This document shows, one piece after another, positions 1-64,000 of a stretch of 64,000 nt of DNA; the stretch's first letter is position 1, and each line of letters begins with the position of its first letter. Source of the stretch: Legionella steelei (GTDB taxonomy: Bacteria; Pseudomonadota; Gammaproteobacteria; Legionellales; Legionellaceae); contig NZ_LNYY01000005.1 in the NCBI RefSeq assembly GCF_001468005.1, forward strand, positions 124,001 to 188,000, written 5' to 3'. The position numbers and the translations under genes are program-made. The notes under the pieces are model-generated. The model was not told the DNA's origin and did no database searches. It was given only the letters and a program-made list of their open reading frames with translations.

Positions 1-58
1 ATCCATTGCTCTGAAATAAAGAAATACATGCTGGGCTTAGCTACAATAGAGGAAATAA

Positions 59-661
59 TTAGAAACTCACCGCACCAAGTTTCATTAAAGCTTGAGCTAG
101 AGGAAGCAAAGGTAAGCCCAAAATGGTATCCTCATTTCCCTGAACCTCTTTAAATAACCATTTACCTTGGTTTTCATATTGGTAACTACCACAGCTATGA
201 TAAGGTTTTTCACTGTGCAAATAAGCGTCTATTGTTGTTTCATTTAAATGATGTAGCGTTAAGCGGGCTGTTTCATGATGCTGCCAAAGCATTTGATTAT
301 TTTTTGCAATGCAAAGGCAAGCAATTTGCACATGCTCTTTGCCACTTAATAGGCATAATTGTTCTATTGCTGCAGGATGGTTTAAAGGCTTATTCAGTAT
401 GATTTGACCAAACAAGCACAGTTGATCGGCGGCAACAATAAAATGGTCTGGATGGTGCTGGCTTACTTCTAAAGCTTTATTTGCGGCAAGTGCATAGCCT
501 AACTCCAATGCGCTCCCCGTCTTGAAGGATGCCTTAATTGCTTCTTCATCACAATGAGAAGGAACCACGGAAAACTCAATACCCAGAGATTGCAGCAATT
601 TGCATCTTATTGCGGAGCTCGAAGCAAGAATGATAGGTTTTTGCTGTAAAAACTTAGACAT
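59..661 (-). CDS. maf: Maf-family nucleotide pyrophosphatase, YceF-like
   Basis: This is a Maf/HAM1-like nucleoside triphosphate pyrophosphatase; the family hydrolyses non-canonical or modified NTPs in the cytoplasm. The N-terminal ASSSAIR motif at residues 13-19 matches the family ASxSxxR signature. The catalytic Asp lies in AADQLCLF near residue 79, and the CGSYQYE and GLPL motifs follow in the usual order. The ADQ rather than ADT motif and the CGS context resemble E. coli YceF (7-methyl-GTP pyrophosphatase) more than YhdE, which is an inference. At 200 residues it has normal family length. Its start codon overlaps the end of the upstream ZIP transporter gene by 8 bases, so the two are probably cotranscribed and translationally coupled. 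Confidence 0.88.
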   Translation of the reverse strand: MSKFLQQKPIILASSSAIRCKLLQSLGIEFSVVPSHCDEEAIKASFKTGSALELGYALAANKALEVSQHHPDHFIVAADQLCLFGQIILNKPLNHPAAIEQLCLLSGKEHVQIACLCIAKNNQMLWQHHETARLTLHHLNETTIDAYLHSEKPYHSCGSYQYENQGKWLFKEVQGNEDTILGLPLLPLAQALMKLGAVSF

Positions 662-1409
662 ATGCCGCGACCAGAGCCATAAGTGAAAAACCTATAATTA
701 CAAAGCTAAAATCTTTAAGATTGCAACAACGCTCGACCATAACACAGCGTTCTAAACCGTGAAGCGTTCCCAGATAAAGAAATGTGCCTGCGGAGGCGGC
801 AATTAAAATGGGATCAAATAAAGATTTGGTTTCTACGCCATGACCAAAATACCAACCCAAGTAGATCCCTAGGGGTGTCATTAAACTGAATAAAATAAAA
901 AAGCACAGGCTGGTGTTCATACTCATAGAGCTTTTATTTAATTGCACCGCTATTGCGAAACTTTCTGCCCATTTATGAGTGATAATGGCAAGAAAAATCA
1001 TAATAATCATGGAGTTGTAGTGAGCTAATCCTAAGGCGGCACCCAACATTATAGAATGAATGGAGAGCATTCCCCAGGCTAAAATGGCAAAAGCAGGATG
1101 TTTCCTGTTATGGTGATAAAGTTCTTTTCCTAAATGTTCAAACCAGAGAAAGACCAGAAATACGGCACCAGTAATAATAAAGGCAAAAGGGTAGTTATAC
1201 CCCATTTTTTTAAATAAAGAATTCGCGTCCGGAAGCATGTGCAATAGGCCTGCTCCCAAAAAAACGCCAGTAGCTAGGGTTTCACCGATAGGAAGATCAA
1301 TATGTTGGTCATCTTTAATGCGTTTTCTAAAGGGATACCACCCGGCGAGTAAGATGACAATAAAAATAGAAAGCGCAAAAAGTATTTTTAAACTGGTAGC
1401 AGATACCAT
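654..1409 (-). CDS. ZIP-family divalent metal transporter
   Basis: A 251-residue polytopic membrane protein with about eight hydrophobic segments. The polar central segment HKWAESFAIA (about residues 145-154) and the GLLHMLPDA and GLAH motifs match helices IV and V of ZIP transporters, which import zinc, iron or manganese across the inner membrane. The metal cannot be told from sequence. It starts at an ATG preceded by AGGATAAAC. Its 3' end overlaps the Maf-like gene, which it probably heads as a two-gene operon. Confidence 0.85.
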   Translation of the reverse strand: MVSATSLKILFALSIFIVILLAGWYPFRKRIKDDQHIDLPIGETLATGVFLGAGLLHMLPDANSLFKKMGYNYPFAFIITGAVFLVFLWFEHLGKELYHHNRKHPAFAILAWGMLSIHSIMLGAALGLAHYNSMIIMIFLAIITHKWAESFAIAVQLNKSSMSMNTSLCFFILFSLMTPLGIYLGWYFGHGVETKSLFDPILIAASAGTFLYLGTLHGLERCVMVERCCNLKDFSFVIIGFSLMALVAAYV

Positions 1410-1450
1410 TGTTTATCCTGTTATTTATTCTAGAATTCTATAGCTAAACT

Positions 1451-1543
1451 GTAGCCTCGGTGAAGTAGCAGAGCTCGGGGATTTTCTTGACTTGAATTAA
1501 AAACTTCTTAAACCCGAGTTTCGCTGCGCTTCTTCCGGGCTAC
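1451..1543. repeat. Degenerate copy of the GTAGCC...GGCTAC palindromic repeat
   Basis: This intergenic stretch begins GTAGCC and ends GGGCTAC, with internal halves GGTGAAG and TTTCGCTGCGCTTC. The halves are inverted relative to each other. It is a decayed member of the dispersed palindromic family seen eight more times in this window. It lies between the ZIP and CDF genes, in the 3' region of the CDF gene and upstream of the ZIP gene. Confidence 0.6.
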
Positions 1544-1590
1544 AATTGTGCACTCAAACTACAACCCAGACTTAACCCAAACCACATAGT

Positions 1591-2727
1591 TTAGTTGTGA
1601 TACATGGTCTCATGCAAGCTAAATAAGCGAACTTCTACAATATCAGACTGTAGTTTTAATGCCAGAATGACTCGAGCATGCAACTCCTGCCATTGAGTAA
1701 ATGTTTCATCACAGACTATATCAATGCCTATAGTTCCATCCAGATAATGTAAATTCCAAAATAAAATGTGTGGGAAATCAATATGGACTTCATTTGACAG
1801 GAGTTCTTGTAAGACATTGCGACTGGGTAAATGTAAAGAGGGGCAAGAAGTCTCATCATCCTCTGGGTCGACATGTACAATCACATCCTTGACGCTTTCT
1901 ATTTGATCGATGAGTGCATGGTGTACGTGTTGCGCAATATAATGCCCCTCAGATACCGATATCGTAGGTGAAACTAGAATATGTACATCAATTAATACAT
2001 CTTCTCCCATAGAACGACTGCGTAATTGATGAATTCTTTCAACCCCATCCACATTTTGAATGACTTCTTCAATTCGTGTTAATAATTCTGGGCTGACGGC
2101 AGTGTCTACTAATTCTTTGACGCTATTCCAGGCATAGTCCAGCCCCATTTTAACTATCATTAAACCCACGATAATCGCTGCGGCCGCATCAAGATAACTA
2201 TAACCGGCGATGCTGCCAATTAAACCTACTAATACAACAAGCGAAGAGGCTGCATCTGAACGATGATGCCAGGCGTTGGCAGTAATCAATTTAGAATTGA
2301 TGCGTTTGCCAATATGTAGTGTGTAGTGAAATAACGCTTCATTACTCAAGATGGAAATACAAATTATTGGTAGGGTTAACCAATTTGGCATGACGTAATT
2401 AGAGTGGAGCAGGTCATATATTGAATCCCAGGCGATACCGATACCTGCAAAAATAAGTAAAAGAGATAACAATAAAGTTGCAGCGGTTTCGATACGTTGA
2501 TGTCCATAAGGATGACTGGCATCCGCATCCAGGCTGCCGTATTTAGAAGCAAATAAAACCATCGCGTCTGTGAGGAGATCCGATAGGGAGTGAACTCCAT
2601 CTGCAACAAGAGCATGAGAGTGAAAAAAGTACCCCCCGATAAGTTTTATGATACCCAATAGTGCATTTGACATAGCCCCCAAAAGGGTTACTTTTTTTGC
2701 TTGCCAGTATCTGTCGTGTTGGGTCAT
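1591..2727 (-). CDS. Cation diffusion facilitator (CDF) metal exporter
   Basis: A 378-residue inner-membrane cation/proton antiporter exporting Zn, Fe, Cd or a similar metal. The DGVHSLSDLLTDA segment near residues 43-55 carries the helix II metal-binding residues. HHRSDAASS near residue 155 carries the matching HxxxD of helix V, as in FieF/YiiP. Six hydrophobic segments are followed by the cytoplasmic dimerisation domain (from about residue 210). At 378 residues it is longer than the roughly 300 of FieF, with an extended C-terminal domain. No clear ribosome binding site precedes the ATG. Its upstream region is the DnaA-box repeat block. Confidence 0.88.
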   Translation of the reverse strand: MTQHDRYWQAKKVTLLGAMSNALLGIIKLIGGYFFHSHALVADGVHSLSDLLTDAMVLFASKYGSLDADASHPYGHQRIETAATLLLSLLLIFAGIGIAWDSIYDLLHSNYVMPNWLTLPIICISILSNEALFHYTLHIGKRINSKLITANAWHHRSDAASSLVVLVGLIGSIAGYSYLDAAAAIIVGLMIVKMGLDYAWNSVKELVDTAVSPELLTRIEEVIQNVDGVERIHQLRSRSMGEDVLIDVHILVSPTISVSEGHYIAQHVHHALIDQIESVKDVIVHVDPEDDETSCPSLHLPSRNVLQELLSNEVHIDFPHILFWNLHYLDGTIGIDIVCDETFTQWQELHARVILALKLQSDIVEVRLFSLHETMYHN

Positions 2728-2929
2728 GTTTTTTTAATTAATGTAATCTAAGTAAGAAAAAAATAAGAACTTGGTTTTTACTTAGAGAATCCCAAGCTCA
2801 GTCTATCAATGGTCTATTTAAACATGGTTAAGAGTTATTTTATATTAAAACTTACATTAAATTGAATGTTCTGAAATATCTAGAGTGTGTTAAGGCTGGT
2901 GCGGAGTCCACAAGATATTACGCATCTTG

Positions 2930-3965
2930 TACACAGGATTATCCACAGATTTTGTGGATAAATGATTTTTAGGCAATAAAAGCTTAAGACAAAATAGGTC
3001 TTTTAAAATAAGAGTTCTTAAGGACTATAAATGGGTTCGAGTTTTAATTAATCAGTATAATGAAAAGAGTTATTCACAGGATGTAGATTAAAGGTATATG
3101 GAACTTTCCTGACTATGGTACCAAAGAAAAAAATTAAAAACAGTCTTGACTTGGTTTTTTTTAAAAAAATTTAACGTTTAATAAAAGTACTCAAGATTTT
3201 TATACTGCTCAAAAAAATTACTGATTTAAAGAAGGATTAAAAATTAAGTGCTCGTTTAAACCAAAGTTTCAGAAGCACTTTGGATGGTTCTGAAGCAGAG
3301 GCAAAATAGGCTGATTTTACAAGGTGTTTTACATCATGTTCACAGGCTTATCCACAGATTTTGTGGATAAATGATTTTGAGGCCATAAAAGAGCAAATCA
3401 GCGATACTCCTTTTGTAATAAGGCTTTTCAAGTACTATAGTGAGATTTGAGTATTTATTAATCGATATGATTAGAGAAGTTATCCACAGGATGTATTTTT
3501 AGATGAATAAGGAATTTACCCAGCTATCTTAACAAAGAAAAAAATAAAAAACAGTCTTGACTTGAGTATTTGTTAAAAAAAAATTTGCTGTTAATCATCT
3601 CATTTTTATTGAGGTTAAATTTTATCCAATCAACGGAAATATAAAATTTAAAAAAATCGCTCAAGCCAAATATTGGAGACACTGTGGAAGGTTCTGAAGC
3701 ATGTTTAAATTAGGCTGATTTTATAAGGTGTTGTACATCATGTTCACAGAGTTATCCACAGATTTTGTGGATAAATAATTTTTTGACAATAGAATACTGA
3801 ATTGTTGCTAAGCCTGTTACAGTAAGGTTTTTTTGAGATATTACATAAATATTTGACTGGAGGTGTCAATTGGTTTAAGAGGAGGTTATCCACAATGGAT
3901 GTTTATAGAATTAGAAAATTACCCGACCATATTAACAAAGAAAAAAATAAAAAACAGTCTTGACT
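2930..3965. repeat. Three ~407-bp repeats with nine DnaA boxes (origin-like or DnaA-titration locus)
   Basis: The gene-free block between the CDF gene and recG has a unit repeated three times. Each unit has an inverted pair of boxes TTATCCACA and TGTGGATAA separated by 5 bases (2939-2961, 3348-3370, 3752-3774). A third direct box follows about 110-120 bases later (3070-3078 TTATTCACA; 3480-3488 and 3886-3894 TTATCCACA). Each unit then ends in AAAAACAGTCTTGACT and a poly-A/T tract (motif at 3141, 3552 and 3955). Unit spacings are 403-411 bases. Eight of the nine boxes match the E. coli TTATCCACA box exactly and the ninth differs at one base. The layout fits oriC, a datA-like DnaA sink or a DARS-like site. 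No dnaA, dnaN, rpmH or mnmG gene lies nearby, so which it is remains open. Confidence 0.8.
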
Positions 3966-3986
3966 CGCGTATTTTTAAAAATATTT

Positions 3987-6059
3987 TTATCCTTGCAAAA
4001 ATTGCTCAAAATTGCCTAACCAGCGTTGGGTCAAATCGTAGGCCATTTCAGGTGCATCCTCTATCAGTTGTTTTGCAACAGAAGGCAATAGAGGGAGAAG
4101 GTCACGATCACGTTGAATATCTGCAATTTTAAACTGTCGATAACCTGTTTGCCGGCTCCCCAATACTTCTCCGGCGCCTCTTAACTCCATGTCCTTTTCT
4201 GCAATAACAAATCCATCATTGGTTGCACGCATAATTTTTAATCGTTCTGCTCCTTGTTGTGAGAGTGGGGACTGATAAAGCAAAAGACAATGAGATTGCG
4301 CACTGCCTCTGCCGACACGACCGCGTAATTGATGGAGTTGAGACAAGCCCAAACGTTCAGCATTTTCAATAATCATTAGACTGGCGTTGGGGACATCTAC
4401 ACCAACTTCTATAACAGTCGTGGCAACCAGTAAATTAATTTCGCCACATTTAAATGCGGCCATCGTTGCTTCTTTTTCTACGGGTTTCATTCGTCCATGA
4501 ATCAGACCAACGCGCGCATCAGGAAGTTGCTCTTGCAATACGCGTGCTGTTTCAGTGGCTGCCATGCATTGCAATTTCTCTGATTCTTCAATCAGTGTAC
4601 ACACCCAATAAATTTGTCGTCCACTCGTTATAGCAACTTCCAAGCGCTCAATGACTGCTTCTCGTTTATTTTGGTTTAATACCGCTGTAGCGATGGGTAT
4701 GCGTCCAGGAGGTAACTCATCGATAATCGAGACATCCAAATGGGCTAAGTGAGTCATGGATAATGTTCTTGGGATAGGAGTAGCTGTCATTAATAATTGA
4801 TGAGGAATAAGTTGTTCTTGCTGTCCTTTTTGTTGTAGCAGCAATCTTTGTTCTACACCGAATCGATGTTGTTCATCGATAATGACTAAACCTAGACGAG
4901 CAAAAGTAACGCTGTCCTGAAATAAGGCATGAGTACCAATAATCAACTGGCAACTATGGTCTGCAAGTGCAGCAAATGCCATACGCCGTTCACTAAGCTT
5001 CATTTTTCCACTCAATCTTAATATGTTAATGCCCAGTGGTTCTAGCCAATTGGTTAGATTGTTGGTGTGTTGTTCGCTCAGCAAATCTGTTGGTGCCATA
5101 AAGGCAACTTGTTGTCCATTTGCAATCGCTTGTAAGGCGGCAAGTGCTGCAATGATGGTTTTTCCAGCCCCCACATCTCCTTGCACTAAGCGCAACATCG
5201 GTTTTGTTTGCATTAAATCCTGGCTGATTTCTTGTGTTACCCTTTGTTGTGCGTTGGTGAGCTTAAATGGAAGCGAATCTAAAAAACGTTGCTCTAAATC
5301 GTGATCAGTAGGTAATGCGATCGCATGGAGTGCATTTCGTGATTTCCTTGCAAATTGCATGCTTAGGCGCTGTGCTAACAATTCATCAAAAACTAATCGT
5401 TTGAGAGCAGGATGTTGACCTTGTTCAAGAGATTGTATGGAAATATCCGGGGGTGGATTGTGCAATAATTGAATTGCCTTATCCAGAGCGATAAAATTGT
5501 ATGTCCGCAATTGTTCTGCACTCATCCATTCTAATTGTTGAAGCTCTTGCTCACAACTTTGTAATGCAACGTTCACCAATTGTCTTAATCGTGTTTGCGT
5601 TAAACCTTGGGTACTTGGGTAAATGGGGGTAAGTGTTTCATTAACCTGGCATTCTTCTTCATGATCTAGTAATTGATACTCCGGGTGAGTCATAGTTAGA
5701 GTATTATTAAATGCACGCACTTCACCAAAAGCATGAATCATGGTGCTGTTCTTTAGGTTAGTGATTTGATTTTTATTAAAATGAAAAAACTGAAGTTTTA
5801 TTATTCCTGTTTTATCTTCAACATAACAATGCAACATCGCCCGTTTACCGGGTTTAATTTCTGTTTTACACACGCGTCCTGCAATAACGCACCAATCATT
5901 GGCGCGCAAATCTTGAATCGGCGTTACTCGGGTTCTGTCTTGGTAACGATACGGTAAATGAAAAAGCAAATCACGCACACAATGGATGCCGCATTTAGCA
6001 AGTTTTTCTGCAAGTGTTGGTCCGATTCCGGTTAGCGATTCACATGGGTTAAATAACAT
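3987..6059 (-). CDS. recG: ATP-dependent DNA helicase RecG
   Basis: RecG remodels stalled replication forks and Holliday junctions. The N-terminal wedge region begins SLTGIGPTLAEKLAKCGI, as in E. coli RecG. It is followed by an OB-fold and a superfamily 2 helicase core with GDVGAGKT (Walker A), DEQHRFGV (DExH-type) and TATPIPRTL. The C-terminal helicase motifs VGVDVPNA and QLRGRVGR are present. I start it at the internal ATG giving 690 residues (E. coli RecG is 693). The reading frame stays open upstream for 37 more codons, but that extension contains one arm of an 18-bp inverted repeat and has no family counterpart. Its 3' end abuts the DnaA-box repeat block. Confidence 0.95.
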   Translation of the reverse strand: MLFNPCESLTGIGPTLAEKLAKCGIHCVRDLLFHLPYRYQDRTRVTPIQDLRANDWCVIAGRVCKTEIKPGKRAMLHCYVEDKTGIIKLQFFHFNKNQITNLKNSTMIHAFGEVRAFNNTLTMTHPEYQLLDHEEECQVNETLTPIYPSTQGLTQTRLRQLVNVALQSCEQELQQLEWMSAEQLRTYNFIALDKAIQLLHNPPPDISIQSLEQGQHPALKRLVFDELLAQRLSMQFARKSRNALHAIALPTDHDLEQRFLDSLPFKLTNAQQRVTQEISQDLMQTKPMLRLVQGDVGAGKTIIAALAALQAIANGQQVAFMAPTDLLSEQHTNNLTNWLEPLGINILRLSGKMKLSERRMAFAALADHSCQLIIGTHALFQDSVTFARLGLVIIDEQHRFGVEQRLLLQQKGQQEQLIPHQLLMTATPIPRTLSMTHLAHLDVSIIDELPPGRIPIATAVLNQNKREAVIERLEVAITSGRQIYWVCTLIEESEKLQCMAATETARVLQEQLPDARVGLIHGRMKPVEKEATMAAFKCGEINLLVATTVIEVGVDVPNASLMIIENAERLGLSQLHQLRGRVGRGSAQSHCLLLYQSPLSQQGAERLKIMRATNDGFVIAEKDMELRGAGEVLGSRQTGYRQFKIADIQRDRDLLPLLPSVAKQLIEDAPEMAYDLTQRWLGNFEQFLQG

Positions 6060-6106
6060 GCGATGACTGATATTGAATGAATTGGTATTTAAGTGTAACT
6101 CAGAAG

Positions 6107-6192
6107 CAGGACTCAATAAATATCTATAATATTCTTCATCCTGTTTGACACTCATGAAGACAATAATCATTCTCGATATTTATTGAGTCCTG
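6107..6192. repeat. 18-bp perfect inverted repeat between recG and argS
   Basis: The arms CAGGACTCAATAAATATC (6107-6124) and its exact reverse complement (6175-6192) enclose 50 bases. The element sits in the divergent recG/argS promoter region. The left arm falls inside the possible N-terminal extension of recG, which argues for the shorter recG start. An imperfect Fur-like sequence lies between the arms on the minus strand, but I do not trust it. Confidence 0.75.
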
Positions 6193-6320
6193 TTTACTTT
6201 ATGTAGAAACAATTGCGGTTTTTAGTAGGGCAGCATTTTGAAGTTTCTGGGTATAAAACCTTTTCATATGGTGCAAAAAAGCGCATAATAACATCATTTT
6301 TTGATGGAAAACTGAGTAGC

Positions 6321-8081
6321 ATGAAACATACTGTAGAGCAGCTTTTAAAACAGGCTTTAATATCATTACAAAAATCAGGTGAAATACCTGCCGATTTAGA
6401 TATTGAGATTAAGGTTGATCGTACAAAAGATTCCGCTCATGGTGATTATGCCAGTAATTTGGCTTTAATTTTAGCGAAGCCATGTCGTCAGGCACCTCGT
6501 AAAATAGCAGAGCTTTTAGTTCAGGCTGTGCCTGCTGATTCTGCTGTGGAAAAGGTAGAAATTGCTGGGGCGGGGTTTATTAATTTCTTTATACGCAATA
6601 GCTCTCGGTCACAAATTATTGGTGAAATATTAGATAAAGGTGAGTGTTTTGGTCGCAGTGCTACTGGCCAAAATCAAAAAGTATTGATTGAGTTTGTTTC
6701 TGCTAACCCAACAGGCCCTTTGCATGTGGGACATGGAAGAGGGGCTGCTTTTGGTGCTACTTTAGGAAATGTCTTAAAGGCTGCCGGTTACGATGTTACC
6801 TTAGAATATTATGTGAATGATGCTGGACGGCAAATGAATATTCTTGCCGTTAGTGTATGGTTACGTTATCTGGAGCTTGTTGGTGAACCTGTTGTTATTC
6901 CTGCTAATGCGTATAAAGGAGATTATGTTTCCGAAATAGCGCAGGAGTTTTTTGCTGAGCATGGCAAAGAGTATGAGCGTCCATGGGCTACTGTCATTGA
7001 CGGGTTGCCTCTTGATGAACCTCATGGCGGAGACAAAGAAATTTATATCGATGCGGTGGTTGAGCGTGCGAAACAACTATTGGGCGCGGATATTTTTGCT
7101 TTGTTTCATCAGCATGCATTAAATACGGTTCTTGATGACATTAAAGATGATCTTGCTGAATTTGGTGTGACTTATAATAGTTGGTTTTCCGAACAGTCTC
7201 TATTTGAAGATGGTTCCATTCAAAAAGGTATTCAAGCACTTAAGGACAGTGGCCATACTTTTGAAAAAGAAGGGGCACTTTGGTTTAGAGCAACTGATTT
7301 TGGTGATGAAAAAGACCGTGTGCTGGTGCGTGCTAATGGCCAAACTACTTATTTTGCATCAGATGTGGCTTATCATTGGAATAAATACGACAGAGGTTAT
7401 GATCGAGTAATAGATATTTTTGGCGCGGATCATCATGGTTATATAACGCGTTTACGTGCCGTGGTTCAAGCTTTAGGGCATGATGAAAGTGCACTTAATG
7501 TATTGCTTGTGCAATTTGCTATTTTATATCGTGGTTCTGATCGAGTGCAAATGTCCACACGTAGTGGTTCTTTTGTTACCTTAAGAGAATTGCGTCATGA
7601 GGTTGGTAATGATGCGGCACGCTTCTTTTATGTAGCTCGCAAGTCAGAGCAACATATGGATTTCGATTTGGACTTAGCAAAGTCGGAGTCTAGTGATAAT
7701 CCGGTATATTACATTCAGTATGCACATGCAAGAATATGCTCCGTATTAAGGCAATTGAAGGAACGAGGTTTGTTTTGGGATAAAGCAATTGGACTCAAAC
7801 ATATTGACTTGTTAGAACAATCTCATGAAACTCATTTGATTTCTTTAATTGGTCGTTATCCAGAGATTGTAGAATTAGCCGCTGCCCATTGTGAACCACA
7901 TCAAGTGGCTTATTATTTACGTGAAGTAGCCAACGGCTTACATAGTTATTATAATGCTGTGCCACTATTGTGTGAGCAAGAGCAATTACGATGCGCTCGT
8001 CTTTGTTTACTCGAGGCGGTGCGTCAAGTAATAAAGAATGGTTTGGACTTATTGGGCGTATCCGCTCCTGAGAGTATGTGA
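6321..8081 (+). CDS. argS: Arginyl-tRNA synthetase
   Basis: A class I aminoacyl-tRNA synthetase that charges tRNA-Arg. [15 protein letters not shown] (about residues 118-132) is the ArgRS HIGH region, with HVGH. The N-terminal additional domain ([14 protein letters not shown]) and the C-terminal all-helical DALR anticodon-binding domain ([17 protein letters not shown]) are present. As in many ArgRSs the KMSKS loop is diverged (QMSTRSG). The chosen ATG gives 586 residues, near the E. coli 577. The frame is open upstream to a TTG at 6213, but that extension has no family match. The last codon overlaps the SPOR-domain gene as TGATG. Confidence 0.95.
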
Positions 8082-8803
8082 TGGCAAAAGAATATGGGAA
8101 TAGGCGTTCTTCACGGTCGCGCGGTAGCGCACCGCACCAGTTTCTAGTGATTACCTTAACTTTTTTATTGGGTTATTTGGCCGCTTCTTTTTTTAATTTT
8201 GAAATGCTAAGCCGCTGGGTAAATACTCAGGTTTTGGCTCATCATGAAACCAAAAAAGAACCATCCAAATCAGAAGCACAACATGCTGCGGTTCCGCCTA
8301 AACCAAAATTTGAGTTTTACACACTACTCACTAATGAAAAAGTTCCTAGTTCACAACCTAACACAAATGCTGCAGTTTCAGCCCAACCTCAACCTGCAGC
8401 AAATGCTTCTCCTACTGCGACCGCGGCTGCTTCAGTGTCTACGGCAACTCTAAAAACTGCGTCGGCCAGTGTTACCAATACAGCACCTTCAACCGCACCG
8501 GTAAAACAAAATATTGCTCAGGCGCCACAAACACCACCCAAAGTGGATACATCTGCAACTGCGAGAGGAAGATTTTTAGTGCAAGTAGCTTCTTTTAAAG
8601 CACGTCAAGATGCAGAACACATGAAAGGTTCACTGATTCTTAAAGGGTTTGGTGCGTATATCATTCCGGTAAGTCATCCAGTTAAAGGTAATTGGTTTCG
8701 GGTAGTAGTGGGTCCCTATTCTAATCGAGGACTTGCACAACAGGCTCAGGTTACTTTGGCCAAAAATGAACGTCTAAATGGCATGATTACAAGCGGTGGA
8801 TAA
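8081..8803 (+). CDS. SPOR-domain inner-membrane protein, FtsN-like architecture
   Basis: A 240-residue protein with a basic cytoplasmic N-terminus (NRRSSRSRG) and a single membrane anchor around residues 22-40. A long Ala/Pro/Thr-rich periplasmic linker follows, then a C-terminal SPOR domain (about 163-237: RGRFLVQVASFKARQDAEHMKGSL...WFRVVVGPYSNRGLAQQA). SPOR domains bind denuded septal peptidoglycan, so a cell-division or septum role is likely. The layout is FtsN/DedD-like, but the linker cannot be aligned by eye. The ATG used overlaps the argS stop by one base; a GTG one codon earlier is also possible. It is probably coexpressed with argS. Confidence 0.85.
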   Translation: MAKEYGNRRSSRSRGSAPHQFLVITLTFLLGYLAASFFNFEMLSRWVNTQVLAHHETKKEPSKSEAQHAAVPPKPKFEFYTLLTNEKVPSSQPNTNAAVSAQPQPAANASPTATAAASVSTATLKTASASVTNTAPSTAPVKQNIAQAPQTPPKVDTSATARGRFLVQVASFKARQDAEHMKGSLILKGFGAYIIPVSHPVKGNWFRVVVGPYSNRGLAQQAQVTLAKNERLNGMITSGG

Positions 8804-8809
8804 AAGGAT

Positions 8810-8858
8810 GTAGCCACGGTTACTATGTAACCTGGGTGCAGCAAAGCGAAACCCGGGA
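8810..8858. repeat. GTAGCC/CCTGGGTGCAGC palindromic repeat copy
   Basis: Contains CCTGGGTGCAGCAAAGCG followed by AAACCCGGG, the core of the dispersed family. It lies just past the SPOR-gene stop and before the convergent folB gene, where its hairpin could also act as a terminator. Confidence 0.65.
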
Positions 8859-8891
8859 AATCCACTATTGGAACCAAAGTAATTATTTTTT

Positions 8892-9230
8892 TCAGCGCCG
8901 CACAATTACTTGAATGTTTGCTGCATTTTTGATTGCATGAGGTTTGCTAATCCCTACCGTAATTTGGGCCACTTTAAATTGTTCTTTAATTAAATCTGCC
9001 ACTTCATTGGCAACTGTTTCAATGAGTTGGAATGATTTTGATTCTACATAAAGAGTGACGCTCTTACAAAGTGCATCATAGTCTACAGTCTTAGTCAAAT
9101 CGCCCTGACAGTCGCTGAGATCGGTATCAATACTGAGATCAATTAATAATTGTTGATTAATGCGTTGCTCCCATGCATAAACACCGATTTTGGTACTTAC
9201 ACTAAGCGCTTTGATATTTAAAGTATCCAA
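8892..9230 (-). CDS. folB: Dihydroneopterin aldolase
   Basis: Converts 7,8-dihydroneopterin to 6-hydroxymethyl-dihydropterin plus glycolaldehyde in folate synthesis. At 112 residues it has the usual length. The motif IGVYAWEQRINQQLLIDL near residues 16-33 contains the conserved Glu of the family GxxxxER-like segment. The C-terminal KPHAI motif includes the catalytic Lys. The start is a TTG preceded by AGGAATAACA, a good ribosome binding site; there is no ATG near enough to keep the N-terminal strand. It is a single gene here, convergent with the argS operon. Confidence 0.93.
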   Translation of the reverse strand: MDTLNIKALSVSTKIGVYAWEQRINQQLLIDLSIDTDLSDCQGDLTKTVDYDALCKSVTLYVESKSFQLIETVANEVADLIKEQFKVAQITVGISKPHAIKNAANIQVIVRR

Positions 9231-9305
9231 TGTTATTCCTACTTACCCAAAAGTGACTTGCTGGTGATTTTATCTAAATAATTAGCATGATGTACAGAGT
9301 GGCGT

Positions 9306-9440
9306 AATTGGTTCTTTGGCTCGTCATCCCGAGCATAGCGAGGGATCTCCTATTCGTAACAGTGTGCTACAGCTTGGGGATCTCTCGTTACACTCGCGAT
9401 GACGTAGGGTATGGGGAAAGATTGTGCTTCAGAGCCAATT
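9306..9440. repeat. ~135-bp imperfect inverted-repeat element
   Basis: The outer arms AATTGGTTCT (9306-9315) and AGAGCCAATT (9431-9440) pair with one mismatch. The inner arms at 9322-9350 (starting CGTCATCCCGAGC) and 9376-9404 (ending GCGATGACG) pair at about 24 of 29 positions. It lies between folB and hemE, upstream of the hemE start. It resembles the non-coding GTCATCCCGAGC-type palindromes found dispersed in bacterial genomes. Confidence 0.7.
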
Positions 9441-9504
9441 CTTGCATTATTTAGAGTGCAAATATGTTAGCATTGGGACATTTTGATTAGATTGGGATAA
9501 TACG

Positions 9505-10563
9505 ATGTATGATTTGGATCAATCTTTGTTCCTGCGTGCTTTAAGACGACAACCCGTAGAGCGAACTCCAGTATGGATGATGCGTCAAGCTGGGCGTTAT
9601 TTACCTGAATATCGAGAGACTAGGGCGTTGGCAGGTGATTTTTTAAGCCTATGCAAAAATCCTGAACTTGCGTGTGAGGTGACATTGCAGCCTTTGCGTC
9701 GGTATGCACTGGATGCAGCCATTTTATTTTCTGATATTTTGACAATTCCTGATGCAATGGGACTCGGTTTATATTTTGCCGAAGGTGAAGGACCGTGTTT
9801 TCAACGTCCAGTACAAGATAAACAGGCAATTGCTAATTTACAAATTCCTGAACCGGAATCTTTGGCCTATGTCATGAATGCGGCAAGATTAATCCGTCAA
9901 GAAATGCCAAAAGAGCTTCCTCTAATTGGTTTTGCAGGCAGCCCATGGACTTTAGCTTGTTATATGGTTGAAGGCAAAAGTACGAGGGAGTTTAAACGTA
10001 TTTTACATTTGATCTATACCGAAAGTGAGGCTGCACATGTTTTACTAAATAAGTTGGCAGTATCAGTCGCAGATTATTTGATGGAGCAAATCAAAGTAGG
10101 TGTGAATGCTGTTATGCTTTTTGATACTTGGGGGGGCATTTTAACTCCTGAGAATTATCAAAATTTTTCTCTGCAATATATGCAGAAAATCGTACAGCAA
10201 ATAAAAGCCAATTACCCTGAAATCCCCGTTATTTTATTTACTAAAGGGGGAGGCCAATGGTTAGAAAAAATGCTCATTACGGGTTGTGATGCATTGGGAA
10301 TCGATTGGACTTGCGATCTAGGTGACGCACGACGAAGAGTTGGTAATCAGGTTGCATTACAAGGAAACCTTGATCCCTCAGTGTTGCTCACTTCAAGACA
10401 ATGTATTCGGGAACAAGTGAAAAAAGTATTAGCATCCTATGGAGCCGGTTCAGGACATGTGTTCAATCTTGGTCATGGGGTTACTCCTGATGTCCCACCT
10501 GAGCATGTTGCTGCGATGATTGAGGCAGTGTATGAGTTCAGCCCATATTATCATCAAAATTGA
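9505..10563 (+). CDS. hemE: Uroporphyrinogen decarboxylase
   Basis: Decarboxylates the four acetate side chains of uroporphyrinogen III to give coproporphyrinogen III in haem synthesis. The N-terminal signature [16 protein letters not shown], carrying the substrate-binding Arg residues, is at about residues 21-36. The second signature [16 protein letters not shown] is at about 143-158. The C-terminal [16 protein letters not shown] is also family-typical. At 352 residues it has normal length. The ATG is preceded by TTGGGATAATACG. A palindromic element lies upstream and a hairpin lies between it and the convergent downstream gene. Confidence 0.97.
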
Positions 10564-10584
10564 TATCAGGAGCGATAGGTGGCG

Positions 10585-10618
10585 CATGTCGGTTGGATAA
10601 AAATAATCAACCTACATG
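10585..10618. terminator. Hairpin between convergent genes
   Basis: The arms CATGTCGGTTG and CAACCTACATG pair at 10 of 11 positions around a 12-base A/T-rich loop. It sits between the 3' ends of hemE and the AhpD-like gene. There is no strong T-run on the hemE side, so it may be a repeat-family hairpin rather than a true intrinsic terminator. Confidence 0.4.
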
Positions 10619-10628
10619 CTTCATTCTC

Positions 10629-11189
10629 TTATTCAGGAATAGGAACATCAAATCCATTCAGTGTTATCGATACCATACAATATAGCCCAATTAAATAAAT
10701 AAGCTCAGCGGTGCTTTCTTCACCAAATTGATGAATCGCTTTTTTATAGACTAATTCGGGTAATAGCCCCCCATTAACTAATGCAAAAGTAAAGTCGTAG
10801 ACTAAAGCCTCATCCTCCTCTAAATCAACAGGGCGTTGTCCAGAAACAATGGTTGCAATTTTCTCATCACTTAATCCCCGTAACTCTGCTATTAAAATAT
10901 GGGCATAAAGCTCATAGCCGGAATGAAATTTAGTACCGGTTACTAATATTGCTACTTCTCGTACTGATTTAGGTAATGTAGATTTCATTGAAAGCGCCTT
11001 CGTCAGCTCCCATATAGGGCCTCCAATTTGTGGAAATTTAATCCAAGGAGCCCAGGGACCTATCAATGCACCATCTTCTCGTATGGCTTGAAAGCCTTGG
11101 AAATTTTTTTCAATACCCGCTTTCATATCTTGATATAAAGCTTTTTGTTCTGAATTAAGGTTTTCAGGTTTTATTGCTTCCAAGCGCAT
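10629..11189 (-). CDS. Carboxymuconolactone decarboxylase/AhpD-like protein lacking the CxxC
   Basis: A 186-residue protein of the all-helical AhpD/CMD superfamily. The segment SVREVAILVTGTKFHSGYELYAHILIAE (about residues 82-109) aligns with the superfamily helix that normally has ExxxCxxH, here ELYAHILIA. No Cys pair is present, so an AhpD-type peroxidase-reductase role is unlikely. The segment EALVYDFTFALVNGGLLPELVYKKA is typical of the family's second half. It is probably a CMD-type hydrolase or decarboxylase of unknown substrate. The ATG is preceded by AAAGGAG. It is a single gene, convergent with hemE and divergent from the HEAT-repeat gene. Confidence 0.75.
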   Translation of the reverse strand: MRLEAIKPENLNSEQKALYQDMKAGIEKNFQGFQAIREDGALIGPWAPWIKFPQIGGPIWELTKALSMKSTLPKSVREVAILVTGTKFHSGYELYAHILIAELRGLSDEKIATIVSGQRPVDLEEDEALVYDFTFALVNGGLLPELVYKKAIHQFGEESTAELIYLIGLYCMVSITLNGFDVPIPE

Positions 11190-11316
11190 GATTTACTCCT
11201 TTAATATAAGAAAATGTAGCTGAGTAACTTCAAGCATAGTTCAAGTGAACTGCATTTTCCTCAGGTATCTAACCTAACATATTACTAATAGAGTTTTCGG
11301 AAAGAATTTAATATAT

Positions 11317-11345
11317 TTGATCTGTATATTATCTTTCGGTATAAT
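11317..11345 (+). promoter_or_regulatory. Sigma-70 promoter of the HEAT-repeat gene
   Basis: TTGATC (11317-11322) and a perfect TATAAT (11340-11345) are separated by 17 bases, about 40 bases upstream of the GTG start. The ribosome binding site AGGAGA is at 11372-11377. Confidence 0.7.
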
Positions 11346-11386
11346 ATTTGCGCAATATCATCGGTTCTATTAGGAGATAAACCCTC

Positions 11387-13819
11387 GTGCCAACATTGTT
11401 TCATGCACTCTCCGAAGATGCATTGCGGAATATTAATCAAAGACTTTCTCTTGATGAACTATTAACTATAGCCACAACAGGCAATCTAAAATCGCGACAG
11501 GCAGCTATGATGGAGTTGTTTACGCGGACGACGGATGATGCTAGACGCTATCAAGAAAAACTACTGGCACTATGGATGAGGCAAGAGCCTAATCCATTAA
11601 CCATAAGATTGGCTCCTGTGCTTTTGCAAACGCTAAAGCATCTGGATGTACCTTATCAACTCATTGGCTTAAGTTTTATCAAGGGAACAACCAATATGGT
11701 ACAGGGCGAGCTTCAGGGTTATATTAATCCGTTTCTCAATGAGCTCTCCAACAAAATCAGTACTGATGCAATGGACTTTACCGAATGGCATCGGTTGCAA
11801 GATATTGTTCCACTCTTAAGTGTGACGCAAATACAACAAACACTACAACTGTTGTTATTGCACTATCAGCAACAAGAAACAGAAGCCTGCAACGCTATTA
11901 CCGTTTTGACGCGTCAGTTGAGTGTACTCCAAGTTAAGTCGCTTCCCGGATTGCAGGAGAGCTTGCTTCATGAAGACAGTTGGACGCGCCTGGTTGCTTT
12001 AAAGATTGTTGCTGTTTTGGCACATCAATGGAACGAAGTAGAACTTGCTCCACTTTTTGCTGAATTACAGAAAAATCTGTGGCACCCAGACTACTGGGTA
12101 CACAAAGCTACTCTAGAGATTATCAGTGCTTTGACACCACAATGGAAGACAACCCAAGTCGAGGAGCTCTTAACTGGATTGCAGAAAAATCTGCAACATG
12201 AAGACGGCTGGGTACGCGACGCTGCTCTAGGAACTATTGTTGCTTTAGCTCACCTATGGAATGCAACACATGCTGAGCGGCTCTTGACTGGATTAGAGGA
12301 CAATTTGCGACATCAAGACAGCTCCGTGCGTAAGAATACTCTAAAGGCCATTAGTGCTTTGGCACCCCTATGGAATACAAGCCAGCGTGCGCTGCTGTTT
12401 GTGAAAGCACAGGAAAACCTAAAGTATCAAGACAGTTGGGTGCATCAAGCGGCTCTGGAAGCCGTCGCGGCTTTGGCGCGTGAGATGAATCCCAAACAAG
12501 TTGACCAGCTCATTTTTAGATTGCGGAAAGACCTGGCTTATCGAGACAAACAGGTACGTACTAACGCTCTAGAGGTTATCAGCGCTTTGGCGAGTCAATG
12601 GGAGCCTGCACACCTTATGCAGCTCTTTCCTGGATTGCAGGAAAACCTACAGCATCCAGATAGCTGGATGTATGCAATTACTCTAAAGACTGTCAATGCT
12701 TTGGCGCATAAATGGAGTGCAGCACAACTTAAGCTGCTTTTTCCTGGATTGCAGAAAAACTTACAGCATCAAGACAGCTGGGTACGTAAAGCTGCTATAG
12801 AGACCGCCAATGCTCTGGCACACAAATGGGATGTAAAACAAGTTGAAGAGCTCTTTACTGGATTGCAGACAGGCATGCGGCATCAAGATGTCCGGGTGCG
12901 TCACGATGCTCTAAATGGCATCGTTGTTTTGGCACACAAGTGGAACGCAAAACAAGTTGAGCAGCTTTTAACCGGATTACAGGAAGACTTGAGGGGGCAA
13001 GACAATCAGGTGCGTCAAAATGTTTTAGAGGCTATTGCCGCTTTGGCAAGTCAGTTGAACGCAACGCAAGTGGCACAACTTCTTCCTGATCTAGAGGAGA
13101 ACATGCGGCATCAAAATCCCTTCTTGACTTGCAAGACAGCTCTAAAGGCCATCGCTACATTAGCAAGCAAGTTGAACGTAAACCAAGTGATACAGATTCT
13201 TCCTGAATTGCGGAACAACTTACAGCATCACGATGAGTTGGTGCGAGAGGCAACTCAAAATACCATTGCTGCATTGGTAAGCCCGCTGGAAGCAATGGAA
13301 GATCCATCTTCTGTATTCGAATGCATCATCTCATCCTTACATGATGCAAATGCCACCCCGAAAATCTCTGGATGGGAGATGTTGTTAGCCTTTGACAATA
13401 AGCCGTTTTCGGTTACCCGCTACATGGAGGCAGACCAAATAAAAAGGGTGCTCGGCATGGCAATTGAGCTGATGAATAATAAAGAACATCAAGAGTTTTT
13501 TGAGCGCCAAGCCTCCGCGTTCGCTACTCTTCTTACAGGTTTTGTGCTTGGGTTAGAAGCATATCATAGTGACTATCAAGCTGAAACGGAGCAATTGCTG
13601 CATATGGTGAACAGTAAAGACGTTGACAGCATGCTGCGTCAAATCGCGCTTAAGGCTTTGAATAACCTCGTGATACAGAATATGCAGGAGAATAAGGAGT
13701 CAGTGTTCATTGACGCGTATCAAGGCAGCGAAAGTGATAGTACGACTGAATATTCTATGCTTTTATGCAGTGCCGACAGGAAAATCCCAGTGCCTACAAT
13801 GGCACTTGTAAATGCGTAG
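11387..13819 (+). CDS. Large HEAT-repeat protein, 12 tandem 38-residue repeats
   Basis: An 810-residue protein with no signal peptide or membrane segment. Residues about 186-640 form twelve tandem units of about 38 residues with consensus GLQxNLxHxDSWVRxAALxxIxALAxxWNxxQVxxLLT, the helix-turn-helix pattern of HEAT/armadillo repeats. This should give a continuous superhelical scaffold for binding protein. The N-terminal ~185 and C-terminal ~170 residues are helical and not recognised. The start is a GTG with AGGAGA nine bases upstream; there is no better ATG. The repeats are also visible in the DNA as a 114-bp periodicity, which implies internal duplication. Monocistronic with its own promoter. 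A host-interacting effector is possible, but nothing in the sequence proves it. Confidence 0.85.
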   Translation: MPTLFHALSEDALRNINQRLSLDELLTIATTGNLKSRQAAMMELFTRTTDDARRYQEKLLALWMRQEPNPLTIRLAPVLLQTLKHLDVPYQLIGLSFIKGTTNMVQGELQGYINPFLNELSNKISTDAMDFTEWHRLQDIVPLLSVTQIQQTLQLLLLHYQQQETEACNAITVLTRQLSVLQVKSLPGLQESLLHEDSWTRLVALKIVAVLAHQWNEVELAPLFAELQKNLWHPDYWVHKATLEIISALTPQWKTTQVEELLTGLQKNLQHEDGWVRDAALGTIVALAHLWNATHAERLLTGLEDNLRHQDSSVRKNTLKAISALAPLWNTSQRALLFVKAQENLKYQDSWVHQAALEAVAALAREMNPKQVDQLIFRLRKDLAYRDKQVRTNALEVISALASQWEPAHLMQLFPGLQENLQHPDSWMYAITLKTVNALAHKWSAAQLKLLFPGLQKNLQHQDSWVRKAAIETANALAHKWDVKQVEELFTGLQTGMRHQDVRVRHDALNGIVVLAHKWNAKQVEQLLTGLQEDLRGQDNQVRQNVLEAIAALASQLNATQVAQLLPDLEENMRHQNPFLTCKTALKAIATLASKLNVNQVIQILPELRNNLQHHDELVREATQNTIAALVSPLEAMEDPSSVFECIISSLHDANATPKISGWEMLLAFDNKPFSVTRYMEADQIKRVLGMAIELMNNKEHQEFFERQASAFATLLTGFVLGLEAYHSDYQAETEQLLHMVNSKDVDSMLRQIALKALNNLVIQNMQENKESVFIDAYQGSESDSTTEYSMLLCSADRKIPVPTMALVNA

Positions 13820-13842
13820 GTTGGGCCTTGGCCCAGTCGAGT
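13817..13842. repeat. GTAGGTTGGGCCTTGGCCCAGTCGA repeat, copy 1
   Basis: A 25-bp sequence with the internal palindrome GGGCCTTGGCCC overlaps the last codons of the HEAT-repeat gene. Related copies occur at 14979-15001 and, inverted, at 15050-15074. Confidence 0.6.
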
Positions 13843-13960
13843 TTGGAGTACGGCAAGTTATTATTTTCTGCACCTCTTATTCACATCACAAGATGCTTTA
13901 ATAAAACTAAAATACTGTTAAAGTTCAATGGTTATGATTTATTACAAATCGAGGAAAAAG

Positions 13961-14374
13961 ATGAGTACAAAAGTAACTATTACCGCTACAGTCCATGCCG
14001 ACGTACAAAAAGTTTGGGATTACTATACGATTCCTGAACACATAACAAAATGGAACTTTGCGGACTCTTCGTGGCAGTGTCCTTTTGCAGTAAATGATAT
14101 GCGTGTAGGTGGGACGTATTTAGCAATAATGGAGGCGAAAGATGGAAGTTTTGGTTTTGATTTCGAAGCGATTTATGATGAGATTATTGACGGTGAACTG
14201 TTTACCTATACCATGCCTAATGGCAGGCAAGTAACCGTCGTTTTCAAAAAAAATAGCAACCAAACAGAGGTTACCGTAACGTTTGACCCAGAAGCGGAAC
14301 ACCCAATAGAAGTACAGAAAAATGGTTGGCAAGCGATACTTAACAACTTTAAACAATATGTGGAAACAAACTAG
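13961..14374 (+). CDS. SRPBCC/AHSA1-domain protein
   Basis: A 137-residue protein of the START-like AHSA1 family. It starts TITATVHADVQKVWDYYTIPEHITKWNFA (residues 5-33), the family's first strand and helix, and ends NGWQAILNNFKQYVE, its long C-terminal helix. These small beta-barrel proteins bind hydrophobic ligands, but the ligand is not predictable. I take the ATG with GAGGAAAAAG just upstream; an in-frame ATG 11 codons earlier lacks a binding site. It is followed by a GNAT gene on the same strand, and the pair sits between two copies of the GGGCCTTGGCCC repeat. Confidence 0.85.
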   Translation: MSTKVTITATVHADVQKVWDYYTIPEHITKWNFADSSWQCPFAVNDMRVGGTYLAIMEAKDGSFGFDFEAIYDEIIDGELFTYTMPNGRQVTVVFKKNSNQTEVTVTFDPEAEHPIEVQKNGWQAILNNFKQYVETN

Positions 14375-14447
14375 GGGCTGTTTACAATTCTACTATCTAG
14401 ACCAACTCCTGCCATCCTTCATTACGTTTGGATGATGGGATTTTAAT

Positions 14448-14969
14448 GTGAGTGATATGCATCATTTTATATCAATTGAAACAGCAAAATTAATACTTAG
14501 AAAGCCTGACCCATCTGATTTCCTACATCTTGTACACTTGTGGAAAAATGAGGCGGTACGCAAGTATCTTGGTGGCGTCGTTAATAATGGTATGGTTAAT
14601 GCGCGAATTAAGTCCATCCAAAATCATTGGGAGAGTATGGGATTTGGTCTATGTACTGTTCTTAGCAAAAATACACAACAAATAATTGGCATTTGCGGGC
14701 TGCATCATTCAGAAGATGGGATAGAAATTTCATATATGTTTTTCCCAGAGTGGTGGGGAAAAGGATTGGCTTATGAAGCAATCACTGCAAGTCTGAACTA
14801 TGGTTTTCTACATTTAAATATAGGAAAAATAATTGCTATCACCCAAGAGGCTAACTCCAGATCCTGTTCTTTGTTAGAGGAAGTAGGAATGAGCCTTACA
14901 GATACCTTTATACGTTATGATGAGAAACAATGTTTGTATGAACTATTAAACCAGAATCAATGCAAATAG
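14448..14969 (+). CDS. GNAT acetyltransferase, RimJ/RimL-like
   Basis: A 173-residue acetyltransferase of the GNAT fold. ETAKLILRKPDPSDFLHLVHLWKN is the typical N-terminal strand-helix. The acetyl-CoA-binding region MFFPEWWGKGLAYEAITASL near residues 103-122 has the Q/R-x-x-G-x-G/A pattern as W-W-G-K-G-L-A. NSRSCSLLEEVGM is the conserved C-terminal N/S...LLE.VG motif of RimJ/L-type enzymes. The substrate is unknown. The start could be the GTG used here or the ATG three codons later. Confidence 0.85.
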   Translation: MSDMHHFISIETAKLILRKPDPSDFLHLVHLWKNEAVRKYLGGVVNNGMVNARIKSIQNHWESMGFGLCTVLSKNTQQIIGICGLHHSEDGIEISYMFFPEWWGKGLAYEAITASLNYGFLHLNIGKIIAITQEANSRSCSLLEEVGMSLTDTFIRYDEKQCLYELLNQNQCK

Positions 14970-14978
14970 GGCCATTAC

Positions 14979-15074
14979 AGATCGGGCCTTGGCCCGACGA
15001 TTTTGGATACAATAAAAAATTTATTTTACAAATGACATCTTGATTTTGTCGAGCCAAGGCCTGACCTACGATAA
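14979..15074. repeat. Inverted pair of GGGCCTTGGCCC-type repeats
   Basis: AGATCGGGCCTTGGCCCGAC near 14979-15001 and its inverted, slightly diverged partner TCGAGCCAAGGCCTGACCTA near 15052-15071 flank about 50 A/T-rich bases. Together with the copy at 13817 they form a three-member local family. The pair lies between the GNAT gene and the convergent guanidinium exporter gene. Confidence 0.6.
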
Positions 15075-15077
15075 TCC

Positions 15078-15389
15078 TTACGATAGCTTGATTAATATCA
15101 ATCCTGAAATAATTAGGGTTGCAGCAGTAAATCTCAATGCATTTGCTGCTTCTCCCATAAAAAAAATACCGATTAAAAAAGCGCCGACGGCACCTATTCC
15201 TGTCCAGATAATATATGCTGTTCCTAAAGGAATACTTTTCATTGAGATTGATAAAAGCGTAAAACTAGCGACCATAGTGAGGATTGTAAGAATTGAGGGG
15301 ATGATTTTTGTAAAACCCAAAGATTGCTTCATAAAGTAAGCCCATACAATCTCGAGTATTCCTGCAAAAAATAAGAATAACCAGTCCAT
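15078..15389 (-). CDS. gdx: SMR-family guanidinium exporter (Gdx/SugE type)
   Basis: A 103-residue four-helix small multidrug resistance protein that exchanges guanidinium for protons as an antiparallel dimer. The essential Glu of helix 1 is E13 (AGILEIVWA). The segment PLGTAYIIWTGIGAVG, with WTGIGAVGA, is the Gdx/SugE subtype signature. EmrE-type multidrug pumps instead have IAYAIWSGVGIV. The subtype call is strengthened by a guanidine-II riboswitch directly upstream. The start is an ATG with GGAG (15395-15398) six bases upstream. Confidence 0.93.
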   Translation of the reverse strand: MDWLFLFFAGILEIVWAYFMKQSLGFTKIIPSILTILTMVASFTLLSISMKSIPLGTAYIIWTGIGAVGAFLIGIFFMGEAANALRFTAATLIISGLILIKLS

Positions 15390-15408
15390 AAAAGCTCCAA
15401 TGTAATGG

Positions 15409-15453
15409 TCTGGCCGTCCAGAATGAAACCTTGATGGATGAGGTCGTCCTCAT
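15409..15453 (-). promoter_or_regulatory. Guanidine-II riboswitch (mini-ykkC)
   Basis: On the minus strand, reading toward the exporter, there are two small hairpins: ATGAGG-ACGA-CCTCAT (15438-15453) and TCTGG-ACGG-CCAGA (15409-15422). Both have perfect stems and ACGR tetraloops, the defining feature of guanidine-II riboswitches. They are joined by a 15-base linker. The second stem ends 10 bases before the GGAG ribosome binding site, fitting translational control. TATAAT-like sequences lie just upstream of the first stem on this strand. Guanidinium is expected to turn on translation of the exporter. Confidence 0.92.
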
Positions 15454-15545
15454 TATTATATTATATGAGAATTAAAATATAATATCCATTGTTGCTCCCT
15501 TTAGTGTGATATAAAGAATCTAGAGAATGATTAAGGTTTGCATCT

Positions 15546-17057
15546 ATGAATCTATTGACAGTGAATGATCTTGAGCAGATTTTATCCCTTGCAGTTAAAG
15601 AAAATTGCGGCCAAAAACACATTAATCATATAAAAGCAAACATAATAATCATTAATGAAAAATTATATAAAAACAGAGCGCTAACTCAAGATGAGATAAC
15701 TGCCTTATCGACGAATAAGACAGTAAAATTCATGATGATCTTATTCTTTCTTACAAAGAATGCTTCACTAGAGTTTATACGAAGAAATGAAGAGTTATAT
15801 GCGAGTGAATCGGTACAGGTTAATAAATTATGGCAACATATTGAATTAACGATTAAAAAAAAGCTCCTGCTATCTCGGGAAATCAGCAGCCAGTTCAAGC
15901 ATGATTTTGCGAGTTCTAGCTCGTTGAGCCATTTTGTAAATGTTGCTAAGTCATTAGAGTTTACGGATCTTGCCGCAGAAGAATTTATTAGTAATGTAAA
16001 TAACTCAATATTTCGTCTCTACGTCACCAAAAAATATGAATTGATAAAGGGTATTTCTTCTAATAACTCAATACAAGCAAACAAAGAACAATATACCTTG
16101 CATGATCGTAAAACCTGCTTTCATGAAGGGTTATATGATCCATTTAAATTTGAAGAATCGCAAACCTGGGTGAGCAAGCGTTATCTAAACACATCACCAA
16201 CAAGGAAATTGATCGATTCGGTTTTTACGCTACAGTTTGCGCTACCTGAATTAACTGTACTGCATACTGACAACACCTATACCAAGGTTTTTACAACAGA
16301 AATCCCTGATTTTCTCGAAAAAAATCTAATCTCTAATGAAATTACTTCCGAGTTATATCAAGCAATTAAAAATGACTATCCCAAATTATTTCTTTCTCCA
16401 TTAGACCGTGAAACGGTAACTAGGATTTACAAATCTATTAGCCAATTAATTACTCAAGGCATTCAGCAGGCGGCACAAGTAAGTAAGCCATTACTCATAT
16501 TGTTGTCCGAAGTACATGGCTCGAAAGAGTCTTTCTTCTTTCATACCATAATATTACATTGTGCAAAAAGTATAGGAGTGAGGCATTTACTTGTAGAAAC
16601 AATAAATATCTATCATGAGCAATATGGATGGGATGCACAAGTTAATGAAATAAAAAGACTTATTTCTTTTGCACAAAACAAACTTGGTTTTCAAGTAAAA
16701 GATCTTGAACAGGAGCTACATTATAAGAATCGTCTCTGCCCATATCCATATCATGATATTCCAGAACCCCATTTCGGTATTGATGCGCGTGAAGCAAGCT
16801 GGATTATTGATGCGAAAAAAATTAATAAAAATCAGATAATGATTGTAGGTTCTGGGCACCTGAATAATCTTCTAAATAGTTCCTTACAAGATAACTATCA
16901 TATATTGCCTATAGATTGCTCAGGAGATAAGGCATTCAGCGATATGCTTTCTATTACGCAACACCATTTTATTTCATTAGATAAAAGTGTAATTCAATTC
17001 ACCCTTGATGAGATGATTAAAATGGTGCAAGAGGTTTCTCTGCAACATGGATATTAG
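15546..17057 (+). CDS. TIKI/TraB/ChaN-like superfamily protein, function unknown
   Basis: A 503-residue protein without signal peptide. The N-terminal ~300 residues are helical and not recognised. The C-terminal ~185 residues show the pattern of the TIKI/TraB/ChaN/EreA-like fold. LLSEVHGSKESF places E322 and H324 at the first strand. HLLVET follows about 25 residues later, then GIDAREASW, then IMIVGSGHL with H438. In that superfamily such Glu and His residues bind metal or act in catalysis. The link is by pattern only and the function is unknown. A dispersed-repeat hairpin separates it from the convergent gene downstream. Confidence 0.6.
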   Translation: MNLLTVNDLEQILSLAVKENCGQKHINHIKANIIIINEKLYKNRALTQDEITALSTNKTVKFMMILFFLTKNASLEFIRRNEELYASESVQVNKLWQHIELTIKKKLLLSREISSQFKHDFASSSSLSHFVNVAKSLEFTDLAAEEFISNVNNSIFRLYVTKKYELIKGISSNNSIQANKEQYTLHDRKTCFHEGLYDPFKFEESQTWVSKRYLNTSPTRKLIDSVFTLQFALPELTVLHTDNTYTKVFTTEIPDFLEKNLISNEITSELYQAIKNDYPKLFLSPLDRETVTRIYKSISQLITQGIQQAAQVSKPLLILLSEVHGSKESFFFHTIILHCAKSIGVRHLLVETINIYHEQYGWDAQVNEIKRLISFAQNKLGFQVKDLEQELHYKNRLCPYPYHDIPEPHFGIDAREASWIIDAKKINKNQIMIVGSGHLNNLLNSSLQDNYHILPIDCSGDKAFSDMLSITQHHFISLDKSVIQFTLDEMIKMVQEVSLQHGY

Positions 17058-17076
17058 TTTGGGTGAAACCAACAAT

Positions 17077-17105
17077 GTAGCCCGGATTAGCGCAGCGTAA
17101 TCCGT
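17077..17105. repeat. GTAGCCCGGATTA...TAATCCG hairpin repeat
   Basis: GTAGCC followed by the perfect stem CGGATTA/TAATCCG around GCGCAGCG. It is a short variant of the dispersed palindromic family, placed between two convergent genes where it may stop transcription from either side. Confidence 0.55.
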
Positions 17106-17114
17106 TGTCACACA

Positions 17115-18314
17115 TTACAAGGTTTTTCTATGGGTTATATCTGATATGGGCTCTTCGCTAATATAAGAAACCACTCTTCTAAAGAAAGATAATTGATATT
17201 TTTTGCCAGCAAAGGCGTTATCACCATATGATTTGCCAAATTGCTGGTGGTTTTTTTGGATGTTTTGCAAATCACGTTTCTTTTCAGCGTGATATTCTTC
17301 TTTGTTAAAAGGCTTGCTGAGAGGCGACACCCTCGTTTCTAATTCTTTTTCACTTAACACACCGAGATCATCCCAATATTCTTTATTCTGTAGAATTTGT
17401 TCCATAAACGTATTTAGATTAGGTTTATGGGGATGGAGTAGCGCAAGGCCACCTAATTTTGTTTTGAGTCGTTCAATATCAAAATTATGCATTTGTTCTG
17501 CAGTCAGTAAAGTGTGCAGCCCTGGCGATGGCCCATCTTGGATGCCTCTTTTTTCTTGCATTGTTTTTAAGGCTTTTGCATAGTTGCTTTGTTTATTCTC
17601 AGGAGCATTTCCGCGTTTTAATGATACCCAACCGTGCCCAGGGGTAATTTCTTGAATTTCATCTTTTAATGCCACAGCACCAACAACACCCAATACAAAG
17701 CCCGCACAATTAAATCCTTTGGCTCGCCCTGTATAGTTTGTTGCATAGCGAATAAGGCTTCGTGCTAAATTCATTAACCATTGAGGTAGATTCAGCGATG
17801 GTGCCAAGAAGAATGAGCCGAATCCTGAAAGAAAGCTTGCCATGGTGTAGGGGAAAAAAGGTGTTTTGGTGGGGGGCGTATTACGGCGTGCTGCAAATTT
17901 TAAGTATTCAAAAGTATTCGCTGTTTGTGCTTCAGGGCTTGTATCATACGGTTTTTCGTTGGCTTCAAGTGCATCTACCAAACGTTTTTCATCATAAATA
18001 ACCCCCTGAAGTAACCAACGTTCAGCTTGTTGGGCTATATCTTCACCATTTAGGGTTTTACTGCGAATCACCTGGGTATCAAGCGTATTATGATACAAAT
18101 TAAAGAGATTACCTGCTTTATTAAGTCCTGCATGCAGGCGATACAAGCTTGCAAGTGTCCCTCTTAGTGCGCCGGTGCGTTTAAAACCAGTACCCATATG
18201 GATTACATCCCCAATATAATCAGGATTAGGTGCATAAATCGCCACATGATAGGGTTTTCCGTTATGCCTAACTAGAATGATGTCGCCACGTTTTAACTCT
18301 GAAACGTTAGCCAT
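17115..18314 (-). CDS. Permuted NlpC/P60 (YiiX/LRAT-like) papain-fold protein
   Basis: From the chosen ATG the protein has 399 residues. LKRGDIILVRHNGKPYHVAIY (residues 7-27) resembles the N-terminal strand pair of circularly permuted NlpC/P60 and LRAT-type enzymes, with candidate catalytic His23. GFNCAGFVLGVVGAVAL carries the candidate nucleophile Cys203. His before Cys is the permuted order. Such enzymes are amidases, thioesterases or acyltransferases, and the substrate is unknown. A hydrophobic stretch (about residues 148-180) could touch membranes. The C-terminal 120 residues are charged and unrecognised. A GTG six codons upstream is an alternative start. A Dot/Icm substrate is possible but unproven. 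Confidence 0.6.
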   Translation of the reverse strand: MANVSELKRGDIILVRHNGKPYHVAIYAPNPDYIGDVIHMGTGFKRTGALRGTLASLYRLHAGLNKAGNLFNLYHNTLDTQVIRSKTLNGEDIAQQAERWLLQGVIYDEKRLVDALEANEKPYDTSPEAQTANTFEYLKFAARRNTPPTKTPFFPYTMASFLSGFGSFFLAPSLNLPQWLMNLARSLIRYATNYTGRAKGFNCAGFVLGVVGAVALKDEIQEITPGHGWVSLKRGNAPENKQSNYAKALKTMQEKRGIQDGPSPGLHTLLTAEQMHNFDIERLKTKLGGLALLHPHKPNLNTFMEQILQNKEYWDDLGVLSEKELETRVSPLSKPFNKEEYHAEKKRDLQNIQKNHQQFGKSYGDNAFAGKKYQLSFFRRVVSYISEEPISDITHRKTL

Positions 18315-18570
18315 AACGTTATTCCCACACAAGTTTTTTGGAGCCGATTATAGTGAAAATTTGATCAATTTCAAATCGATAGAAAGTATAAAATTTATCC
18401 ATGAAATAAATGAGCGAATTGGGCAAATTGTAATGCGCTAAAACCCAAATGCTGTGCTTAATTTTTTTGACCCGCTTCTAGGTTAATGCAATAATGATTT
18501 TCAATGAGTGATTTTTAATCCTTGGGATAGGCCCTAGGCCAGAAAGTAATTATAAATTATTCAACTATAA

Positions 18571-19659
18571 ATGAAGAAATGGATTCTTCGATACATACAA
18601 TCAAAGAAACGGATGCCTGCCACCATGACTCACTCTCAAAAAATAACTGATGACACTCTTATTGATATAGCACTACAAGGTGGTGGTGCTCATGGCGCTT
18701 TCACTTGGGGTGTGTTAGACCGCTTATTAGAAGAACAGAAGCTACAAATTGATGGTATTTCGGGCACCTCTGCGGGTGCTATGAATGCTGTGGTTCTTGC
18801 CGATGGATACATCAAAGATGGGGCGCAAGGCGCGCGCAATTCGCTCGAATTGTTCTGGAAGAGTGTCTCCAATGCCGCACGTTTTAGTCTTTTACAACGC
18901 AGCCCTCTTGATATGTTGCTGGGACAATGGTCGCTTGATCATTCTCCTTTTTTCATTACTATGGATGTCATGTCGCGGCTTTTTTCTCCATACGATATTG
19001 ACCCATTTGGGGTTAATCCTCTCCACAATATTTTAGAGGAGCTCATCGATTTCACACGCTTGTCACAAAGTTCAATCAAATTATTCGTTACTGCGACAAA
19101 CGTGAGTACTGGCAAAGGCAGAGTATTTCGCAATAATGAAATTACTCCTGAAGTGCTTCTTGCTTCGGCATGTCTTCCCACTATTTTCAAGGCTGTTGAG
19201 ATTGATGGGGAACACTACTGGGACGGCGGGTATTCAGGGAATCCCACAATTACACCGCTGGTACGAGAATGTAAATCACAAGATACGATTTTAGTACAAA
19301 TTAATCCGGTCACAAGACCAGGCTTCCCTCGGTCAGCACGAGATATCCTTAATCGCTTGAATGAAGTTTCATTTAACGCAGTGTTACTTAAGGAACTACG
19401 CATGATTGCTTTATTACGGCAGTTGGCACATCCAGGTGATTCTGAAGGTGCAAAATGGGCCGGTATGAGAATACACCGAGTGAGTAGTGACATCATGCTT
19501 GAACTGGGCTCTTCCTCTAAGCTCAATGCAGAATGGGACTTTTTACTCATGCTTCGAGATGAAGGGCGTCGAGCTGCTGAAGCGTTTCTTACAGGACATG
19601 CACATGATCTGGGTCAACGTTCGTCACTTGATCTCGATGTATTACTTGATGGAATTTAA
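18571..19659 (+). CDS. Patatin-like phospholipase (PatD-like)
   Basis: A 362-residue patatin-family lipid acyl hydrolase with a Ser-Asp dyad. The oxyanion loop is GGGAHG (residues 37-42). The nucleophile is S67 in GTSAG, and D218 in DGG is the dyad partner (YWDGGYSGNP). The length and the GntP permease immediately downstream resemble clusters in which this patatin is linked to 3-hydroxybutyrate metabolism. In L. pneumophila a related gene, patD, is cotranscribed with bdhA. No bdhA is present here upstream or downstream. No good ribosome binding site precedes the ATG, and a start at codon 15 or 19 is possible. Confidence 0.85.
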   Translation: MKKWILRYIQSKKRMPATMTHSQKITDDTLIDIALQGGGAHGAFTWGVLDRLLEEQKLQIDGISGTSAGAMNAVVLADGYIKDGAQGARNSLELFWKSVSNAARFSLLQRSPLDMLLGQWSLDHSPFFITMDVMSRLFSPYDIDPFGVNPLHNILEELIDFTRLSQSSIKLFVTATNVSTGKGRVFRNNEITPEVLLASACLPTIFKAVEIDGEHYWDGGYSGNPTITPLVRECKSQDTILVQINPVTRPGFPRSARDILNRLNEVSFNAVLLKELRMIALLRQLAHPGDSEGAKWAGMRIHRVSSDIMLELGSSSKLNAEWDFLLMLRDEGRRAAEAFLTGHAHDLGQRSSLDLDVLLDGI

Positions 19660-19662
19660 TTC

Positions 19663-21117
19663 ATGGGAATCCTCGGGATTTTACTTGGCCTATTGCTGCT
19701 GATTGTTTTAGCATTGCGCAGTTGGAGTATACTCCTGCTCGCACCCGCTGCGGCATTGGTTGCTGCGTTTTTTGCAGGTGAGCCTTTGCTTGCGAACTGG
19801 ACACAGACATTCATGAGTGGCGCTGCCCATTTTCTTGCTCAATACTTTCCGTTATTTTTGTTGGGTGCACTGTTTGGTAAATTAATGGATGACAGCGGTT
19901 CAGTTTCAGCAATTGCAGATTTTATGACGCAGAAACTGGGGACAAAACACGCCATATTGGCCGTTGTATTTGCTGGAGCATTAGTGACTTATGGTGGTGT
20001 CAGTTTATTTGTTGCATTTTTCGTGCTTGCCCCAATGGCCCAATCGTTATTCCATGCTGCGGCTATTCCACGCAGACTCATGCCCGCTGCAATTGTGCTC
20101 GGAACTTCTACATTCACCATGTCTGCTTTGCCAGGAACACCCTCAATACAAAATGCCATTCCCATGCCTTTTTTTGGCACGACACCATTTGCAGCACCTG
20201 GATTGGGAGTCATCGCCGCAGTCGTGATGATCGTATTTGGAATATGGTGGCTTAAAAGAGCAGAGGCTGCTGCCCAACGCACAAATGAACAATTGAGAGA
20301 AACCACGCTCGCCACAGCTGACAATATTGTGCATGATCAACTGATTCGCGAGCGAGCCACTACCGCTCATGAATTTGATATCGCAGAGATCACGCATGGA
20401 TATCATAGCAAGAATTTGCCCACAATTAGTTCTGCAGTATTACCGATTATCATTGTTATTGGGGTTAATTTCTTAATGACTCTCATCGTGCTTCCACGTT
20501 TTGATGTGTCATTTTTGGCTCAGGAAGAGTGGGGCGCAACCTCTCTTTCGGCAGTTGGTGGGGTATGGTCTGTTGTTACTGCGCTAGCCACAGCAATTTT
20601 TGCTGTAATCATCATCAATCGCAAACGACTTCCCAAATTGCGAGAGACAATGGATGCTGGTGCGAACGCATCGGTTTTACCGGCTTTAAGTGTCGCAAGC
20701 TTGGTTGGTTTTGGTGCAGTGATTGCATCACTTCCTACATTTGCGGTAGTGCGTGATTGGGTTCTGGGAATTGGTGGGGGACCATTAATCTCACTTGCAG
20801 CTGCAACCAACGTACTTGCCGCAGTTACTGGTTCCGCATCTGGCGGGCTGTCCATTGCGCTTGATTCGCTCAGTAGCACTTATTTGATCCTGGCACAGAA
20901 ATACGGAATTGACCCTGCTTTATTGCATCGAGTCGCTGTGATTTCATCAGGCACACTTGACAGCCTTCCTCATAATGGGGCAGTTGTAACACTTCTTGCA
21001 GTTTGCCAATCATCGCATCGCGAAAGTTACTTTGACATTGTGGTTGTTGGCATTATTGGTTCAATTATTGCCCTTGGTGTCGTTATCTGTCTGGGCTCAA
21101 TATTTGGTTCATTTTGA
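19663..21117 (+). CDS. GntP-family permease
   Basis: A 484-residue membrane protein with about 12-14 hydrophobic segments, of the GntP/CitM-like gluconate:H+ symporter superfamily. Typical segments are FPLFLLGALFGKLMDDSG near residue 65, the GALVTYGGVSLFVAFFVLAPMA region, and the DSLPHNGAVVTLLAVC motif near the C-terminus. Members linked to patatin and bdhA genes are thought to carry small hydroxy acids such as 3-hydroxybutyrate; that substrate is an inference. The start lies three bases after the patatin stop, so the two form an operon. Confidence 0.88.
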   Translation: MGILGILLGLLLLIVLALRSWSILLLAPAAALVAAFFAGEPLLANWTQTFMSGAAHFLAQYFPLFLLGALFGKLMDDSGSVSAIADFMTQKLGTKHAILAVVFAGALVTYGGVSLFVAFFVLAPMAQSLFHAAAIPRRLMPAAIVLGTSTFTMSALPGTPSIQNAIPMPFFGTTPFAAPGLGVIAAVVMIVFGIWWLKRAEAAAQRTNEQLRETTLATADNIVHDQLIRERATTAHEFDIAEITHGYHSKNLPTISSAVLPIIIVIGVNFLMTLIVLPRFDVSFLAQEEWGATSLSAVGGVWSVVTALATAIFAVIIINRKRLPKLRETMDAGANASVLPALSVASLVGFGAVIASLPTFAVVRDWVLGIGGGPLISLAAATNVLAAVTGSASGGLSIALDSLSSTYLILAQKYGIDPALLHRVAVISSGTLDSLPHNGAVVTLLAVCQSSHRESYFDIVVVGIIGSIIALGVVICLGSIFGSF

Positions 21118-21163
21118 CGTGTTACTAATTGTAAGTGTTCATGATTTATGGACCGAAAGGCTG

Positions 21164-21246
21164 AATTTGGCACATCTTGGCGAAAATGCTACGTTTCTTC
21201 AGAATCATTTTCGCGCAAGCTGTGCTCAAATCCAGCTTATCACCAA
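21164..21246. repeat. Palindromic element, TTTGGCACATCTT family, copy 1
   Basis: It starts with TTTGGCACATCTTGGCG and ends with GTGCTCAAATCCAGC. The inner arms GCGAAAATG and CATTTTCGC pair perfectly. The outer ends pair imperfectly. A second member lies at 41601-41705 with the same outer sequence but a different, longer inner palindrome. Confidence 0.65.
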
Positions 21247-21330
21247 GCATACCCTTAACGGGTACGACTACTTTGCGGCAGTGACGTTACCTACGAATAG
21301 TCACTTTAAGAGCGTTCAAACTGTTGAGTA

Positions 21331-21813
21331 TTAGGCCTTCTCACTGTATTGCTTTGAGCAATCAGACTTGAACGAATAAGTTAACGCAATACCTGTTTCC
21401 AAGAAGCTTTTCAGACTGCTAAGCACGAGTGGCCAGCCATTACTGATCATTGGCAATATCTCAGAGTTATCCGGAAAGTCGCAGTGTGTGACGGTTAATT
21501 TCACTAGATTACCTTCTGGTTCAAGTTCAAAAATCACCATTGATGCGGGCTCGTCGGGCATACCTTTCATTATGGGCTTCCAACTGTACGAAAGTACCTT
21601 CGGCTTATCAGCGCGTAATACCTTGTCTGAATGTGCCAGACTGCCATCTGGTGCATAAAATTTCATAGGTGAACCAACGTGCCAATCACTTTCAACGCGA
21701 AAACCATTCCAGTATTGCTGGGTGAATTCACCTTTCGTTAAGGCTTCCCAAAGTTTTTCGGCTGTGGTTTGGATATAAGTTGTATAAACGAATTGTGGCT
21801 TGTTCATGTTCAT
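21331..21813 (-). CDS. SRPBCC/AHSA1-domain protein paired with an ArsR regulator
   Basis: A 160-residue START-like protein of the AHSA1 type. FVYTTYIQTTAEKLWEALTKGEFTQQYW (about residues 8-35) is the family's N-terminal segment and NGWPLVLSSLKSFLETG its C-terminal helix. The ATG overlaps the stop of the upstream ArsR-type gene as ATGA, so translation is coupled. This ArsR-AHSA1 pair is a common two-gene unit in bacteria. The ligand is unknown. Confidence 0.88.
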   Translation of the reverse strand: MNMNKPQFVYTTYIQTTAEKLWEALTKGEFTQQYWNGFRVESDWHVGSPMKFYAPDGSLAHSDKVLRADKPKVLSYSWKPIMKGMPDEPASMVIFELEPEGNLVKLTVTHCDFPDNSEILPMISNGWPLVLSSLKSFLETGIALTYSFKSDCSKQYSEKA

Positions 21814-22154
21814 TTCCTTTTTTTAGGTGACGATGATGACTTGTCTTGTTCTAAAATAGTTTTCAAGTTATCTAAAGCGAGTAGCCGATTCTGTTCATAC
21901 TTTGCAATCCAGCGGCCAAACGTTTCTTGTAGTGGTACTGGATTGAGATAGTGTAACTTTTCTCGGCCTTCCCAATGCACAACGACTAAATTCGCATCCT
22001 CCAGAATATGCAGATGTTTCATGACTGCCTGCCGGCTCATGCTTAAATGTTCGCACAGCTCATTAAGGTTTTGACCATTACGAGCACATAGTGCATCAAG
22101 CAAGGTGCGCCGACTTTTATCTGCCAGTGCTTTAAAAATAAGATCGTTGTCCAT
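21810..22154 (-). CDS. ArsR-family winged-helix repressor
   Basis: From the chosen ATG the protein has 114 residues. NDLIFKALADKSRRTLLDALCARNGQNLNELCEHLSMSRQAVMKHLHILEDANLVVVHWEGREKLHYLNP is a standard ArsR helix-turn-helix plus wing. No metal-binding Cys pair is seen, so this is the non-metal-sensing subgroup that accompanies AHSA1 proteins. The reading frame extends 12 codons further upstream, but those codons overlap a perfect sigma-70 promoter. The predicted transcript starts at or within a base or two of this ATG, giving a leaderless message. It is expected to repress its own operon. Confidence 0.9.
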   Translation of the reverse strand: MDNDLIFKALADKSRRTLLDALCARNGQNLNELCEHLSMSRQAVMKHLHILEDANLVVVHWEGREKLHYLNPVPLQETFGRWIAKYEQNRLLALDNLKTILEQDKSSSSPKKRK

Positions 22155-22160
22155 AGTCAA

Positions 22161-22190
22161 ATTATATGTAACCAAATGGTTACATGTCAA
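22161..22190 (-). promoter_or_regulatory. Promoter with 20-bp operator palindrome in the spacer
   Basis: On the minus strand, TTGACA (22185-22190) and TATAAT (22161-22166), both perfect, are separated by 18 bases. The spacer is nearly filled by the palindrome ATGTAACCATTTGGTTACAT (22166-22185; 9-base arms around two central bases). This is where an ArsR-type dimer would bind and block RNA polymerase. The predicted transcription start, about seven bases past TATAAT, coincides with the repressor's ATG at 22154. Confidence 0.85.
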
Positions 22191-22292
22191 GAAAAGGTAA
22201 ATTATGTGTAAGACAATTTTCTATGAGTAATCAGAATAATGCTAGTAGAACTAAGTGATGAGATTAAAAGATCCGAAAAGTTCCGCTTAAAC

Positions 22293-23810
22293 TCACATTT
22301 TATTTTGGAAATCATCTGGCGGTGTATCGTCAGTTCTTTTGCTGCGGAGGCGGTCTGCTTTTTGCTTCATTCGTTCATGATTAAAAAAAGGCAATGGGGG
22401 CGGTTTGGAAGCCTCTTTTTCAACACGTGCTTGCTCAGGGTTTTCACCTAAAATTGCTTTAATTTTTTTGTCAATCACCCGTGCATTATGCGTTTTAAGC
22501 TTATCCATTAATTGTTCGGAAAAATGACATACTTTTTCTAAAGCTCCAGGGACAACATAATATTGGGGGCCAAAAGCTGGGGTGTTGTTTACGATAATTC
22601 CTTGGGTATTTTTTATTCTAATACTTGGATCGATTTGTGTTATTTTTCCCTGTTCGGCAACAGGCACCACTTTATTAGCACCCGCGGAGGTCGTATTAGA
22701 GGTAAGCAGATGATCTACCCTATCTGCTAAAAGCTCTTCACTTTCACCTTCTACGAGTTGTTTTGCAAGTGTAGGTAATCTAAGTCTCGGATGCTCAGTA
22801 CAAACCTCAATCCCTTGCCAGTAGCGTTTGTCCCCAATTTCTACTTGAAATAACGCTAAGTTAGATATAAGAAGACCGTCTTTATAATCTGCAACTAAAC
22901 TTGCCGCATCTATGTTTTCAGGAGTTGCTAATTGATCAAGATATCCTGATAAGGCGCACATTAATTTTCCTTTTTCGTTTTCATAAAGACGAGTTTGATT
23001 GTATAAATCATCGTCTCCTTTATTGAATGCATCCTCACTACTACAACCAGGATCACTGTTCAAAATTTCTTCAAATTTTCTAATTAAATTTTCCTTTAGC
23101 TCGTCACTTACATCATCAAGAAGGGGCAATACTAAATCTCGTTGTTTATCGATAAAATAGATAGTGTTTCCTTGCAATACAAATGCTCTTTGACTAGGTA
23201 TATCATGTAGCGACTCATTTTCATTCATTTTATAGAGATTCACATCTTCAGTTTCGATGCCAAATGGTTCAAAAGGTTTCAGTGTTTTTTCATAAGTTAT
23301 ATCTGCTCCGGAGCTCCATCTTTTAGATACAGAGGTCATTTTAGGGTCCATTTTATCTCTGCATTCAACATAACACACGGTGTTTAATAAACGATTATCT
23401 TCTGTCTGAACTGCAATAGAACTTAAGAGTAAATGAATGTTACTGAAGTCTTTAAGTCGCTCCTTTAGATTGTCTAGTAGTTTATTGTATTCAGCGGTAG
23501 TAAGCGGCCTTTCCGAATATAATGCAAATTCGGGCATTAGAATTCGGGTAATAATCTCTTCACCACTTTTTTTATTCGCCAAATTTTTTTGTTGGAACTC
23601 ATTTGCTATTACAGCCAATTGATATATGTGTTCTGTCAAACGTTCTACAATAGAACTTTCTGGCTCACCTATCCCTTTTTTATATCCTCGTGCCTCACCA
23701 TAAGAAAGTGCCTGAGATGCTGGATAGACATATAAATTCTGAATTAAAATCTCGCCTTGATTCCATTGAGCGATTTTTTTCTCAAATTTCTCACATAGTT
23801 TTTCATACAT
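22293..23810 (-). CDS. Large protein with possible diverged nitrilase-like triad, function unknown
   Basis: A 505-residue protein with no signal peptide. I do not recognise it securely. Three segments fit the Glu-Lys-Cys order of carbon-nitrogen hydrolases: ILMPEFAL (E94), SVSKRW (K163) after the strand IHLLLSSIAV, and QGIEVCTEHPRL (C337) after the strand ISNLALFQVEI. Long insertions separate them compared with ordinary nitrilases (about 280-330 residues). The C-terminus (about 455-505) is Pro-, Lys- and Asp-rich and looks disordered. It is divergent from an ADP-ribosyltransferase-like gene. A secreted effector is plausible, but this is inference. Confidence 0.55.
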   Translation of the reverse strand: MYEKLCEKFEKKIAQWNQGEILIQNLYVYPASQALSYGEARGYKKGIGEPESSIVERLTEHIYQLAVIANEFQQKNLANKKSGEEIITRILMPEFALYSERPLTTAEYNKLLDNLKERLKDFSNIHLLLSSIAVQTEDNRLLNTVCYVECRDKMDPKMTSVSKRWSSGADITYEKTLKPFEPFGIETEDVNLYKMNENESLHDIPSQRAFVLQGNTIYFIDKQRDLVLPLLDDVSDELKENLIRKFEEILNSDPGCSSEDAFNKGDDDLYNQTRLYENEKGKLMCALSGYLDQLATPENIDAASLVADYKDGLLISNLALFQVEIGDKRYWQGIEVCTEHPRLRLPTLAKQLVEGESEELLADRVDHLLTSNTTSAGANKVVPVAEQGKITQIDPSIRIKNTQGIIVNNTPAFGPQYYVVPGALEKVCHFSEQLMDKLKTHNARVIDKKIKAILGENPEQARVEKEASKPPPLPFFNHERMKQKADRLRSKRTDDTPPDDFQNKM

Positions 23811-23901
23811 TCTCGATCTCTGTTTAGGAGATACTTATCATAGTATAGCTCGTTTCTATCGAAGAATTTGCGTGTGGGAGGATGTTTTAATATTATGATC
23901 A

Positions 23902-24852
23902 ATGTGGTATATTATTGAGCAAAATCACCAACTCATCAAACAACTCATGCAAAGTAAATATCCATTTTTTCAAAGTCAAAACACGTCATCTTTCTCGGGG
24001 GTGCGTTTTTCAAGGGTTGTAAAAACTCCTGCTACAATCGAAACATTATATCGAGGTGATAATAATCTTTCGTCGGTCATTTTTCTTTTGCCTACACTAC
24101 TTACAGGTGTTTTTTGTCAAAGCTTTCCCAAAGTAGTAGATATTGAGCAAGTAAAATTGCACAAATTAACTAATCTCTCTAATGATTATCATATGGTGAG
24201 TATGTCAGCAGATTCTCAAGTTGCATTAACTTGGGGAAGAGGGGGCTTTATTGCCATTGACCCTACTTTATTTGCTAATTATATTGTCGATGTTCATGCA
24301 ACTTTTGATGAACATTGTCTAAATTTTCCTGCTCGAATGGAGCGAGAAAAAGAGCATATAGCTTTAGCTGTGCCTTTCTGCAGTATAAAAAAAATAATGA
24401 TTGGCAATAAAGAGGTAACTAACCCTTTTTACGTCAAAATAACTGCTGATAATCAGGATGCGATAACAGCGTTTGATATGCTTTACTGCCAGTTAATTTC
24501 ACTTTTAAGAACAAAATACACTCAAGAAGTCGATGTGGAAGCAGAGAAAATTGCGTTACGCGATTACGCTACTGCTTATTTAGATTTTTATACTCAATTT
24601 GGTGGCAGTGACAATCCTTTTAATAAAAGTCTTTCTGAACTATTTGGGCTTTATCCTGAATTTATGGAGCATTTTTTTCAATCGAATCAAGTTACATCGA
24701 AAATGGTTATGATGAACGATCTTGTCCTAAGTTCTGAAAACTTATTTAAAGAGCATCTTTATACTAAAAAAGTAGATTCTTCTTATATCCATAGGGTCAA
24801 AGAGAGCACTACATGTTTAGAAGACGATTGGGCTAAACCAGTTTTTGATTAG
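23902..24852 (+). CDS. Possible R-S-E class mono-ADP-ribosyltransferase-like protein
   Basis: A 316-residue soluble protein. The pattern ETLYRGD (R51), then MVSMSAD (S100-M-S102), then MEREKEHIALAVP (E147, E149, E151) follows the Arg, Ser-x-Ser, Glu-x-Glu order of cholera-toxin-type ADP-ribosyltransferases. The spacings are similar to such toxins. The C-terminal half (about 175-316) is helical and unrecognised. Start choice is uncertain: GGGAGG lies about 20 bases upstream, too far for a normal ribosome binding site. Divergent from the nitrilase-like gene. Could be a host-directed effector, but the assignment rests on three short motifs. Confidence 0.5.
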   Translation: MWYIIEQNHQLIKQLMQSKYPFFQSQNTSSFSGVRFSRVVKTPATIETLYRGDNNLSSVIFLLPTLLTGVFCQSFPKVVDIEQVKLHKLTNLSNDYHMVSMSADSQVALTWGRGGFIAIDPTLFANYIVDVHATFDEHCLNFPARMEREKEHIALAVPFCSIKKIMIGNKEVTNPFYVKITADNQDAITAFDMLYCQLISLLRTKYTQEVDVEAEKIALRDYATAYLDFYTQFGGSDNPFNKSLSELFGLYPEFMEHFFQSNQVTSKMVMMNDLVLSSENLFKEHLYTKKVDSSYIHRVKESTTCLEDDWAKPVFD

Positions 24853-24864
24853 CTAGGTTCATAA

Positions 24865-24895
24865 CCTGGGTTCCTATGCTGCACCCAGGCTACTC
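24865..24895. repeat. CCTGGGT...ACCCAGG hairpin repeat
   Basis: A seven-base perfect stem CCTGGGT/ACCCAGG with an 11-base loop followed by CTAC. It is a short member of the dispersed family, placed between the convergent ADP-ribosyltransferase-like and DAHP synthase genes. Confidence 0.6.
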
Positions 24896-24909
24896 AATGA
24901 AGCAATGGG

Positions 24910-26256
24910 TTACTCGTTCCTAAATTGTCTACTCAATTGAATGGCCATTTCTATTGACTGTTCATAGTTAAGTCGAGGATCAACGAGGCTATGGTATGCC
25001 TTTTTTAGATCATCAGCTGCTAATCCGCGAGCACCGCCAATACATTCTGTGACGTTATCACCTGTAAGCTCAAAATGAACACCACCTAGATAACTGCCCA
25101 TATTACGATGAATTTCCAACGCTTGTTTCAGCTCTAAAAGGATGTTGTCAAAGTGACGGGTTTTAATACCATCTAATGTAGTCTCTGTATTGCCATGCAT
25201 GGGATCACAAGACCAAGTAACGGGTACTCCTGTCTTTCTCACCGCGTCAATAAGAGGAGGCAGTAATCTATCTATGTGTTTTGCTCCTAGACGGGTGAAT
25301 AACAAAAGACGTCCTTCCTCGCGTTTAGGATTGGCTCTGTGCAATACTTCTTCTAACCACTCTGGAGTAGCTCCGGGTCCAATTTTGATACCAATGGGAT
25401 TCTCGACGCCACGCAAAAATTCTAAATGGGCGCTATCGATTTGGGCGGTGCGCATGCCGATCCAGGGTAGATGAGTGGAGAGGTTATACCATAAGCCATC
25501 TTCCATTTGACGGGTCAATGCTTGTTCGTAGTGCAAATGCAGGGCTTCGTGAGAAGTATAAAAGTCTACCTTAGATAAGTTACTGGATTGTATTCCATCG
25601 ATGGTATCTAAAAAGTCTAAAGCATCAGCGATTGATTTAACCAGCGTTTGGTACTCTTCTTTTTGTTTTGAATGTTCAACAAAACTTAAATCCCACTGTT
25701 GGGGATGATTAAGGCTAGCAAAACCGCTGTCGAGTAAGCCACGAATAAAATTTAAGGTAATCGCAGAGCAATTGTAGGCTTGTAATAATAGTTTAGGGTT
25801 GGGTTCACGAGCTTCTGGAGTAAATTCGGGTGAGTTGACCAGATCACCACGATAGCTAGGCAAAGTAATGCCATCAATTGTTTCATAATCTGAAGAGCGT
25901 GGCTTTGCATATTGTCCAGCGATTCGTCCAACACGAATAATGGGTTTTCGCAAACCGTGTAATAAAATTAAACTCATTTGTAGGATGATTTTTAATTTAT
26001 TACTGATGATTTCCGAGCGGCAGTCATTAAATGATTCAGCGCAGTCACCACCTTGAAGAATAAACGCTTCCCCACGTCCTGCGCGTGCAATTTCTTTTTT
26101 CAAACTCTTTACTTCGCTACTTGTAACGAGTGGAGGTAAAAGGCCCAGTTGTTCTACAATTTTATTTAACTGTCCGTTATCAGCGTAAGTTGCAGCTTGT
26201 AAGTAAGAATATTGGAGCCAAGAGGTAGGCGACCATTTTTGCATAAAAAAACCCAT
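24910..26256 (-). CDS. Class II 3-deoxy-7-phosphoheptulonate (DAHP) synthase
   Basis: Condenses phosphoenolpyruvate and erythrose 4-phosphate in the first step of the shikimate pathway. It is of the plant-like type II family. LQGGDCAESF (about residues 66-75), RVGRIAGQYAKPRSSDYE, the EGRLLLFTRLGA region and WSCDPMHGNT are hallmark segments with metal- and PEP-binding residues. At 448 residues it has the usual length. An ATG four codons downstream (MQKWSPTSW) is an equally good start by family comparison. It is a single gene here. Confidence 0.95.
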   Translation of the reverse strand: MGFFMQKWSPTSWLQYSYLQAATYADNGQLNKIVEQLGLLPPLVTSSEVKSLKKEIARAGRGEAFILQGGDCAESFNDCRSEIISNKLKIILQMSLILLHGLRKPIIRVGRIAGQYAKPRSSDYETIDGITLPSYRGDLVNSPEFTPEAREPNPKLLLQAYNCSAITLNFIRGLLDSGFASLNHPQQWDLSFVEHSKQKEEYQTLVKSIADALDFLDTIDGIQSSNLSKVDFYTSHEALHLHYEQALTRQMEDGLWYNLSTHLPWIGMRTAQIDSAHLEFLRGVENPIGIKIGPGATPEWLEEVLHRANPKREEGRLLLFTRLGAKHIDRLLPPLIDAVRKTGVPVTWSCDPMHGNTETTLDGIKTRHFDNILLELKQALEIHRNMGSYLGGVHFELTGDNVTECIGGARGLAADDLKKAYHSLVDPRLNYEQSIEMAIQLSRQFRNE

Positions 26257-26347
26257 GTAACATTTTTGAGTCTAGTATGGAATAAATGAACACATACTGC
26301 AAGCTAATCGCTGATTCTCGTAGTGATTGTCATTTGAGTATGATTGG

Positions 26348-26431
26348 AGCCTGGCTGAAAGCGAAGCTGTAATCAGGGCTTTTTTTATGTATGAATTTCC
26401 CGGGTTCTGTTGCGTTGCACCCAGGCTACAA
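26348..26431. repeat. Dispersed palindromic repeat upstream of grpE
   Basis: The left half AGCCTGGCTGAAAGCGAAGC and right half TTGCACCCAGGCTAC are inverted relative to each other. The left half also has a T7 run after CAGGGC, resembling a terminator. It lies just upstream of the grpE heat-shock promoter. Confidence 0.65.
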
Positions 26432-26452
26432 TAAATAAAAAAAATTTAAGGG

Positions 26453-26480
26453 CTTGAAATCTTATGAGCTGCCCCCATCT
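26453..26480 (+). promoter_or_regulatory. Sigma-32 heat-shock promoter of grpE
   Basis: CTTGAAA (26453-26459) and CCCCATCT (26473-26480) are separated by 13 bases, a full match to the sigma-32 consensus CTTGAAA/CCCCATNT. It lies 44 bases upstream of the grpE start. Confidence 0.9.
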
Positions 26481-26523
26481 CTGATTTTCACATTGCTAGG
26501 CTGTGGAAGAGGAGTAATTTTTC

Positions 26524-27141
26524 ATGAGTAAAAACGATAAAAAAAATTGGCATGAGTTTAAAGAGCAACATCAAAATGAAGCACATCAACCTAAAGGGTC
26601 TAAACAAAATGAGGGACACGAGGAACCTTTGGACTTATCTGAAGAAACACACCCAGAGCCCTCCTTAGATCATCCAAATTATGTTGAGTTGAGTGAGAAA
26701 CTGACTCTTGCTGAGCAACAGGCTCACGAAAATTGGGAAAAAGCGGTTCGTGCCCAAGCTGAGTTAGATAATGTACGTCGCCGAGCCGATCGCGAGGTCG
26801 CTAACGCCCATCGCTATGGTGTTGAAAAATTGATTTCTGATTTGTTACCTGTAATCGACAGTTTAGAGCAAGCCTTACAATTGGCTGTTAAAGCAGAAGA
26901 TGCATCGATGCGAGAAGGTTTAGAGTTAACTTTGAAGCTCTTTACGGATGTATTGAAGAAATTTGAGGTGCAACAAATTGATCCTATCGGAGCGCCTTTT
27001 GATCCACAACTTCATGAGGCGATGTCGATGCAAGTTGTGCCTGATGCTGAACCTAATACGGTGATCGCGGTATTCCAAAAAGGATATCAATTGAGTGATC
27101 GAGTGATTAGACCGGCACGTGTTGTCGTATCAAAAAAATAA
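26524..27141 (+). CDS. grpE: Nucleotide-exchange factor GrpE
   Basis: Releases ADP from DnaK in the cytoplasmic Hsp70 cycle. The N-terminal ~60 residues are charged and disordered-looking. The central long helix (ENWEKAVRAQAELDNVRRRADREVANAHRYGVEKLISDLLPVIDSLEQAL) is the GrpE dimer stalk. The C-terminal beta domain ends with the signature VIAVFQKGYQLSDRVIRPARVVVSK. At 205 residues it has normal length. A strong AGAGGAG site precedes the ATG. It has its own sigma-32 promoter and is followed by dnaK, which has another. Confidence 0.97.
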   Translation: MSKNDKKNWHEFKEQHQNEAHQPKGSKQNEGHEEPLDLSEETHPEPSLDHPNYVELSEKLTLAEQQAHENWEKAVRAQAELDNVRRRADREVANAHRYGVEKLISDLLPVIDSLEQALQLAVKAEDASMREGLELTLKLFTDVLKKFEVQQIDPIGAPFDPQLHEAMSMQVVPDAEPNTVIAVFQKGYQLSDRVIRPARVVVSKK

Positions 27142-27159
27142 AAAATGTGAAATTTATGG

Positions 27160-27187
27160 GTTGAAATCGTTAGGTTATGCCCCATAT
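27160..27187 (+). promoter_or_regulatory. Sigma-32 heat-shock promoter of dnaK
   Basis: GTTGAAA (27160-27166) and CCCCATAT (27180-27187) are separated by 13 bases, the same geometry as the grpE promoter. It lies 46 bases before the dnaK start, so dnaK can be induced independently of grpE. Confidence 0.88.
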
Positions 27188-27233
27188 AAGAATCATTGCA
27201 GTAAGAAACTACTAAATTTGGAGCAAGAATAGA

Positions 27234-29177
27234 ATGGCTAAAATTATAGGAATCGACCTAGGTACCACCAACTCATGCGTTGCTGTAATGGAAGGGGATA
27301 AACCTAAGGTAATTGAAAACAGTGAAGGCCACCGCACTACACCTTCCATCGTTGCTTTTACTGATGATGGCGAGGTATTGGTTGGACAATCTGCAAAACG
27401 TCAAGCAGTAACCAACCCAGATAATACTTTATTCGCAATTAAGCGTTTGATTGGTCGTCGCTTTGATGATGCAGTGGTACAAAAAGATATCAAAATGGTA
27501 CCTTACAAAATCGTTAAAGCGGACAATGGCGATGCTTGGGTGCGTGTGAAAACTCAAGATAAAGCGCCACCACAAGTTTCAGCTGAAGTATTACGTAAGA
27601 TGAAAAAAACTGCAGAAGACTATCTCGGCGAAGAAGTAAAAGAAGCAGTAATTACAGTACCTGCTTATTTCAACGATTCTCAACGCCAGGCAACTAAAGA
27701 TGCGGGCCGTATTGCAGGTCTTGAAGTAAAACGGATTATTAACGAACCTACTGCTGCAGCTCTTGCTTATGGCATGGACAAAAAACGTGGTGATTCCATC
27801 ATTGCTGTATATGACCTTGGTGGTGGTACGTTTGATATCTCAATTATTGAAATTGCAGAAGTTGACGGAGAACACCAATTTGAAGTGCTCGCAACGAATG
27901 GTGATACTTTCTTGGGAGGAGAGGACTTCGACTTAGCTTTGATTGATTATCTGGCTTCTGAATTCAAAAAAGATTCTGGTATTGATTTACATAATGATCC
28001 ATTGGCATTACAACGTTTGAAAGATGCCGCTGAAAAAGCGAAAATTGAACTGTCTTCAGCACAACAAACAGACGTTAACCTGCCGTATATTACGGCTGAT
28101 GCTACAGGACCAAAACACTTAAATATTAAATTGACACGTGCCAAACTAGAGTCTTTAGTTGAGAAACTGGTTGAGCGTACTGTTGAACCTTGTAAAACTG
28201 CATTAAAAGATGCCGGATTGACTGTATCGCAAATTAATGAAGTCATTTTGGTGGGTGGTCAAACACGTATGCCTTTGGTACAAAAAACAGTAGAAGAGTT
28301 TTTTGGTAAGGAGCCACGCAAAGACGTTAACCCTGATGAAGCAGTTGCTGTGGGTGCTGCTATCCAAGCTGCGGTTTTATCTGGTGAAGTGAAAGATATT
28401 CTGTTACTTGACGTAACTCCTTTGTCTTTAGGTATCGAAACGATGGGTGGCGTGATGACCAAGCTCATCGAGAAAAACACCACAATTCCTACTAAAGCCA
28501 ATCAAGTATTCTCTACGGCAGATGACAATCAAACAGCAGTTACTGTGCATGTACTGCAAGGTGAAAGAGAGCAAGCATCAGCGAATAAATCTTTGGGTCG
28601 ATTCGATTTAGGTGATATTCCTCCTGCACCACGCGGCGTACCACAAATTGAAGTAACTTTTGATATTGATGCCAATGGTATTCTTAATGTTTCTGCTAAG
28701 GATAAAGCGACTGGTAAGGCGCAATCGATTGTTATTAAAGCATCTAGTGGTTTGAGTGATGAAGAAGTAGAAGCAATGGTTAAAGATGCTAAGTCTCATG
28801 CCGAAGAAGATAAGAAATTTAAGGAAATGGCAGAGTTGCGCAACCAAGCGGACAGTCTGATTCACAGCTGTGAAAAGTCTATGAAAGATTTAGCAGCCGA
28901 ACTTTCTGACGATGAGAAACAAGGTATAGAAAAAGCTATTGCTGAATTAAAAGAAGCAATCCAAGGCAGCGATAAAGCTCAAATCGAAGAGAAATTAAAA
29001 GTTCTCAGCGATGTTTCTTCAAAAATGGCTGAACGTGTTTATGCTAAAAAGGCATCTGAAGGACAAGCAGGACAAGAGCAAACACACCAAGAGCAGCCAC
29101 ATGCTCAAGAATCAGCTAAAGCGGATGAAGGTGTTGTAGATGCTGAGTTCGAAGAAGTGAAAGACGATAAGAAATAA
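27234..29177 (+). CDS. dnaK: Hsp70 chaperone DnaK
   Basis: An ATP-driven chaperone that binds unfolded segments. [18 protein letters not shown] is the first Hsp70 signature, with phosphate-binding 1. [16 protein letters not shown] and [22 protein letters not shown] are the second and third. The substrate-binding domain starts at [17 protein letters not shown], and the C-terminal lid ends in a Gln/Ala/Glu-rich tail. At 647 residues it has the normal length. The order grpE-dnaK-dnaJ is typical of gammaproteobacteria. A dispersed palindromic repeat separates it from dnaJ. Confidence 0.98.
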
Positions 29178-29212
29178 TTGGTTATATCGTGATTTAGACA
29201 CCTAGGTGCTTT

Positions 29213-29297
29213 GTAGCCTAGGTGCAGCGAAGCGAAACCCGGGCTTAAGAAGTTCATTCAGAAATCCCGTGTTTCGCTTCGCTGCATCCAGACTATA
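29213..29297. repeat. Dispersed palindromic repeat between dnaK and dnaJ
   Basis: The 21-base arms at 29223-29243 (starting TGCAGCGAAGCG) and 29266-29286 (ending CGCTTCGCTGCA) pair at 20 positions. The outer ends GTAGCC and GACTATA pair partly. It could form a long hairpin in the dnaK-dnaJ transcript and lower dnaJ expression or protect dnaK mRNA. Confidence 0.75.
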
Positions 29298-29329
29298 TTG
29301 TCCTTTTTAATTTTAATATGTGAGTAGTT

Positions 29330-30469
29330 ATGGAACAGCAGGATTTTTATGAACTTTTAGAAGTAAGTCGAACTGCAAGTGATGCCGAAATTAAAAAAGC
29401 ATATCGTAAATTAGCAATGAAGTATCACCCAGATCGTAATCCTGGCGATTCTGCAGCTGAAGAAAAATTTAAAGAAATCCAAAACGCTTATAGTATTCTT
29501 TCTGATCCACAAAAACGTGCAGCATATGATCAGTTTGGTCATGCAGGTGTTGATCCTTCCATGAGAGGTGGTCATGGTGGTTTTAGCGGTTTTGGTGGGT
29601 TTGGTGATGTTTTCGAGGATATTTTTGAAAATATCTTTTCGGGCGGGCGTGGCGCTGGACGCCAATCTCGTGGCCAACGCGGCGCTGATCTGCAATTCAA
29701 TGTCCAATTAACACTTGAAGAAGCTGCTCTGGGTAAAGAAGTACAAATTACTGTTCCCAGACATGGTGCTTGTGCTACGTGTAATGGTAGTGGTGCTAAA
29801 AAAGGAACACAGCCAAAAACTTGTGAAACCTGTAATGGTGTGGGGCAAGTCAGAATTCAACAAGGCTTTTTCTCTATTCAGCAAACTTGTCCCAGTTGTC
29901 ATGGCGAAGGGACTATTATTTCTGATCCTTGCTCTGATTGTCACGGTCAAGGTCGAATACGTGAGAGCAAAAAACTTACAGTTAAAATTCCTGCTGGCGT
30001 GGATAATGGCGATCGAGTTCGCTTAAGCGGGGAGGGCGAAGCGGGTATGCATGGCGGTGGTCCAGGCGATCTTTATGTGCAGATTAGTGTAAAAAAACAT
30101 GCCATATTTGAACGCCAGGAAAATGACTTGCATTGTGAAGTGCCAATAAGTTTTATCATTGCTGCTATGGGTGGTTCTATAGAGGTACCTACTCTTGAAG
30201 GCCGGGTTACTTTAAAGATCCCTGAAGAAACACAAACCGGTAAAGTATTTCGTTTAAGAGGGAAGGGGATGAAGTCCGTACGCGGTCATGGTCAGGGTGA
30301 TTTATTATGCAAAGTAGTTGTAGAAACTCCTGTGAATTTATCACGTGAGCAAAAAGAATTACTCACTAAATTTCAAGAATCTCTCGAAAATGCTACAGGA
30401 AAACACTCTCCGCGCTCTAATTCTTGGTTTGCCGGCGTGAAAAAATTCTTTGAAGACATGAAATTTTGA
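29330..30469 (+). CDS. dnaJ: Co-chaperone DnaJ (type I Hsp40)
   Basis: Delivers substrates to DnaK and stimulates its ATPase. The J domain (residues 4-70) has the HPD motif in KYHPDRNPG. It is followed by a Gly/Phe-rich linker ([20 protein letters not shown]). Four zinc-finger repeats follow: [24 protein letters not shown] and CSDCHGQG. The C-terminal peptide-binding barrels complete the 379-residue protein. No sigma-32 promoter is seen directly upstream, so it probably depends on read-through from dnaK across the palindromic repeat. Confidence 0.98.
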
Positions 30470-30550
30470 GCCAATTACGTTACAATTGCTCAAATTTACC
30501 CAAATGTGCATTTTTTGTGCGTACTGGCCAAATGATTTGTAATCGTTATG

Positions 30551-30623
30551 CCCCTGGGTGAAGCGAAGCCCGGGGTGTCTGACAAACAGCCCGCCGGATT
30601 CCGCTTCGCTTCACCCAGGTTGC
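30551..30623. repeat. Dispersed palindromic repeat between dnaJ and carA
   Basis: The perfect 17-base arms CCTGGGTGAAGCGAAGC (30553-30569) and GCTTCGCTTCACCCAGG (30603-30619) enclose a 33-base loop. Same family as the copies before grpE and after dnaK. Confidence 0.75.
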
Positions 30624-30673
30624 AGAGCCCAAGCCGCTAAAAAACACATTGAATAACGAAATAGAGTAGATCC

Positions 30674-31786
30674 ATGATGAACCAACCAGCAATTTTAGTG
30701 TTAGCAGATGGCACCATTTACGAAGGCATTTCGATAGGAGCAACAGGAGATTGTGTCGGAGAGTTGGTTTTTAATACCTCGCTAACCGGTTATCAGGAAA
30801 TGCTCACGGATCCTTCTTATACACGACAAATCATTACTTTGACTACGGCCCATGTAGGGAATACTGGATGCACCCATGAGGATATGGAGTCAAATAAAAT
30901 TTGGGCTGCGGGTTTAGTGCTTCGTAATTCTTCAATAATTCCTAGTAATTATCGTTCTGAGCAATCTCTTCCAGATTGGCTCAAAAAAAATGGTGTAGTA
31001 GCTATTGCTGAAATTGATACTAGGGATTTGACCTTACGTTTGCGAGAACATGGTGCTGTAGGGGCTTGCATCAGTACTGATGTAGAGAACCCTGAGTTGG
31101 TTTTAGCCAAAGCAAGAGCTTTCTCTGGATTGCAGGGTGTGGATTTGGCTTTAGAAGTTTCTAGAAAAACCATAGAGCGATGGCATGATGGCCAAGGTGA
31201 ATGGGGCAGAGATTCTCAGCCGCAACAATTCCATGTGGTTGCTTATGATTTTGGTGTAAAGCACAATATTTTACGTATTTTGCATGATAAAGGCTGCCAT
31301 TTAACTTTAGTTCCAGCGAAAACGTCTGCTGCAGAAGTTTTAGCAATGAATCCTGATGGGATCTTTTTGTCTAATGGTCCAGGAGACCCAGAGGCTTGTG
31401 ATTATGCCATACGCGCCACTCAAGAATTTTTAGCACAAGGCATTCCTTTATTCGGTATTTGTTTGGGGTTTCAGATTTTGGCTTTAGCCTGTGGTGGTGT
31501 GACCAAAAAAATGAAATTTGGCCATCATGGAGCAAATCATCCTGTAATTGAAACTGAAGGGAAAAAACGTGTTTTTATAACCAGCCAGAACCATGGATTT
31601 GCGGTAGATGAAGCGAGTTTACCCGATTGTCTAGCGATTACGCACCGTTCTTTATTTGATAACACCTTACAGGGTATTAGACATAAGGAAAAACCGGCAT
31701 TTGGTTTTCAAGGACATCCTGAAGCCAGCCCTGGACCACATGATATAGAAATAATATTTAATGAATTTATACAATTGATGAAATAG
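30674..31786 (+). CDS. carA: Carbamoyl-phosphate synthase small subunit
   Basis: The glutaminase subunit that feeds ammonia to CarB for carbamoyl phosphate (arginine and pyrimidine synthesis). The N-terminal CPSase small-chain domain has [19 protein letters not shown]. The C-terminal class I amidotransferase domain has the nucleophile in GICLGFQI and the His/Glu partners in [11 protein letters not shown]. At 370 residues it has normal length. carB does not follow; metK does, so the large subunit must lie elsewhere. Two consecutive ATGs are possible starts. Confidence 0.96.
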
Positions 31787-31816
31787 GATATATAAAAATT
31801 CAAAGAGGATTAACTA

Positions 31817-32965
31817 ATGAATGAAAGTCACGTTTTTACTTCTGAGTCGGTTTCTGAAGGACATCCTGACAAAATCGCGGATCAGATTTCTGATGCAATT
31901 CTAGATGCTATTTTAATGCAAGATCCTTCTGCACGTGTTGCTTGTGAAGTATTTGTTAAAACAGGTATGGTATTAGTTGGTGGCGAAATTACTACCAAAG
32001 CATGGGTGGACGTGGAAGCTGTAACAAGGCAAGTAGTAAAAGACATAGGTTATAACAGCTCACAAATGGGATTTGACTGGGAGTCTTGTGCTGTACTTTC
32101 TGCTATAGGTAAACAATCTCCTGATATTGCTCAAGGTGTAGATAATAAAGAAACAAAAATTCTTGGTGCTGGAGATCAAGGTTTAATGTTTGGTTATGCC
32201 AGTCGTGAAACCGATGTCTACATGCCTGCTCCTATTGCTTACGCACATCGATTGATGGAAAAACAAGCTCATTTACGTAAATCAGGTGCATTACCTTGGT
32301 TGCGACCTGATGCTAAAAGTCAATTGACCCTCAAATATGAAAAAGGAATACCCGTTGAAGTGGATACCGTCGTGTTTTCCACACAACATGCGGCTGATAT
32401 TGGTTATAGTGATTTAGTTGAAGCAGTCCGTGAAGAAATTATTAAAACTACGTTACCAAGCGAGTGGTTAACTCCTAGAACACGTTATTTTATCAATCCA
32501 ACAGGCCGTTTTGTTATTGGTGGTCCTTTAGGAGACTGTGGCCTTACTGGTCGTAAAATCATCGTAGATACTTATGGTGGAATGGCGCGACATGGTGGTG
32601 GATGTTTCTCTGGTAAAGATCCTTCTAAAGTGGATCGCTCTGCAGCTTATGCAGCACGGCATGTGGCAAAAAATATCGTTGCTGCGGGATTGGCGGATAA
32701 GTGTGAATTACAAATTTCTTATGCAATTGGTGTGGCTGAACCTACTTCAATTTTTGTTGAAACTTTTGGTACGGGCCGTTTAAAAGATAGTGAGATCATT
32801 GAATTAATTCTGACTCATTTCGATTTAACGCCACAGGGTATTATTGAACATCATGATTTGCTTCGTCCAATCTACAGACAAACGGCAACTTATGGTCATT
32901 ATGGACGCGAGAATTTTCCATGGGAACGATTGGATAAAGTGGCGGAGTTATGTAAAGCTTTATAA
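31817..32965 (+). CDS. metK: S-adenosylmethionine synthetase
   Basis: Makes S-adenosylmethionine from ATP and methionine. [24 protein letters not shown] (residues 6-29), [12 protein letters not shown] and [19 protein letters not shown] are MetK signatures with ATP- and metal-binding residues. At 382 residues it has normal length. AGAGGA precedes the ATG. It is followed 11 bases later by ahcY, so the synthesis of SAM and the disposal of its methyl-transfer product are cotranscribed. Confidence 0.98.
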
Positions 32966-32976
32966 GGAGATGCTAA

Positions 32977-34302
32977 ATGGAAGTAGTCAATAAAGTAGGA
33001 GCAGGAAGCAATATGACAAAAGATTATAAAGTAGCTGATATGTCGCTGGCTTCTTGGGGACGTAAGGAAATAGCGATTGCTGAAACGGAAATGCCTGGGT
33101 TAATGGCTCTGCGTGAAGAATTTGCTGCAAGCAAGCCATTAAAAGGTGCCCGTATTGCAGGCTGTTTGCATATGACCATTCAAACCGCAGTGCTCATCGA
33201 AACGTTGATTGCCTTAGGCGCTGAGGTGCGTTGGTCTTCTTGTAATATATTTTCTACTCAAGACCATGCTGCTGCAGCTATGGCAGCCAATGGTGTTCCG
33301 GTCTTTGCCTGGAAAGGTGAAACTGAGGAAGAGTATTGGTGGTGTGTTGAACAAACTCTTACTGGACCGAATCATTGGACTCCTAATTTATTGCTAGATG
33401 ATGGCGGGGATTTGACACAAATTGTACATCAAAAATTTCCAGAGTTACTCTCAGGCATTAAAGGGGTTTCTGAAGAAACAACTACTGGCGTTGCTCGATT
33501 GTATGAAATGGCCAAAAAGGGTGATTTAAAAGTCCCTGCGATTAATGTGAATGATTCTGTCACTAAATCCAAATTTGATAATCTATACGGTTGTCGCGAA
33601 TCCTTACTGGATGGGATAAAACGCGCTACTGATGTAATGATTGCAGGAAAAGTTGCCCTAATTTTAGGTTATGGAGATGTAGGTAAGGGCTGCGCACAAG
33701 CACTGCGTGGTCAGGGTGCTATTGTTTTAATTGCAGAAATTGATCCTATTTGTGCCCTGCAAGCTGCAATGGAAGGATATCGCGTTGTGACTCTAGATGA
33801 TGTTGCCGAGCAGGTGGACATTGTTGTTACTGCTACAGGTAATTATCATGTAGTGACCCATGAACATATGAAGCGTATGCGTAATCAGGCGATTTTATGC
33901 AACATCGGCCATTTTGATTCTGAAATTGATGTCCACAGTTTAAAGAAATATCAATGGGAAAATATTAAGCCACAGGTTGATCATGTAATTTTTCCTGATG
34001 GTAAGCGTATCATTCTGTTGGCTGAGGGACGTTTGGTTAATTTAGGATGTGCTACAGGACATCCAAGTTTCGTCATGTCAGCATCTTTCTCCAATCAGGT
34101 TTTAGCGCAAATTGAGTTATTTAAAAATGCAACTCAATATGATCGACAAGTTTATGTTCTTCCTAAACAATTAGATGAAAAAGTAGCTCGATTGCATTTG
34201 GGGAGAATCGGAGCAAAATTAACCCAACTCACCAAGGAGCAAGCGGAGTATTTAGGTGTGGCGGTTAATGGTCCTTATAAGTCAAATCAATATCGTTATT
34301 GA
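32977..34302 (+). CDS. ahcY: Adenosylhomocysteinase
   Basis: Cleaves S-adenosylhomocysteine to homocysteine and adenosine, relieving product inhibition of methyltransferases. [17 protein letters not shown] and [20 protein letters not shown] are the substrate-binding segments. [18 protein letters not shown] (about residues 231-248) is the NAD-binding Rossmann loop. The C-terminal [10 protein letters not shown] tail completes the NAD site. At 441 residues it has normal length for the family. AAGGAGATGCTAA precedes the ATG. It is the last gene before a 364-base A/T-rich gap and the cyclodipeptide cluster. Confidence 0.97.
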
Positions 34303-34666
34303 TTGTGAGTTTATAGTTTGGGCGTTTCATAAACCATCTTCAGAAAAATTTTTGTTGTATGCTGAATTAAAATTCGATGGGCAGTATTCGATCTTACTGT
34401 CCTATATTATTACCTTTTTTTACAATTTTTTAACAGTTGTTTATATATAAAATATCGTTTAAATTCAAACTTATAGCTTAATCTTCATTGGATAAAAAAG
34501 ACTTATTCATAACCACCTTATAAAATTGTTGCACATTTCCAAAAAAAGTCGCATAATCGCCTGCCTCTAACAATATGCTTATATTAAAATCATAAAATTT
34601 TATTAGAGCTCATGATGTTCAATAGTTGTATAAAAAATTAATAAATATTTTATTCAAAGGATAACC
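34303..34666. other. A/T-rich gap upstream of the cyclodipeptide cluster
   Basis: No gene is seen. It holds two possible promoters facing the cluster: TTTACA and TATATA 17 bases apart (34419-34447), and TTGCAC and CATAAT 17 bases apart (34529-34557). No terminator for ahcY is obvious. Confidence 0.5.
34529..34557 (+). promoter_or_regulatory. Likely promoter of the cyclodipeptide synthase cluster
   Basis: TTGCAC (34529-34534) and CATAAT (34552-34557) are separated by 17 bases. The start would leave a leader of about 100 bases before the cyclodipeptide synthase ATG. Confidence 0.45.
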
Positions 34667-35476
34667 ATGTTTTCTACACAGCAATCTATGTTTTCTACTC
34701 TCCAAATTGAACAAGAACCCAGCGCCATTTCATTGTCTGATCTATATACGCATAAGGCGTCTTTTAGATATTCGGAGTTAGATATTGAGAATAATAGTGA
34801 AAATAAGATTCCAGATTTTACAGGTAAGAAAGCATTATTATTTATTAGCGTGGGTCAAGCTTACCATGAAAAGGGTAAATTTTTAGCAACGATTGAATTA
34901 GTCAATAAATATGCTTTTAAGTCATGTGATATTGTTATGGCAGATACTCTGCAAAGACATAATCACAGAGGGAATATGGGATTAGAAAAAGCTACTGAAT
35001 ATTCTAAAAAAGCAGGTGATCTCTGGCTTGAGCGAAGTCAGCATGCATTAAATCTTTTTAAGTTACCGCATCAAATTATTCGCTGGGATGAATTACTTAA
35101 CCATTCGGATTATGACGGATTAAAAGAGTTAATAGTCAAAGAGTATCATGAAAACAAAGAGTACGCTGAAGCAATCCAAGCCAACGTTCTTACTTACATT
35201 GATAGACTTTCTCTGATCAATCCATTGACCGATAAAGATACATTATTCAGACATGGCTTGGATTATTTAATAGAAGAATGTCCAATCGTCATGCCAATGT
35301 GGGCAAAAATGGGTTACGACTTTATTATTTATCCTAAACCACTCACTATTGGTATGGCTAAAACTCGCGAATTATTCCTTTCTGAAGAAGACCAAGATAA
35401 ATGCCAATGGCTTTATCTTCGTTTTAAGAAAAAAAATACTCCAGGATGTTCTTCTGCAGCTAATGCCGATAATTAA
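34667..35476 (+). CDS. tRNA-dependent cyclodipeptide synthase, XYP subfamily
   Basis: These enzymes take two aminoacyl-tRNAs and make a 2,5-diketopiperazine without a nonribosomal peptide synthetase. LLFISVGQAYHEKGKF contains the acyl-accepting Ser (S61) and Q64 at the X position of XYP enzymes, where the NYH group has Asn. DTLQRHN follows. LDYLIEEC gives Y200 and E204, matching the catalytic Tyr and Glu of AlbC. IIYP gives the Y222-P223 pair that defines the subfamily. At 269 residues it is slightly longer than the usual ~240, with an unmatched N-terminal ~50 residues. The two amino acids cannot be read from sequence. It heads a four-gene cluster; the next gene starts 29 bases on. A second, diverged cyclodipeptide synthase is at 59901. 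Confidence 0.9.
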   Translation: MFSTQQSMFSTLQIEQEPSAISLSDLYTHKASFRYSELDIENNSENKIPDFTGKKALLFISVGQAYHEKGKFLATIELVNKYAFKSCDIVMADTLQRHNHRGNMGLEKATEYSKKAGDLWLERSQHALNLFKLPHQIIRWDELLNHSDYDGLKELIVKEYHENKEYAEAIQANVLTYIDRLSLINPLTDKDTLFRHGLDYLIEECPIVMPMWAKMGYDFIIYPKPLTIGMAKTRELFLSEEDQDKCQWLYLRFKKKNTPGCSSAANADN

Positions 35477-35505
35477 TATAAAGTGCTTTTTTTTAGGAAA
35501 TTCAA

Positions 35506-36507
35506 ATGAAAATATATGATCAAATACCTGTAATTGATGTTTCAGCGATACGTGCAGCAAAAACTAAACAGGAATTAATGGAGCTGGCAGAAGAATTTAA
35601 GTATGTCTACAGTAATATTGGCTTTGCTTATATTAAAAATCATGGAATTTCAAAAGAATTAATAGATTCTATTTTTGAACAGGCTAAGTTATTTCACCAT
35701 CTTCCAGAGGAAGAAAAACTTAAAATTATTCAAAATGAATTTTTTAGAGGCTACATGCCGTTTGCGACCTCTATCCTCTCTGTATCAACACTTGGAGAAG
35801 CAGTAAAGCCTAATCAAAGTTCAGCTTTTATTCTTGGACATGAAGTTGCTGACAGTGACCCAGATTTTAAAAAGAGGATTAACCTTGCTGGTCCAAATCA
35901 ATGGCCCGATGAAAAGTTACTTCCTAATTTCAAGAATACATTAATTCATTATCGAGATGAATTAACTGTATTAGTAAGAAATTTAATTCGTATGGTTTCT
36001 CTTTCAATGGGACAAGACTACTACGCTTTAGACAAATACTTTGTCAACCCAACTACTTTCTTACGGTTACAAAATTATCCAGCTCAGCCTAATATTATTC
36101 CTGAACATCAATATGGCATTGCACCACATACTGATTATGGAATACTCACCATTTTAGCTCAAGATTCACTGGGCGGCTTGCAGGTGAAACAACAGGATGA
36201 TTCCTGGTTAGACGTTGAGCCTTTGGAAGGGGCGTTCGTTTTGAATACAGGTGACATGTTGCGCCGGTTAAGTAATGATACTTATATTTCTACGCCACAT
36301 CGTGTTATCAATATTTCAGGAAAAGAGCGATATTCAATCCCGTTTTTCTTTGAACCTAACATGCATGCGCATATTTCTCCGCTTGTTATAAATAATGTTC
36401 CTCCAAAATATGAGCCTATTGAATATGCAGGGTATCTAATGAGACGGATCAAAGGTAATTATGATCTAGGTGCGAAAGAACTCGAAGATATCGTTGAAAC
36501 TGTTTAA
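35506..36507 (+). CDS. Isopenicillin N synthase-like Fe(II)/2-oxoglutarate oxygenase
   Basis: A 333-residue non-haem iron oxygenase of the IPNS/DIOX family. The iron ligands are H208 and D210 (APHTDYG) and H265 (STPHRV). R275 and S277 (RYSIPF) form the RxS pair that binds 2-oxoglutarate or substrate carboxylate. The DIOX N-terminal domain (IPVIDVSAI ... GFAYIKNHGI) is complete. Position right after the cyclodipeptide synthase suggests it hydroxylates, desaturates or cyclises that product. AGGAAA precedes the ATG. The reaction is not established. Confidence 0.88.
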   Translation: MKIYDQIPVIDVSAIRAAKTKQELMELAEEFKYVYSNIGFAYIKNHGISKELIDSIFEQAKLFHHLPEEEKLKIIQNEFFRGYMPFATSILSVSTLGEAVKPNQSSAFILGHEVADSDPDFKKRINLAGPNQWPDEKLLPNFKNTLIHYRDELTVLVRNLIRMVSLSMGQDYYALDKYFVNPTTFLRLQNYPAQPNIIPEHQYGIAPHTDYGILTILAQDSLGGLQVKQQDDSWLDVEPLEGAFVLNTGDMLRRLSNDTYISTPHRVINISGKERYSIPFFFEPNMHAHISPLVINNVPPKYEPIEYAGYLMRRIKGNYDLGAKELEDIVETV

Positions 36508-36600
36508 AAAATAATTTTTTTATCTATCCAATTTATAGATCCAGTGCCCTATGAAGTGGCATTCGAATATTTTAATTTTTAATATAACTTGAGGTAAAGC

Positions 36601-37920
36601 ATGTCCAGCCTTTTACTTAACAAGAATGATCAAAAAGTATTATGTAGTCGCTTTAATCAATTATTAGAACATGTTAAAAGCCATTTTCAATTCTATAAGG
36701 ATTATTATCAGCATATAGAAAACCCTATTGATTCTTTGGAAGATTTAAAGCATTTTCCATTAATTGATAAAAATGTACCTAATATTTCTGTCTTAGTTAA
36801 TGAAGTGTTAGAGACTAATCCACCTTCTTATTTTGAAACAAGTGGGACTTCAGGAAATCCTTTTCCAGTTATCCCTGATCTGGGACCTGAACGAGGCGGG
36901 GAATTTGCAAACTTCATTTTTGATTGGCTTGATTTAGATAAAGATGAAGTGAAGCGCGCTATAATCGCACTTCCATTTGAAATGAATCCAATTGGAATAA
37001 AATATTTTGCAGGATTAACCAAAGCCGGGATCACTGCTATTCCAGCTGGGGTAAAAACTTTAGTATGCATGCCCCAAAAAGTAATTGAACTTATAGAGCG
37101 TTTAAAACCAGAGCTTCTGATTGGGAGACCCCTAGAAACTCTTCGCTATGCACAAGCAATGACAGAACAAGGTATTGATCCTTGCAAATCTTCTATAAAA
37201 AAAATCATCTTAACCGGTGAGATTATCTCAAAAACGAAATTCCAACGATTGAGTAAAGTATATGGCGGTGCTTCTGTACACGGCGTGTATGGCTTGACTG
37301 AGCTGGATAGTGGTGGCTTGGTTTCATGCAGCAAGCATAACTACCATTTACCTTCCAATCCTTATTTGATTGTTGAGTTACTTAAAGATGATTTTAAAAC
37401 TCCAGTAACTCAAGAAAATGAAATAGGCAATATCGTTCTCACCAATACCAATGTAAATTACATGCCTTTATTGCGTTATAAAACGGGCGATTTTGGAATG
37501 CTCCAACATCATTGCGGCTGTGAATACGATACACCTGTGATTCATGTACTTGGCCGAGCTGCTGATAAGATATACTGTCCCAAAAACAAACTCTCAGTAT
37601 TTCCGATTCAAATTGAAGAGATCCTCTTCCAATTTGAAGAAATTGGTTGTGATTATCAAATTATCTCTAAGAATGATCAAATAGAAATTAAAATCGAACT
37701 TAATTCAATCCTCACTGATGATAAGAAAAATGAATTAATTAAGGTGGTAAAAGAGAAGATTAAGCAACAATTAAATATTGATATTGAGAAAGTCACTATT
37801 TATAACCCTAATGCATTAGCAAGCAAATTAGGGGTTGCTAAAGCAAAGGCCGGAACACTTTATAAAATTGATAATTTAAGTGAAAGTGAAATTGCGGAAC
37901 GTTTGCAGATTAACTTCTAA
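36601..37920 (+). CDS. PaaK-like adenylate-forming ligase
   Basis: A 439-residue member of the phenylacetate-CoA ligase/AMP-binding family. ETSGTSGNPFPV (residues 79-90) is the P-loop-type motif; the Lys usual after TSG/TTG-N-P is absent, as in the short PaaK-like enzymes. VHGVYGLTELDSGG is the adenine-binding turn and LLRYKTGDFG holds the ribose-binding Asp. The C-terminal domain ends KLGVAKAKAGTLYKI with Lys residues suited to the catalytic position. It would activate a carboxylate as an acyl-adenylate for CoA or amine transfer. Substrate unknown; a pathway intermediate from the preceding two enzymes is the obvious candidate. Confidence 0.85.
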   Translation: MSSLLLNKNDQKVLCSRFNQLLEHVKSHFQFYKDYYQHIENPIDSLEDLKHFPLIDKNVPNISVLVNEVLETNPPSYFETSGTSGNPFPVIPDLGPERGGEFANFIFDWLDLDKDEVKRAIIALPFEMNPIGIKYFAGLTKAGITAIPAGVKTLVCMPQKVIELIERLKPELLIGRPLETLRYAQAMTEQGIDPCKSSIKKIILTGEIISKTKFQRLSKVYGGASVHGVYGLTELDSGGLVSCSKHNYHLPSNPYLIVELLKDDFKTPVTQENEIGNIVLTNTNVNYMPLLRYKTGDFGMLQHHCGCEYDTPVIHVLGRAADKIYCPKNKLSVFPIQIEEILFQFEEIGCDYQIISKNDQIEIKIELNSILTDDKKNELIKVVKEKIKQQLNIDIEKVTIYNPNALASKLGVAKAKAGTLYKIDNLSESEIAERLQINF

Positions 37921-37951
37921 TTGGTTCTATCGATTCATTCAAGTCCATATT

Positions 37952-37995
37952 CGCGCTTTAAAGGATCTTCTAGATACCGCGCATAAAGCGCGGTA
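37952..37995 (+). promoter_or_regulatory. Two mutually exclusive hairpins between ligase and PLP-enzyme genes
   Basis: A perfect hairpin TACCGCGC-ATAAA-GCGCGGTA lies at 37975-37995. Alternatively CGCGCTTTA (37952-37960) pairs perfectly over nine bases with TAAAGCGCG (37984-37992), which would disrupt the first. No T-run follows. It sits inside the cluster in a 139-base gap and could be an attenuator, a processing site or a repeat remnant. Confidence 0.5.
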
Positions 37996-38059
37996 GTAGA
38001 ATAGAGAAGTTTGTGAGAATCGCTCAGGTTTTAAGTGCAAAGAGAAGAGGTAAATTATT

Positions 38060-39166
38060 ATGATAAATTGGGATGTAATCAGAGATCTTTTTCCTGTTGC
38101 AAAACAACAAACCTATTTTATGACTGCTGGAGGAGGAGCACTTCCTCTGCCAGTTCTTAAAGCAATTCAAAATAGATATGAAACTGTTGCTCAATTGGGT
38201 GGAAGAGCTTTTGGTGAAAACATTCAAATAATGGAACATTGCAGGGAAAAAATAGCAAAATTAATTAATGCAGATAAAGAACACATAGCCTTTATACCGC
38301 ACGTATCTTTTGGTATGAATGCTATCGCACAGTCACTCGAACCACAAAATTCTGTCTTAATAGCAAAAAACGATTTTGGTTCTACCGTTTTGCCATGGAA
38401 TAATAATGGACACAATATCCATTGGGTAGATTCTATGCAAGAACTGCTAGAAACTATTTCAAACAAAAACATGAATCAAATTTCATCCATTGTTACTAGC
38501 TTTATTCATTATGGAAATGGCTATAAGCTTCCTTTAGAACTCATTAAAGAATATTGTCCAGATGCAAATTTTATTGTTAATGGAACTCAGGGAATTGGTG
38601 CCTTTCCTATTGACGTCAAAAAACAAAAAATCGCTGCATTAATATGCTCTTGTTACAAATGGCTAGGGTGTGGGGAGGGTATTGCATTTATGTATATTCA
38701 CCCTGACTTCTTCAAAAAATTACAACCTAGTCTCGTAGGTTGGCGTAGTGTAGAAAGTGCTATGAGTTTCGATGGTAAGTGCTCTTTCTATAATACAGCG
38801 CGAATTTTCGAGCTTGGTTGGGATAATATGACCATTTTTTCTGGTTTAGATGCTGCCTTAGATTTAATCAATGAACTCAGTATTCCTAGAATCAGTGAAC
38901 GAATACAATCGCTTACAAATTACTTAGTTGAGAAGATCATAACAATCAACATTCCTATTAAGTCTGATTACCCAGGTTCATATCGATCTGGAATCACTTT
39001 ATTGGGGCCTTTTAACAATTTAGAACATGTCATGAAAAAATTGGAAGAAAACAATATTTGGGTAACCCAACGTGACGGAGGAATTAGGATTTCCTTACAT
39101 TATTTCAATAATGAAGACGATATTGATCATTTAGTTAATGTTCTTTCACAAATAGAACTATCTTAA
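38060..39166 (+). CDS. Class V PLP-dependent enzyme with Asn replacing the ring-binding Asp
   Basis: A 368-residue fold-type I PLP enzyme of the class V aminotransferase group, which also includes cysteine desulfurases and isopenicillin N epimerase. The PLP Lys is K200 in SCYKWLGCGEG. The segment FIVNGTQGIGAFPIDV has N174 where family members have Asp binding the PLP pyridine nitrogen. That change usually alters or lowers the electron-sink function. AGAGG precedes the ATG. It is the last gene of the cyclodipeptide cluster. An epimerase, lyase or desulfurase role on the cluster product is possible; which one is unknown. Confidence 0.85.
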   Translation: MINWDVIRDLFPVAKQQTYFMTAGGGALPLPVLKAIQNRYETVAQLGGRAFGENIQIMEHCREKIAKLINADKEHIAFIPHVSFGMNAIAQSLEPQNSVLIAKNDFGSTVLPWNNNGHNIHWVDSMQELLETISNKNMNQISSIVTSFIHYGNGYKLPLELIKEYCPDANFIVNGTQGIGAFPIDVKKQKIAALICSCYKWLGCGEGIAFMYIHPDFFKKLQPSLVGWRSVESAMSFDGKCSFYNTARIFELGWDNMTIFSGLDAALDLINELSIPRISERIQSLTNYLVEKIITINIPIKSDYPGSYRSGITLLGPFNNLEHVMKKLEENNIWVTQRDGGIRISLHYFNNEDDIDHLVNVLSQIELS

Positions 39167-39179
39167 TAAAAAAGGTACT

Positions 39180-39217
39180 GCACTCTATCATTGAAAAACG
39201 ATAGAGTGCTTAGTTTT
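39180..39217. terminator. Strong bidirectional intrinsic terminator
   Basis: The 10-base perfect stem GCACTCTATC/GATAGAGTGC around a 10-base loop is followed by TTAGTTTT on the plus strand. On the minus strand it is followed by AGTACCTTTTTT. It ends the cyclodipeptide cluster and the convergent NUDIX gene. Confidence 0.88.
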
Positions 39218-39255
39218 AAATAAATACATCAAATTGTAACTACTGAATGATTTCT

Positions 39256-39723
39256 CTACCATCTATCTGATCGAATATTCTTGCCGAAATACTCATCAAG
39301 CCTACGTTTCGTTCCAGGACTCACCATCTCAGGTAAATTATCATACTCATACCAGGCCATTTGCTCAATTTCGTGAGAATAGGCCTCCATAGTGGTAAAA
39401 TTTTTAATGACAAAGATCACGGGATAGTCATTTACTTGCATATAAGTATGAAAATAAATCCCAAATAATTGGGGCTCTTCAGTTGGGATGATGCCGACCT
39501 CTTCTTTTAATTCACGTACTAATGCTGCTTGAGCGGACTCGCCTTTTTTTACACCACCACCAGGCAAATACCAATGCGGTTGATACGTATGCTTTACCAA
39601 AAGGATCCGATGGTCATGATTCACAATAATGGCTCGAGAACCAAGTGTTATTAAACCAAGCAAAGATTGTATTTTTCGGACGCAGCGCGTGGCTGATTTA
39701 TAAAAAAAAGTGCGCAAGTTCAT
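39256..39723 (-). CDS. NUDIX hydrolase
   Basis: A 155-residue NUDIX pyrophosphohydrolase. The NUDIX box GGGVKKGESAQAALVRELKEEVGI (about residues 55-78) matches Gx5Ex7REUxEExGU in full. The substrate, a nucleoside diphosphate linked to X, cannot be read from sequence. It faces the cyclodipeptide cluster and shares the bidirectional terminator, so it is not part of that transcript. The basic N-terminal ~30 residues are outside the domain. Confidence 0.9.
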   Translation of the reverse strand: MNLRTFFYKSATRCVRKIQSLLGLITLGSRAIIVNHDHRILLVKHTYQPHWYLPGGGVKKGESAQAALVRELKEEVGIIPTEEPQLFGIYFHTYMQVNDYPVIFVIKNFTTMEAYSHEIEQMAWYEYDNLPEMVSPGTKRRLDEYFGKNIRSDRW

Positions 39724-39909
39724 AATGAAATTTTTAATACAAACAAACAGATAGATTCAGTATATAGAGCATCTCAAGAATTTCAATTGCAAATTTTTAA
39801 GTCTAATACACTCTGTAGGGAGGATAATATTTTGTGACAAGGGTGATCTTGTTTTGCCCTGTGCCTTATAGCATACTGAATTGCGATGCACTATATAAGG
39901 AGATGTTGC

Positions 39910-41589
39910 ATGTTTAAATCAGGGATTTTAGGTTTAGGTCTTTTATCAATCGCGCACAGTGTTTTTGCTGCGCCTGAGCAAAATACAGTTCGAGTAATCA
40001 TCAAATATAAAGAGCAAATAAGCAACGCTTCTTCTTTAAAGTCACAAATAAAGCAAGTGACCCAATTACCCGTGAAAGAATTTAATCCTATGGCTAATGG
40101 TGCTTTTTTACTCGTTTTAGATTCAACAAATAGCCCTTTAGCTAAAGGAGATGATGAGGATGAAACGTCCTTGATTTTAGAGCGCCTACGTAAAAATCCT
40201 CAAGTTTTATATGCGGTTAGAGACCGAGTAAGTTACTTTAAACCGGTTCCTGATCCTGAGGTTCTAGACACCGGTGATTTATTATCTCATGAAAGCCAAT
40301 GGGATGAGTTTACTCGCCCTGCGGGAATCATGTTGGAATCGAAACCTGGATTTAAAGATGGTGCCTGGGCCTATACCACAGGTATTTCTAAAAAACCTAT
40401 CGTGGTTGCAGTTTTAGATACTGGAATTGCCTTAAATGATAGCTTGATCAATAACTTGGTTAAGGACAGTGTCGGGAATTTATGGGGTTGGAATTTTGCA
40501 GGAAATAATAACAACCTGATTGATGAAACCCGGTCTTACCATGGTACTCACGTTGCTGGAACAATTGCAGGTTATGGAAGCATCATGAGTGGTATGGGTG
40601 AAGATTTGAAAATTCTGCCTTTAAAAATTCCTGCCGCCAATGGCATGTTTTATGAAAGTTCAGTGATTAATGCTATTTATTGGGCCGTAGGAGGCGAGGT
40701 TCCCGGAGTTCCAACAAACATCCATCCAGCAAAAATATTGAATATGAGCTTTGGTGTGGATAGGGGGCCTAAAGATGAAATTGATTATTGCGACCAGGCT
40801 CTACAAGAAGCAGTCTTTTTTGCACGTAAAAAAGGTGCCGTATTGGCAGTTGCCGCGGGAAATGACAATGTTTGGGAACATTTTAATGCACCTGCAGTCT
40901 GCAATGGAACCATGAAAGTCGCATCCACTGGCCCTGAAGGATTGAGATCCTATTTTTCTAACTATGGTCCAAGCATTACCTTGGCTGCCCCAGGGGGAGA
41001 CAAGCGTTATGGTATTTGGGGTGGGATCTTATCTACAGTGAATCCCGGTGGCGGTTATAATGGCTCGGGTTTTGATTTTTATCAAGGAACCAGTATGGCT
41101 ACCCCACATGTTGCAGGTGTCGCGGGATTGATTTTTGCTGCGAGTGAAAAGGTACTTAGCGCAGAACAAGTGGAGCAATTATTGTTTGCAACAACCCATA
41201 ATTTTGGGGTAAGTACTGATCCCAATAAATCGTGTGTGGGTAAAAAACCTTGTGGACATGGTATTTTAGATGCCGAACAAGCAGTTAAAGCAGCCACCGC
41301 AGGTTATGATCTTGTCTTTTCTGCCCCTAAAATGGAACAGTTGGCAGCTAGGGATTGTGGAAAGAATGCATTTACTCCAAGTAAAACACGCATTGTTTCT
41401 GAAGGAGGAGTGTGGGTACAAAATCATTCCAATTGTGAAACCGGAGAGCACTTGCAGACGCCGCATATTCAGCAAAATAAAAATGGAACTATCATTGCCT
41501 ATTATGGTTCTGTAACTTATCGATTGGATCACAGTGCGTACAAATTATGTCATGTTATTGGTTATGATGGTGTAGGTTGTTATTTCTGA
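39910..41589 (+). CDS. Secreted subtilisin-family (S8) serine protease
   Basis: From the chosen ATG the protein has 559 residues. Residues 1-20 (MFKSGILGLGLLSIAHSVFA) form a signal peptide. A ~110-residue N-terminal region resembling a propeptide follows. The catalytic triad is Asp in VAVLDTGIA, His in YHGTHVAGTIAG and Ser in GTSMATPHVAGVAGL. A C-terminal ~100-residue domain, after the catalytic domain, contains several Cys. An AAGGAG seven bases upstream supports this start; the frame is open eight codons further but without a site. The protein is expected to be secreted. A long palindromic element follows the stop. Confidence 0.93.
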   Translation: MFKSGILGLGLLSIAHSVFAAPEQNTVRVIIKYKEQISNASSLKSQIKQVTQLPVKEFNPMANGAFLLVLDSTNSPLAKGDDEDETSLILERLRKNPQVLYAVRDRVSYFKPVPDPEVLDTGDLLSHESQWDEFTRPAGIMLESKPGFKDGAWAYTTGISKKPIVVAVLDTGIALNDSLINNLVKDSVGNLWGWNFAGNNNNLIDETRSYHGTHVAGTIAGYGSIMSGMGEDLKILPLKIPAANGMFYESSVINAIYWAVGGEVPGVPTNIHPAKILNMSFGVDRGPKDEIDYCDQALQEAVFFARKKGAVLAVAAGNDNVWEHFNAPAVCNGTMKVASTGPEGLRSYFSNYGPSITLAAPGGDKRYGIWGGILSTVNPGGGYNGSGFDFYQGTSMATPHVAGVAGLIFAASEKVLSAEQVEQLLFATTHNFGVSTDPNKSCVGKKPCGHGILDAEQAVKAATAGYDLVFSAPKMEQLAARDCGKNAFTPSKTRIVSEGGVWVQNHSNCETGEHLQTPHIQQNKNGTIIAYYGSVTYRLDHSAYKLCHVIGYDGVGCYF

Positions 41590-41600
41590 ACAGCCATATT

Positions 41601-41705
41601 TGGCACATCTTAAGTGAAACTGATTCTCAAAAATGCCCACCCAGTCGTCTATGCTGCGCTTTTTGAGAATCAGTTTCACTCAACCTGCATTCAAATCTGA
41701 CTTTT
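41601..41705. repeat. Palindromic element, TTTGGCACATCTT family, copy 2
   Basis: TTTGGCACATCTT opens and TGCATTCAAATCTGAC closes the element, matching the outer sequence of the copy near 21164. The inner arms at 41613-41633 (starting AGTGAAACTGATTC) and 41660-41680 form a perfect 21-base inverted repeat around 26 bases. It lies between convergent protease and HAD genes and could serve as a terminator for both. Confidence 0.75.
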
Positions 41706-41748
41706 CACAAAATTACTTATGGATTTCATTCATTATTATGGATGGCAT

Positions 41749-42354
41749 TTACTTAAAACATTTATAAAAAGCATGATCGGCGTAATTGAGTAATGCGATA
41801 TCATTAGCACTGTCTCCATATGCATAAAGTTCATAGTCCTCTCTATGTTCATAGAGCTTCTTAAATTCTTCTAATTTTTGTTGTCCCAGACAATATTTAT
41901 TTCGCATGCGTCCGGTACTTTTATGACTTACAGGGTCAAACTCCAGTTCAGTACAAATCAATTGTTTAAAGTGATATCGTCTTGCCAAAGGCTTCAGGTA
42001 AATATCCCATGCTCCACTAATTAAAACACAGGTATGACCTTGTTGTTGATGAAAATTGAGGCATTCTAAAGCTTCTTTACGCAATTTTTTGATAAGTACT
42101 TGTTCTAAAAACTGCATAGCCTGCTCATTAAGTTCCTTCTTATCTCGATCTTTTAAAATAAGATTATCGAGATAATCATGCCAACTTAACCTATCCAGCT
42201 TAAAGCGTCCTAGCTCTGAATAAACAAAGCTCGACAATAGGCTACTTACTACTTTAGGTAAACCAACCAGGTACTTTAAAAATAGGATTCGACTTGACGT
42301 ACTTGTAGTCAACGTCCCATCAAAATCAAATGCTGCAATAACTTTTTTATCCAT
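41749..42354 (-). CDS. HAD-superfamily phosphatase, PSPase-like (IB subfamily)
   Basis: A 201-residue HAD phosphatase. Motif I is DFDGTLT (residues 10-16), motif II is the Ser in VLISGAWD, and motif IV is GDSANDIALL. The all-helical cap between motifs I and II is of the IB (phosphoserine phosphatase/SerB-like) kind. The ATG lies about ten bases after the phosphohexomutase stop, so it is the third gene of the megasynthase operon. Its substrate may be a phosphorylated sugar or lipid intermediate, which is inference. Confidence 0.88.
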   Translation of the reverse strand: MDKKVIAAFDFDGTLTTSTSSRILFLKYLVGLPKVVSSLLSSFVYSELGRFKLDRLSWHDYLDNLILKDRDKKELNEQAMQFLEQVLIKKLRKEALECLNFHQQQGHTCVLISGAWDIYLKPLARRYHFKQLICTELEFDPVSHKSTGRMRNKYCLGQQKLEEFKKLYEHREDYELYAYGDSANDIALLNYADHAFYKCFK

Positions 42355-42364
42355 TTGCTTCTCG

Positions 42365-43780
42365 TTAAAAAGGCAATTCCAATAAGGGATTAATCATTGT
42401 AATTAATCTTCCAAATAACCCTTTAATGTCTTGCATGGCATCATAAGTCTTTGCTTCGAAACGAAGCGTTAAATAAGGTCCCGTATTGGAGGGACGAACT
42501 AGTCCCCATGCATTGGCAAGGTTTATTCTTAACCCATCAATATAGGTAAGCTCACCTCCTATATGCAGAGGAGCATGTAAAATTAACTGCCTCATAAACT
42601 CTTCTTTCAAATGTTCTGCAATATTAATTTTTAATTCATTAGTACTTAATGACTTAGGAAATTGCGCAAAAAAATGATGACTATCTCCTATCTGTGCACT
42701 TAACATTTCTATTGCACGTGCTGCAGCATAAATACCATCATCATATTGCAGCCATCGATCATTAAAATAGAAATGCCCACTATACTCTCCGCCGATTGCC
42801 GCTTTATGCTCTGACATGCCTGCCATAATATACGCCATGCCGGTTCGAGTCATAATCGCGCGTCCTTTGCGGGCTAAGATGTACTCATTTAAATGTTGGG
42901 TACATTTAATATCAAATACTACGCCCACATTAGGTTCTTTTTTAAGCAATGCATCAGCAAAAGCCAGCAACAAATAATCTGAAGGAATGATACAGCCTTG
43001 ATTATCTACAACACCCAAACGATCTCCATCCCCATCAAAAGCTACACCTACATCAGCATTTTGCTCCAAAACAGCCTGGCGTAAATCACTTAAATTTCCT
43101 TCTATTGACGGATCTGGATGATGATGAGTAAACGTTGATTGCACATCACAATATAAGGGTATGACCTCACAACCCAGAGCAGTCAATAGTTGAGGAGCCA
43201 CATGCCCTGCAACACCATTACCACAATCCACAATGACGCGAAATTTTCTCATTCCTCCCATACGTCCTTTGATGACACGAATGTATTTATTTATCACTTG
43301 CTCAGGAGGGTATTGAATCAACTTTCCGCTTTCTTCCTTATCAATGAAAAATTTTTCATCCATAATGCGTTGATATAAAGCTCGAAGCCTATTCCCGTAA
43401 TAGTTCTTGCCGCCTAGAGTGATCTTCAAACCATTATAATCTGCGGGATTATGACTCGCAGTGACCATTAACCCAGACTGGCATTGCAAGTCATACATTG
43501 CAAAATGTAACACTGGGGTTGGTAAGCAACCAATATCGATTATCCGGGTGCCACTTTCCAATAAGCCTTTGATTAAGGACTCTGTAAATGAAGCACTACT
43601 GGCACGACTGTCACGACAGAGCAATAGCACGTGCAATCCATGGATTTCCTGCAGCTCAGTCCCAATTGCTAGCCCTAGGGTGTAGTAAGTATTTTCATTT
43701 AAATCTTCGCCAATTTGACTGCGCACATCGTATTCTTTGAATATGGACAAAGGGGGTTTTATTAAGTAGGACTTACTCAT
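42365..43780 (-). CDS. Phosphomannomutase/phosphoglucomutase, AlgC-like
   Basis: An alpha-D-phosphohexomutase of 471 residues from the chosen ATG. The phosphoserine loop is TASHNPADYNGLK, the metal-binding loop is DGDGDRLG, and the sugar-binding loop is GGEYSGHFYF. The phosphate-binding loop VRPSNTGPYLTLR is near the C-terminus. All four AlgC domains are present. The ATG overlaps the megasynthase stop as ATGA, so translation is coupled. This suggests that the operon's product or its export involves a hexose phosphate, or merely that the genes share regulation. Confidence 0.92.
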   Translation of the reverse strand: MSKSYLIKPPLSIFKEYDVRSQIGEDLNENTYYTLGLAIGTELQEIHGLHVLLLCRDSRASSASFTESLIKGLLESGTRIIDIGCLPTPVLHFAMYDLQCQSGLMVTASHNPADYNGLKITLGGKNYYGNRLRALYQRIMDEKFFIDKEESGKLIQYPPEQVINKYIRVIKGRMGGMRKFRVIVDCGNGVAGHVAPQLLTALGCEVIPLYCDVQSTFTHHHPDPSIEGNLSDLRQAVLEQNADVGVAFDGDGDRLGVVDNQGCIIPSDYLLLAFADALLKKEPNVGVVFDIKCTQHLNEYILARKGRAIMTRTGMAYIMAGMSEHKAAIGGEYSGHFYFNDRWLQYDDGIYAAARAIEMLSAQIGDSHHFFAQFPKSLSTNELKINIAEHLKEEFMRQLILHAPLHIGGELTYIDGLRINLANAWGLVRPSNTGPYLTLRFEAKTYDAMQDIKGLFGRLITMINPLLELPF

Positions 43781-46700
43781 AATCTGGCTCCACACAAATC
43801 AGTTAAGATGCTACAAGTCCTTTCAGGTCTCTCGACAACCTCCTTAATTATCGTCAGAAACTGCCTAGTAAGAAGAGCAATCGTTTTACAGTCATACAAA
43901 TCAACTCGATATTTAAGGTATCCAGTTAATAAGGTTCTATTGTAAGTAAACTTTAAAGAAAGCTTACGGGGATTAGATCCCCAAAGAGGGATATTTGCAT
44001 CATCAAAAGCGAATGGTTTCAGCGTAAAACCAGGATCAACAGGTTTGATCTCCAAATGTTGAAAGTCGAAAGATACATCCGGTACCGGCAAACCAATCTC
44101 TGTAATTTGTTCTGGTTGTAAATACTGATATTCAGAAAACTGAACCAGGCTGTTTTGTAACTGTCTTGCTATATCAATGAAACTCATTACCGGAGAATAA
44201 TGGATAATCAAGGGTAGCTCATTAGCCACGTTACCCATAATTGTCTGGCATTTTTCTGTTTCTCGCCCAGCACAAAGCATAGTTATAAAAGCTTGATCGG
44301 TTTGAGCAAACTGTGCGAGTAACAACCCATAAGCCGTAAATAATAAATTAGGAAGAGTCACCTGACTTTTTTTTGTCAGATCTTGTAACTTATTAAGTAG
44401 TTCTACAGAGAAATGAATAGGTTCTTTCGCTCCTATGGCTAATGCCTGTTGCGGGATGGCTTTATCCGTAGGCAAAACGGGAGGATTATAGTTCAGCAAG
44501 GTATCATGCCAAAACGCAACGTATTTTTCGTAAGTACCATTCACTACATTCGCTAATTGCCAATCAATAAAATCTTCATAGGGTGTTGCCGCAGGTAAGG
44601 TTTGGCTGCTTCGATTTTGATTTAATGCATAAAAATGCAGAATATCTTGAAACAGAATAAGACTACTGCCCCCATCTGTTAGCAAATGACTTACACTAAA
44701 GGCCCAAACATATTGTTTCTCAGCATATTGAATCAAATAACTTTCCAATAATGGAGCTTTATGCAAATCAAATTGATGATGACTTATTTTTTTCAACAAT
44801 TGATTGATTTGTTTGTTTTGGTTCTTGGCTTCTAAAGTGCGAAAATCAAAATAATGTAATTTAAAATCAACTTGGTCATGACAAAATTGAAATGGCGTTC
44901 CCATAGAAATATGAAAACTGCAACGTAACATGGAATGTCTCTCAATGACCTGTTGGATACTTTTTTCCAAAATCAACACGTCCACAGAACCGTCAAGTTG
45001 AAACAAATTAGTCACTACATAAGCAGGATTGGCGGGCTGATCCTGGATATGTCTCCAAATTCGGATTTGTTGCACTGAAAGCTGTAATAAATGACGCGCC
45101 GCTTTAGTTAACAAGGTAGTTTCTTCCGAGTTCTCGGCGTCGACTATTTTTTCATTCAAAAAATAAATCAAATCTTCAAGAGAGCGGTTCTCAAATAATA
45201 AAGATTGAATACTTAGATTTTCAAGCAATAATTTGCGTTGTAGCTGGTGTAATAATTCCGAAGCAAGTAATGAGTCCATCCCAAGTGATAACAAATTGGC
45301 ATTCATCGGCAACGCATCGCTTTCTTTTAAACGAAGAATGATGCGAACTTCATTGATGAATAAGTTTGTTAAATCAGTCAGTCGCTGTTGTTGGTGCGCT
45401 TTCTTTAATCGCGTAATAAAATCTTGGTCTTGTTGGTTGGTTACTTGAGAAATAGGTGTTGGGTTCTCTTGGGTCGCGGGAAGAATCTCTACCAATAATT
45501 TCTTATAGGAGCGCGGTAAATGTTCCATCACGGAAACAATATTATTCGGCATCAAACACAATTGTGTGAAAGAACTTGATAGCATACGCTTTAGGGAAGC
45601 CAACCCTACTTTCTCACTAATGTTTTGAATACCATAAGCCAACCAAGATTGCACTAAATTGCGGGTCATACCTACTTCTTGCCAAGGACCAAAATTAATA
45701 CTTAATGCAGGTAATCCTGCTTGCGCGCGATAATGAGCTAAATTATCGAGAAATGTATTAGCCGCAGCATAGTTCGCTTGTCCTGGCGAACCAAATAAAG
45801 AGCTAATGGATGAAAACATAATGAAATGTTCTAACTCAGGCATAAGTTCTTTACTTAAACAGTGTAAATTAAATGAACCTTGCACTTTCGCACGGAAAAC
45901 TTCCTCAAACTGCTGCCACGTTAAATGCGACCACAAACCATCACTTAAGGTACCTGCTGTATGAAAGATCCCTTTAATTGGGGGCATTGTATTTTGTGCC
46001 ATGGTTAAAACCTGACGCAATTTCTGGTAATCGCTAACATCAGCTTGCAGATACTGGATTGCTATGTCATTCACACGAAACTCGTTGAGTCTTTCGGTGA
46101 TTTTATCGGTTAAAGGCTGCCTTCCCAGTAAAATAATAGAATTGACTTCTTGATGCATTAGCCACTTACATAAAATCGATCCTATCCCCCCCAGTCCGCC
46201 AGTAATCAGATAAGAACCATTTTTTCGCAATGTTTTTTTATTTTCAATCGAACGAGACAATGGTGCAGTGACAATACGTGGCACATATAATGCAGCTTGT
46301 TGATAAGCTAAAACTGGTTCATCCTGGAAAGGTTGACTGATAAGTTGATGGAGTTTTTGCGCTGTTTTTTCGGCTTTTGCTCCCACATCAACATCAAAAT
46401 GATGGTAATCCAGTTCGGGATATTCAAGCACTAGTGTTTTACCCATGCCCAGCAATGGTGAAAAAAATGGCAGAGATTGATGCTGTATGGTCGTTGTAGC
46501 TCTGGTTAGAGTCCATAGCTTACTCTTCTGCTTTTGGTGCATGAGTGCTTGCACTAAATGAAGCAAACCCGCACAAGAGCATCTAATTAATTGATTAAAA
46601 TCATCATAAGCTGCGGCTTTTAATTGCTCCTCTTGAAAAAACTCACTGCCAACTAAACCCCACAAATAGAAAACACCCCGGATTTCTGAGTGCTTGCTTA

Positions 46701-49700
46701 AGAAATTCAAAAAATGCTCTGGTTGATAAGGATTAAGCATTACTGTATCTCGGGATATTTGATATTTTACCCCGGGATTAACCACGATAGCATCCCGTAA
46801 ATAGGTTGATAAATGACGCACCATATTCTTACTTTCTGAATCTTTATTTGCAAAAATCAACCATGTACCAGTAATTGACGTTGGCTCCACAGGGTTATGA
46901 GCCTCAGCCAATGGTTTCCACTCCACCTGATAAAGAGATTGGCTTAGAAAACTATCTAGGACTCTATTCTCTTGAGCGATAGGATCCACGGTCAGCCAAT
47001 AAGATTGATGCTGGAAAGGATACGTAGGTAAAGGTTTTGCAGAAATCTGTAGCTTAAATGGAGCATCATAAGCATGCCAATCAATTGTATTCCCGTTCTT
47101 ATAAAGTTGAGCGATTGACTCAGATAACGTTTGCCAGTTGGATTGATTTTTCCTGAGGGAAGCAAGCCACAATATCTGTTGTGGTTGAATAGAATGTTCC
47201 TTGGCAAAATTTAATAGAACTGGCTGAGGCCCTATTTCAATAAAAGTGCGATAATTTTCTAAAAGTAATTCCTGTATCCCGGCGCTAAATTGAACTGTAG
47301 CGAGCATATGTTCGGCCCAATAATCTGCATTGATAGCCGAGATCGCTTTGCCGCTGACATTCGAGATAAGTACCATTTTAGGTGCATGATACTGAATGCT
47401 TGCAGAAATCCGCTTAAATTCAGCAATCATAGGGCGCAAGAGTTCTGAATGAAATGCATGAGACACTTGCAACTCAGTTGTTCTCAGGCCTTGTAACTGA
47501 CACTTCTGATCTAATAGACGAATTACCCCTTCCTCACCTGCAAATACAACCTGGCTAACGCTATTTACCGCAGCAATATTTAAGATGGCATGGGGTGAAC
47601 AAGCCTTGAACTCATCAAGTAATGCTAAAGCCTGGGATTCTTCCACATTCACCGCAAGCATACTGCCTTTTTGCTGTGCTTGCATGAGTTTTGCGCGAGC
47701 GGTAATAAGTTTTAAACCATCAGCCAAATTCATAACGCCAGCTACAGTTGCAGCAACATACTCGCCCACACTATGGCCAATAACTGCTGTAGGATGAATC
47801 CCCCAGCTCATCCATAATTGAGCTAAAGCGTATTGAAGAACAAACAAAGCAGGTTGGGTATACTGAGTTTGGTTCAGTAAATAAGCTTTCTCTGAAGCAA
47901 ACATCACGGTCGTGAGTGGTTCAGGCAAATAATCCGCCAATAATTGACTGCAATGATCCACTTCTTTCCTAAATAATGGATGGCTATTATAAAGTTCCCA
48001 CCCCATCCCAGAATATTGTGATCCTTGCCCGGTAAATAAAAAGGTAGTTTTACCAACATTTAGCCCCACAGACTCATTAGATATAATTGCAGCGCGCAGT
48101 TTCTCAATTAATTCACCATGTGTTTGTACTGAAATAGCAAATCGATAATCTAATGTACTGCGACCAATAGCAAGACTATGGCATAAACTGGCCAAATCAA
48201 CACAGTCTTCACCTTGGATAAACTCTAATAATCTTGTTTGTTGTGCGGCTAAAGCTTCTGGCGTATGTCCCGATAAAGTAAAAACATGCAAAGGCCGCTG
48301 AGGAGCATCAGTGGGTGTAATGGTTGCATCAGTAGTTGGAGATTCGGCAAGTATTAAATGTGCATTAGTTCCAGTAAAACCAAATGAGCTTACACCCGCA
48401 TAACGTATGTGTTTTCGATCACCAGTTTCCCATTCATGCAGTGCCGTAGGAACTCGCGCAGGAATTGATGCCAAGTTAATTAAAGGATTCACCATTTCAA
48501 AATGCAAATTAGGTGGAATTTGTCGATGTTGTAACATCAATACTGTTTTGATAAGGCCAGCCATACCCGCTGCAGCTTCCAAATGTCCTATGTTGCTTTT
48601 CACAGAACCAATATATAAATCCTTTTGGCGTGTACTTGTCGCAAAAACCTTTTTCAGCGCATTAAACTCTATCGGATCGCCTAAACGAGTGCCTGTTCCA
48701 TGAGCCTCAACATAATCAATTGCATCTGGAGAAATGCCCGCCATATGAAGTGCTTTACCAATTAAGTCCTGTTGTGCTTTAGGACTAGGTGCGGTAATGC
48801 CATTACTGTGCCCATCACTATTAACTACGGCGCTTTGAATCACAGCGATGATATTATCTTTATTGCGTTGCGCATCAGACAAACGTTTTAAGATTAAAAT
48901 GCCACACCCTTCACTACGGACATACCCATCCGCTTTAGCATCAAAGACTTGGCATTTACCATTAGGGGATAACATACCTGCTTGCGAAAAGCTCACACTT
49001 AAAGAAGGGTCAAGAATGCTGTTTACGCCACCAACAATAGCTAAGCTACAGGTTTTTTCATGCAAATCCTGACATGCATTAAACACTGCAACCAGCGAAG
49101 AAGAGCATGCCGTGTCCACAGCTATTGATTCACCATGGGTCCCTAAAAAATAAGCAATACGCCCAGCTGCCGCACTGTGCGCATTACCTATTCCATAATA
49201 GGCATCTGCATGATTAGATATGGTATTGTGAGCTAATTGACTATAATCATTCGAAGAAATTCCAATAAAGATACCCGTATCACTATTATCTAAAGATAAA
49301 GGTGCAATACCTGCTCGTTCCAATGCTTCCCATGTTAACTCCAGCAAGAGGCGATGCTGGGGATCCATTGCTTCTGCTTCACGGCGACTAATATTGAATA
49401 AAGCTGCATCAAAACGATCAATATTATCAATAAATCCACCTTTAGAGGTCACCATTTTTCCCGGAGTACCAGGTTGTGCCGCATAATATAATTCACTATC
49501 CCAACGCTCAGGAGGGACTTGCGTAATCCCATCCTCACCTGCTTTTAAGAATTTCCAAAATGCTTCTGGGCTATTCGCTCTTCCTGGAAAACGACAACTC
49601 ATGCCAATAATAGCAATCGGTTCTATTGGATGTTCTTTATCCATTTCCTGAGTAACCTGTGCCTGCCTTCCGTCTTGGTCAGTTTCCAAATAATAAACTA

Positions 49701-51606
49701 ATTGCTCTATGGTTGAATGTTCCCAGAGCAAACTTGGATTAACTTCACGCTGAACTTTAAATTCGAGAGCCCCACAAAACTGAACCGCCAAGCTGGAATC
49801 AACGCCATAATAAGCAAAGTTAGCTCTAGAATTAATCGCTTCTGGATTTAGATGGAGCTGCTTCGCAAACCATTGCTTCATCCATTGTTGTAATTCATTT
49901 GGATTTAAATCAATTTGTTGTGTTTTAACATCCAAGCTTGCTTTTTGCCATTGAGCAATAATTTTTAACTCACCTCGCTCCACTGCCTGACGAGTGGCAT
50001 TGCGTTGAACTTTTCCACTTGAGGTTTTAGGTAACGTTGCCTGTTGAATTAAAATAATGCGAGCCGGTAATAAGGGTAAATCCTCACCACAACGTTGGAG
50101 AATTGCGTTAAAAACTTCATCGTGATCTTTAGCACGACGATGCACCTCTTGTACAATCACTAATTCGGGTTCTCCATCGATTTCTAAGGTAAATGCAGCA
50201 CAACCATGTTGAATTAACGCCGGATGACTGTCGTGAACAATTGACTCAATATCTTGCGGATAAATATTATGACCTCGGATGATAATTAAGTCTTTTAAAC
50301 GGCCAGTAATAAATAATTCACCATACTCATCCAAAAAACCAAGATCACCAGTACGTAAATATTTCTTATCGGAATTTAGCAGCTTAAGTTCAAAAATTTG
50401 CTGGCTAATCTCTGGTTTATTCCAATATCCTTGGGTAACACTAGGCCCAGAAACAACAATTTCACCTATTTGGAATGCCTTTAATTCAGTAACAGTTTGA
50501 GGGTCGATAATCTTAATTTCATGCTCAGAAGAAGCATAACCACAGCCAACCAAATCCAAATGATCAATTCCTGTTTCATTCAATTGGATCTGGTGTTCAT
50601 TCTGTAAAGAGTGCTTATCTACCTGTAGAATTCGCGTACTACTGGCCGTTTTTTTACCACTAACCATTAACGTTGTTTCTGCCATCCCATATACTGGATA
50701 ACAACACTCTGCTCGAAAACCATATGCCTTAAATGCCTCGCTAAATCGAGCCAAGGTTTTCGCACTTACAGGCTCCGCACCATTAAGAGCAAATAGCCAA
50801 TTACTTAAATCCAATTGTTTTTTTTGCTCATCGGTTATCGACGTCACACACATTTCATAAGAAAAATTAGGTGCCGGAGAAATATTTGCTCGATAATCAC
50901 TAATTGTTTTTAACCAGATGAAAGGATTTTTTAAGAATGTGGTCGGTGCCATTAAAACACTGTGTTTGTTATATGCTAAAGGATATAAAATGGCGCCAAT
51001 TAATCCCATATCGTGAAAAGGAGGTAACCAGGAACAAACCGTTTCAATTTTTCCCTCAAAGAGAGTATCAATAACTGTTGTGTTAGCAATAATATTCCCA
51101 TGACTGACCATAACCCCCTTAGGATTTCCGGTAGAGCCAGAGGTGTATTGTAAAAATGCTAAGTCATCCAGAGAAACCTGAGGCATTCCGCCACTATAAG
51201 ACGTATGAGACTCATCTTCGATGGCAATGACTTGTACTTTTTCAAAAACATATTGCTGTGCAATTGCAGTAGTTGTCAGGATAATCTCTGCTTTAGCATC
51301 ATCAATAATTGCTAAAATACGTTGAGTATGTCGATTACTACGAGGAGGATAGGCGGGCACAGCAACAATGCCAGCCATTAGGCAAGCAAGAAAAGAGGCG
51401 ATATACTCTAATCCTGGCGGCAATAATAAAATACATCGTGAACCGGGTTGAGTCACTACCAGTAATCTCGACGCAATATCAATTACGTTATGTAGCAGTT
51501 CCTTATTGGTTAAAGTATTTTTTTTATTTGCGCCTAAAAAGGTATAGGCTATCCTCTCTGGAAAAAGTGTTGCATTTTGACTTAGAGTATTAATTAAAGT
51601 TTCCAT
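43777..51606 (-). CDS. Hybrid FAAL-PKS-condensation megasynthase
   Basis: A 2609-residue modular enzyme. Fatty-acyl-AMP ligase: ~1-550 (YTSGSTGNPKG at 154-164; no CoA-ligase Lys loop read). Carrier domain 1: ~570-645, phosphopantetheine Ser S604 in GVDSS. Ketosynthase: ~661-1090, C834 in DTACSSS, H969, H1008. Acyltransferase: ~1187-1480, S1279 in GHSVG; HAFHS at 1383-1387 is typical of malonyl specificity. Ketoreductase: ~1795-1975, GGLGGIG at 1803 and Y1946. Carrier domain 2: ~2075-2155, S2112 in GMDSL. Condensation-like domain: ~2175-2609 with SHLLTDG (H2307, D2311); the first His of HHxxxDG is Ser. No dehydratase, enoylreductase or thioesterase is seen. The expected route is fatty acid activation, one malonyl extension, reduction to a beta-hydroxyacyl chain, then condensation with an unknown acceptor. 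It is followed by phosphohexomutase and HAD genes. Confidence 0.93.
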   Translation of the reverse strand: METLINTLSQNATLFPERIAYTFLGANKKNTLTNKELLHNVIDIASRLLVVTQPGSRCILLLPPGLEYIASFLACLMAGIVAVPAYPPRSNRHTQRILAIIDDAKAEIILTTTAIAQQYVFEKVQVIAIEDESHTSYSGGMPQVSLDDLAFLQYTSGSTGNPKGVMVSHGNIIANTTVIDTLFEGKIETVCSWLPPFHDMGLIGAILYPLAYNKHSVLMAPTTFLKNPFIWLKTISDYRANISPAPNFSYEMCVTSITDEQKKQLDLSNWLFALNGAEPVSAKTLARFSEAFKAYGFRAECCYPVYGMAETTLMVSGKKTASSTRILQVDKHSLQNEHQIQLNETGIDHLDLVGCGYASSEHEIKIIDPQTVTELKAFQIGEIVVSGPSVTQGYWNKPEISQQIFELKLLNSDKKYLRTGDLGFLDEYGELFITGRLKDLIIIRGHNIYPQDIESIVHDSHPALIQHGCAAFTLEIDGEPELVIVQEVHRRAKDHDEVFNAILQRCGEDLPLLPARIILIQQATLPKTSSGKVQRNATRQAVERGELKIIAQWQKASLDVKTQQIDLNPNELQQWMKQWFAKQLHLNPEAINSRANFAYYGVDSSLAVQFCGALEFKVQREVNPSLLWEHSTIEQLVYYLETDQDGRQAQVTQEMDKEHPIEPIAIIGMSCRFPGRANSPEAFWKFLKAGEDGITQVPPERWDSELYYAAQPGTPGKMVTSKGGFIDNIDRFDAALFNISRREAEAMDPQHRLLLELTWEALERAGIAPLSLDNSDTGIFIGISSNDYSQLAHNTISNHADAYYGIGNAHSAAAGRIAYFLGTHGESIAVDTACSSSLVAVFNACQDLHEKTCSLAIVGGVNSILDPSLSVSFSQAGMLSPNGKCQVFDAKADGYVRSEGCGILILKRLSDAQRNKDNIIAVIQSAVVNSDGHSNGITAPSPKAQQDLIGKALHMAGISPDAIDYVEAHGTGTRLGDPIEFNALKKVFATSTRQKDLYIGSVKSNIGHLEAAAGMAGLIKTVLMLQHRQIPPNLHFEMVNPLINLASIPARVPTALHEWETGDRKHIRYAGVSSFGFTGTNAHLILAESPTTDATITPTDAPQRPLHVFTLSGHTPEALAAQQTRLLEFIQGEDCVDLASLCHSLAIGRSTLDYRFAISVQTHGELIEKLRAAIISNESVGLNVGKTTFLFTGQGSQYSGMGWELYNSHPLFRKEVDHCSQLLADYLPEPLTTVMFASEKAYLLNQTQYTQPALFVLQYALAQLWMSWGIHPTAVIGHSVGEYVAATVAGVMNLADGLKLITARAKLMQAQQKGSMLAVNVEESQALALLDEFKACSPHAILNIAAVNSVSQVVFAGEEGVIRLLDQKCQLQGLRTTELQVSHAFHSELLRPMIAEFKRISASIQYHAPKMVLISNVSGKAISAINADYWAEHMLATVQFSAGIQELLLENYRTFIEIGPQPVLLNFAKEHSIQPQQILWLASLRKNQSNWQTLSESIAQLYKNGNTIDWHAYDAPFKLQISAKPLPTYPFQHQSYWLTVDPIAQENRVLDSFLSQSLYQVEWKPLAEAHNPVEPTSITGTWLIFANKDSESKNMVRHLSTYLRDAIVVNPGVKYQISRDTVMLNPYQPEHFLNFLSKHSEIRGVFYLWGLVGSEFFQEEQLKAAAYDDFNQLIRCSCAGLLHLVQALMHQKQKSKLWTLTRATTTIQHQSLPFFSPLLGMGKTLVLEYPELDYHHFDVDVGAKAEKTAQKLHQLISQPFQDEPVLAYQQAALYVPRIVTAPLSRSIENKKTLRKNGSYLITGGLGGIGSILCKWLMHQEVNSIILLGRQPLTDKITERLNEFRVNDIAIQYLQADVSDYQKLRQVLTMAQNTMPPIKGIFHTAGTLSDGLWSHLTWQQFEEVFRAKVQGSFNLHCLSKELMPELEHFIMFSSISSLFGSPGQANYAAANTFLDNLAHYRAQAGLPALSINFGPWQEVGMTRNLVQSWLAYGIQNISEKVGLASLKRMLSSSFTQLCLMPNNIVSVMEHLPRSYKKLLVEILPATQENPTPISQVTNQQDQDFITRLKKAHQQQRLTDLTNLFINEVRIILRLKESDALPMNANLLSLGMDSLLASELLHQLQRKLLLENLSIQSLLFENRSLEDLIYFLNEKIVDAENSEETTLLTKAARHLLQLSVQQIRIWRHIQDQPANPAYVVTNLFQLDGSVDVLILEKSIQQVIERHSMLRCSFHISMGTPFQFCHDQVDFKLHYFDFRTLEAKNQNKQINQLLKKISHHQFDLHKAPLLESYLIQYAEKQYVWAFSVSHLLTDGGSSLILFQDILHFYALNQNRSSQTLPAATPYEDFIDWQLANVVNGTYEKYVAFWHDTLLNYNPPVLPTDKAIPQQALAIGAKEPIHFSVELLNKLQDLTKKSQVTLPNLLFTAYGLLLAQFAQTDQAFITMLCAGRETEKCQTIMGNVANELPLIIHYSPVMSFIDIARQLQNSLVQFSEYQYLQPEQITEIGLPVPDVSFDFQHLEIKPVDPGFTLKPFAFDDANIPLWGSNPRKLSLKFTYNRTLLTGYLKYRVDLYDCKTIALLTRQFLTIIKEVVERPERTCSILTDLCGARL

Positions 51607-51957
51607 GTTTATTAGACTTCTTACTAATACAAGTTCGCTTGCTAATCAAGTTTCCTTATGAATTAATCCATGTTCATATAGCAAGAGAACAACAACTGAG
51701 CTGCAGAATATCTATACAATATAGACTATATTTAAACATAAGCCTAACTTATTGAGCCTATCCCTTTGTATCAATATTGAAAATTATGTGCGCCGCAGCA
51801 ATTTAGTACCGTTCATTCCCGTGAAATCAAGAATCAAACAAAAATAAACTGAGCATATTCTGAAGATGGAACAATAAAGACTATCAATGCAGATGCAAAC
51901 ACAATTCTAATTTTCTAAACTATAATTTAGGAGACTTAGATTTATTTTCTTACGATT
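51607..51957. other. Gene-free divergent promoter region of the megasynthase operon
   Basis: An A/T-rich stretch between the megasynthase and the divergent DUF962 gene. I see only a small palindrome, TCTATACAATATAGA, and no promoter strong enough to name. Confidence 0.4.
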
Positions 51958-52266
51958 ATGAACGATAAGAAATTTGCGAACTTTAATGAGTTCTATCCTT
52001 TTTATCTCAATGAACATAAGACAATCATGTGCCGGCGTTTGCATGTTGTCGGAACCTCTTTAGCCTGTTTATGTTTACTCTTGTTCCTTTTTACCTGGAA
52101 TTGGCTATGGCTTGTTCTCATGCTTGTTACAGGCTACGGATTTGCTTGGATCGGGCATTATGTGTTTGAAAAAAATAAACCAGCTACATTTCATTACCCG
52201 CTATACAGCTTAATGGGTGATTTTGTCATGCTTTGGCAGATTTTAAGTGGAAAATTAAAGTTCTAA
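51958..52266 (+). CDS. DUF962/Mpo1-like membrane protein
   Basis: A 102-residue protein of the DUF962 family, to which yeast Mpo1 (an Fe-dependent 2-hydroxy fatty acid dioxygenase) belongs. FNEFYPFYLNEHKTIMCRRLHVVGT with conserved His residues, then two hydrophobic segments, then WIGHYVFEKNKPATFHYPLYSLMGDF with further His residues is the full family pattern. Its position divergent from the lipid megasynthase is suggestive, but a shared pathway is inference. The ribosome binding site is weak (GGAG about 28 bases away). Confidence 0.88.
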   Translation: MNDKKFANFNEFYPFYLNEHKTIMCRRLHVVGTSLACLCLLLFLFTWNWLWLVLMLVTGYGFAWIGHYVFEKNKPATFHYPLYSLMGDFVMLWQILSGKLKF

Positions 52267-52339
52267 TTTTGGTTTTTCCTGTATTTTTGCGCAAATTTAG
52301 TCTAAATTGCAATTAAACTGCTCGTGCAAGGAGTGTGTC

Positions 52340-52780
52340 ATGATACTTGAGAGTCCTGCATTCATCCATAATGCTTTTATTCCTCAAGAATATACTTGTA
52401 ATGGGGTCAACCATTCACCCCCATTAATGTGGAAAGACGCACCCACAAATACCCAGTCTTTTGTTTTAATTATGGATGATCCTGATGCGCCAGCAGGATT
52501 ATGGGTGCACTGGATTTTATTTAATATCCCCTCTGACTGCCATGAACTTAAAACAGGAATTGGTATTCCATCAAAAGCAATTAGTGCGCGAAATAGTTGG
52601 GGAAAAACAGGTTATGGGGGGCCTTGCCCGCCAAGTGGTACTCATCGTTATTTTTTCAAGCTCTATGCGTTGGATACCTTTTTAAATTTAGGTGAAGATG
52701 CGACGAAAAAAGAGATAGAGACCGCAATGCAAAATCATATTATTGGCCAGACTGAATTTATTGGCAGATACAGTCAATGA
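52340..52780 (+). CDS. PEBP (YbhB/YbcL) family protein
   Basis: A 146-residue phosphatidylethanolamine-binding-protein homologue. NHSPPLMWKDAPTNTQSFVLIMDDPDAP is the family's central anion-site segment, with DPDAP. VHWILFNIP and GPCPPSGTHRYFFKLYALD complete the conserved pocket. The function in bacteria is poorly defined. I use the ATG preceded by AAGGAG at 52328-52333; an upstream ATG 11 codons earlier has no site. Confidence 0.9.
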   Translation: MILESPAFIHNAFIPQEYTCNGVNHSPPLMWKDAPTNTQSFVLIMDDPDAPAGLWVHWILFNIPSDCHELKTGIGIPSKAISARNSWGKTGYGGPCPPSGTHRYFFKLYALDTFLNLGEDATKKEIETAMQNHIIGQTEFIGRYSQ

Positions 52781-52788
52781 GTTATTCT

Positions 52789-52850
52789 GTAGCCTGGGTG
52801 TAATGAAGTGAAGCCCGGGTTACGGTCTTTCAGACCTTTGCTCAGGCTAC
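52789..52850. repeat. Dispersed palindromic repeat after the PEBP gene
   Basis: GTAGCCTGGGTG...AAGCCCGGG on the left and CTCAGGCTAC on the right, inverted. Directly follows the PEBP stop. Confidence 0.7.
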
Positions 52851-52888
52851 TCCGAAACTGACGTCATTGAGCGTTGTTGTATTAAGAA

Positions 52889-53374
52889 TTAAAATCGGGC
52901 AATGGTTAAACCACAACATTCTTTAGTTACTTCATTGAGATGCTCTACAACACTGCTTAGGCAACGCGTTAGCAAATATATTGGATTAAAAACAACCGCA
53001 GCGACAGCGGCGCAGGCTCCAATAACTCCCATAGTTGCATCGACAACCACATGGGCGGCGCATGATTTAAATGAGGAACATGTATTGGAACTGGCTGCAG
53101 ACCTGGGGGCAAAAACGGCTAATAGCACAGCAGGCACAAGGAGTAATAAAGTAGCTGCCAAATAAAGAAAAGCTTTCAAAAAGAGTAATAATGCATTCAC
53201 TCCTAACCAAATGGGATTATGGAGCGGGCGAACAAGTAAGTCAGTGAACTCACTTAGCTCATGAATGGGGTGAAAATAAGATGGTTGTGGAATGGGGATC
53301 AGCTGAGAGTATTTGCTTCTTAGGCTTGAGTGAGTATTCCAATGTGACTCTACTTTTGAAAAAAAACTAGCCAT
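52889..53374 (-). CDS. Hypothetical membrane protein with two hydrophobic hairpins
   Basis: A 161-residue protein I do not recognise. The N-terminal ~50 residues are soluble and Pro/His-rich (PIPQPSYFHPIHELSEF). Two long hydrophobic stretches follow, at about 55-89 and 107-137, each long enough for one or two membrane passes. The C-terminal ~20 residues include a Cys pair (KECCGL). No signal peptide cleavage site is clear. It is a single gene between two palindromic repeats. A membrane-inserting effector or an ordinary inner-membrane protein are both possible. Confidence 0.6.
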   Translation of the reverse strand: MASFFSKVESHWNTHSSLRSKYSQLIPIPQPSYFHPIHELSEFTDLLVRPLHNPIWLGVNALLLFLKAFLYLAATLLLLVPAVLLAVFAPRSAASSNTCSSFKSCAAHVVVDATMGVIGACAAVAAVVFNPIYLLTRCLSSVVEHLNEVTKECCGLTIARF

Positions 53375-53448
53375 AACACATCCCTTTTTATTATTTTTTT
53401 GAGGGGCGTATCATGCCAATTAATAAAAAAAAAGAAAATAGTTTGATT

Positions 53449-53494
53449 TAAATTTTCTGTCATTCCTGCCTACGCGGGAGTGACAGAAAATTTA
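53449..53494. repeat. TAAATTTTCTGTCATTCC inverted repeat
   Basis: The 18-base arms TAAATTTTCTGTCATTCC (53449-53466) and GGAGTGACAGAAAATTTA (53477-53494) pair at 17 positions around a 10-base loop. The core resembles the widespread GTCATTCC...GCGGG palindromic repeat of intergenic bacterial DNA. It lies in the gap between the membrane-protein gene and sodC. Confidence 0.7.
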
Positions 53495-53612
53495 ATATAT
53501 CCATAAAAAAGAATGTTCGCGCCTTCGTCACCTCATCATGGAGAGCATCGGGATGGCGGAGCACTGTAAACACTTGCTAAACAACATGGTTGTTCAAAAA
53601 ACTCTCGATATC

Positions 53613-54113
53613 TTATGCCGGAATTTTTCCACAAGCAATGCGATCACCACCGCCACCTAAAGGAGGGGTATCGCTATAATTATCTCCACCAGCATGAACC
53701 ATTACGGCATGACCCTTAATATCTTGAGTCTTTAAACGAGGCGCCAATGTGGGGGTGTTTGCTGTTCCGTTACTATCAACAACGAGCACAGGTAGATCTC
53801 CCAAATGACCTTCGCCATATGGGCCAAGATGTTTATTAGTGTTCGCTGGGTCTAAATGGCTGCCAGCATTTTTAGCATGATCACCGCAATCAGGATGTTG
53901 ATGGATGTGGAACCCACGAATGCCAGCAGGAAGTCCAGTCAATTGAGGTTTAATCAGTAAACCGTATTTACTGTCTTCAAAAGTAACTTTACCTATTGGG
54001 GTCCCATCTGTGGTAGATACATCACTCGTGACCGTATCTGCAGTGGCTATTGAGGCTGTAAATAAGACCAACGCCCCCATGATCATTTGTTTTTTTTGTT
54101 TGTTTTTCTTCAT
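53613..54113 (-). CDS. sodC: Periplasmic Cu/Zn superoxide dismutase
   Basis: Dismutes superoxide in the periplasm. Residues 1-25 form a signal peptide (basic start, then IMGALVLFTASIATA). GFHIHQHPDCGD (about residues 67-78) is the first Cu/Zn signature with Cu-binding His, and SHLDPAN follows. The HAVMVHAGGDNYSD segment and the final GGGGDRIACG, with the disulfide Cys, are family-standard. At 166 residues it has normal length. A protective role against the phagocyte oxidative burst is usual for intracellular pathogens. Confidence 0.96.
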   Translation of the reverse strand: MKKNKQKKQMIMGALVLFTASIATADTVTSDVSTTDGTPIGKVTFEDSKYGLLIKPQLTGLPAGIRGFHIHQHPDCGDHAKNAGSHLDPANTNKHLGPYGEGHLGDLPVLVVDSNGTANTPTLAPRLKTQDIKGHAVMVHAGGDNYSDTPPLGGGGDRIACGKIPA

Positions 54114-54239
54114 GGGGAAATCCTTTTTAGTGACAATTTTTTCATTCTAACATAGCATATTAGCAAGACATTATCTAAATATTGAATTTAAAAACGTAAA
54201 TAATGATGGAAATTAAGTACGTCATTAAGGTTTGTTACT

Positions 54240-54767
54240 ATGATTAAAAATTACTCAACACTTAATATAAGAACTGCTACATCAGAAGATGCCGAAGCTA
54301 TAGCACAAATCCATATCTGCTCTTGGCAAAAAATGTATCGAGATTTTATTCCAGAAATTATATTACAAAATTTATCCATAAAAGAGCGAACTCAGCAATG
54401 GTATGATTTGATAAAACAGGGAGGGAATGTATTAGTTATCGAAGTAGACAATCAACTCGTTGGCTTTGCGAGCATTTGTTGTTTTCGTGATTTTAGCGCA
54501 GACAATACAATGGGTGAAATCAGTGCGATTTATTTACACCCGGACTATTGGCGAGTTGGATTAGGTACCAAATTATGCAAGGCTGCAATTTCTGAACTTG
54601 CAAACCAGGGATATAAAAAGATACTTTTATGGGTATTTGAGGACAATATTCAGGCACGCAAATTCTACGATGCCATAGGTTTTGAGGCTACAGACTCGAC
54701 TAAGTTAGAAGAGTTTTATGAGGGTGGGGCGTTATTAAAGGAAGTGCTTTATCAGAAAGCTCTTTAA
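54240..54767 (+). CDS. GNAT acetyltransferase
   Basis: A 175-residue GNAT. NIRTATSEDAEAIAQIHICSWQKMYRDFIP is the N-terminal segment typical of RimI/YjcF-like members. The acetyl-CoA loop is HPDYWRVGLGTKLCKAAI (about residues 101-118; pattern R-x-G-x-G-x). Motif B LWVFEDNIQARKFYDAIGF follows. Substrate unknown. TAAGG lies eight bases before the ATG. Confidence 0.9.
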   Translation: MIKNYSTLNIRTATSEDAEAIAQIHICSWQKMYRDFIPEIILQNLSIKERTQQWYDLIKQGGNVLVIEVDNQLVGFASICCFRDFSADNTMGEISAIYLHPDYWRVGLGTKLCKAAISELANQGYKKILLWVFEDNIQARKFYDAIGFEATDSTKLEEFYEGGALLKEVLYQKAL

Positions 54768-54805
54768 GCCCTCATCGAGCTCAAAATTTGAGTATATGTA
54801 GGTTC

Positions 54806-54888
54806 GTAGCCTGGGTGCAGCGCAGCGAAACCCGGAGTTCTGGATATAAACCTTTAAATCTGGGGCCTCTGCGTTGCACCCGGGCTAC
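54806..54888. repeat. Dispersed palindromic repeat between GNAT and SelO genes
   Basis: It opens with GTAGCCTGGGTGCAGCG and closes with GTTGCACCCGGGCTAC. The ends pair with few mismatches. It lies between the convergent GNAT and SelO genes. Confidence 0.75.
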
Positions 54889-54901
54889 ATATTAAATTAA
54901 T

Positions 54902-56383
54902 TTAAGTACCACAAAATGTTTGATGGACTCGTTCGTGAGGTAAAGGCAAACCCTGTAAGTTTTCAGTATTTTTTTGCTGTTGAAAAGGGTTTTTCAATAC
55001 ACTTAAAAGAGCGTCCATTAACGTAGGGTCATTGTCTTCAATAAACGTGTTAATTGCATTTTCAACTAAGTGATTTCTTGGGATATATGCGGGATTTACT
55101 TGATTCATCCTGGTTTTTATTGCCATGAGATCCGCATTTTGGTGTTTTATGTGCTGCAACCAGTCAGAAACCCACCGTTCACTATTAGGCTGATTGCCCA
55201 ATGTGTTTATTAACTCGTTCTGGCGGCTTCTACAGTCAATCGCTTGATTGAGAAGACGAAATGTATTGGTATAATCAGGTTTATGTTCTTGTAATAAGCC
55301 AAAGAAGTTTTTAATAAGTTCTAAGGTGTTCGCATTATCATCAGACAGACCTAACTTTTCGCTTATTTTTTTATTCCAGTATTGAGAAAAAACTGTGTTA
55401 AATGAGTCGAGAGTTTCTTGCAACTGTTGGGGGGCTTCGTTACTTTCAAATAAAGGCAAGAGAGTTTTGCCAAACTGCGCTAAATTCCATTTTGCGATAG
55501 AAGCTTGATTTCCAAATGCATAACGACCGGCTACATCAATGGAGCTATATACGGTACCAAAATCAAATTCGTCCATAAACGCACAGGGTCCATAGTCAAT
55601 TGTTTCGCCGGAAATTGTCATATTATCCGTATTCATGACTCCATGAATAAAGCCTACACCCATCCATTCAGCGATAAGATGTGCTTGCCGATCCACGACC
55701 TGTTTAAATAATTCAAGATAAGGACTTTCGCAGGATAAAAGCTCAGGATAATGTCGTTCCAGAGCGTAATTCGCTAGAGATTTTAGTAAGTGACTCTCTT
55801 TTTGAGCAGCCGCATATTCAAAAGAACCAACGCGTAAACTACTGGAGGCAACACGAGTTAATACACCTAAAGGGACGGGGCCGTTTTGGCGATAGATTTG
55901 CTCTTTGCTTGCAATTGCAGCCAAACAACGGGTAGTGGGAATATTTAATCCATGCATTGCTTCACTGATGAGATATTCTCTTAATACAGCAGAAAGCGGG
56001 GCTCTGCCATCACCTGTTCGTGAAAACCTGGTTCTTCCTGATCCTTTGAGCTGAATATCCCATCGTGCTCCATCTTGACTGCGTATCTCGCCAAGTAATA
56101 CAGCACGACCATCTCCTAAAAGAGGAACATAGTATCCGAATTGATGTCCTGCATAGGCTAAGGCAATACTTTTTAGGTGTGTGGGAACCGAGTTTCCGGC
56201 ATAAAGAGATAGGCGCTCTTTTTCGGGGGTAGAAGGGGAGTTTGGCGCACAAAGAAAAGCAGCTAATTCATGGTTGAATTTGACTAAATAAGGATTTGCG
56301 ATCGGATTCGGGGCGATCACTTCATAAAAATTAGAAGGTAATTTTAAGTAAGAACTGCGATGAATATAGGGAATCAAATTCAA
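54902..56383 (-). CDS. selO: Protein adenylyltransferase SelO (YdiU family)
   Basis: A pseudokinase-fold enzyme that transfers AMP from ATP to protein Ser, Thr or Tyr. GDGRAVLLGEIRSQDGARWDIQLKGSGRTRFSRTGDGRAPLSAVLREYLISEAMHGL (about residues 90-147) is the diagnostic block. GVMNTDNMTISGETIDYGPCAFMD is the catalytic region. At 493 residues it is near the usual ~480. The start is TTG; no nearby ATG gives the conserved N-terminus. In the TTG reading the protein starts MNLIPYIHRSS. Confidence 0.93.
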   Translation of the reverse strand: MNLIPYIHRSSYLKLPSNFYEVIAPNPIANPYLVKFNHELAAFLCAPNSPSTPEKERLSLYAGNSVPTHLKSIALAYAGHQFGYYVPLLGDGRAVLLGEIRSQDGARWDIQLKGSGRTRFSRTGDGRAPLSAVLREYLISEAMHGLNIPTTRCLAAIASKEQIYRQNGPVPLGVLTRVASSSLRVGSFEYAAAQKESHLLKSLANYALERHYPELLSCESPYLELFKQVVDRQAHLIAEWMGVGFIHGVMNTDNMTISGETIDYGPCAFMDEFDFGTVYSSIDVAGRYAFGNQASIAKWNLAQFGKTLLPLFESNEAPQQLQETLDSFNTVFSQYWNKKISEKLGLSDDNANTLELIKNFFGLLQEHKPDYTNTFRLLNQAIDCRSRQNELINTLGNQPNSERWVSDWLQHIKHQNADLMAIKTRMNQVNPAYIPRNHLVENAINTFIEDNDPTLMDALLSVLKNPFQQQKNTENLQGLPLPHERVHQTFCGT

Positions 56384-56604
56384 GCCAACCCATAAAAATT
56401 GTATATTAAATGTTTAACAAAAATCCTTCAATGTGCACAGCAACTAGAATTTAAGAAAACCCAATAACTCTCCACCAAATTTTAGCGAGAGTCATTGCTG
56501 AATTAAAGGGAGCCTTTTATCTATTATAGCGCAGATGGAGTAACAGCTTATATAAACAATTTATGCACCATTCGTTATATCATGAGTCTGTCGAAAAATT
56601 CATT

Positions 56605-57894
56605 TTATTTTGGTTTATTGATTAACCGATAAATCAATAAAGCCGAACGTTGAGTTTGAGTTGTAAGCGAAGGAACGTCTAAGGTTTCATTCACAGAATG
56701 TGCTCCTGTGCCTACAGGGCCTAAACCGGCCAATGCACCATTTATCATAGAAGCAATGTGCGAAATATCACCTGCACCTCTCGTTCCTGGATCAAGAGGA
56801 AGTACCATTCCTTGCTCTAAGTCCTCACTGACTAAACTATATTGTCTTAATAAGGATTCGTTGGCAGCAGTAGGTGGCATACTTGGAATTCCATCTTGGA
56901 ACTTAATGGAGGCTGTTGTTCCTGGCAGATGATCGGCAACAATATTGGTTATTTTTTCCTCGGCATCGTTTTTTTGCTCTTCGCTAATGAAGCGTAAGTC
57001 TCCATTTGCTACAGCAATTTTTGCAACGACATTGCTTTTGCCAAAGGCCTCGCCTTGAATATGATTATTCTTAACCGTAGTCCCACCTAAAATAAGGCCA
57101 GGACTAAATGATAAAAAACTCTCTCTACCAAGCTGCGTACGCATGGTATTTAAAATTCGTACTAATTCAAATGTCGCACCATAACCTGCTTTTTTTTGAA
57201 AAATTTCTGATGAGTGCGCTTCATTACCATGTGCTTCTAATGTCCAATGGCTTATGCCTCGGCGAGCAACAGTTGCAGTATCTGACGTAATTGCCCACTC
57301 AAAATCTAAAGCAACATCACACTTTTTTGCTGCATCGATTAAAGGTTTTCTTGAAATCGAAGTAGGTTTCCCAGAGTCTTCTTCATCACCAGTTAAAACA
57401 ACAGTGATATTCGCATCATCTAGCGCTTTTGCCCCTTGCAACGCTTTTAATGCATAAAGAATGACAATTACTCCGCCTTTGTCATCAATAACTCCTGGCC
57501 CTGTTGCAACAGCTTTTTTCCGCTCAAAATGTTGAAAGGGGCTATTTTCAGGAAATACTGTATCAAGATGCCCAATTAAAAGCAGTTTTTTGCCTTTAGT
57601 TCCACTGCGCTCAGCAATTAAGGTTCCTGCTCGATGTAGTGCAGGCGGTTCATTAACCCAATACGTTTTAAATCCAAGCTGGTCTAATTGTTTGCGTACA
57701 ATGTTCCCTACATGCCGAATTCCTGTAATGTTGGTAGTACCACTGTTTATATTGACTAATTGTTCCAATAATGACAGCTGTTCTTGAGACTGGGTGGTAA
57801 TATATTGAGCTATATTTTTTTCTACTGGAGTGAGGTGAGCTGCGTTTGCTATTTGATTGAGTAATAGAAAAAAAACACAGGTGAGTTTTCTCAT
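56605..57894 (-). CDS. Secreted M20-family metallopeptidase (CPG2-like)
   Basis: A zinc carboxypeptidase-like hydrolase. From the chosen ATG residues 1-18 (MRKLTCVFFLLLNQIANA) form a signal peptide. Metal ligands are in LLLIGHLDTVFP (His, Asp), GPGVIDDKGG, VLTGDEEDSG (Glu pair), and a C-terminal His in TGAHSVNETLD. GNEAHSSEIF is the dimerisation-domain His. Similar enzymes cleave C-terminal glutamate or other amino acids; the substrate is unknown. The frame is open 13 codons upstream, but that would hide the signal peptide. Confidence 0.9.
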   Translation of the reverse strand: MRKLTCVFFLLLNQIANAAHLTPVEKNIAQYITTQSQEQLSLLEQLVNINSGTTNITGIRHVGNIVRKQLDQLGFKTYWVNEPPALHRAGTLIAERSGTKGKKLLLIGHLDTVFPENSPFQHFERKKAVATGPGVIDDKGGVIVILYALKALQGAKALDDANITVVLTGDEEDSGKPTSISRKPLIDAAKKCDVALDFEWAITSDTATVARRGISHWTLEAHGNEAHSSEIFQKKAGYGATFELVRILNTMRTQLGRESFLSFSPGLILGGTTVKNNHIQGEAFGKSNVVAKIAVANGDLRFISEEQKNDAEEKITNIVADHLPGTTASIKFQDGIPSMPPTAANESLLRQYSLVSEDLEQGMVLPLDPGTRGAGDISHIASMINGALAGLGPVGTGAHSVNETLDVPSLTTQTQRSALLIYRLINKPK

Positions 57895-57980
57895 TATTTT
57901 GTTTCCAATAGTTGTGTTATGACCTGTAAGCAATCATACACTGCTTTAAAAAAGAGAAAACAGAAGTTATAAAATTTGAT

Positions 57981-58472
57981 TCACTTTTTTGATGTTAAAA
58001 AATTGAGAGTAAGCGTACAGGGAAAATAACCTTGTTTTGCCGTCTCTGCAAGAGTTCGCTCACAGCAACTGGCAAGTGCTAAAAAATCCTGAGAGGTATC
58101 TCCTTGATGAAACAGGAAAGAAGCTGCAGCATGAAATAAGGTCAGACTTGAGACCAGTTTTTTGCTGTCAATCTGCCCACTCATCAGCGTCAAAACAGGA
58201 ATCGTTTTTAGCTGTTGCTCTACTAGCTGAGCCACTGCATAATAATTTTGAAAAAGTTCTTCATTGTGTAAATAGTCGCACGCCTCTTTGAAATCAATAA
58301 TCCCAAAATATTGGGCTGTTGTACTGAACCCGAGTTGTTTGAGTTGAGGAAAAATATACCATATCCAATGACTTTGTTTGCTACCGGCTCTGAGCTCATT
58401 ATATGCCTGCTGGAAGGGCGTATACATTTCTTGGCCTTGTTGGGCTTTAATAAAGCGTTGAATGGTGCTCAT
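57981..58472 (-). CDS. DUF1810 family protein
   Basis: A 163-residue protein of the DUF1810 family. RFIKAQQGQEMYTPFQQAYNELRAGSKQSHWIWYIFPQLKQLGFS (about residues 5-49) is the diagnostic SHWIWYIFPQL segment. LFHAAASFLFHQGDTSQDFLALASCC is also typical. No biochemical role is established. AAAGGATG precedes the chosen ATG; 26 further open codons upstream lack support. Confidence 0.88.
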   Translation of the reverse strand: MSTIQRFIKAQQGQEMYTPFQQAYNELRAGSKQSHWIWYIFPQLKQLGFSTTAQYFGIIDFKEACDYLHNEELFQNYYAVAQLVEQQLKTIPVLTLMSGQIDSKKLVSSLTLFHAAASFLFHQGDTSQDFLALASCCERTLAETAKQGYFPCTLTLNFLTSKK

Positions 58473-58525
58473 CAAAACATCCTTTAATGAAAAACGCGTA
58501 AGATTTTTATACCACATCATTTTAA

Positions 58526-58556
58526 TAAAAAAAAAGCCTGTGTTTTCCACAAGCTT
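58526..58556 (-). terminator. Intrinsic terminator of the OTU-like gene
   Basis: Read on the minus strand, AAGCTTGTG-GAAAA-CACAGGCTT is followed by a run of T. The stem has one mismatch. It follows the stop of the upstream OTU-like gene and overlaps the region before the DUF1810 start codon. Confidence 0.8.
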
Positions 58557-58579
58557 TATTTCAAAGATGGTTTAAATTG

Positions 58580-59734
58580 CTATTTCAGAGCGCGCCTGTA
58601 TTCAGCTTCTTGTAAGCGCTTAGCAAAATCCTCATCTGATTCACCTGACTTAGCTTTTTCTTTTTTAAGGCTCTCATCATCAAGTTTTGTAATTGTATTT
58701 TTCACTGTGGAAAATAAGCCCTGCGTTGATGCGGCTTCCATAAGCGATTTTATGTGTTGTCGATAACGCTCAACTTTTTCTGCTTTAGGTTGACTGCTTA
58801 CCGTTGCGTTAAGAACGTGTTCTTGTTTTGCAGAGAGAGTTACCTCTCTTTTGGCTGCCTGTGGTTTAGCAGAGGGGCGTTCATCTGGTGTTTGTTCTTG
58901 ACTAGAGACAGAGAGCTGCTCTACTTGAGTTGTCCAATGTGTATCACCTTCGTTATTTAACGTAACAGTAGGACGACCCTGGAGAGGTGCTCCATTCACT
59001 ATAGGTTTAACAGCGTCTACTTGGATTACATTGAGATTTACCCTAAGCTGATCGGCTACTTCTTTTAAATCACTGTGGGTTGCCCATCGACCCTTCTCTT
59101 TAATCTTGTCTGCACCTTTTAAAATGACGGAGCGAGGGTTTGCTTCACGGCCGGACATTACGTCGTTGAGTAAGGCCGCTTTGACATGGGCATTTTCTAT
59201 TGTGTGCGTTTCTGCTTCATTCAACGAGCTTTTAAGCTTTGGCTTCAGTGATTTGGCTGTTTGTTTTGCTAAGCTCAGAACTTCAGGTGATAAAGCTAAT
59301 TCATTAAATTTGATTACCTTATCTAGGGCACCTTTTTTTGCATCCTCTTTTTTAAGGTAAAAATGTACTAACTCCATAAATTTATGGAATACAGATGTGC
59401 TTTCTACGTAGGTACCGCCACCCCTAATGGCTTCAACTTGTATTTGATCCAAAAGATGGGTTTTGTGTGCGTTTGCAGAAATACCTCTTAAAGACATTTG
59501 CAATTTATCTAAAATGTCTTTTTTATAAGCATAAGGCGAGTTGTATAACTTATTGATATCAATACTTAGAATGTCTTCCAAGCTTGTATTATTAAGGCCA
59601 TTACGTTGCCACCGAGCAAAAGTTTCACTTTTTTTATGAAGCGCATATTCTTCTTGAATTATTTTGATTAAACCCACTGCGAACGCATAAAACCCGCAAT
59701 CGCCACCGCCAGGATTATCGATTCTATAGGTCAT
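58580..59734 (-). CDS. OTU-like cysteine protease, candidate deubiquitinase effector
   Basis: From the chosen ATG the protein has 384 residues. GGGDCGFYAF (residues 9-18) places a nucleophile Cys13 next to Asp12, like the DGDC motif of OTU deubiquitinases. GRWATHSDLKEVADQLRVNLNVI (about 215-237) resembles the second OTU segment. NEGDTHWTTQ puts His266 as the third triad residue. Legionella has several OTU effectors (Lot family) secreted by Dot/Icm; membership here is inference. A helical region (about 60-180) separates the halves. The C-terminal ~100 residues are charged and end EEAEYRR, an Glu-rich tail often seen in Dot/Icm substrates. An ATG 12 codons upstream is the alternative start. Confidence 0.62.
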   Translation of the reverse strand: MTYRIDNPGGGDCGFYAFAVGLIKIIQEEYALHKKSETFARWQRNGLNNTSLEDILSIDINKLYNSPYAYKKDILDKLQMSLRGISANAHKTHLLDQIQVEAIRGGGTYVESTSVFHKFMELVHFYLKKEDAKKGALDKVIKFNELALSPEVLSLAKQTAKSLKPKLKSSLNEAETHTIENAHVKAALLNDVMSGREANPRSVILKGADKIKEKGRWATHSDLKEVADQLRVNLNVIQVDAVKPIVNGAPLQGRPTVTLNNEGDTHWTTQVEQLSVSSQEQTPDERPSAKPQAAKREVTLSAKQEHVLNATVSSQPKAEKVERYRQHIKSLMEAASTQGLFSTVKNTITKLDDESLKKEKAKSGESDEDFAKRLQEAEYRRALK

Positions 59735-59776
59735 TTTTATACTCGCATCAATGGTCCACTCTGAGTACATTATATA

Positions 59777-59805
59777 ATAAAAACCTTAATTAAGTATTAT
59801 GTCAA
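59777..59805 (-). promoter_or_regulatory. Candidate promoter of the OTU-like gene
   Basis: On the minus strand, TTGACA (59800-59805) and TTTTAT (59777-59782) are 17 bases apart. The start would fall near 59770, giving a leader of about 36 bases to the chosen ATG. Confidence 0.5.
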
Positions 59806-59900
59806 TGATTTATTAATAGACAGGATGATTTTAATAAAATAAAATATGATCTCTTTTTATGCAAATTATAGTGCTTATCGAGTAAAAGGAGGTAAGGAAG

Positions 59901-60671
59901 ATGAGTTTAGTTGAGAACAGGATTGTGAAAGCTTCTTTTAGAGAAAACCCCGTAGAGGAAAGAAAATTGTTTCCTCAATCCTCATGCCTTATGCCCATTA
60001 GTGTTGGACAAGCAATCCATGAAGGCGAAAAATTTGCAGCAGTAATTAAACTAATTAATACCTCATTTAAACAGTGTACCATCCTCGTGGATGATAGCGT
60101 GCAACGCCATACAATTGGCATTATGAACCATGCATCTTCCGATGAATTATACCAGCTTGCTGTAAAAGAAGGGGATGATTGGTTAAAGCGTAATGAAATG
60201 GCGTACAATCAATTAACCATACCTTTTGAGATCATGCGTTGGGATGATTGGTACAACAGTCAGAATTACATTAACGGCCACGTACGTGTCCAAAAAGAAT
60301 ATGATTCCAATGAATTATTCCGGCAAGCAATGCATGCCAACATTGATGATTTTTTAACGCGATATCTGAGCCGATTTTCTACGCAAGATGTTGATTCTGA
60401 ACGAGCATTCCAACTTTGTCTTGATTATTTGATTGAAGAATGTTCCGTGATGTGTCTGTGGACAGAAAAGGCATACGATTTCGAAGTTTATCCTAGCGGC
60501 AGAAACAAAGCGATGGCTGCGACTTATGAATATTTAATTAAACCTCATTATCCAGACTATTTAAGACCTGTTGCCCTTCGCTTTAAAAAATATCCTGCAA
60601 AAGCAACAGAAGAGAACCTGAAAATAATGCAAAAAGCGGGTCATGAAAGTGAGTCAATTGGCGGTTTTTGA
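59901..60671 (+). CDS. Second tRNA-dependent cyclodipeptide synthase, XYP subfamily
   Basis: A 256-residue cyclodipeptide synthase. PISVGQAIHEGEKF gives S34 (acyl acceptor) and Q37. DDSVQRHTIG matches the first enzyme's DTLQRHN. LDYLIEEC gives Y176 and E180. EVYP gives Y197-P198, the XYP signature. It is clearly homologous to the 34667 enzyme but diverged, and pocket segments around the Ser and C-terminal loops differ, so it probably uses other amino acids. A strong AAGGAGG lies before the ATG. No tailoring gene follows; the next gene is a convergent sensor kinase. It is divergent from the OTU-like gene. Confidence 0.88.
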   Translation: MSLVENRIVKASFRENPVEERKLFPQSSCLMPISVGQAIHEGEKFAAVIKLINTSFKQCTILVDDSVQRHTIGIMNHASSDELYQLAVKEGDDWLKRNEMAYNQLTIPFEIMRWDDWYNSQNYINGHVRVQKEYDSNELFRQAMHANIDDFLTRYLSRFSTQDVDSERAFQLCLDYLIEECSVMCLWTEKAYDFEVYPSGRNKAMAATYEYLIKPHYPDYLRPVALRFKKYPAKATEENLKIMQKAGHESESIGGF

Positions 60672-60768
60672 GTGTGTCTTTGAACTTCATCATCTCGAGT
60701 CTAACGAGAGAGCTCCAAGATATAGCACAGGACGGGCGTTGGGTTTTGTACATTTTGTAGGTGTTGGA

Positions 60769-63240
60769 TTAATGAGAGGCGTTTGCGTTTACCCATTGTT
60801 TCATTTCAAAAGTCGTTTCATTGATTACCTTAAGCACCTGCTGATACAATTGCTCCAATAAATCGCGCTGCCCTGATTTCCAGTAGCGCTCAAGATATTG
60901 GCATGCTATTTTTATTCGAGTTGCGCCAACATATACTACGCCTCCCTTAATTTTATGAATAATTTTTTGAGTTTGTTCCCAGTCCCCTTGGGCATGTGCT
61001 TTTTTGAGCAACGCAATATCTTCGACAAGTGATTGATTGAGCATGAGATTGAGTATGTCGCAAAGTGTATCTTCTGTACCGGTAGTTTTAATTCCCTCTT
61101 CAACATCAAATATTGGGAATTGAGACAGCTCAAAAAGTTCTTCTACTGTTGCCGGTAAATCAAAAAGTCTATGTTCAGGGATTTCCTTTGCTTTTTGTAT
61201 GGAAGGAATGAATGAGCTTAAAATATCACAACATTTTTTTTGTGTTAGTGGTTTACTAATTACAGCATTCATGCCCGACTCAATGCATCGTTGTTTGTTT
61301 TCCTCACCTACATGGGCTGTAAGTGCAATGATGGGAGTGTAATATTTTTTTGCAACTTCATGCACACGAATGTGATGGGTTACTTGATAACCGTCCATAT
61401 CAGGTAATCCAACATCCATAAAAATCAAATCGTATTTATTTTTTTTCCATAGTTGTAATGCAGATTGTCCATCAATCGCTGTATCTACTTGACAGTGACA
61501 TTCACTCAACATGACTTTTGCTACAGTTTGCGCCACAGAATTGTCTTCAACGAGTAAGATACGATGTTTTAATGATTTTGTTGATGGAGCTAGAGAAGAG
61601 GGGGTATTTACAGTATTTTGTTCAAGATGGTCAATCTTAGGCTCAAAATCTTTATCAATACCGGTTTCATCTTCTAAGAGTGCTGTTTTTAAGGGGATGA
61701 TGCATGTGAACGTTGTTCCTTTAGCAACAGTACTCTCGACATATATTTCCCCATCTAATTCATCAATGAACTGTTTGATTACAGAAAGACCTAAACCTGC
61801 TCCTTTATAAATTCCTTTATAGGAAGGCGTTAAGCGTTTGAATTGCAAGAAAATTTCTTGTTGCTTGTCTTTGGGAATCCCCATGCCACTATCTTCCACG
61901 ACAAATTTGATGACTACTTCACGGTTTTCTCGTTTCGCTAGTATGGCTATTAATTTCACAAACCCAGCATCTGTAAAATTTAATGAATTGGAAATCAGTT
62001 CGAGTAAAATTCTATGAATGCGAATGGGATCTCCGATAAAGAATCGTGGGATATTGGGGTCAAATTCTAAAGATAAAGTCAAACGCTTAGAGGACGCTTT
62101 GGCTTTATTCAAATCAATTACATGCTGAACTATTTTCTCTAAGATAAATTTTTTCCTCACTTTGGGAAGTTCACCAGAGCTTACATGAATCGCTTCGAGT
62201 ACATCATCCATAAAATCAAGTAGGGCATGGCTTGAGGCAATCAGATTCTCTGCATATTCTTTAATTCTAGGACTTTCTGCTTCAGCTTTGATGATGTCGG
62301 TAAAGCCAACAATCCCAGAGAGCGGGGTGCGGATGTCGTGGCGCATATTCTCAAGAAACTCAGTTTTTGCCAGGCTCGCGGCTTCTGCTTTTTCTTTTGC
62401 AATCTTGAGTTCCGCTTCAATTTTTTTCCTGTCGGTGATATCAATGGAAATCCCCAATACACCTGTAATTTCCCCTCTTTTATTACGCATTGGCGATTTA
62501 TGACTTAAGAAAATAGCATCTTTACCTTCTGTGAGTGCCTTTTCTTCAATAATCTCGGTTTCACCAGTTTGCATGATGTGCAGATCATTTTGACGAAATA
62601 ATTCGGCTTGATTCTTACCCCATGGTAAATCAAAATCGGTTTTGCCTACGATTTCATAGCCAAATAGAAATCCTACGCTTTGAGCTTGTCGGTTATTACA
62701 CCCTAAATAAACCCCGTTTTTATCTTTCCAGTAAACGTGTCCTGGCATATGGGCCAGAATGTTTTCCAAGGTGGATTGTGTTTGTTCTTGGCTCGACCAG
62801 AGATCAGCTTCTTGTTTCTTGCGATTGGTTATATTTAATGAGATACCAATAATACCAGTGACATTACCTTGTGCATCGTGCAGAGGTGTTTTCCTAGTTA
62901 ATACGACTACGCGTTCTCCATTCGCGATGGTACCAATTTCCTCCAACTCCAATGGAGAATTAAGTGTCATTACTTTTAAATCATTATTACGAATCGTTTC
63001 TGCAGACGCAGCCCAAGGCATTTCAAAATCTGTTTTTCCAATTACAGATTTCATCCCAGTCATTTCCAACATCGCATCATTACAACCTAAATAAACTCCA
63101 TTTTTGTCTTTCCAATAGATACTTCCTGGTAATGCTTTGATAATGCTTAAAATGACAGAGGAATTTTCTGCAGATGGAACTGGAGTAGGGGGTTCCTTGA
63201 AATGATTAGTTTTGATTTTATTACGTTTCTTTTCTGACAT
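60769..63240 (-). CDS. Hybrid sensor histidine kinase: PAS-PAS-HisKA-HATPase-REC-Hpt
   Basis: An 823-residue phosphorelay protein with no membrane segment. Two PAS domains (about 31-140 and 157-270) share the repeated PGSIYWKDKNGVYLGCN/PGHVYWKDKNGVYLGCN, indicating tandem duplication. HisKA has H301 in MRHDIRTPLSGI. HATPase has N418 (NSLNFTD), D450 in EDSGMGI and GAGLGLSV. The receiver domain (about 558-680) has D609 in IFMDVGLPDMDG. The C-terminal Hpt has H762 in IIHKIKGG. A REC-Hpt output passes phosphate to an unlinked regulator; none is next to it. The PAS ligand is unknown. Confidence 0.93.
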   Translation of the reverse strand: MSEKKRNKIKTNHFKEPPTPVPSAENSSVILSIIKALPGSIYWKDKNGVYLGCNDAMLEMTGMKSVIGKTDFEMPWAASAETIRNNDLKVMTLNSPLELEEIGTIANGERVVVLTRKTPLHDAQGNVTGIIGISLNITNRKKQEADLWSSQEQTQSTLENILAHMPGHVYWKDKNGVYLGCNNRQAQSVGFLFGYEIVGKTDFDLPWGKNQAELFRQNDLHIMQTGETEIIEEKALTEGKDAIFLSHKSPMRNKRGEITGVLGISIDITDRKKIEAELKIAKEKAEAASLAKTEFLENMRHDIRTPLSGIVGFTDIIKAEAESPRIKEYAENLIASSHALLDFMDDVLEAIHVSSGELPKVRKKFILEKIVQHVIDLNKAKASSKRLTLSLEFDPNIPRFFIGDPIRIHRILLELISNSLNFTDAGFVKLIAILAKRENREVVIKFVVEDSGMGIPKDKQQEIFLQFKRLTPSYKGIYKGAGLGLSVIKQFIDELDGEIYVESTVAKGTTFTCIIPLKTALLEDETGIDKDFEPKIDHLEQNTVNTPSSLAPSTKSLKHRILLVEDNSVAQTVAKVMLSECHCQVDTAIDGQSALQLWKKNKYDLIFMDVGLPDMDGYQVTHHIRVHEVAKKYYTPIIALTAHVGEENKQRCIESGMNAVISKPLTQKKCCDILSSFIPSIQKAKEIPEHRLFDLPATVEELFELSQFPIFDVEEGIKTTGTEDTLCDILNLMLNQSLVEDIALLKKAHAQGDWEQTQKIIHKIKGGVVYVGATRIKIACQYLERYWKSGQRDLLEQLYQQVLKVINETTFEMKQWVNANASH

Positions 63241-63398
63241 AAGTTGCTCTCTTTATTTTTAAAGTTATAGACCTAATATTCAACACGTACAAGACAAACA
63301 AGTCATATTTTTAAAAAATTTTTCAAAGAATTATCTTTCCTTGCTTAATGAGCTATCAGGGTCTTTAATAAATAAATGTTTGTTTACTTGGAGCCAAA

Positions 63399-63857
63399 AT
63401 GTCTGTGAGTAAAGAATGCATTAAGCTGTTGCAAAACTTAGTGGATCAATATGGACAAGATGGAAAGAATGATAAAGACTACCCCTTGATCTATTCCTTA
63501 TTAAAAGATTTGTTGTTTCTCGTGTTGCAACATAAAAAAGATCATAAAGACGAACGAATTATTGGTTTTCTCAGTACCTCTGCATTGATTTTGGATGAAA
63601 ATTCCTGTTTTGCGCAGCAATGCAAATTATTTTTAATTGCCTATCAACAACTGACTCATGCTTTAGACTCAATGTTGGATGTTGAATTAAAGATTCAACC
63701 CGAACTAGATGAGTCATGGGGTAAGCAACTTGAATCAGAGCCCAATATCTCTCTTGGGGCTTCTCCTTTTTTTCTTGAGTTGCAAGAAGCTATTGCTCAT
63801 AGGGCACGACGCATGGCAGAAAAAGAAACAAAAAATTGGGAAGCACCTAAGCTATAG
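63399..63857 (+). CDS. Hypothetical helical protein
   Basis: A 152-residue protein I do not recognise. It is soluble and predicted to be mostly helical. It begins MSVSKECIKLLQNLVDQYG and ends with the Lys/Glu-rich RRMAEKETKNWEAPKL. GGAG about eight bases before the ATG is a good ribosome binding site. It is divergent from the hybrid sensor kinase gene, so a regulatory link is possible, without other evidence. Confidence 0.65.
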   Translation: MSVSKECIKLLQNLVDQYGQDGKNDKDYPLIYSLLKDLLFLVLQHKKDHKDERIIGFLSTSALILDENSCFAQQCKLFLIAYQQLTHALDSMLDVELKIQPELDESWGKQLESEPNISLGASPFFLELQEAIAHRARRMAEKETKNWEAPKL

Positions 63858-63974
63858 CTTATGAACTACGCATCATTATTGGGTTACGGTAAGTTTCAAG
63901 TATAAGCCATGAGTGAATAACTTTTGGTTTTGTCTTTGAAACTTCACTTGGTCTATATACCCTATATCAAATGT

Positions 63975-63997
63975 GGCAGCTTTTGAGAGCTGCCTTT
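63975..63997 (+). terminator. Candidate intrinsic terminator near the window end
   Basis: GGCAGCT-TTTGAG-AGCTGCC, a perfect seven-base stem, is followed by TTT. The window ends shortly after, so the T-run cannot be followed. Confidence 0.5.
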
Positions 63998-64000
63998 CTA

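What the first reader, a model, noticed from the sequence alone, without database searches (positions are those of the whole stretch)
34667..39217. Four-gene cyclodipeptide pathway with beta-lactam-like enzyme set
A cyclodipeptide synthase is followed on the same strand by an IPNS-like Fe oxygenase, a PaaK-like adenylate-forming ligase and a class V PLP enzyme (the family that holds isopenicillin N epimerase). A strong bidirectional terminator ends the unit. I know of no described cyclodipeptide pathway with this set. A likely logic is diketopiperazine formation, oxidative tailoring, carboxylate activation and PLP chemistry at an alpha carbon, but order and product are unknown.
Basis: partly seen in the sequence, partly recalled or inferred. 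Interest (0 to 1): 0.9.

Follow-up and report, generated by a model that had tools for sequence, protein, structure and literature searches.

The report
Glutamyl cyclodipeptide pathway in Legionella
Four neighbouring genes in a Legionella genome, whose intact counterparts all occur together in 12 of 143 genomes of the order and in none of the rest, are predicted to build a small ring from glycine and glutamate and likely to oxidise it and decorate its acid side arm, a set of steps that I did not find described in the papers searched.

Summary
The four genes are real and lie as described. In 143 genomes of the order, intact orthologues of all four occur in the same 12 genomes and in none of the other 131. 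Nine have the order A-B-C-D, two A-C-D-B, and one has B on another contig. The window copy looks re-acquired: the same genome holds a decayed copy at the site the cluster occupies in six relatives.

The orthologous synthase of L. lansingensis, that genome's only CDPS match, lies in the same cluster. A published CDPS of that species makes cyclo(Gly-Glu) only (PMC5816076); the size-gating Phe is invariant in 12 of 12. The predicted core is thus cyclo(Gly-Glu), whose side-chain carboxylate offers the PaaK-like ligase a substrate.

The 'beta-lactam-like' label is not supported: the oxygenase is nearest to EFE-type 2-oxoglutarate enzymes; the PLP enzyme is nearest to SufS/C-DES, lacks a conserved C-terminal Cys, and has Asn in place of the usual PLP-ring Asp in 12 of 12 (Asp in 9 of 9 paralogues read). 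Oxidation, coupling and the PLP step are inferred. New variant of a known kind.

The parts
34667..35476 (+). A: XYP-type cyclodipeptide synthase, predicted cyclo(Gly-Glu) maker; catalytic S61, Y200, E204, Y222-P223; P1 gate F59; C2-pocket T227
   Evidence: cGE product of the L. lansingensis enzyme in PMC5816076
35506..36507 (+). B: Fe(II)/2-oxoglutarate-type oxygenase, H208-x-D210, H265, R275-x-S277 all invariant in the 11 aligned copies
36601..37920 (+). C: PaaK-like adenylate-forming ligase; TSGTSGNP (one copy has S for N), YGLTE, RYKTGD and KLGxAKxKAGTL motifs; C243, H249, C305, C307 invariant
38060..39166 (+). D: class V (fold type I) PLP enzyme; K200 predicted Schiff-base lysine, N174 in place of the usual Asp, F106, R338, R343; no conserved C-terminal Cys
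39180..39209 (.). hairpin that likely ends the unit (terminator-like; scored on - strand, same stem with one mismatch on +)
34379..34402 (+). terminator-like hairpin between sahH and gene A, suggesting a separate transcription start for the unit

Best explanation
This is a Legionella biosynthetic unit of four genes whose intact orthologues occur together in 12 of 143 genomes of the order and never without the synthase, and it is predicted to make cyclo(Gly-Glu) from two aminoacyl-tRNAs, likely to oxidise it, and likely to activate its free glutamyl carboxylate for coupling to an amine that the PLP enzyme would prepare. Shown: gene content, family assignments, catalytic motifs, the shared phyletic pattern, and (published, for a CDPS of the species that holds one of the orthologous clusters) synthesis of cyclo(Gly-Glu). 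Inferred: (1) A makes cyclo(Gly-Glu) here too, because Phe59 closes the P1 pocket to side chains and the glutamyl pocket is kept; (2) B hydroxylates or desaturates that ring or its side chain; (3) C adenylates the glutamyl side-chain carboxylate, the only carboxylate in the molecule, and passes it to an amine or thiol; (4) D acts on a free amino acid, since the ring offers no amine for an aldimine, and supplies the partner for C. In 8 of the 12 genomes a TauD-type dioxygenase, intact only in cluster-bearing genomes, likely adds another oxidation, and in 3 an MFS gene directly follows B and likely exports the product. In the window's own lineage the ancestral copy decayed and a divergent copy was likely acquired elsewhere.
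For: Same 12 of 143 genomes for A (>=59% identity, all other matches 45% or less and under 135 bits), D (>=54%, others 31% or less apart from the own broken copy), C (no other genome at E<=1e-25) and B (no other at E<=1e-50). Cluster structure: A-B-C-D in 9, A-C-D-B in 2, A-C-D with B on another contig in 1. Six flank arrangements. Co-loss: at one chromosomal site six genomes are occupied, three hold remnants and four are empty. Window copy foreign: 64-70% identity to the clusters of six relatives whose sahH is 92-95% identical; GC 34.7% against 39.3% (window) and 40.9% (metK-sahH). Specificity: the L044 synthase (69% identical) equals the L. lansingensis protein P0002, the only CDPS match in that genome; the paper's L. 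lansingensis CDPS 87 gives 100% cGE and has Phe at the second P1 residue; I map that residue to L32 of the Ala-Glu enzyme (its Ala/Gly variants make cLE) and so to F59, F in 12 of 12; C2-pocket S199 maps to T227, T in 12 of 12. Catalytic motifs of B, C and D conserved. TauD-type gene intact in 8 genomes, all cluster-bearing. MFS behind B in G036, G104 and G092.
Against: No expression, product or substrate data for B, C, D or for the window's A. Pfam and NCBIfam CDPS models score the window's A below their cut-offs. PaaK-like enzymes also use other acids, and one relative (F390 synthetase, hit) adenylates a hydroxyl (recalled), so C need not act on the cyclodipeptide. The 139-base C-D gap with a 17-base hairpin leaves co-transcription unproven. 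B is not in the cluster in 1 of 12. The three gene trees place G127 differently, so the genes do not share one undisturbed history. The 12 genomes are related (4 genera of one family), so the shared pattern is not 12 independent events. Nine of the 32 nearest CDPS rows have another P1 residue. MFS fam28 also occurs without the cluster in G028 at 63% identity, with weaker relatives in G106 and G118. The own genome has no intact TauD-type gene.
Confidence: 0.55

Rival explanations
1. C forms a CoA or adenylate ester of the glutamyl carboxylate and D condenses an amino acid with it by making a carbon-carbon bond, as alpha-oxoamine synthases do.
For: Pairing of an acyl-activating enzyme with a fold-type-I PLP enzyme. 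Two arginines that likely bind a substrate carboxylate (role recalled from SufS) are invariant in D.
Against: Known alpha-oxoamine synthases are of another class of fold type I (recalled). Asn174 replaces the Asp that normally stabilises the carbanion, which should disfavour it.
Confidence: 0.12
2. D takes sulfur from cysteine or cystine and C hands the activated glutamyl carboxylate to it, giving a thioacid or a sulfur-containing ring.
Against: No conserved Cys in the last 60 residues of 12 copies (single Cys in 2 of 12). All SufS/IscS models score far below their cut-offs. Beside A-D, TauD and MFS genes, only a HAD-like gene recurs in more than one flank arrangement; no sulfur carrier was identified, but not every flanking gene was named.
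Confidence: 0.15
3. Beta-lactam-like chemistry: oxidative ring closure by B and epimerisation by D.
For: B and IPNS share a superfamily (E 7e-15). The accessory TauD-type family also holds clavam and carbapenem synthases (recalled). A class A beta-lactamase gene lies beside the cluster in G092.
Against: B matches EFE-type enzymes at 5e-58. The beta-lactamase gene occurs in 39 of 45 same-genus genomes (47 of 143 in all) and was seen beside the cluster in one of the 12 loci read. A diketopiperazine has no thiol or free amine for those steps.
Confidence: 0.03
4. C and D make a separate small molecule and A with B make a second one; they travel together because both serve the same host niche.
For: In G092 B has left the other three. 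The C-D gap is wide in the window.
Against: A, C and D lie in one run of same-strand genes (with or without B among them) in 12 of 12 clusters over several flank arrangements, and B is present in every one of these genomes.
Confidence: 0.12

Closest known systems
CDPS 87 of Legionella lansingensis (cGE specificity group; PMC5816076, passages read)
   Same: The only CDPS match in that genome is 69% identical to A, has the same Phe gate and sits in the same four-gene cluster (L044).
   Different: In the passages read the paper characterises the synthase alone; its neighbours B, C and D and any further product are not discussed there.
Nbra-CDPS of Nocardia brasiliensis (cyclo(Ala-Glu); 5mlq, 9i5m; PMC13062777, passages read)
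   Same: XYP subfamily, conserved Ser/Tyr/Glu/Tyr-Pro, glutamyl as second residue.
   Different: Leu32 where A has Phe59; makes cAE and no detectable cGE.
Bicyclomycin pathway (PMC5930311 and PMC6934819, abstract starts in the search listing only)
   Same: CDPS core followed by oxidative tailoring; the oxidases are mostly 2-oxoglutarate-dependent (recalled).
   Different: cyclo(Ile-Leu) core without a carboxylate; a P450; no ligase or PLP enzyme (recalled).
Predicted CDPS operons with an acyl-CoA ligase (Actinosynnema, Streptomyces AA4) or a SelA-like PLP enzyme (PMC2922099, passages read)
   Same: Each joins a CDPS with one of the further enzyme classes seen here.
   Different: AlbC-like context with a methyltransferase, or Mur/GNAT ligases; none of the passages read shows the four-gene set.
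PvdN of the pyoverdine pathway (NCBIfam NF051467, 37.5 bits against a cut-off of 650; fold row 5i90)
   Same: Class V PLP fold; remodels a glutamyl group in a peptide metabolite (recalled).
   Different: Periplasmic (model name); match far below the cut-off.

Membership tests
Cyclodipeptide synthase, XYP subfamily | catalytic Ser, Tyr, Glu and the Tyr-Pro motif | tested here: met
   S61, Y200, E204, Y222-P223 aligned to S34, Y172, E176, Y194-P195 of the N. brasiliensis enzyme; invariant in 12 of 12
Cyclodipeptide synthase, XYP subfamily | reaches curated family score | tested here: inconclusive
   PF16715 19.5 bits (cut-off 27), TIGR04539 37 bits (45); but phmmer to solved CDPSs E 4e-47 and the L. 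lansingensis orthologue carries PF16715 in the precomputed list
cGE specificity group | Phe at the second P1 residue | tested here: met
   F59, F in 12 of 12 clusters and in 23 of the 32 nearest rows, the window's own protein counted; the mapping of the paper's position to L32/F59 is mine
cGE specificity group | makes cyclo(Gly-Glu) | not testable with these tools
   published for the L. lansingensis CDPS only
Fe(II)/2-oxoglutarate oxygenase | HxD...H iron triad and RxS | tested here: met
   H208, D210, H265, R275, S277 invariant in 11 of 11 aligned copies
Isopenicillin N synthase | closest to IPNS within the superfamily | tested here: not met
   IPNS E 7e-15 against 5e-58 for the EFE-type enzyme
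PaaK-type adenylate-forming ligase (superfamily) | P-loop, YGxTE, RYxTGD and C-terminal AMP-binding_C_2 domain | tested here: met
   PF14535 45.4 bits (cut-off 25); PF00501 23 bits, below 29.9; motifs
Phenylacetate-CoA ligase (equivalog) | equivalog score cut-off | tested here: not met
   TIGR02155 91 bits against 646; best other model NF053551 121 against 520
Class V PLP enzyme | Aminotran_5 domain with Schiff-base Lys | tested here: met
   PF00266 103 bits (cut-off 21.5); K200 invariant, aligned to the Lys of C-DES and of a SufS
Class V PLP enzyme | Asp at the PLP ring nitrogen | tested here: not met
   Asn174 in 12 of 12; Asp in C-DES and a SufS and in the 9 paralogues read of 10 places found
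Cysteine desulfurase (SufS/IscS) | mobile catalytic Cys near the C terminus | tested here: not met
   no conserved Cys in the last 60 residues
Isopenicillin N epimerase | closest to CefD among class V enzymes | tested here: inconclusive
   no such entry appeared; those lists do not exclude it

The most novel reading that the evidence does not exclude
A cyclodipeptide pathway built for conjugation: a tRNA-dependent synthase makes a ring that keeps a free glutamyl carboxylate, an adenylating enzyme activates it, and a PLP enzyme that has given up the ring-nitrogen Asp supplies or shapes what is attached, giving the first described hybrid diketopiperazine of this kind and a metabolite that Legionella lineages lose and regain.
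Probability: 0.35. Interest if true: 0.75.

Novelty: new variant of a known kind. Interest (0 to 1): 0.6.

Why it matters
CDPS pathways are tailored mostly by oxidases, P450s, methyl- and prenyltransferases on carboxylate-free rings (recalled, and in part PMC5767969 passages). A cyclodipeptide that carries its own carboxylate, next to a carboxylate-activating enzyme and a PLP enzyme, would open a conjugation chemistry not described in the papers searched. It gives the published cyclo(Gly-Glu) specificity group a candidate pathway. The PLP enzyme's invariant Asn is a concrete, checkable oddity. Loss, remnants and re-acquisition in one genus suggest a metabolite under changing selection in bacteria that live inside amoebae (recalled).

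Tried and rejected
Beta-lactam analogy: rejected on family distances and because the beta-lactamase gene next to the G092 cluster occurs in most of the genus (39 of 45 same-genus genomes, 47 of 143 in all). MFS fam5 as a pathway gene: rejected, because it occurs in 14 genomes at E<=1e-120, 5 of them without the cluster, and flanks the empty site too. Cysteine desulfurase: rejected for lack of a conserved C-terminal Cys. No isopenicillin N epimerase appeared in the fold or sequence lists; this is only an absence.

Spread outside the order: the CDPS profile in 398 genomes of the phylum found only the own genome at E<=1e-10; the C profile likewise at E<=1e-60. These 398 are a thin sample. The genome-contig scan with the single CDPS returned 5 loci, all Legionella. 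Plasmids: no C at E<=1e-20; only distant CDPSs of a sponge symbiont. The D model was usable (pLDDT 79.5). The C model was poor (58.8) and was not used for fold search. CDPS relatives found late (68 proteins at E<=1e-10) lack genome context here, so whether the metagenomic ones sit in the same cluster is unknown. Alignments A1-A3 used 9 of the 12 rows; the conservation counts used all 12 (B: 11, since G092's B was not in the cluster locus). Of 10 D-paralogue places I fetched 9.
Full report
What is there. The window lies in a Legionella genome (one search places it as G000:C5:124001-188000; the named relatives found are Legionella). The four ORFs are at the stated coordinates on one strand: A 34667-35476, B 35506-36507, C 36601-37920, D 38060-39166, with gaps of 29, 93 and 139 bases. 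A hairpin at 39180-39209 follows D, and a terminator-like hairpin at 34379-34402 precedes A. Upstream are sahH and, by reading the ORFs, metK and carA; downstream is a Nudix gene on the other strand.

Families. A matches solved cyclodipeptide synthases (5mlq/9i5m, E 4e-47), although Pfam and NCBIfam models fall short of their cut-offs. B has both 2OG-oxygenase domains; its best solved relative is an ethylene/succinate-forming-type enzyme (5e-58), with isopenicillin N synthase far behind (7e-15). C is a PaaK-like adenylating enzyme, far below the cut-off of every NCBIfam model it hits. D is a class V PLP enzyme, nearest to SufS and C-DES by sequence and by predicted fold.

Linkage. I searched the same 143 genomes of the order with each protein. 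A has 12 genomes at >=59% identity; all other matches are under 135 bits and at 45% identity or less. C has 12 genomes and no other at E<=1e-25. B has 12 genomes and no other at E<=1e-50. D has 12 genomes at >=54% identity, then paralogues at 25-31% in 8 further genomes (E<=1e-25). The 12 genomes are the same in all four searches: G000, G036, G053, G054, G066, G068, G074, G082, G089, G092, G104, G127. Order A-B-C-D in 9, A-C-D-B in 2 (G036, G104), A-C-D in 1 (G092), where B lies on another contig followed by an MFS gene. There are six arrangements of flanking genes, one of which (G127) shares one side with another.

Gain and loss. In six genomes the cluster with a TauD-type gene sits between an MFS gene (fam5) and fam9. 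At that same site G050, G056, G091 and G068 show no trace at E<=1e-6, and G000 (own), G081 and G090 hold remnants, in G081 only a 23-residue piece of D. The own remnants of C and D are 86-96% identical to those six clusters but 62-66% to the window's own C and D. sahH of the own genome is 92-95% identical to that of the six, while cluster genes are 64-70% identical. Cluster GC is 34.7% against 39.3% for the window and 40.9% for metK-sahH. So the ancestral copy decayed and a divergent one, shared with G068 at the metK-sahH site, was likely acquired. Gene trees agree on the main groups but place G127 differently, which speaks for some exchange within the cluster.

Core product. The L044 synthase is letter for letter the protein P0002 named Legionella lansingensis, and the contig lengths agree (2,989,256). 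One search found one CDPS match in that genome. A published survey expressed a L. lansingensis CDPS (number 87) and found cyclo(Gly-Glu) only; it explains this by Phe at the second residue of the first pocket, where Leu goes with Ala-Glu and Ala with Leu-Glu (PMC5816076, passages). That the paper's enzyme is P0002 is my inference from species and single occurrence; I saw no accession number for it in the passages read and could not open supplements. The residue corresponds to Leu32 of the Ala-Glu enzyme, whose Ala or Gly variants make Leu-Glu (PMC13062777, passages), and maps to F59, F in 12 of 12 clusters. The glutamyl-pocket Ser199 of that enzyme maps to Thr227, Thr in 12 of 12. Among the 32 nearest database rows (the window's own protein counted) 23 have Phe, 7 Ala, 1 Leu and 1 Pro.

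How it likely works. A glutamyl ring carries one free carboxylate. That is what the adenylating enzyme C could use, and it is what most cyclodipeptides lack. B has an intact iron triad and RxS and would oxidise the ring or side chain. D cannot act on the ring, which has no free amine; it more likely prepares an amino-acid-derived amine that C couples to the carboxylate. D has Asn174 where C-DES and a SufS have Asp (alignments) and where the 9 paralogues read have Asp; the Asn is present in 12 of 12. From established PLP enzymology this should weaken the electron sink, so a demanding carbanion step is less likely; that is inference. An accessory TauD-type dioxygenase is intact in 8 genomes, all cluster-bearing (7 adjacent, 1 elsewhere), with remnants in the own genome and in G090. 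An MFS gene follows B in G036, G104 and G092; outside the 12 it occurs at 63% identity in G028 and at 38-39% in two more. The own genome keeps no intact TauD-type gene of this kind.

Known or new. Parts of the idea are in print: CDPS with 2OG oxygenases (PMC2922099, PMC5767969 passages), CDPS beside an acyl-CoA ligase and CDPS operons with a SelA-like PLP enzyme (PMC2922099 passages). Searches for the combination listed no paper that, by title and abstract start or by the passages read, describes this four-gene set; I read passages of six papers (PMC5816076, PMC13062777, PMC11828895, PMC2922099, PMC5767969, PMC12945691), none in full, and no supplements. I therefore call it a new variant of a known kind.

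Weak points. No expression or product data are at hand for B, C or D. Co-transcription is not shown. The 12 genomes belong to one family, so co-occurrence is partly shared descent, though losses, rearrangement and re-acquisition give it weight.

Noticed in passing
window 59901-60671 (+) and 60769-63240 (-): A second CDPS (very close to solved 5ocd, E 8e-148) lies convergent with a PAS-PAS-kinase-receiver-Hpt hybrid kinase. A homologue of that kinase (30-87% identity, often partial, own copy aside) lies near the CDPS in 28 of 29 fetched loci that hold this CDPS type. A ring-signal and sensor pair is possible; PMC5767969 mentions PAS domains near CDPSs in general.
   Followed up: partly
L080 (G000:C19:82000-101000): Decayed copy of the cluster in the window's own genome: TauD and C fragments, D broken, A and B not found.
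   Followed up: yes
L040:10434-11399 and relatives: TauD-type dioxygenase with intact copies only in cluster-bearing genomes (8 of 143), remnants in the own genome and G090.
   Followed up: yes
window 43777-51606 (-): 2609-aa hybrid PKS-NRPS (AMP-binding, KS, AT, KR, condensation) 4.6 kb beyond the cluster. Its neighbours (HAD-like and phosphomannomutase-like genes) gave no hit in the stretch fetched from the nearest relative, L038; the PKS itself was not searched.
   Followed up: no
window 37977-37993: Perfect GC-rich hairpin (CCGCGC-ATAAA-GCGCGG) in the C-D gap, the only match to that arm pattern in the window; no T run follows.
   Followed up: partly
L039:5444-6517: Class A beta-lactamase gene next to D in G092; the gene occurs in 39 of 45 same-genus genomes and 47 of 143 in all.
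   Followed up: yes
MK748462-MK748465: A distant CDPS (37% identity) on plasmids of the sponge symbiont Endohaliclona renieramycinifaciens.
   Followed up: no
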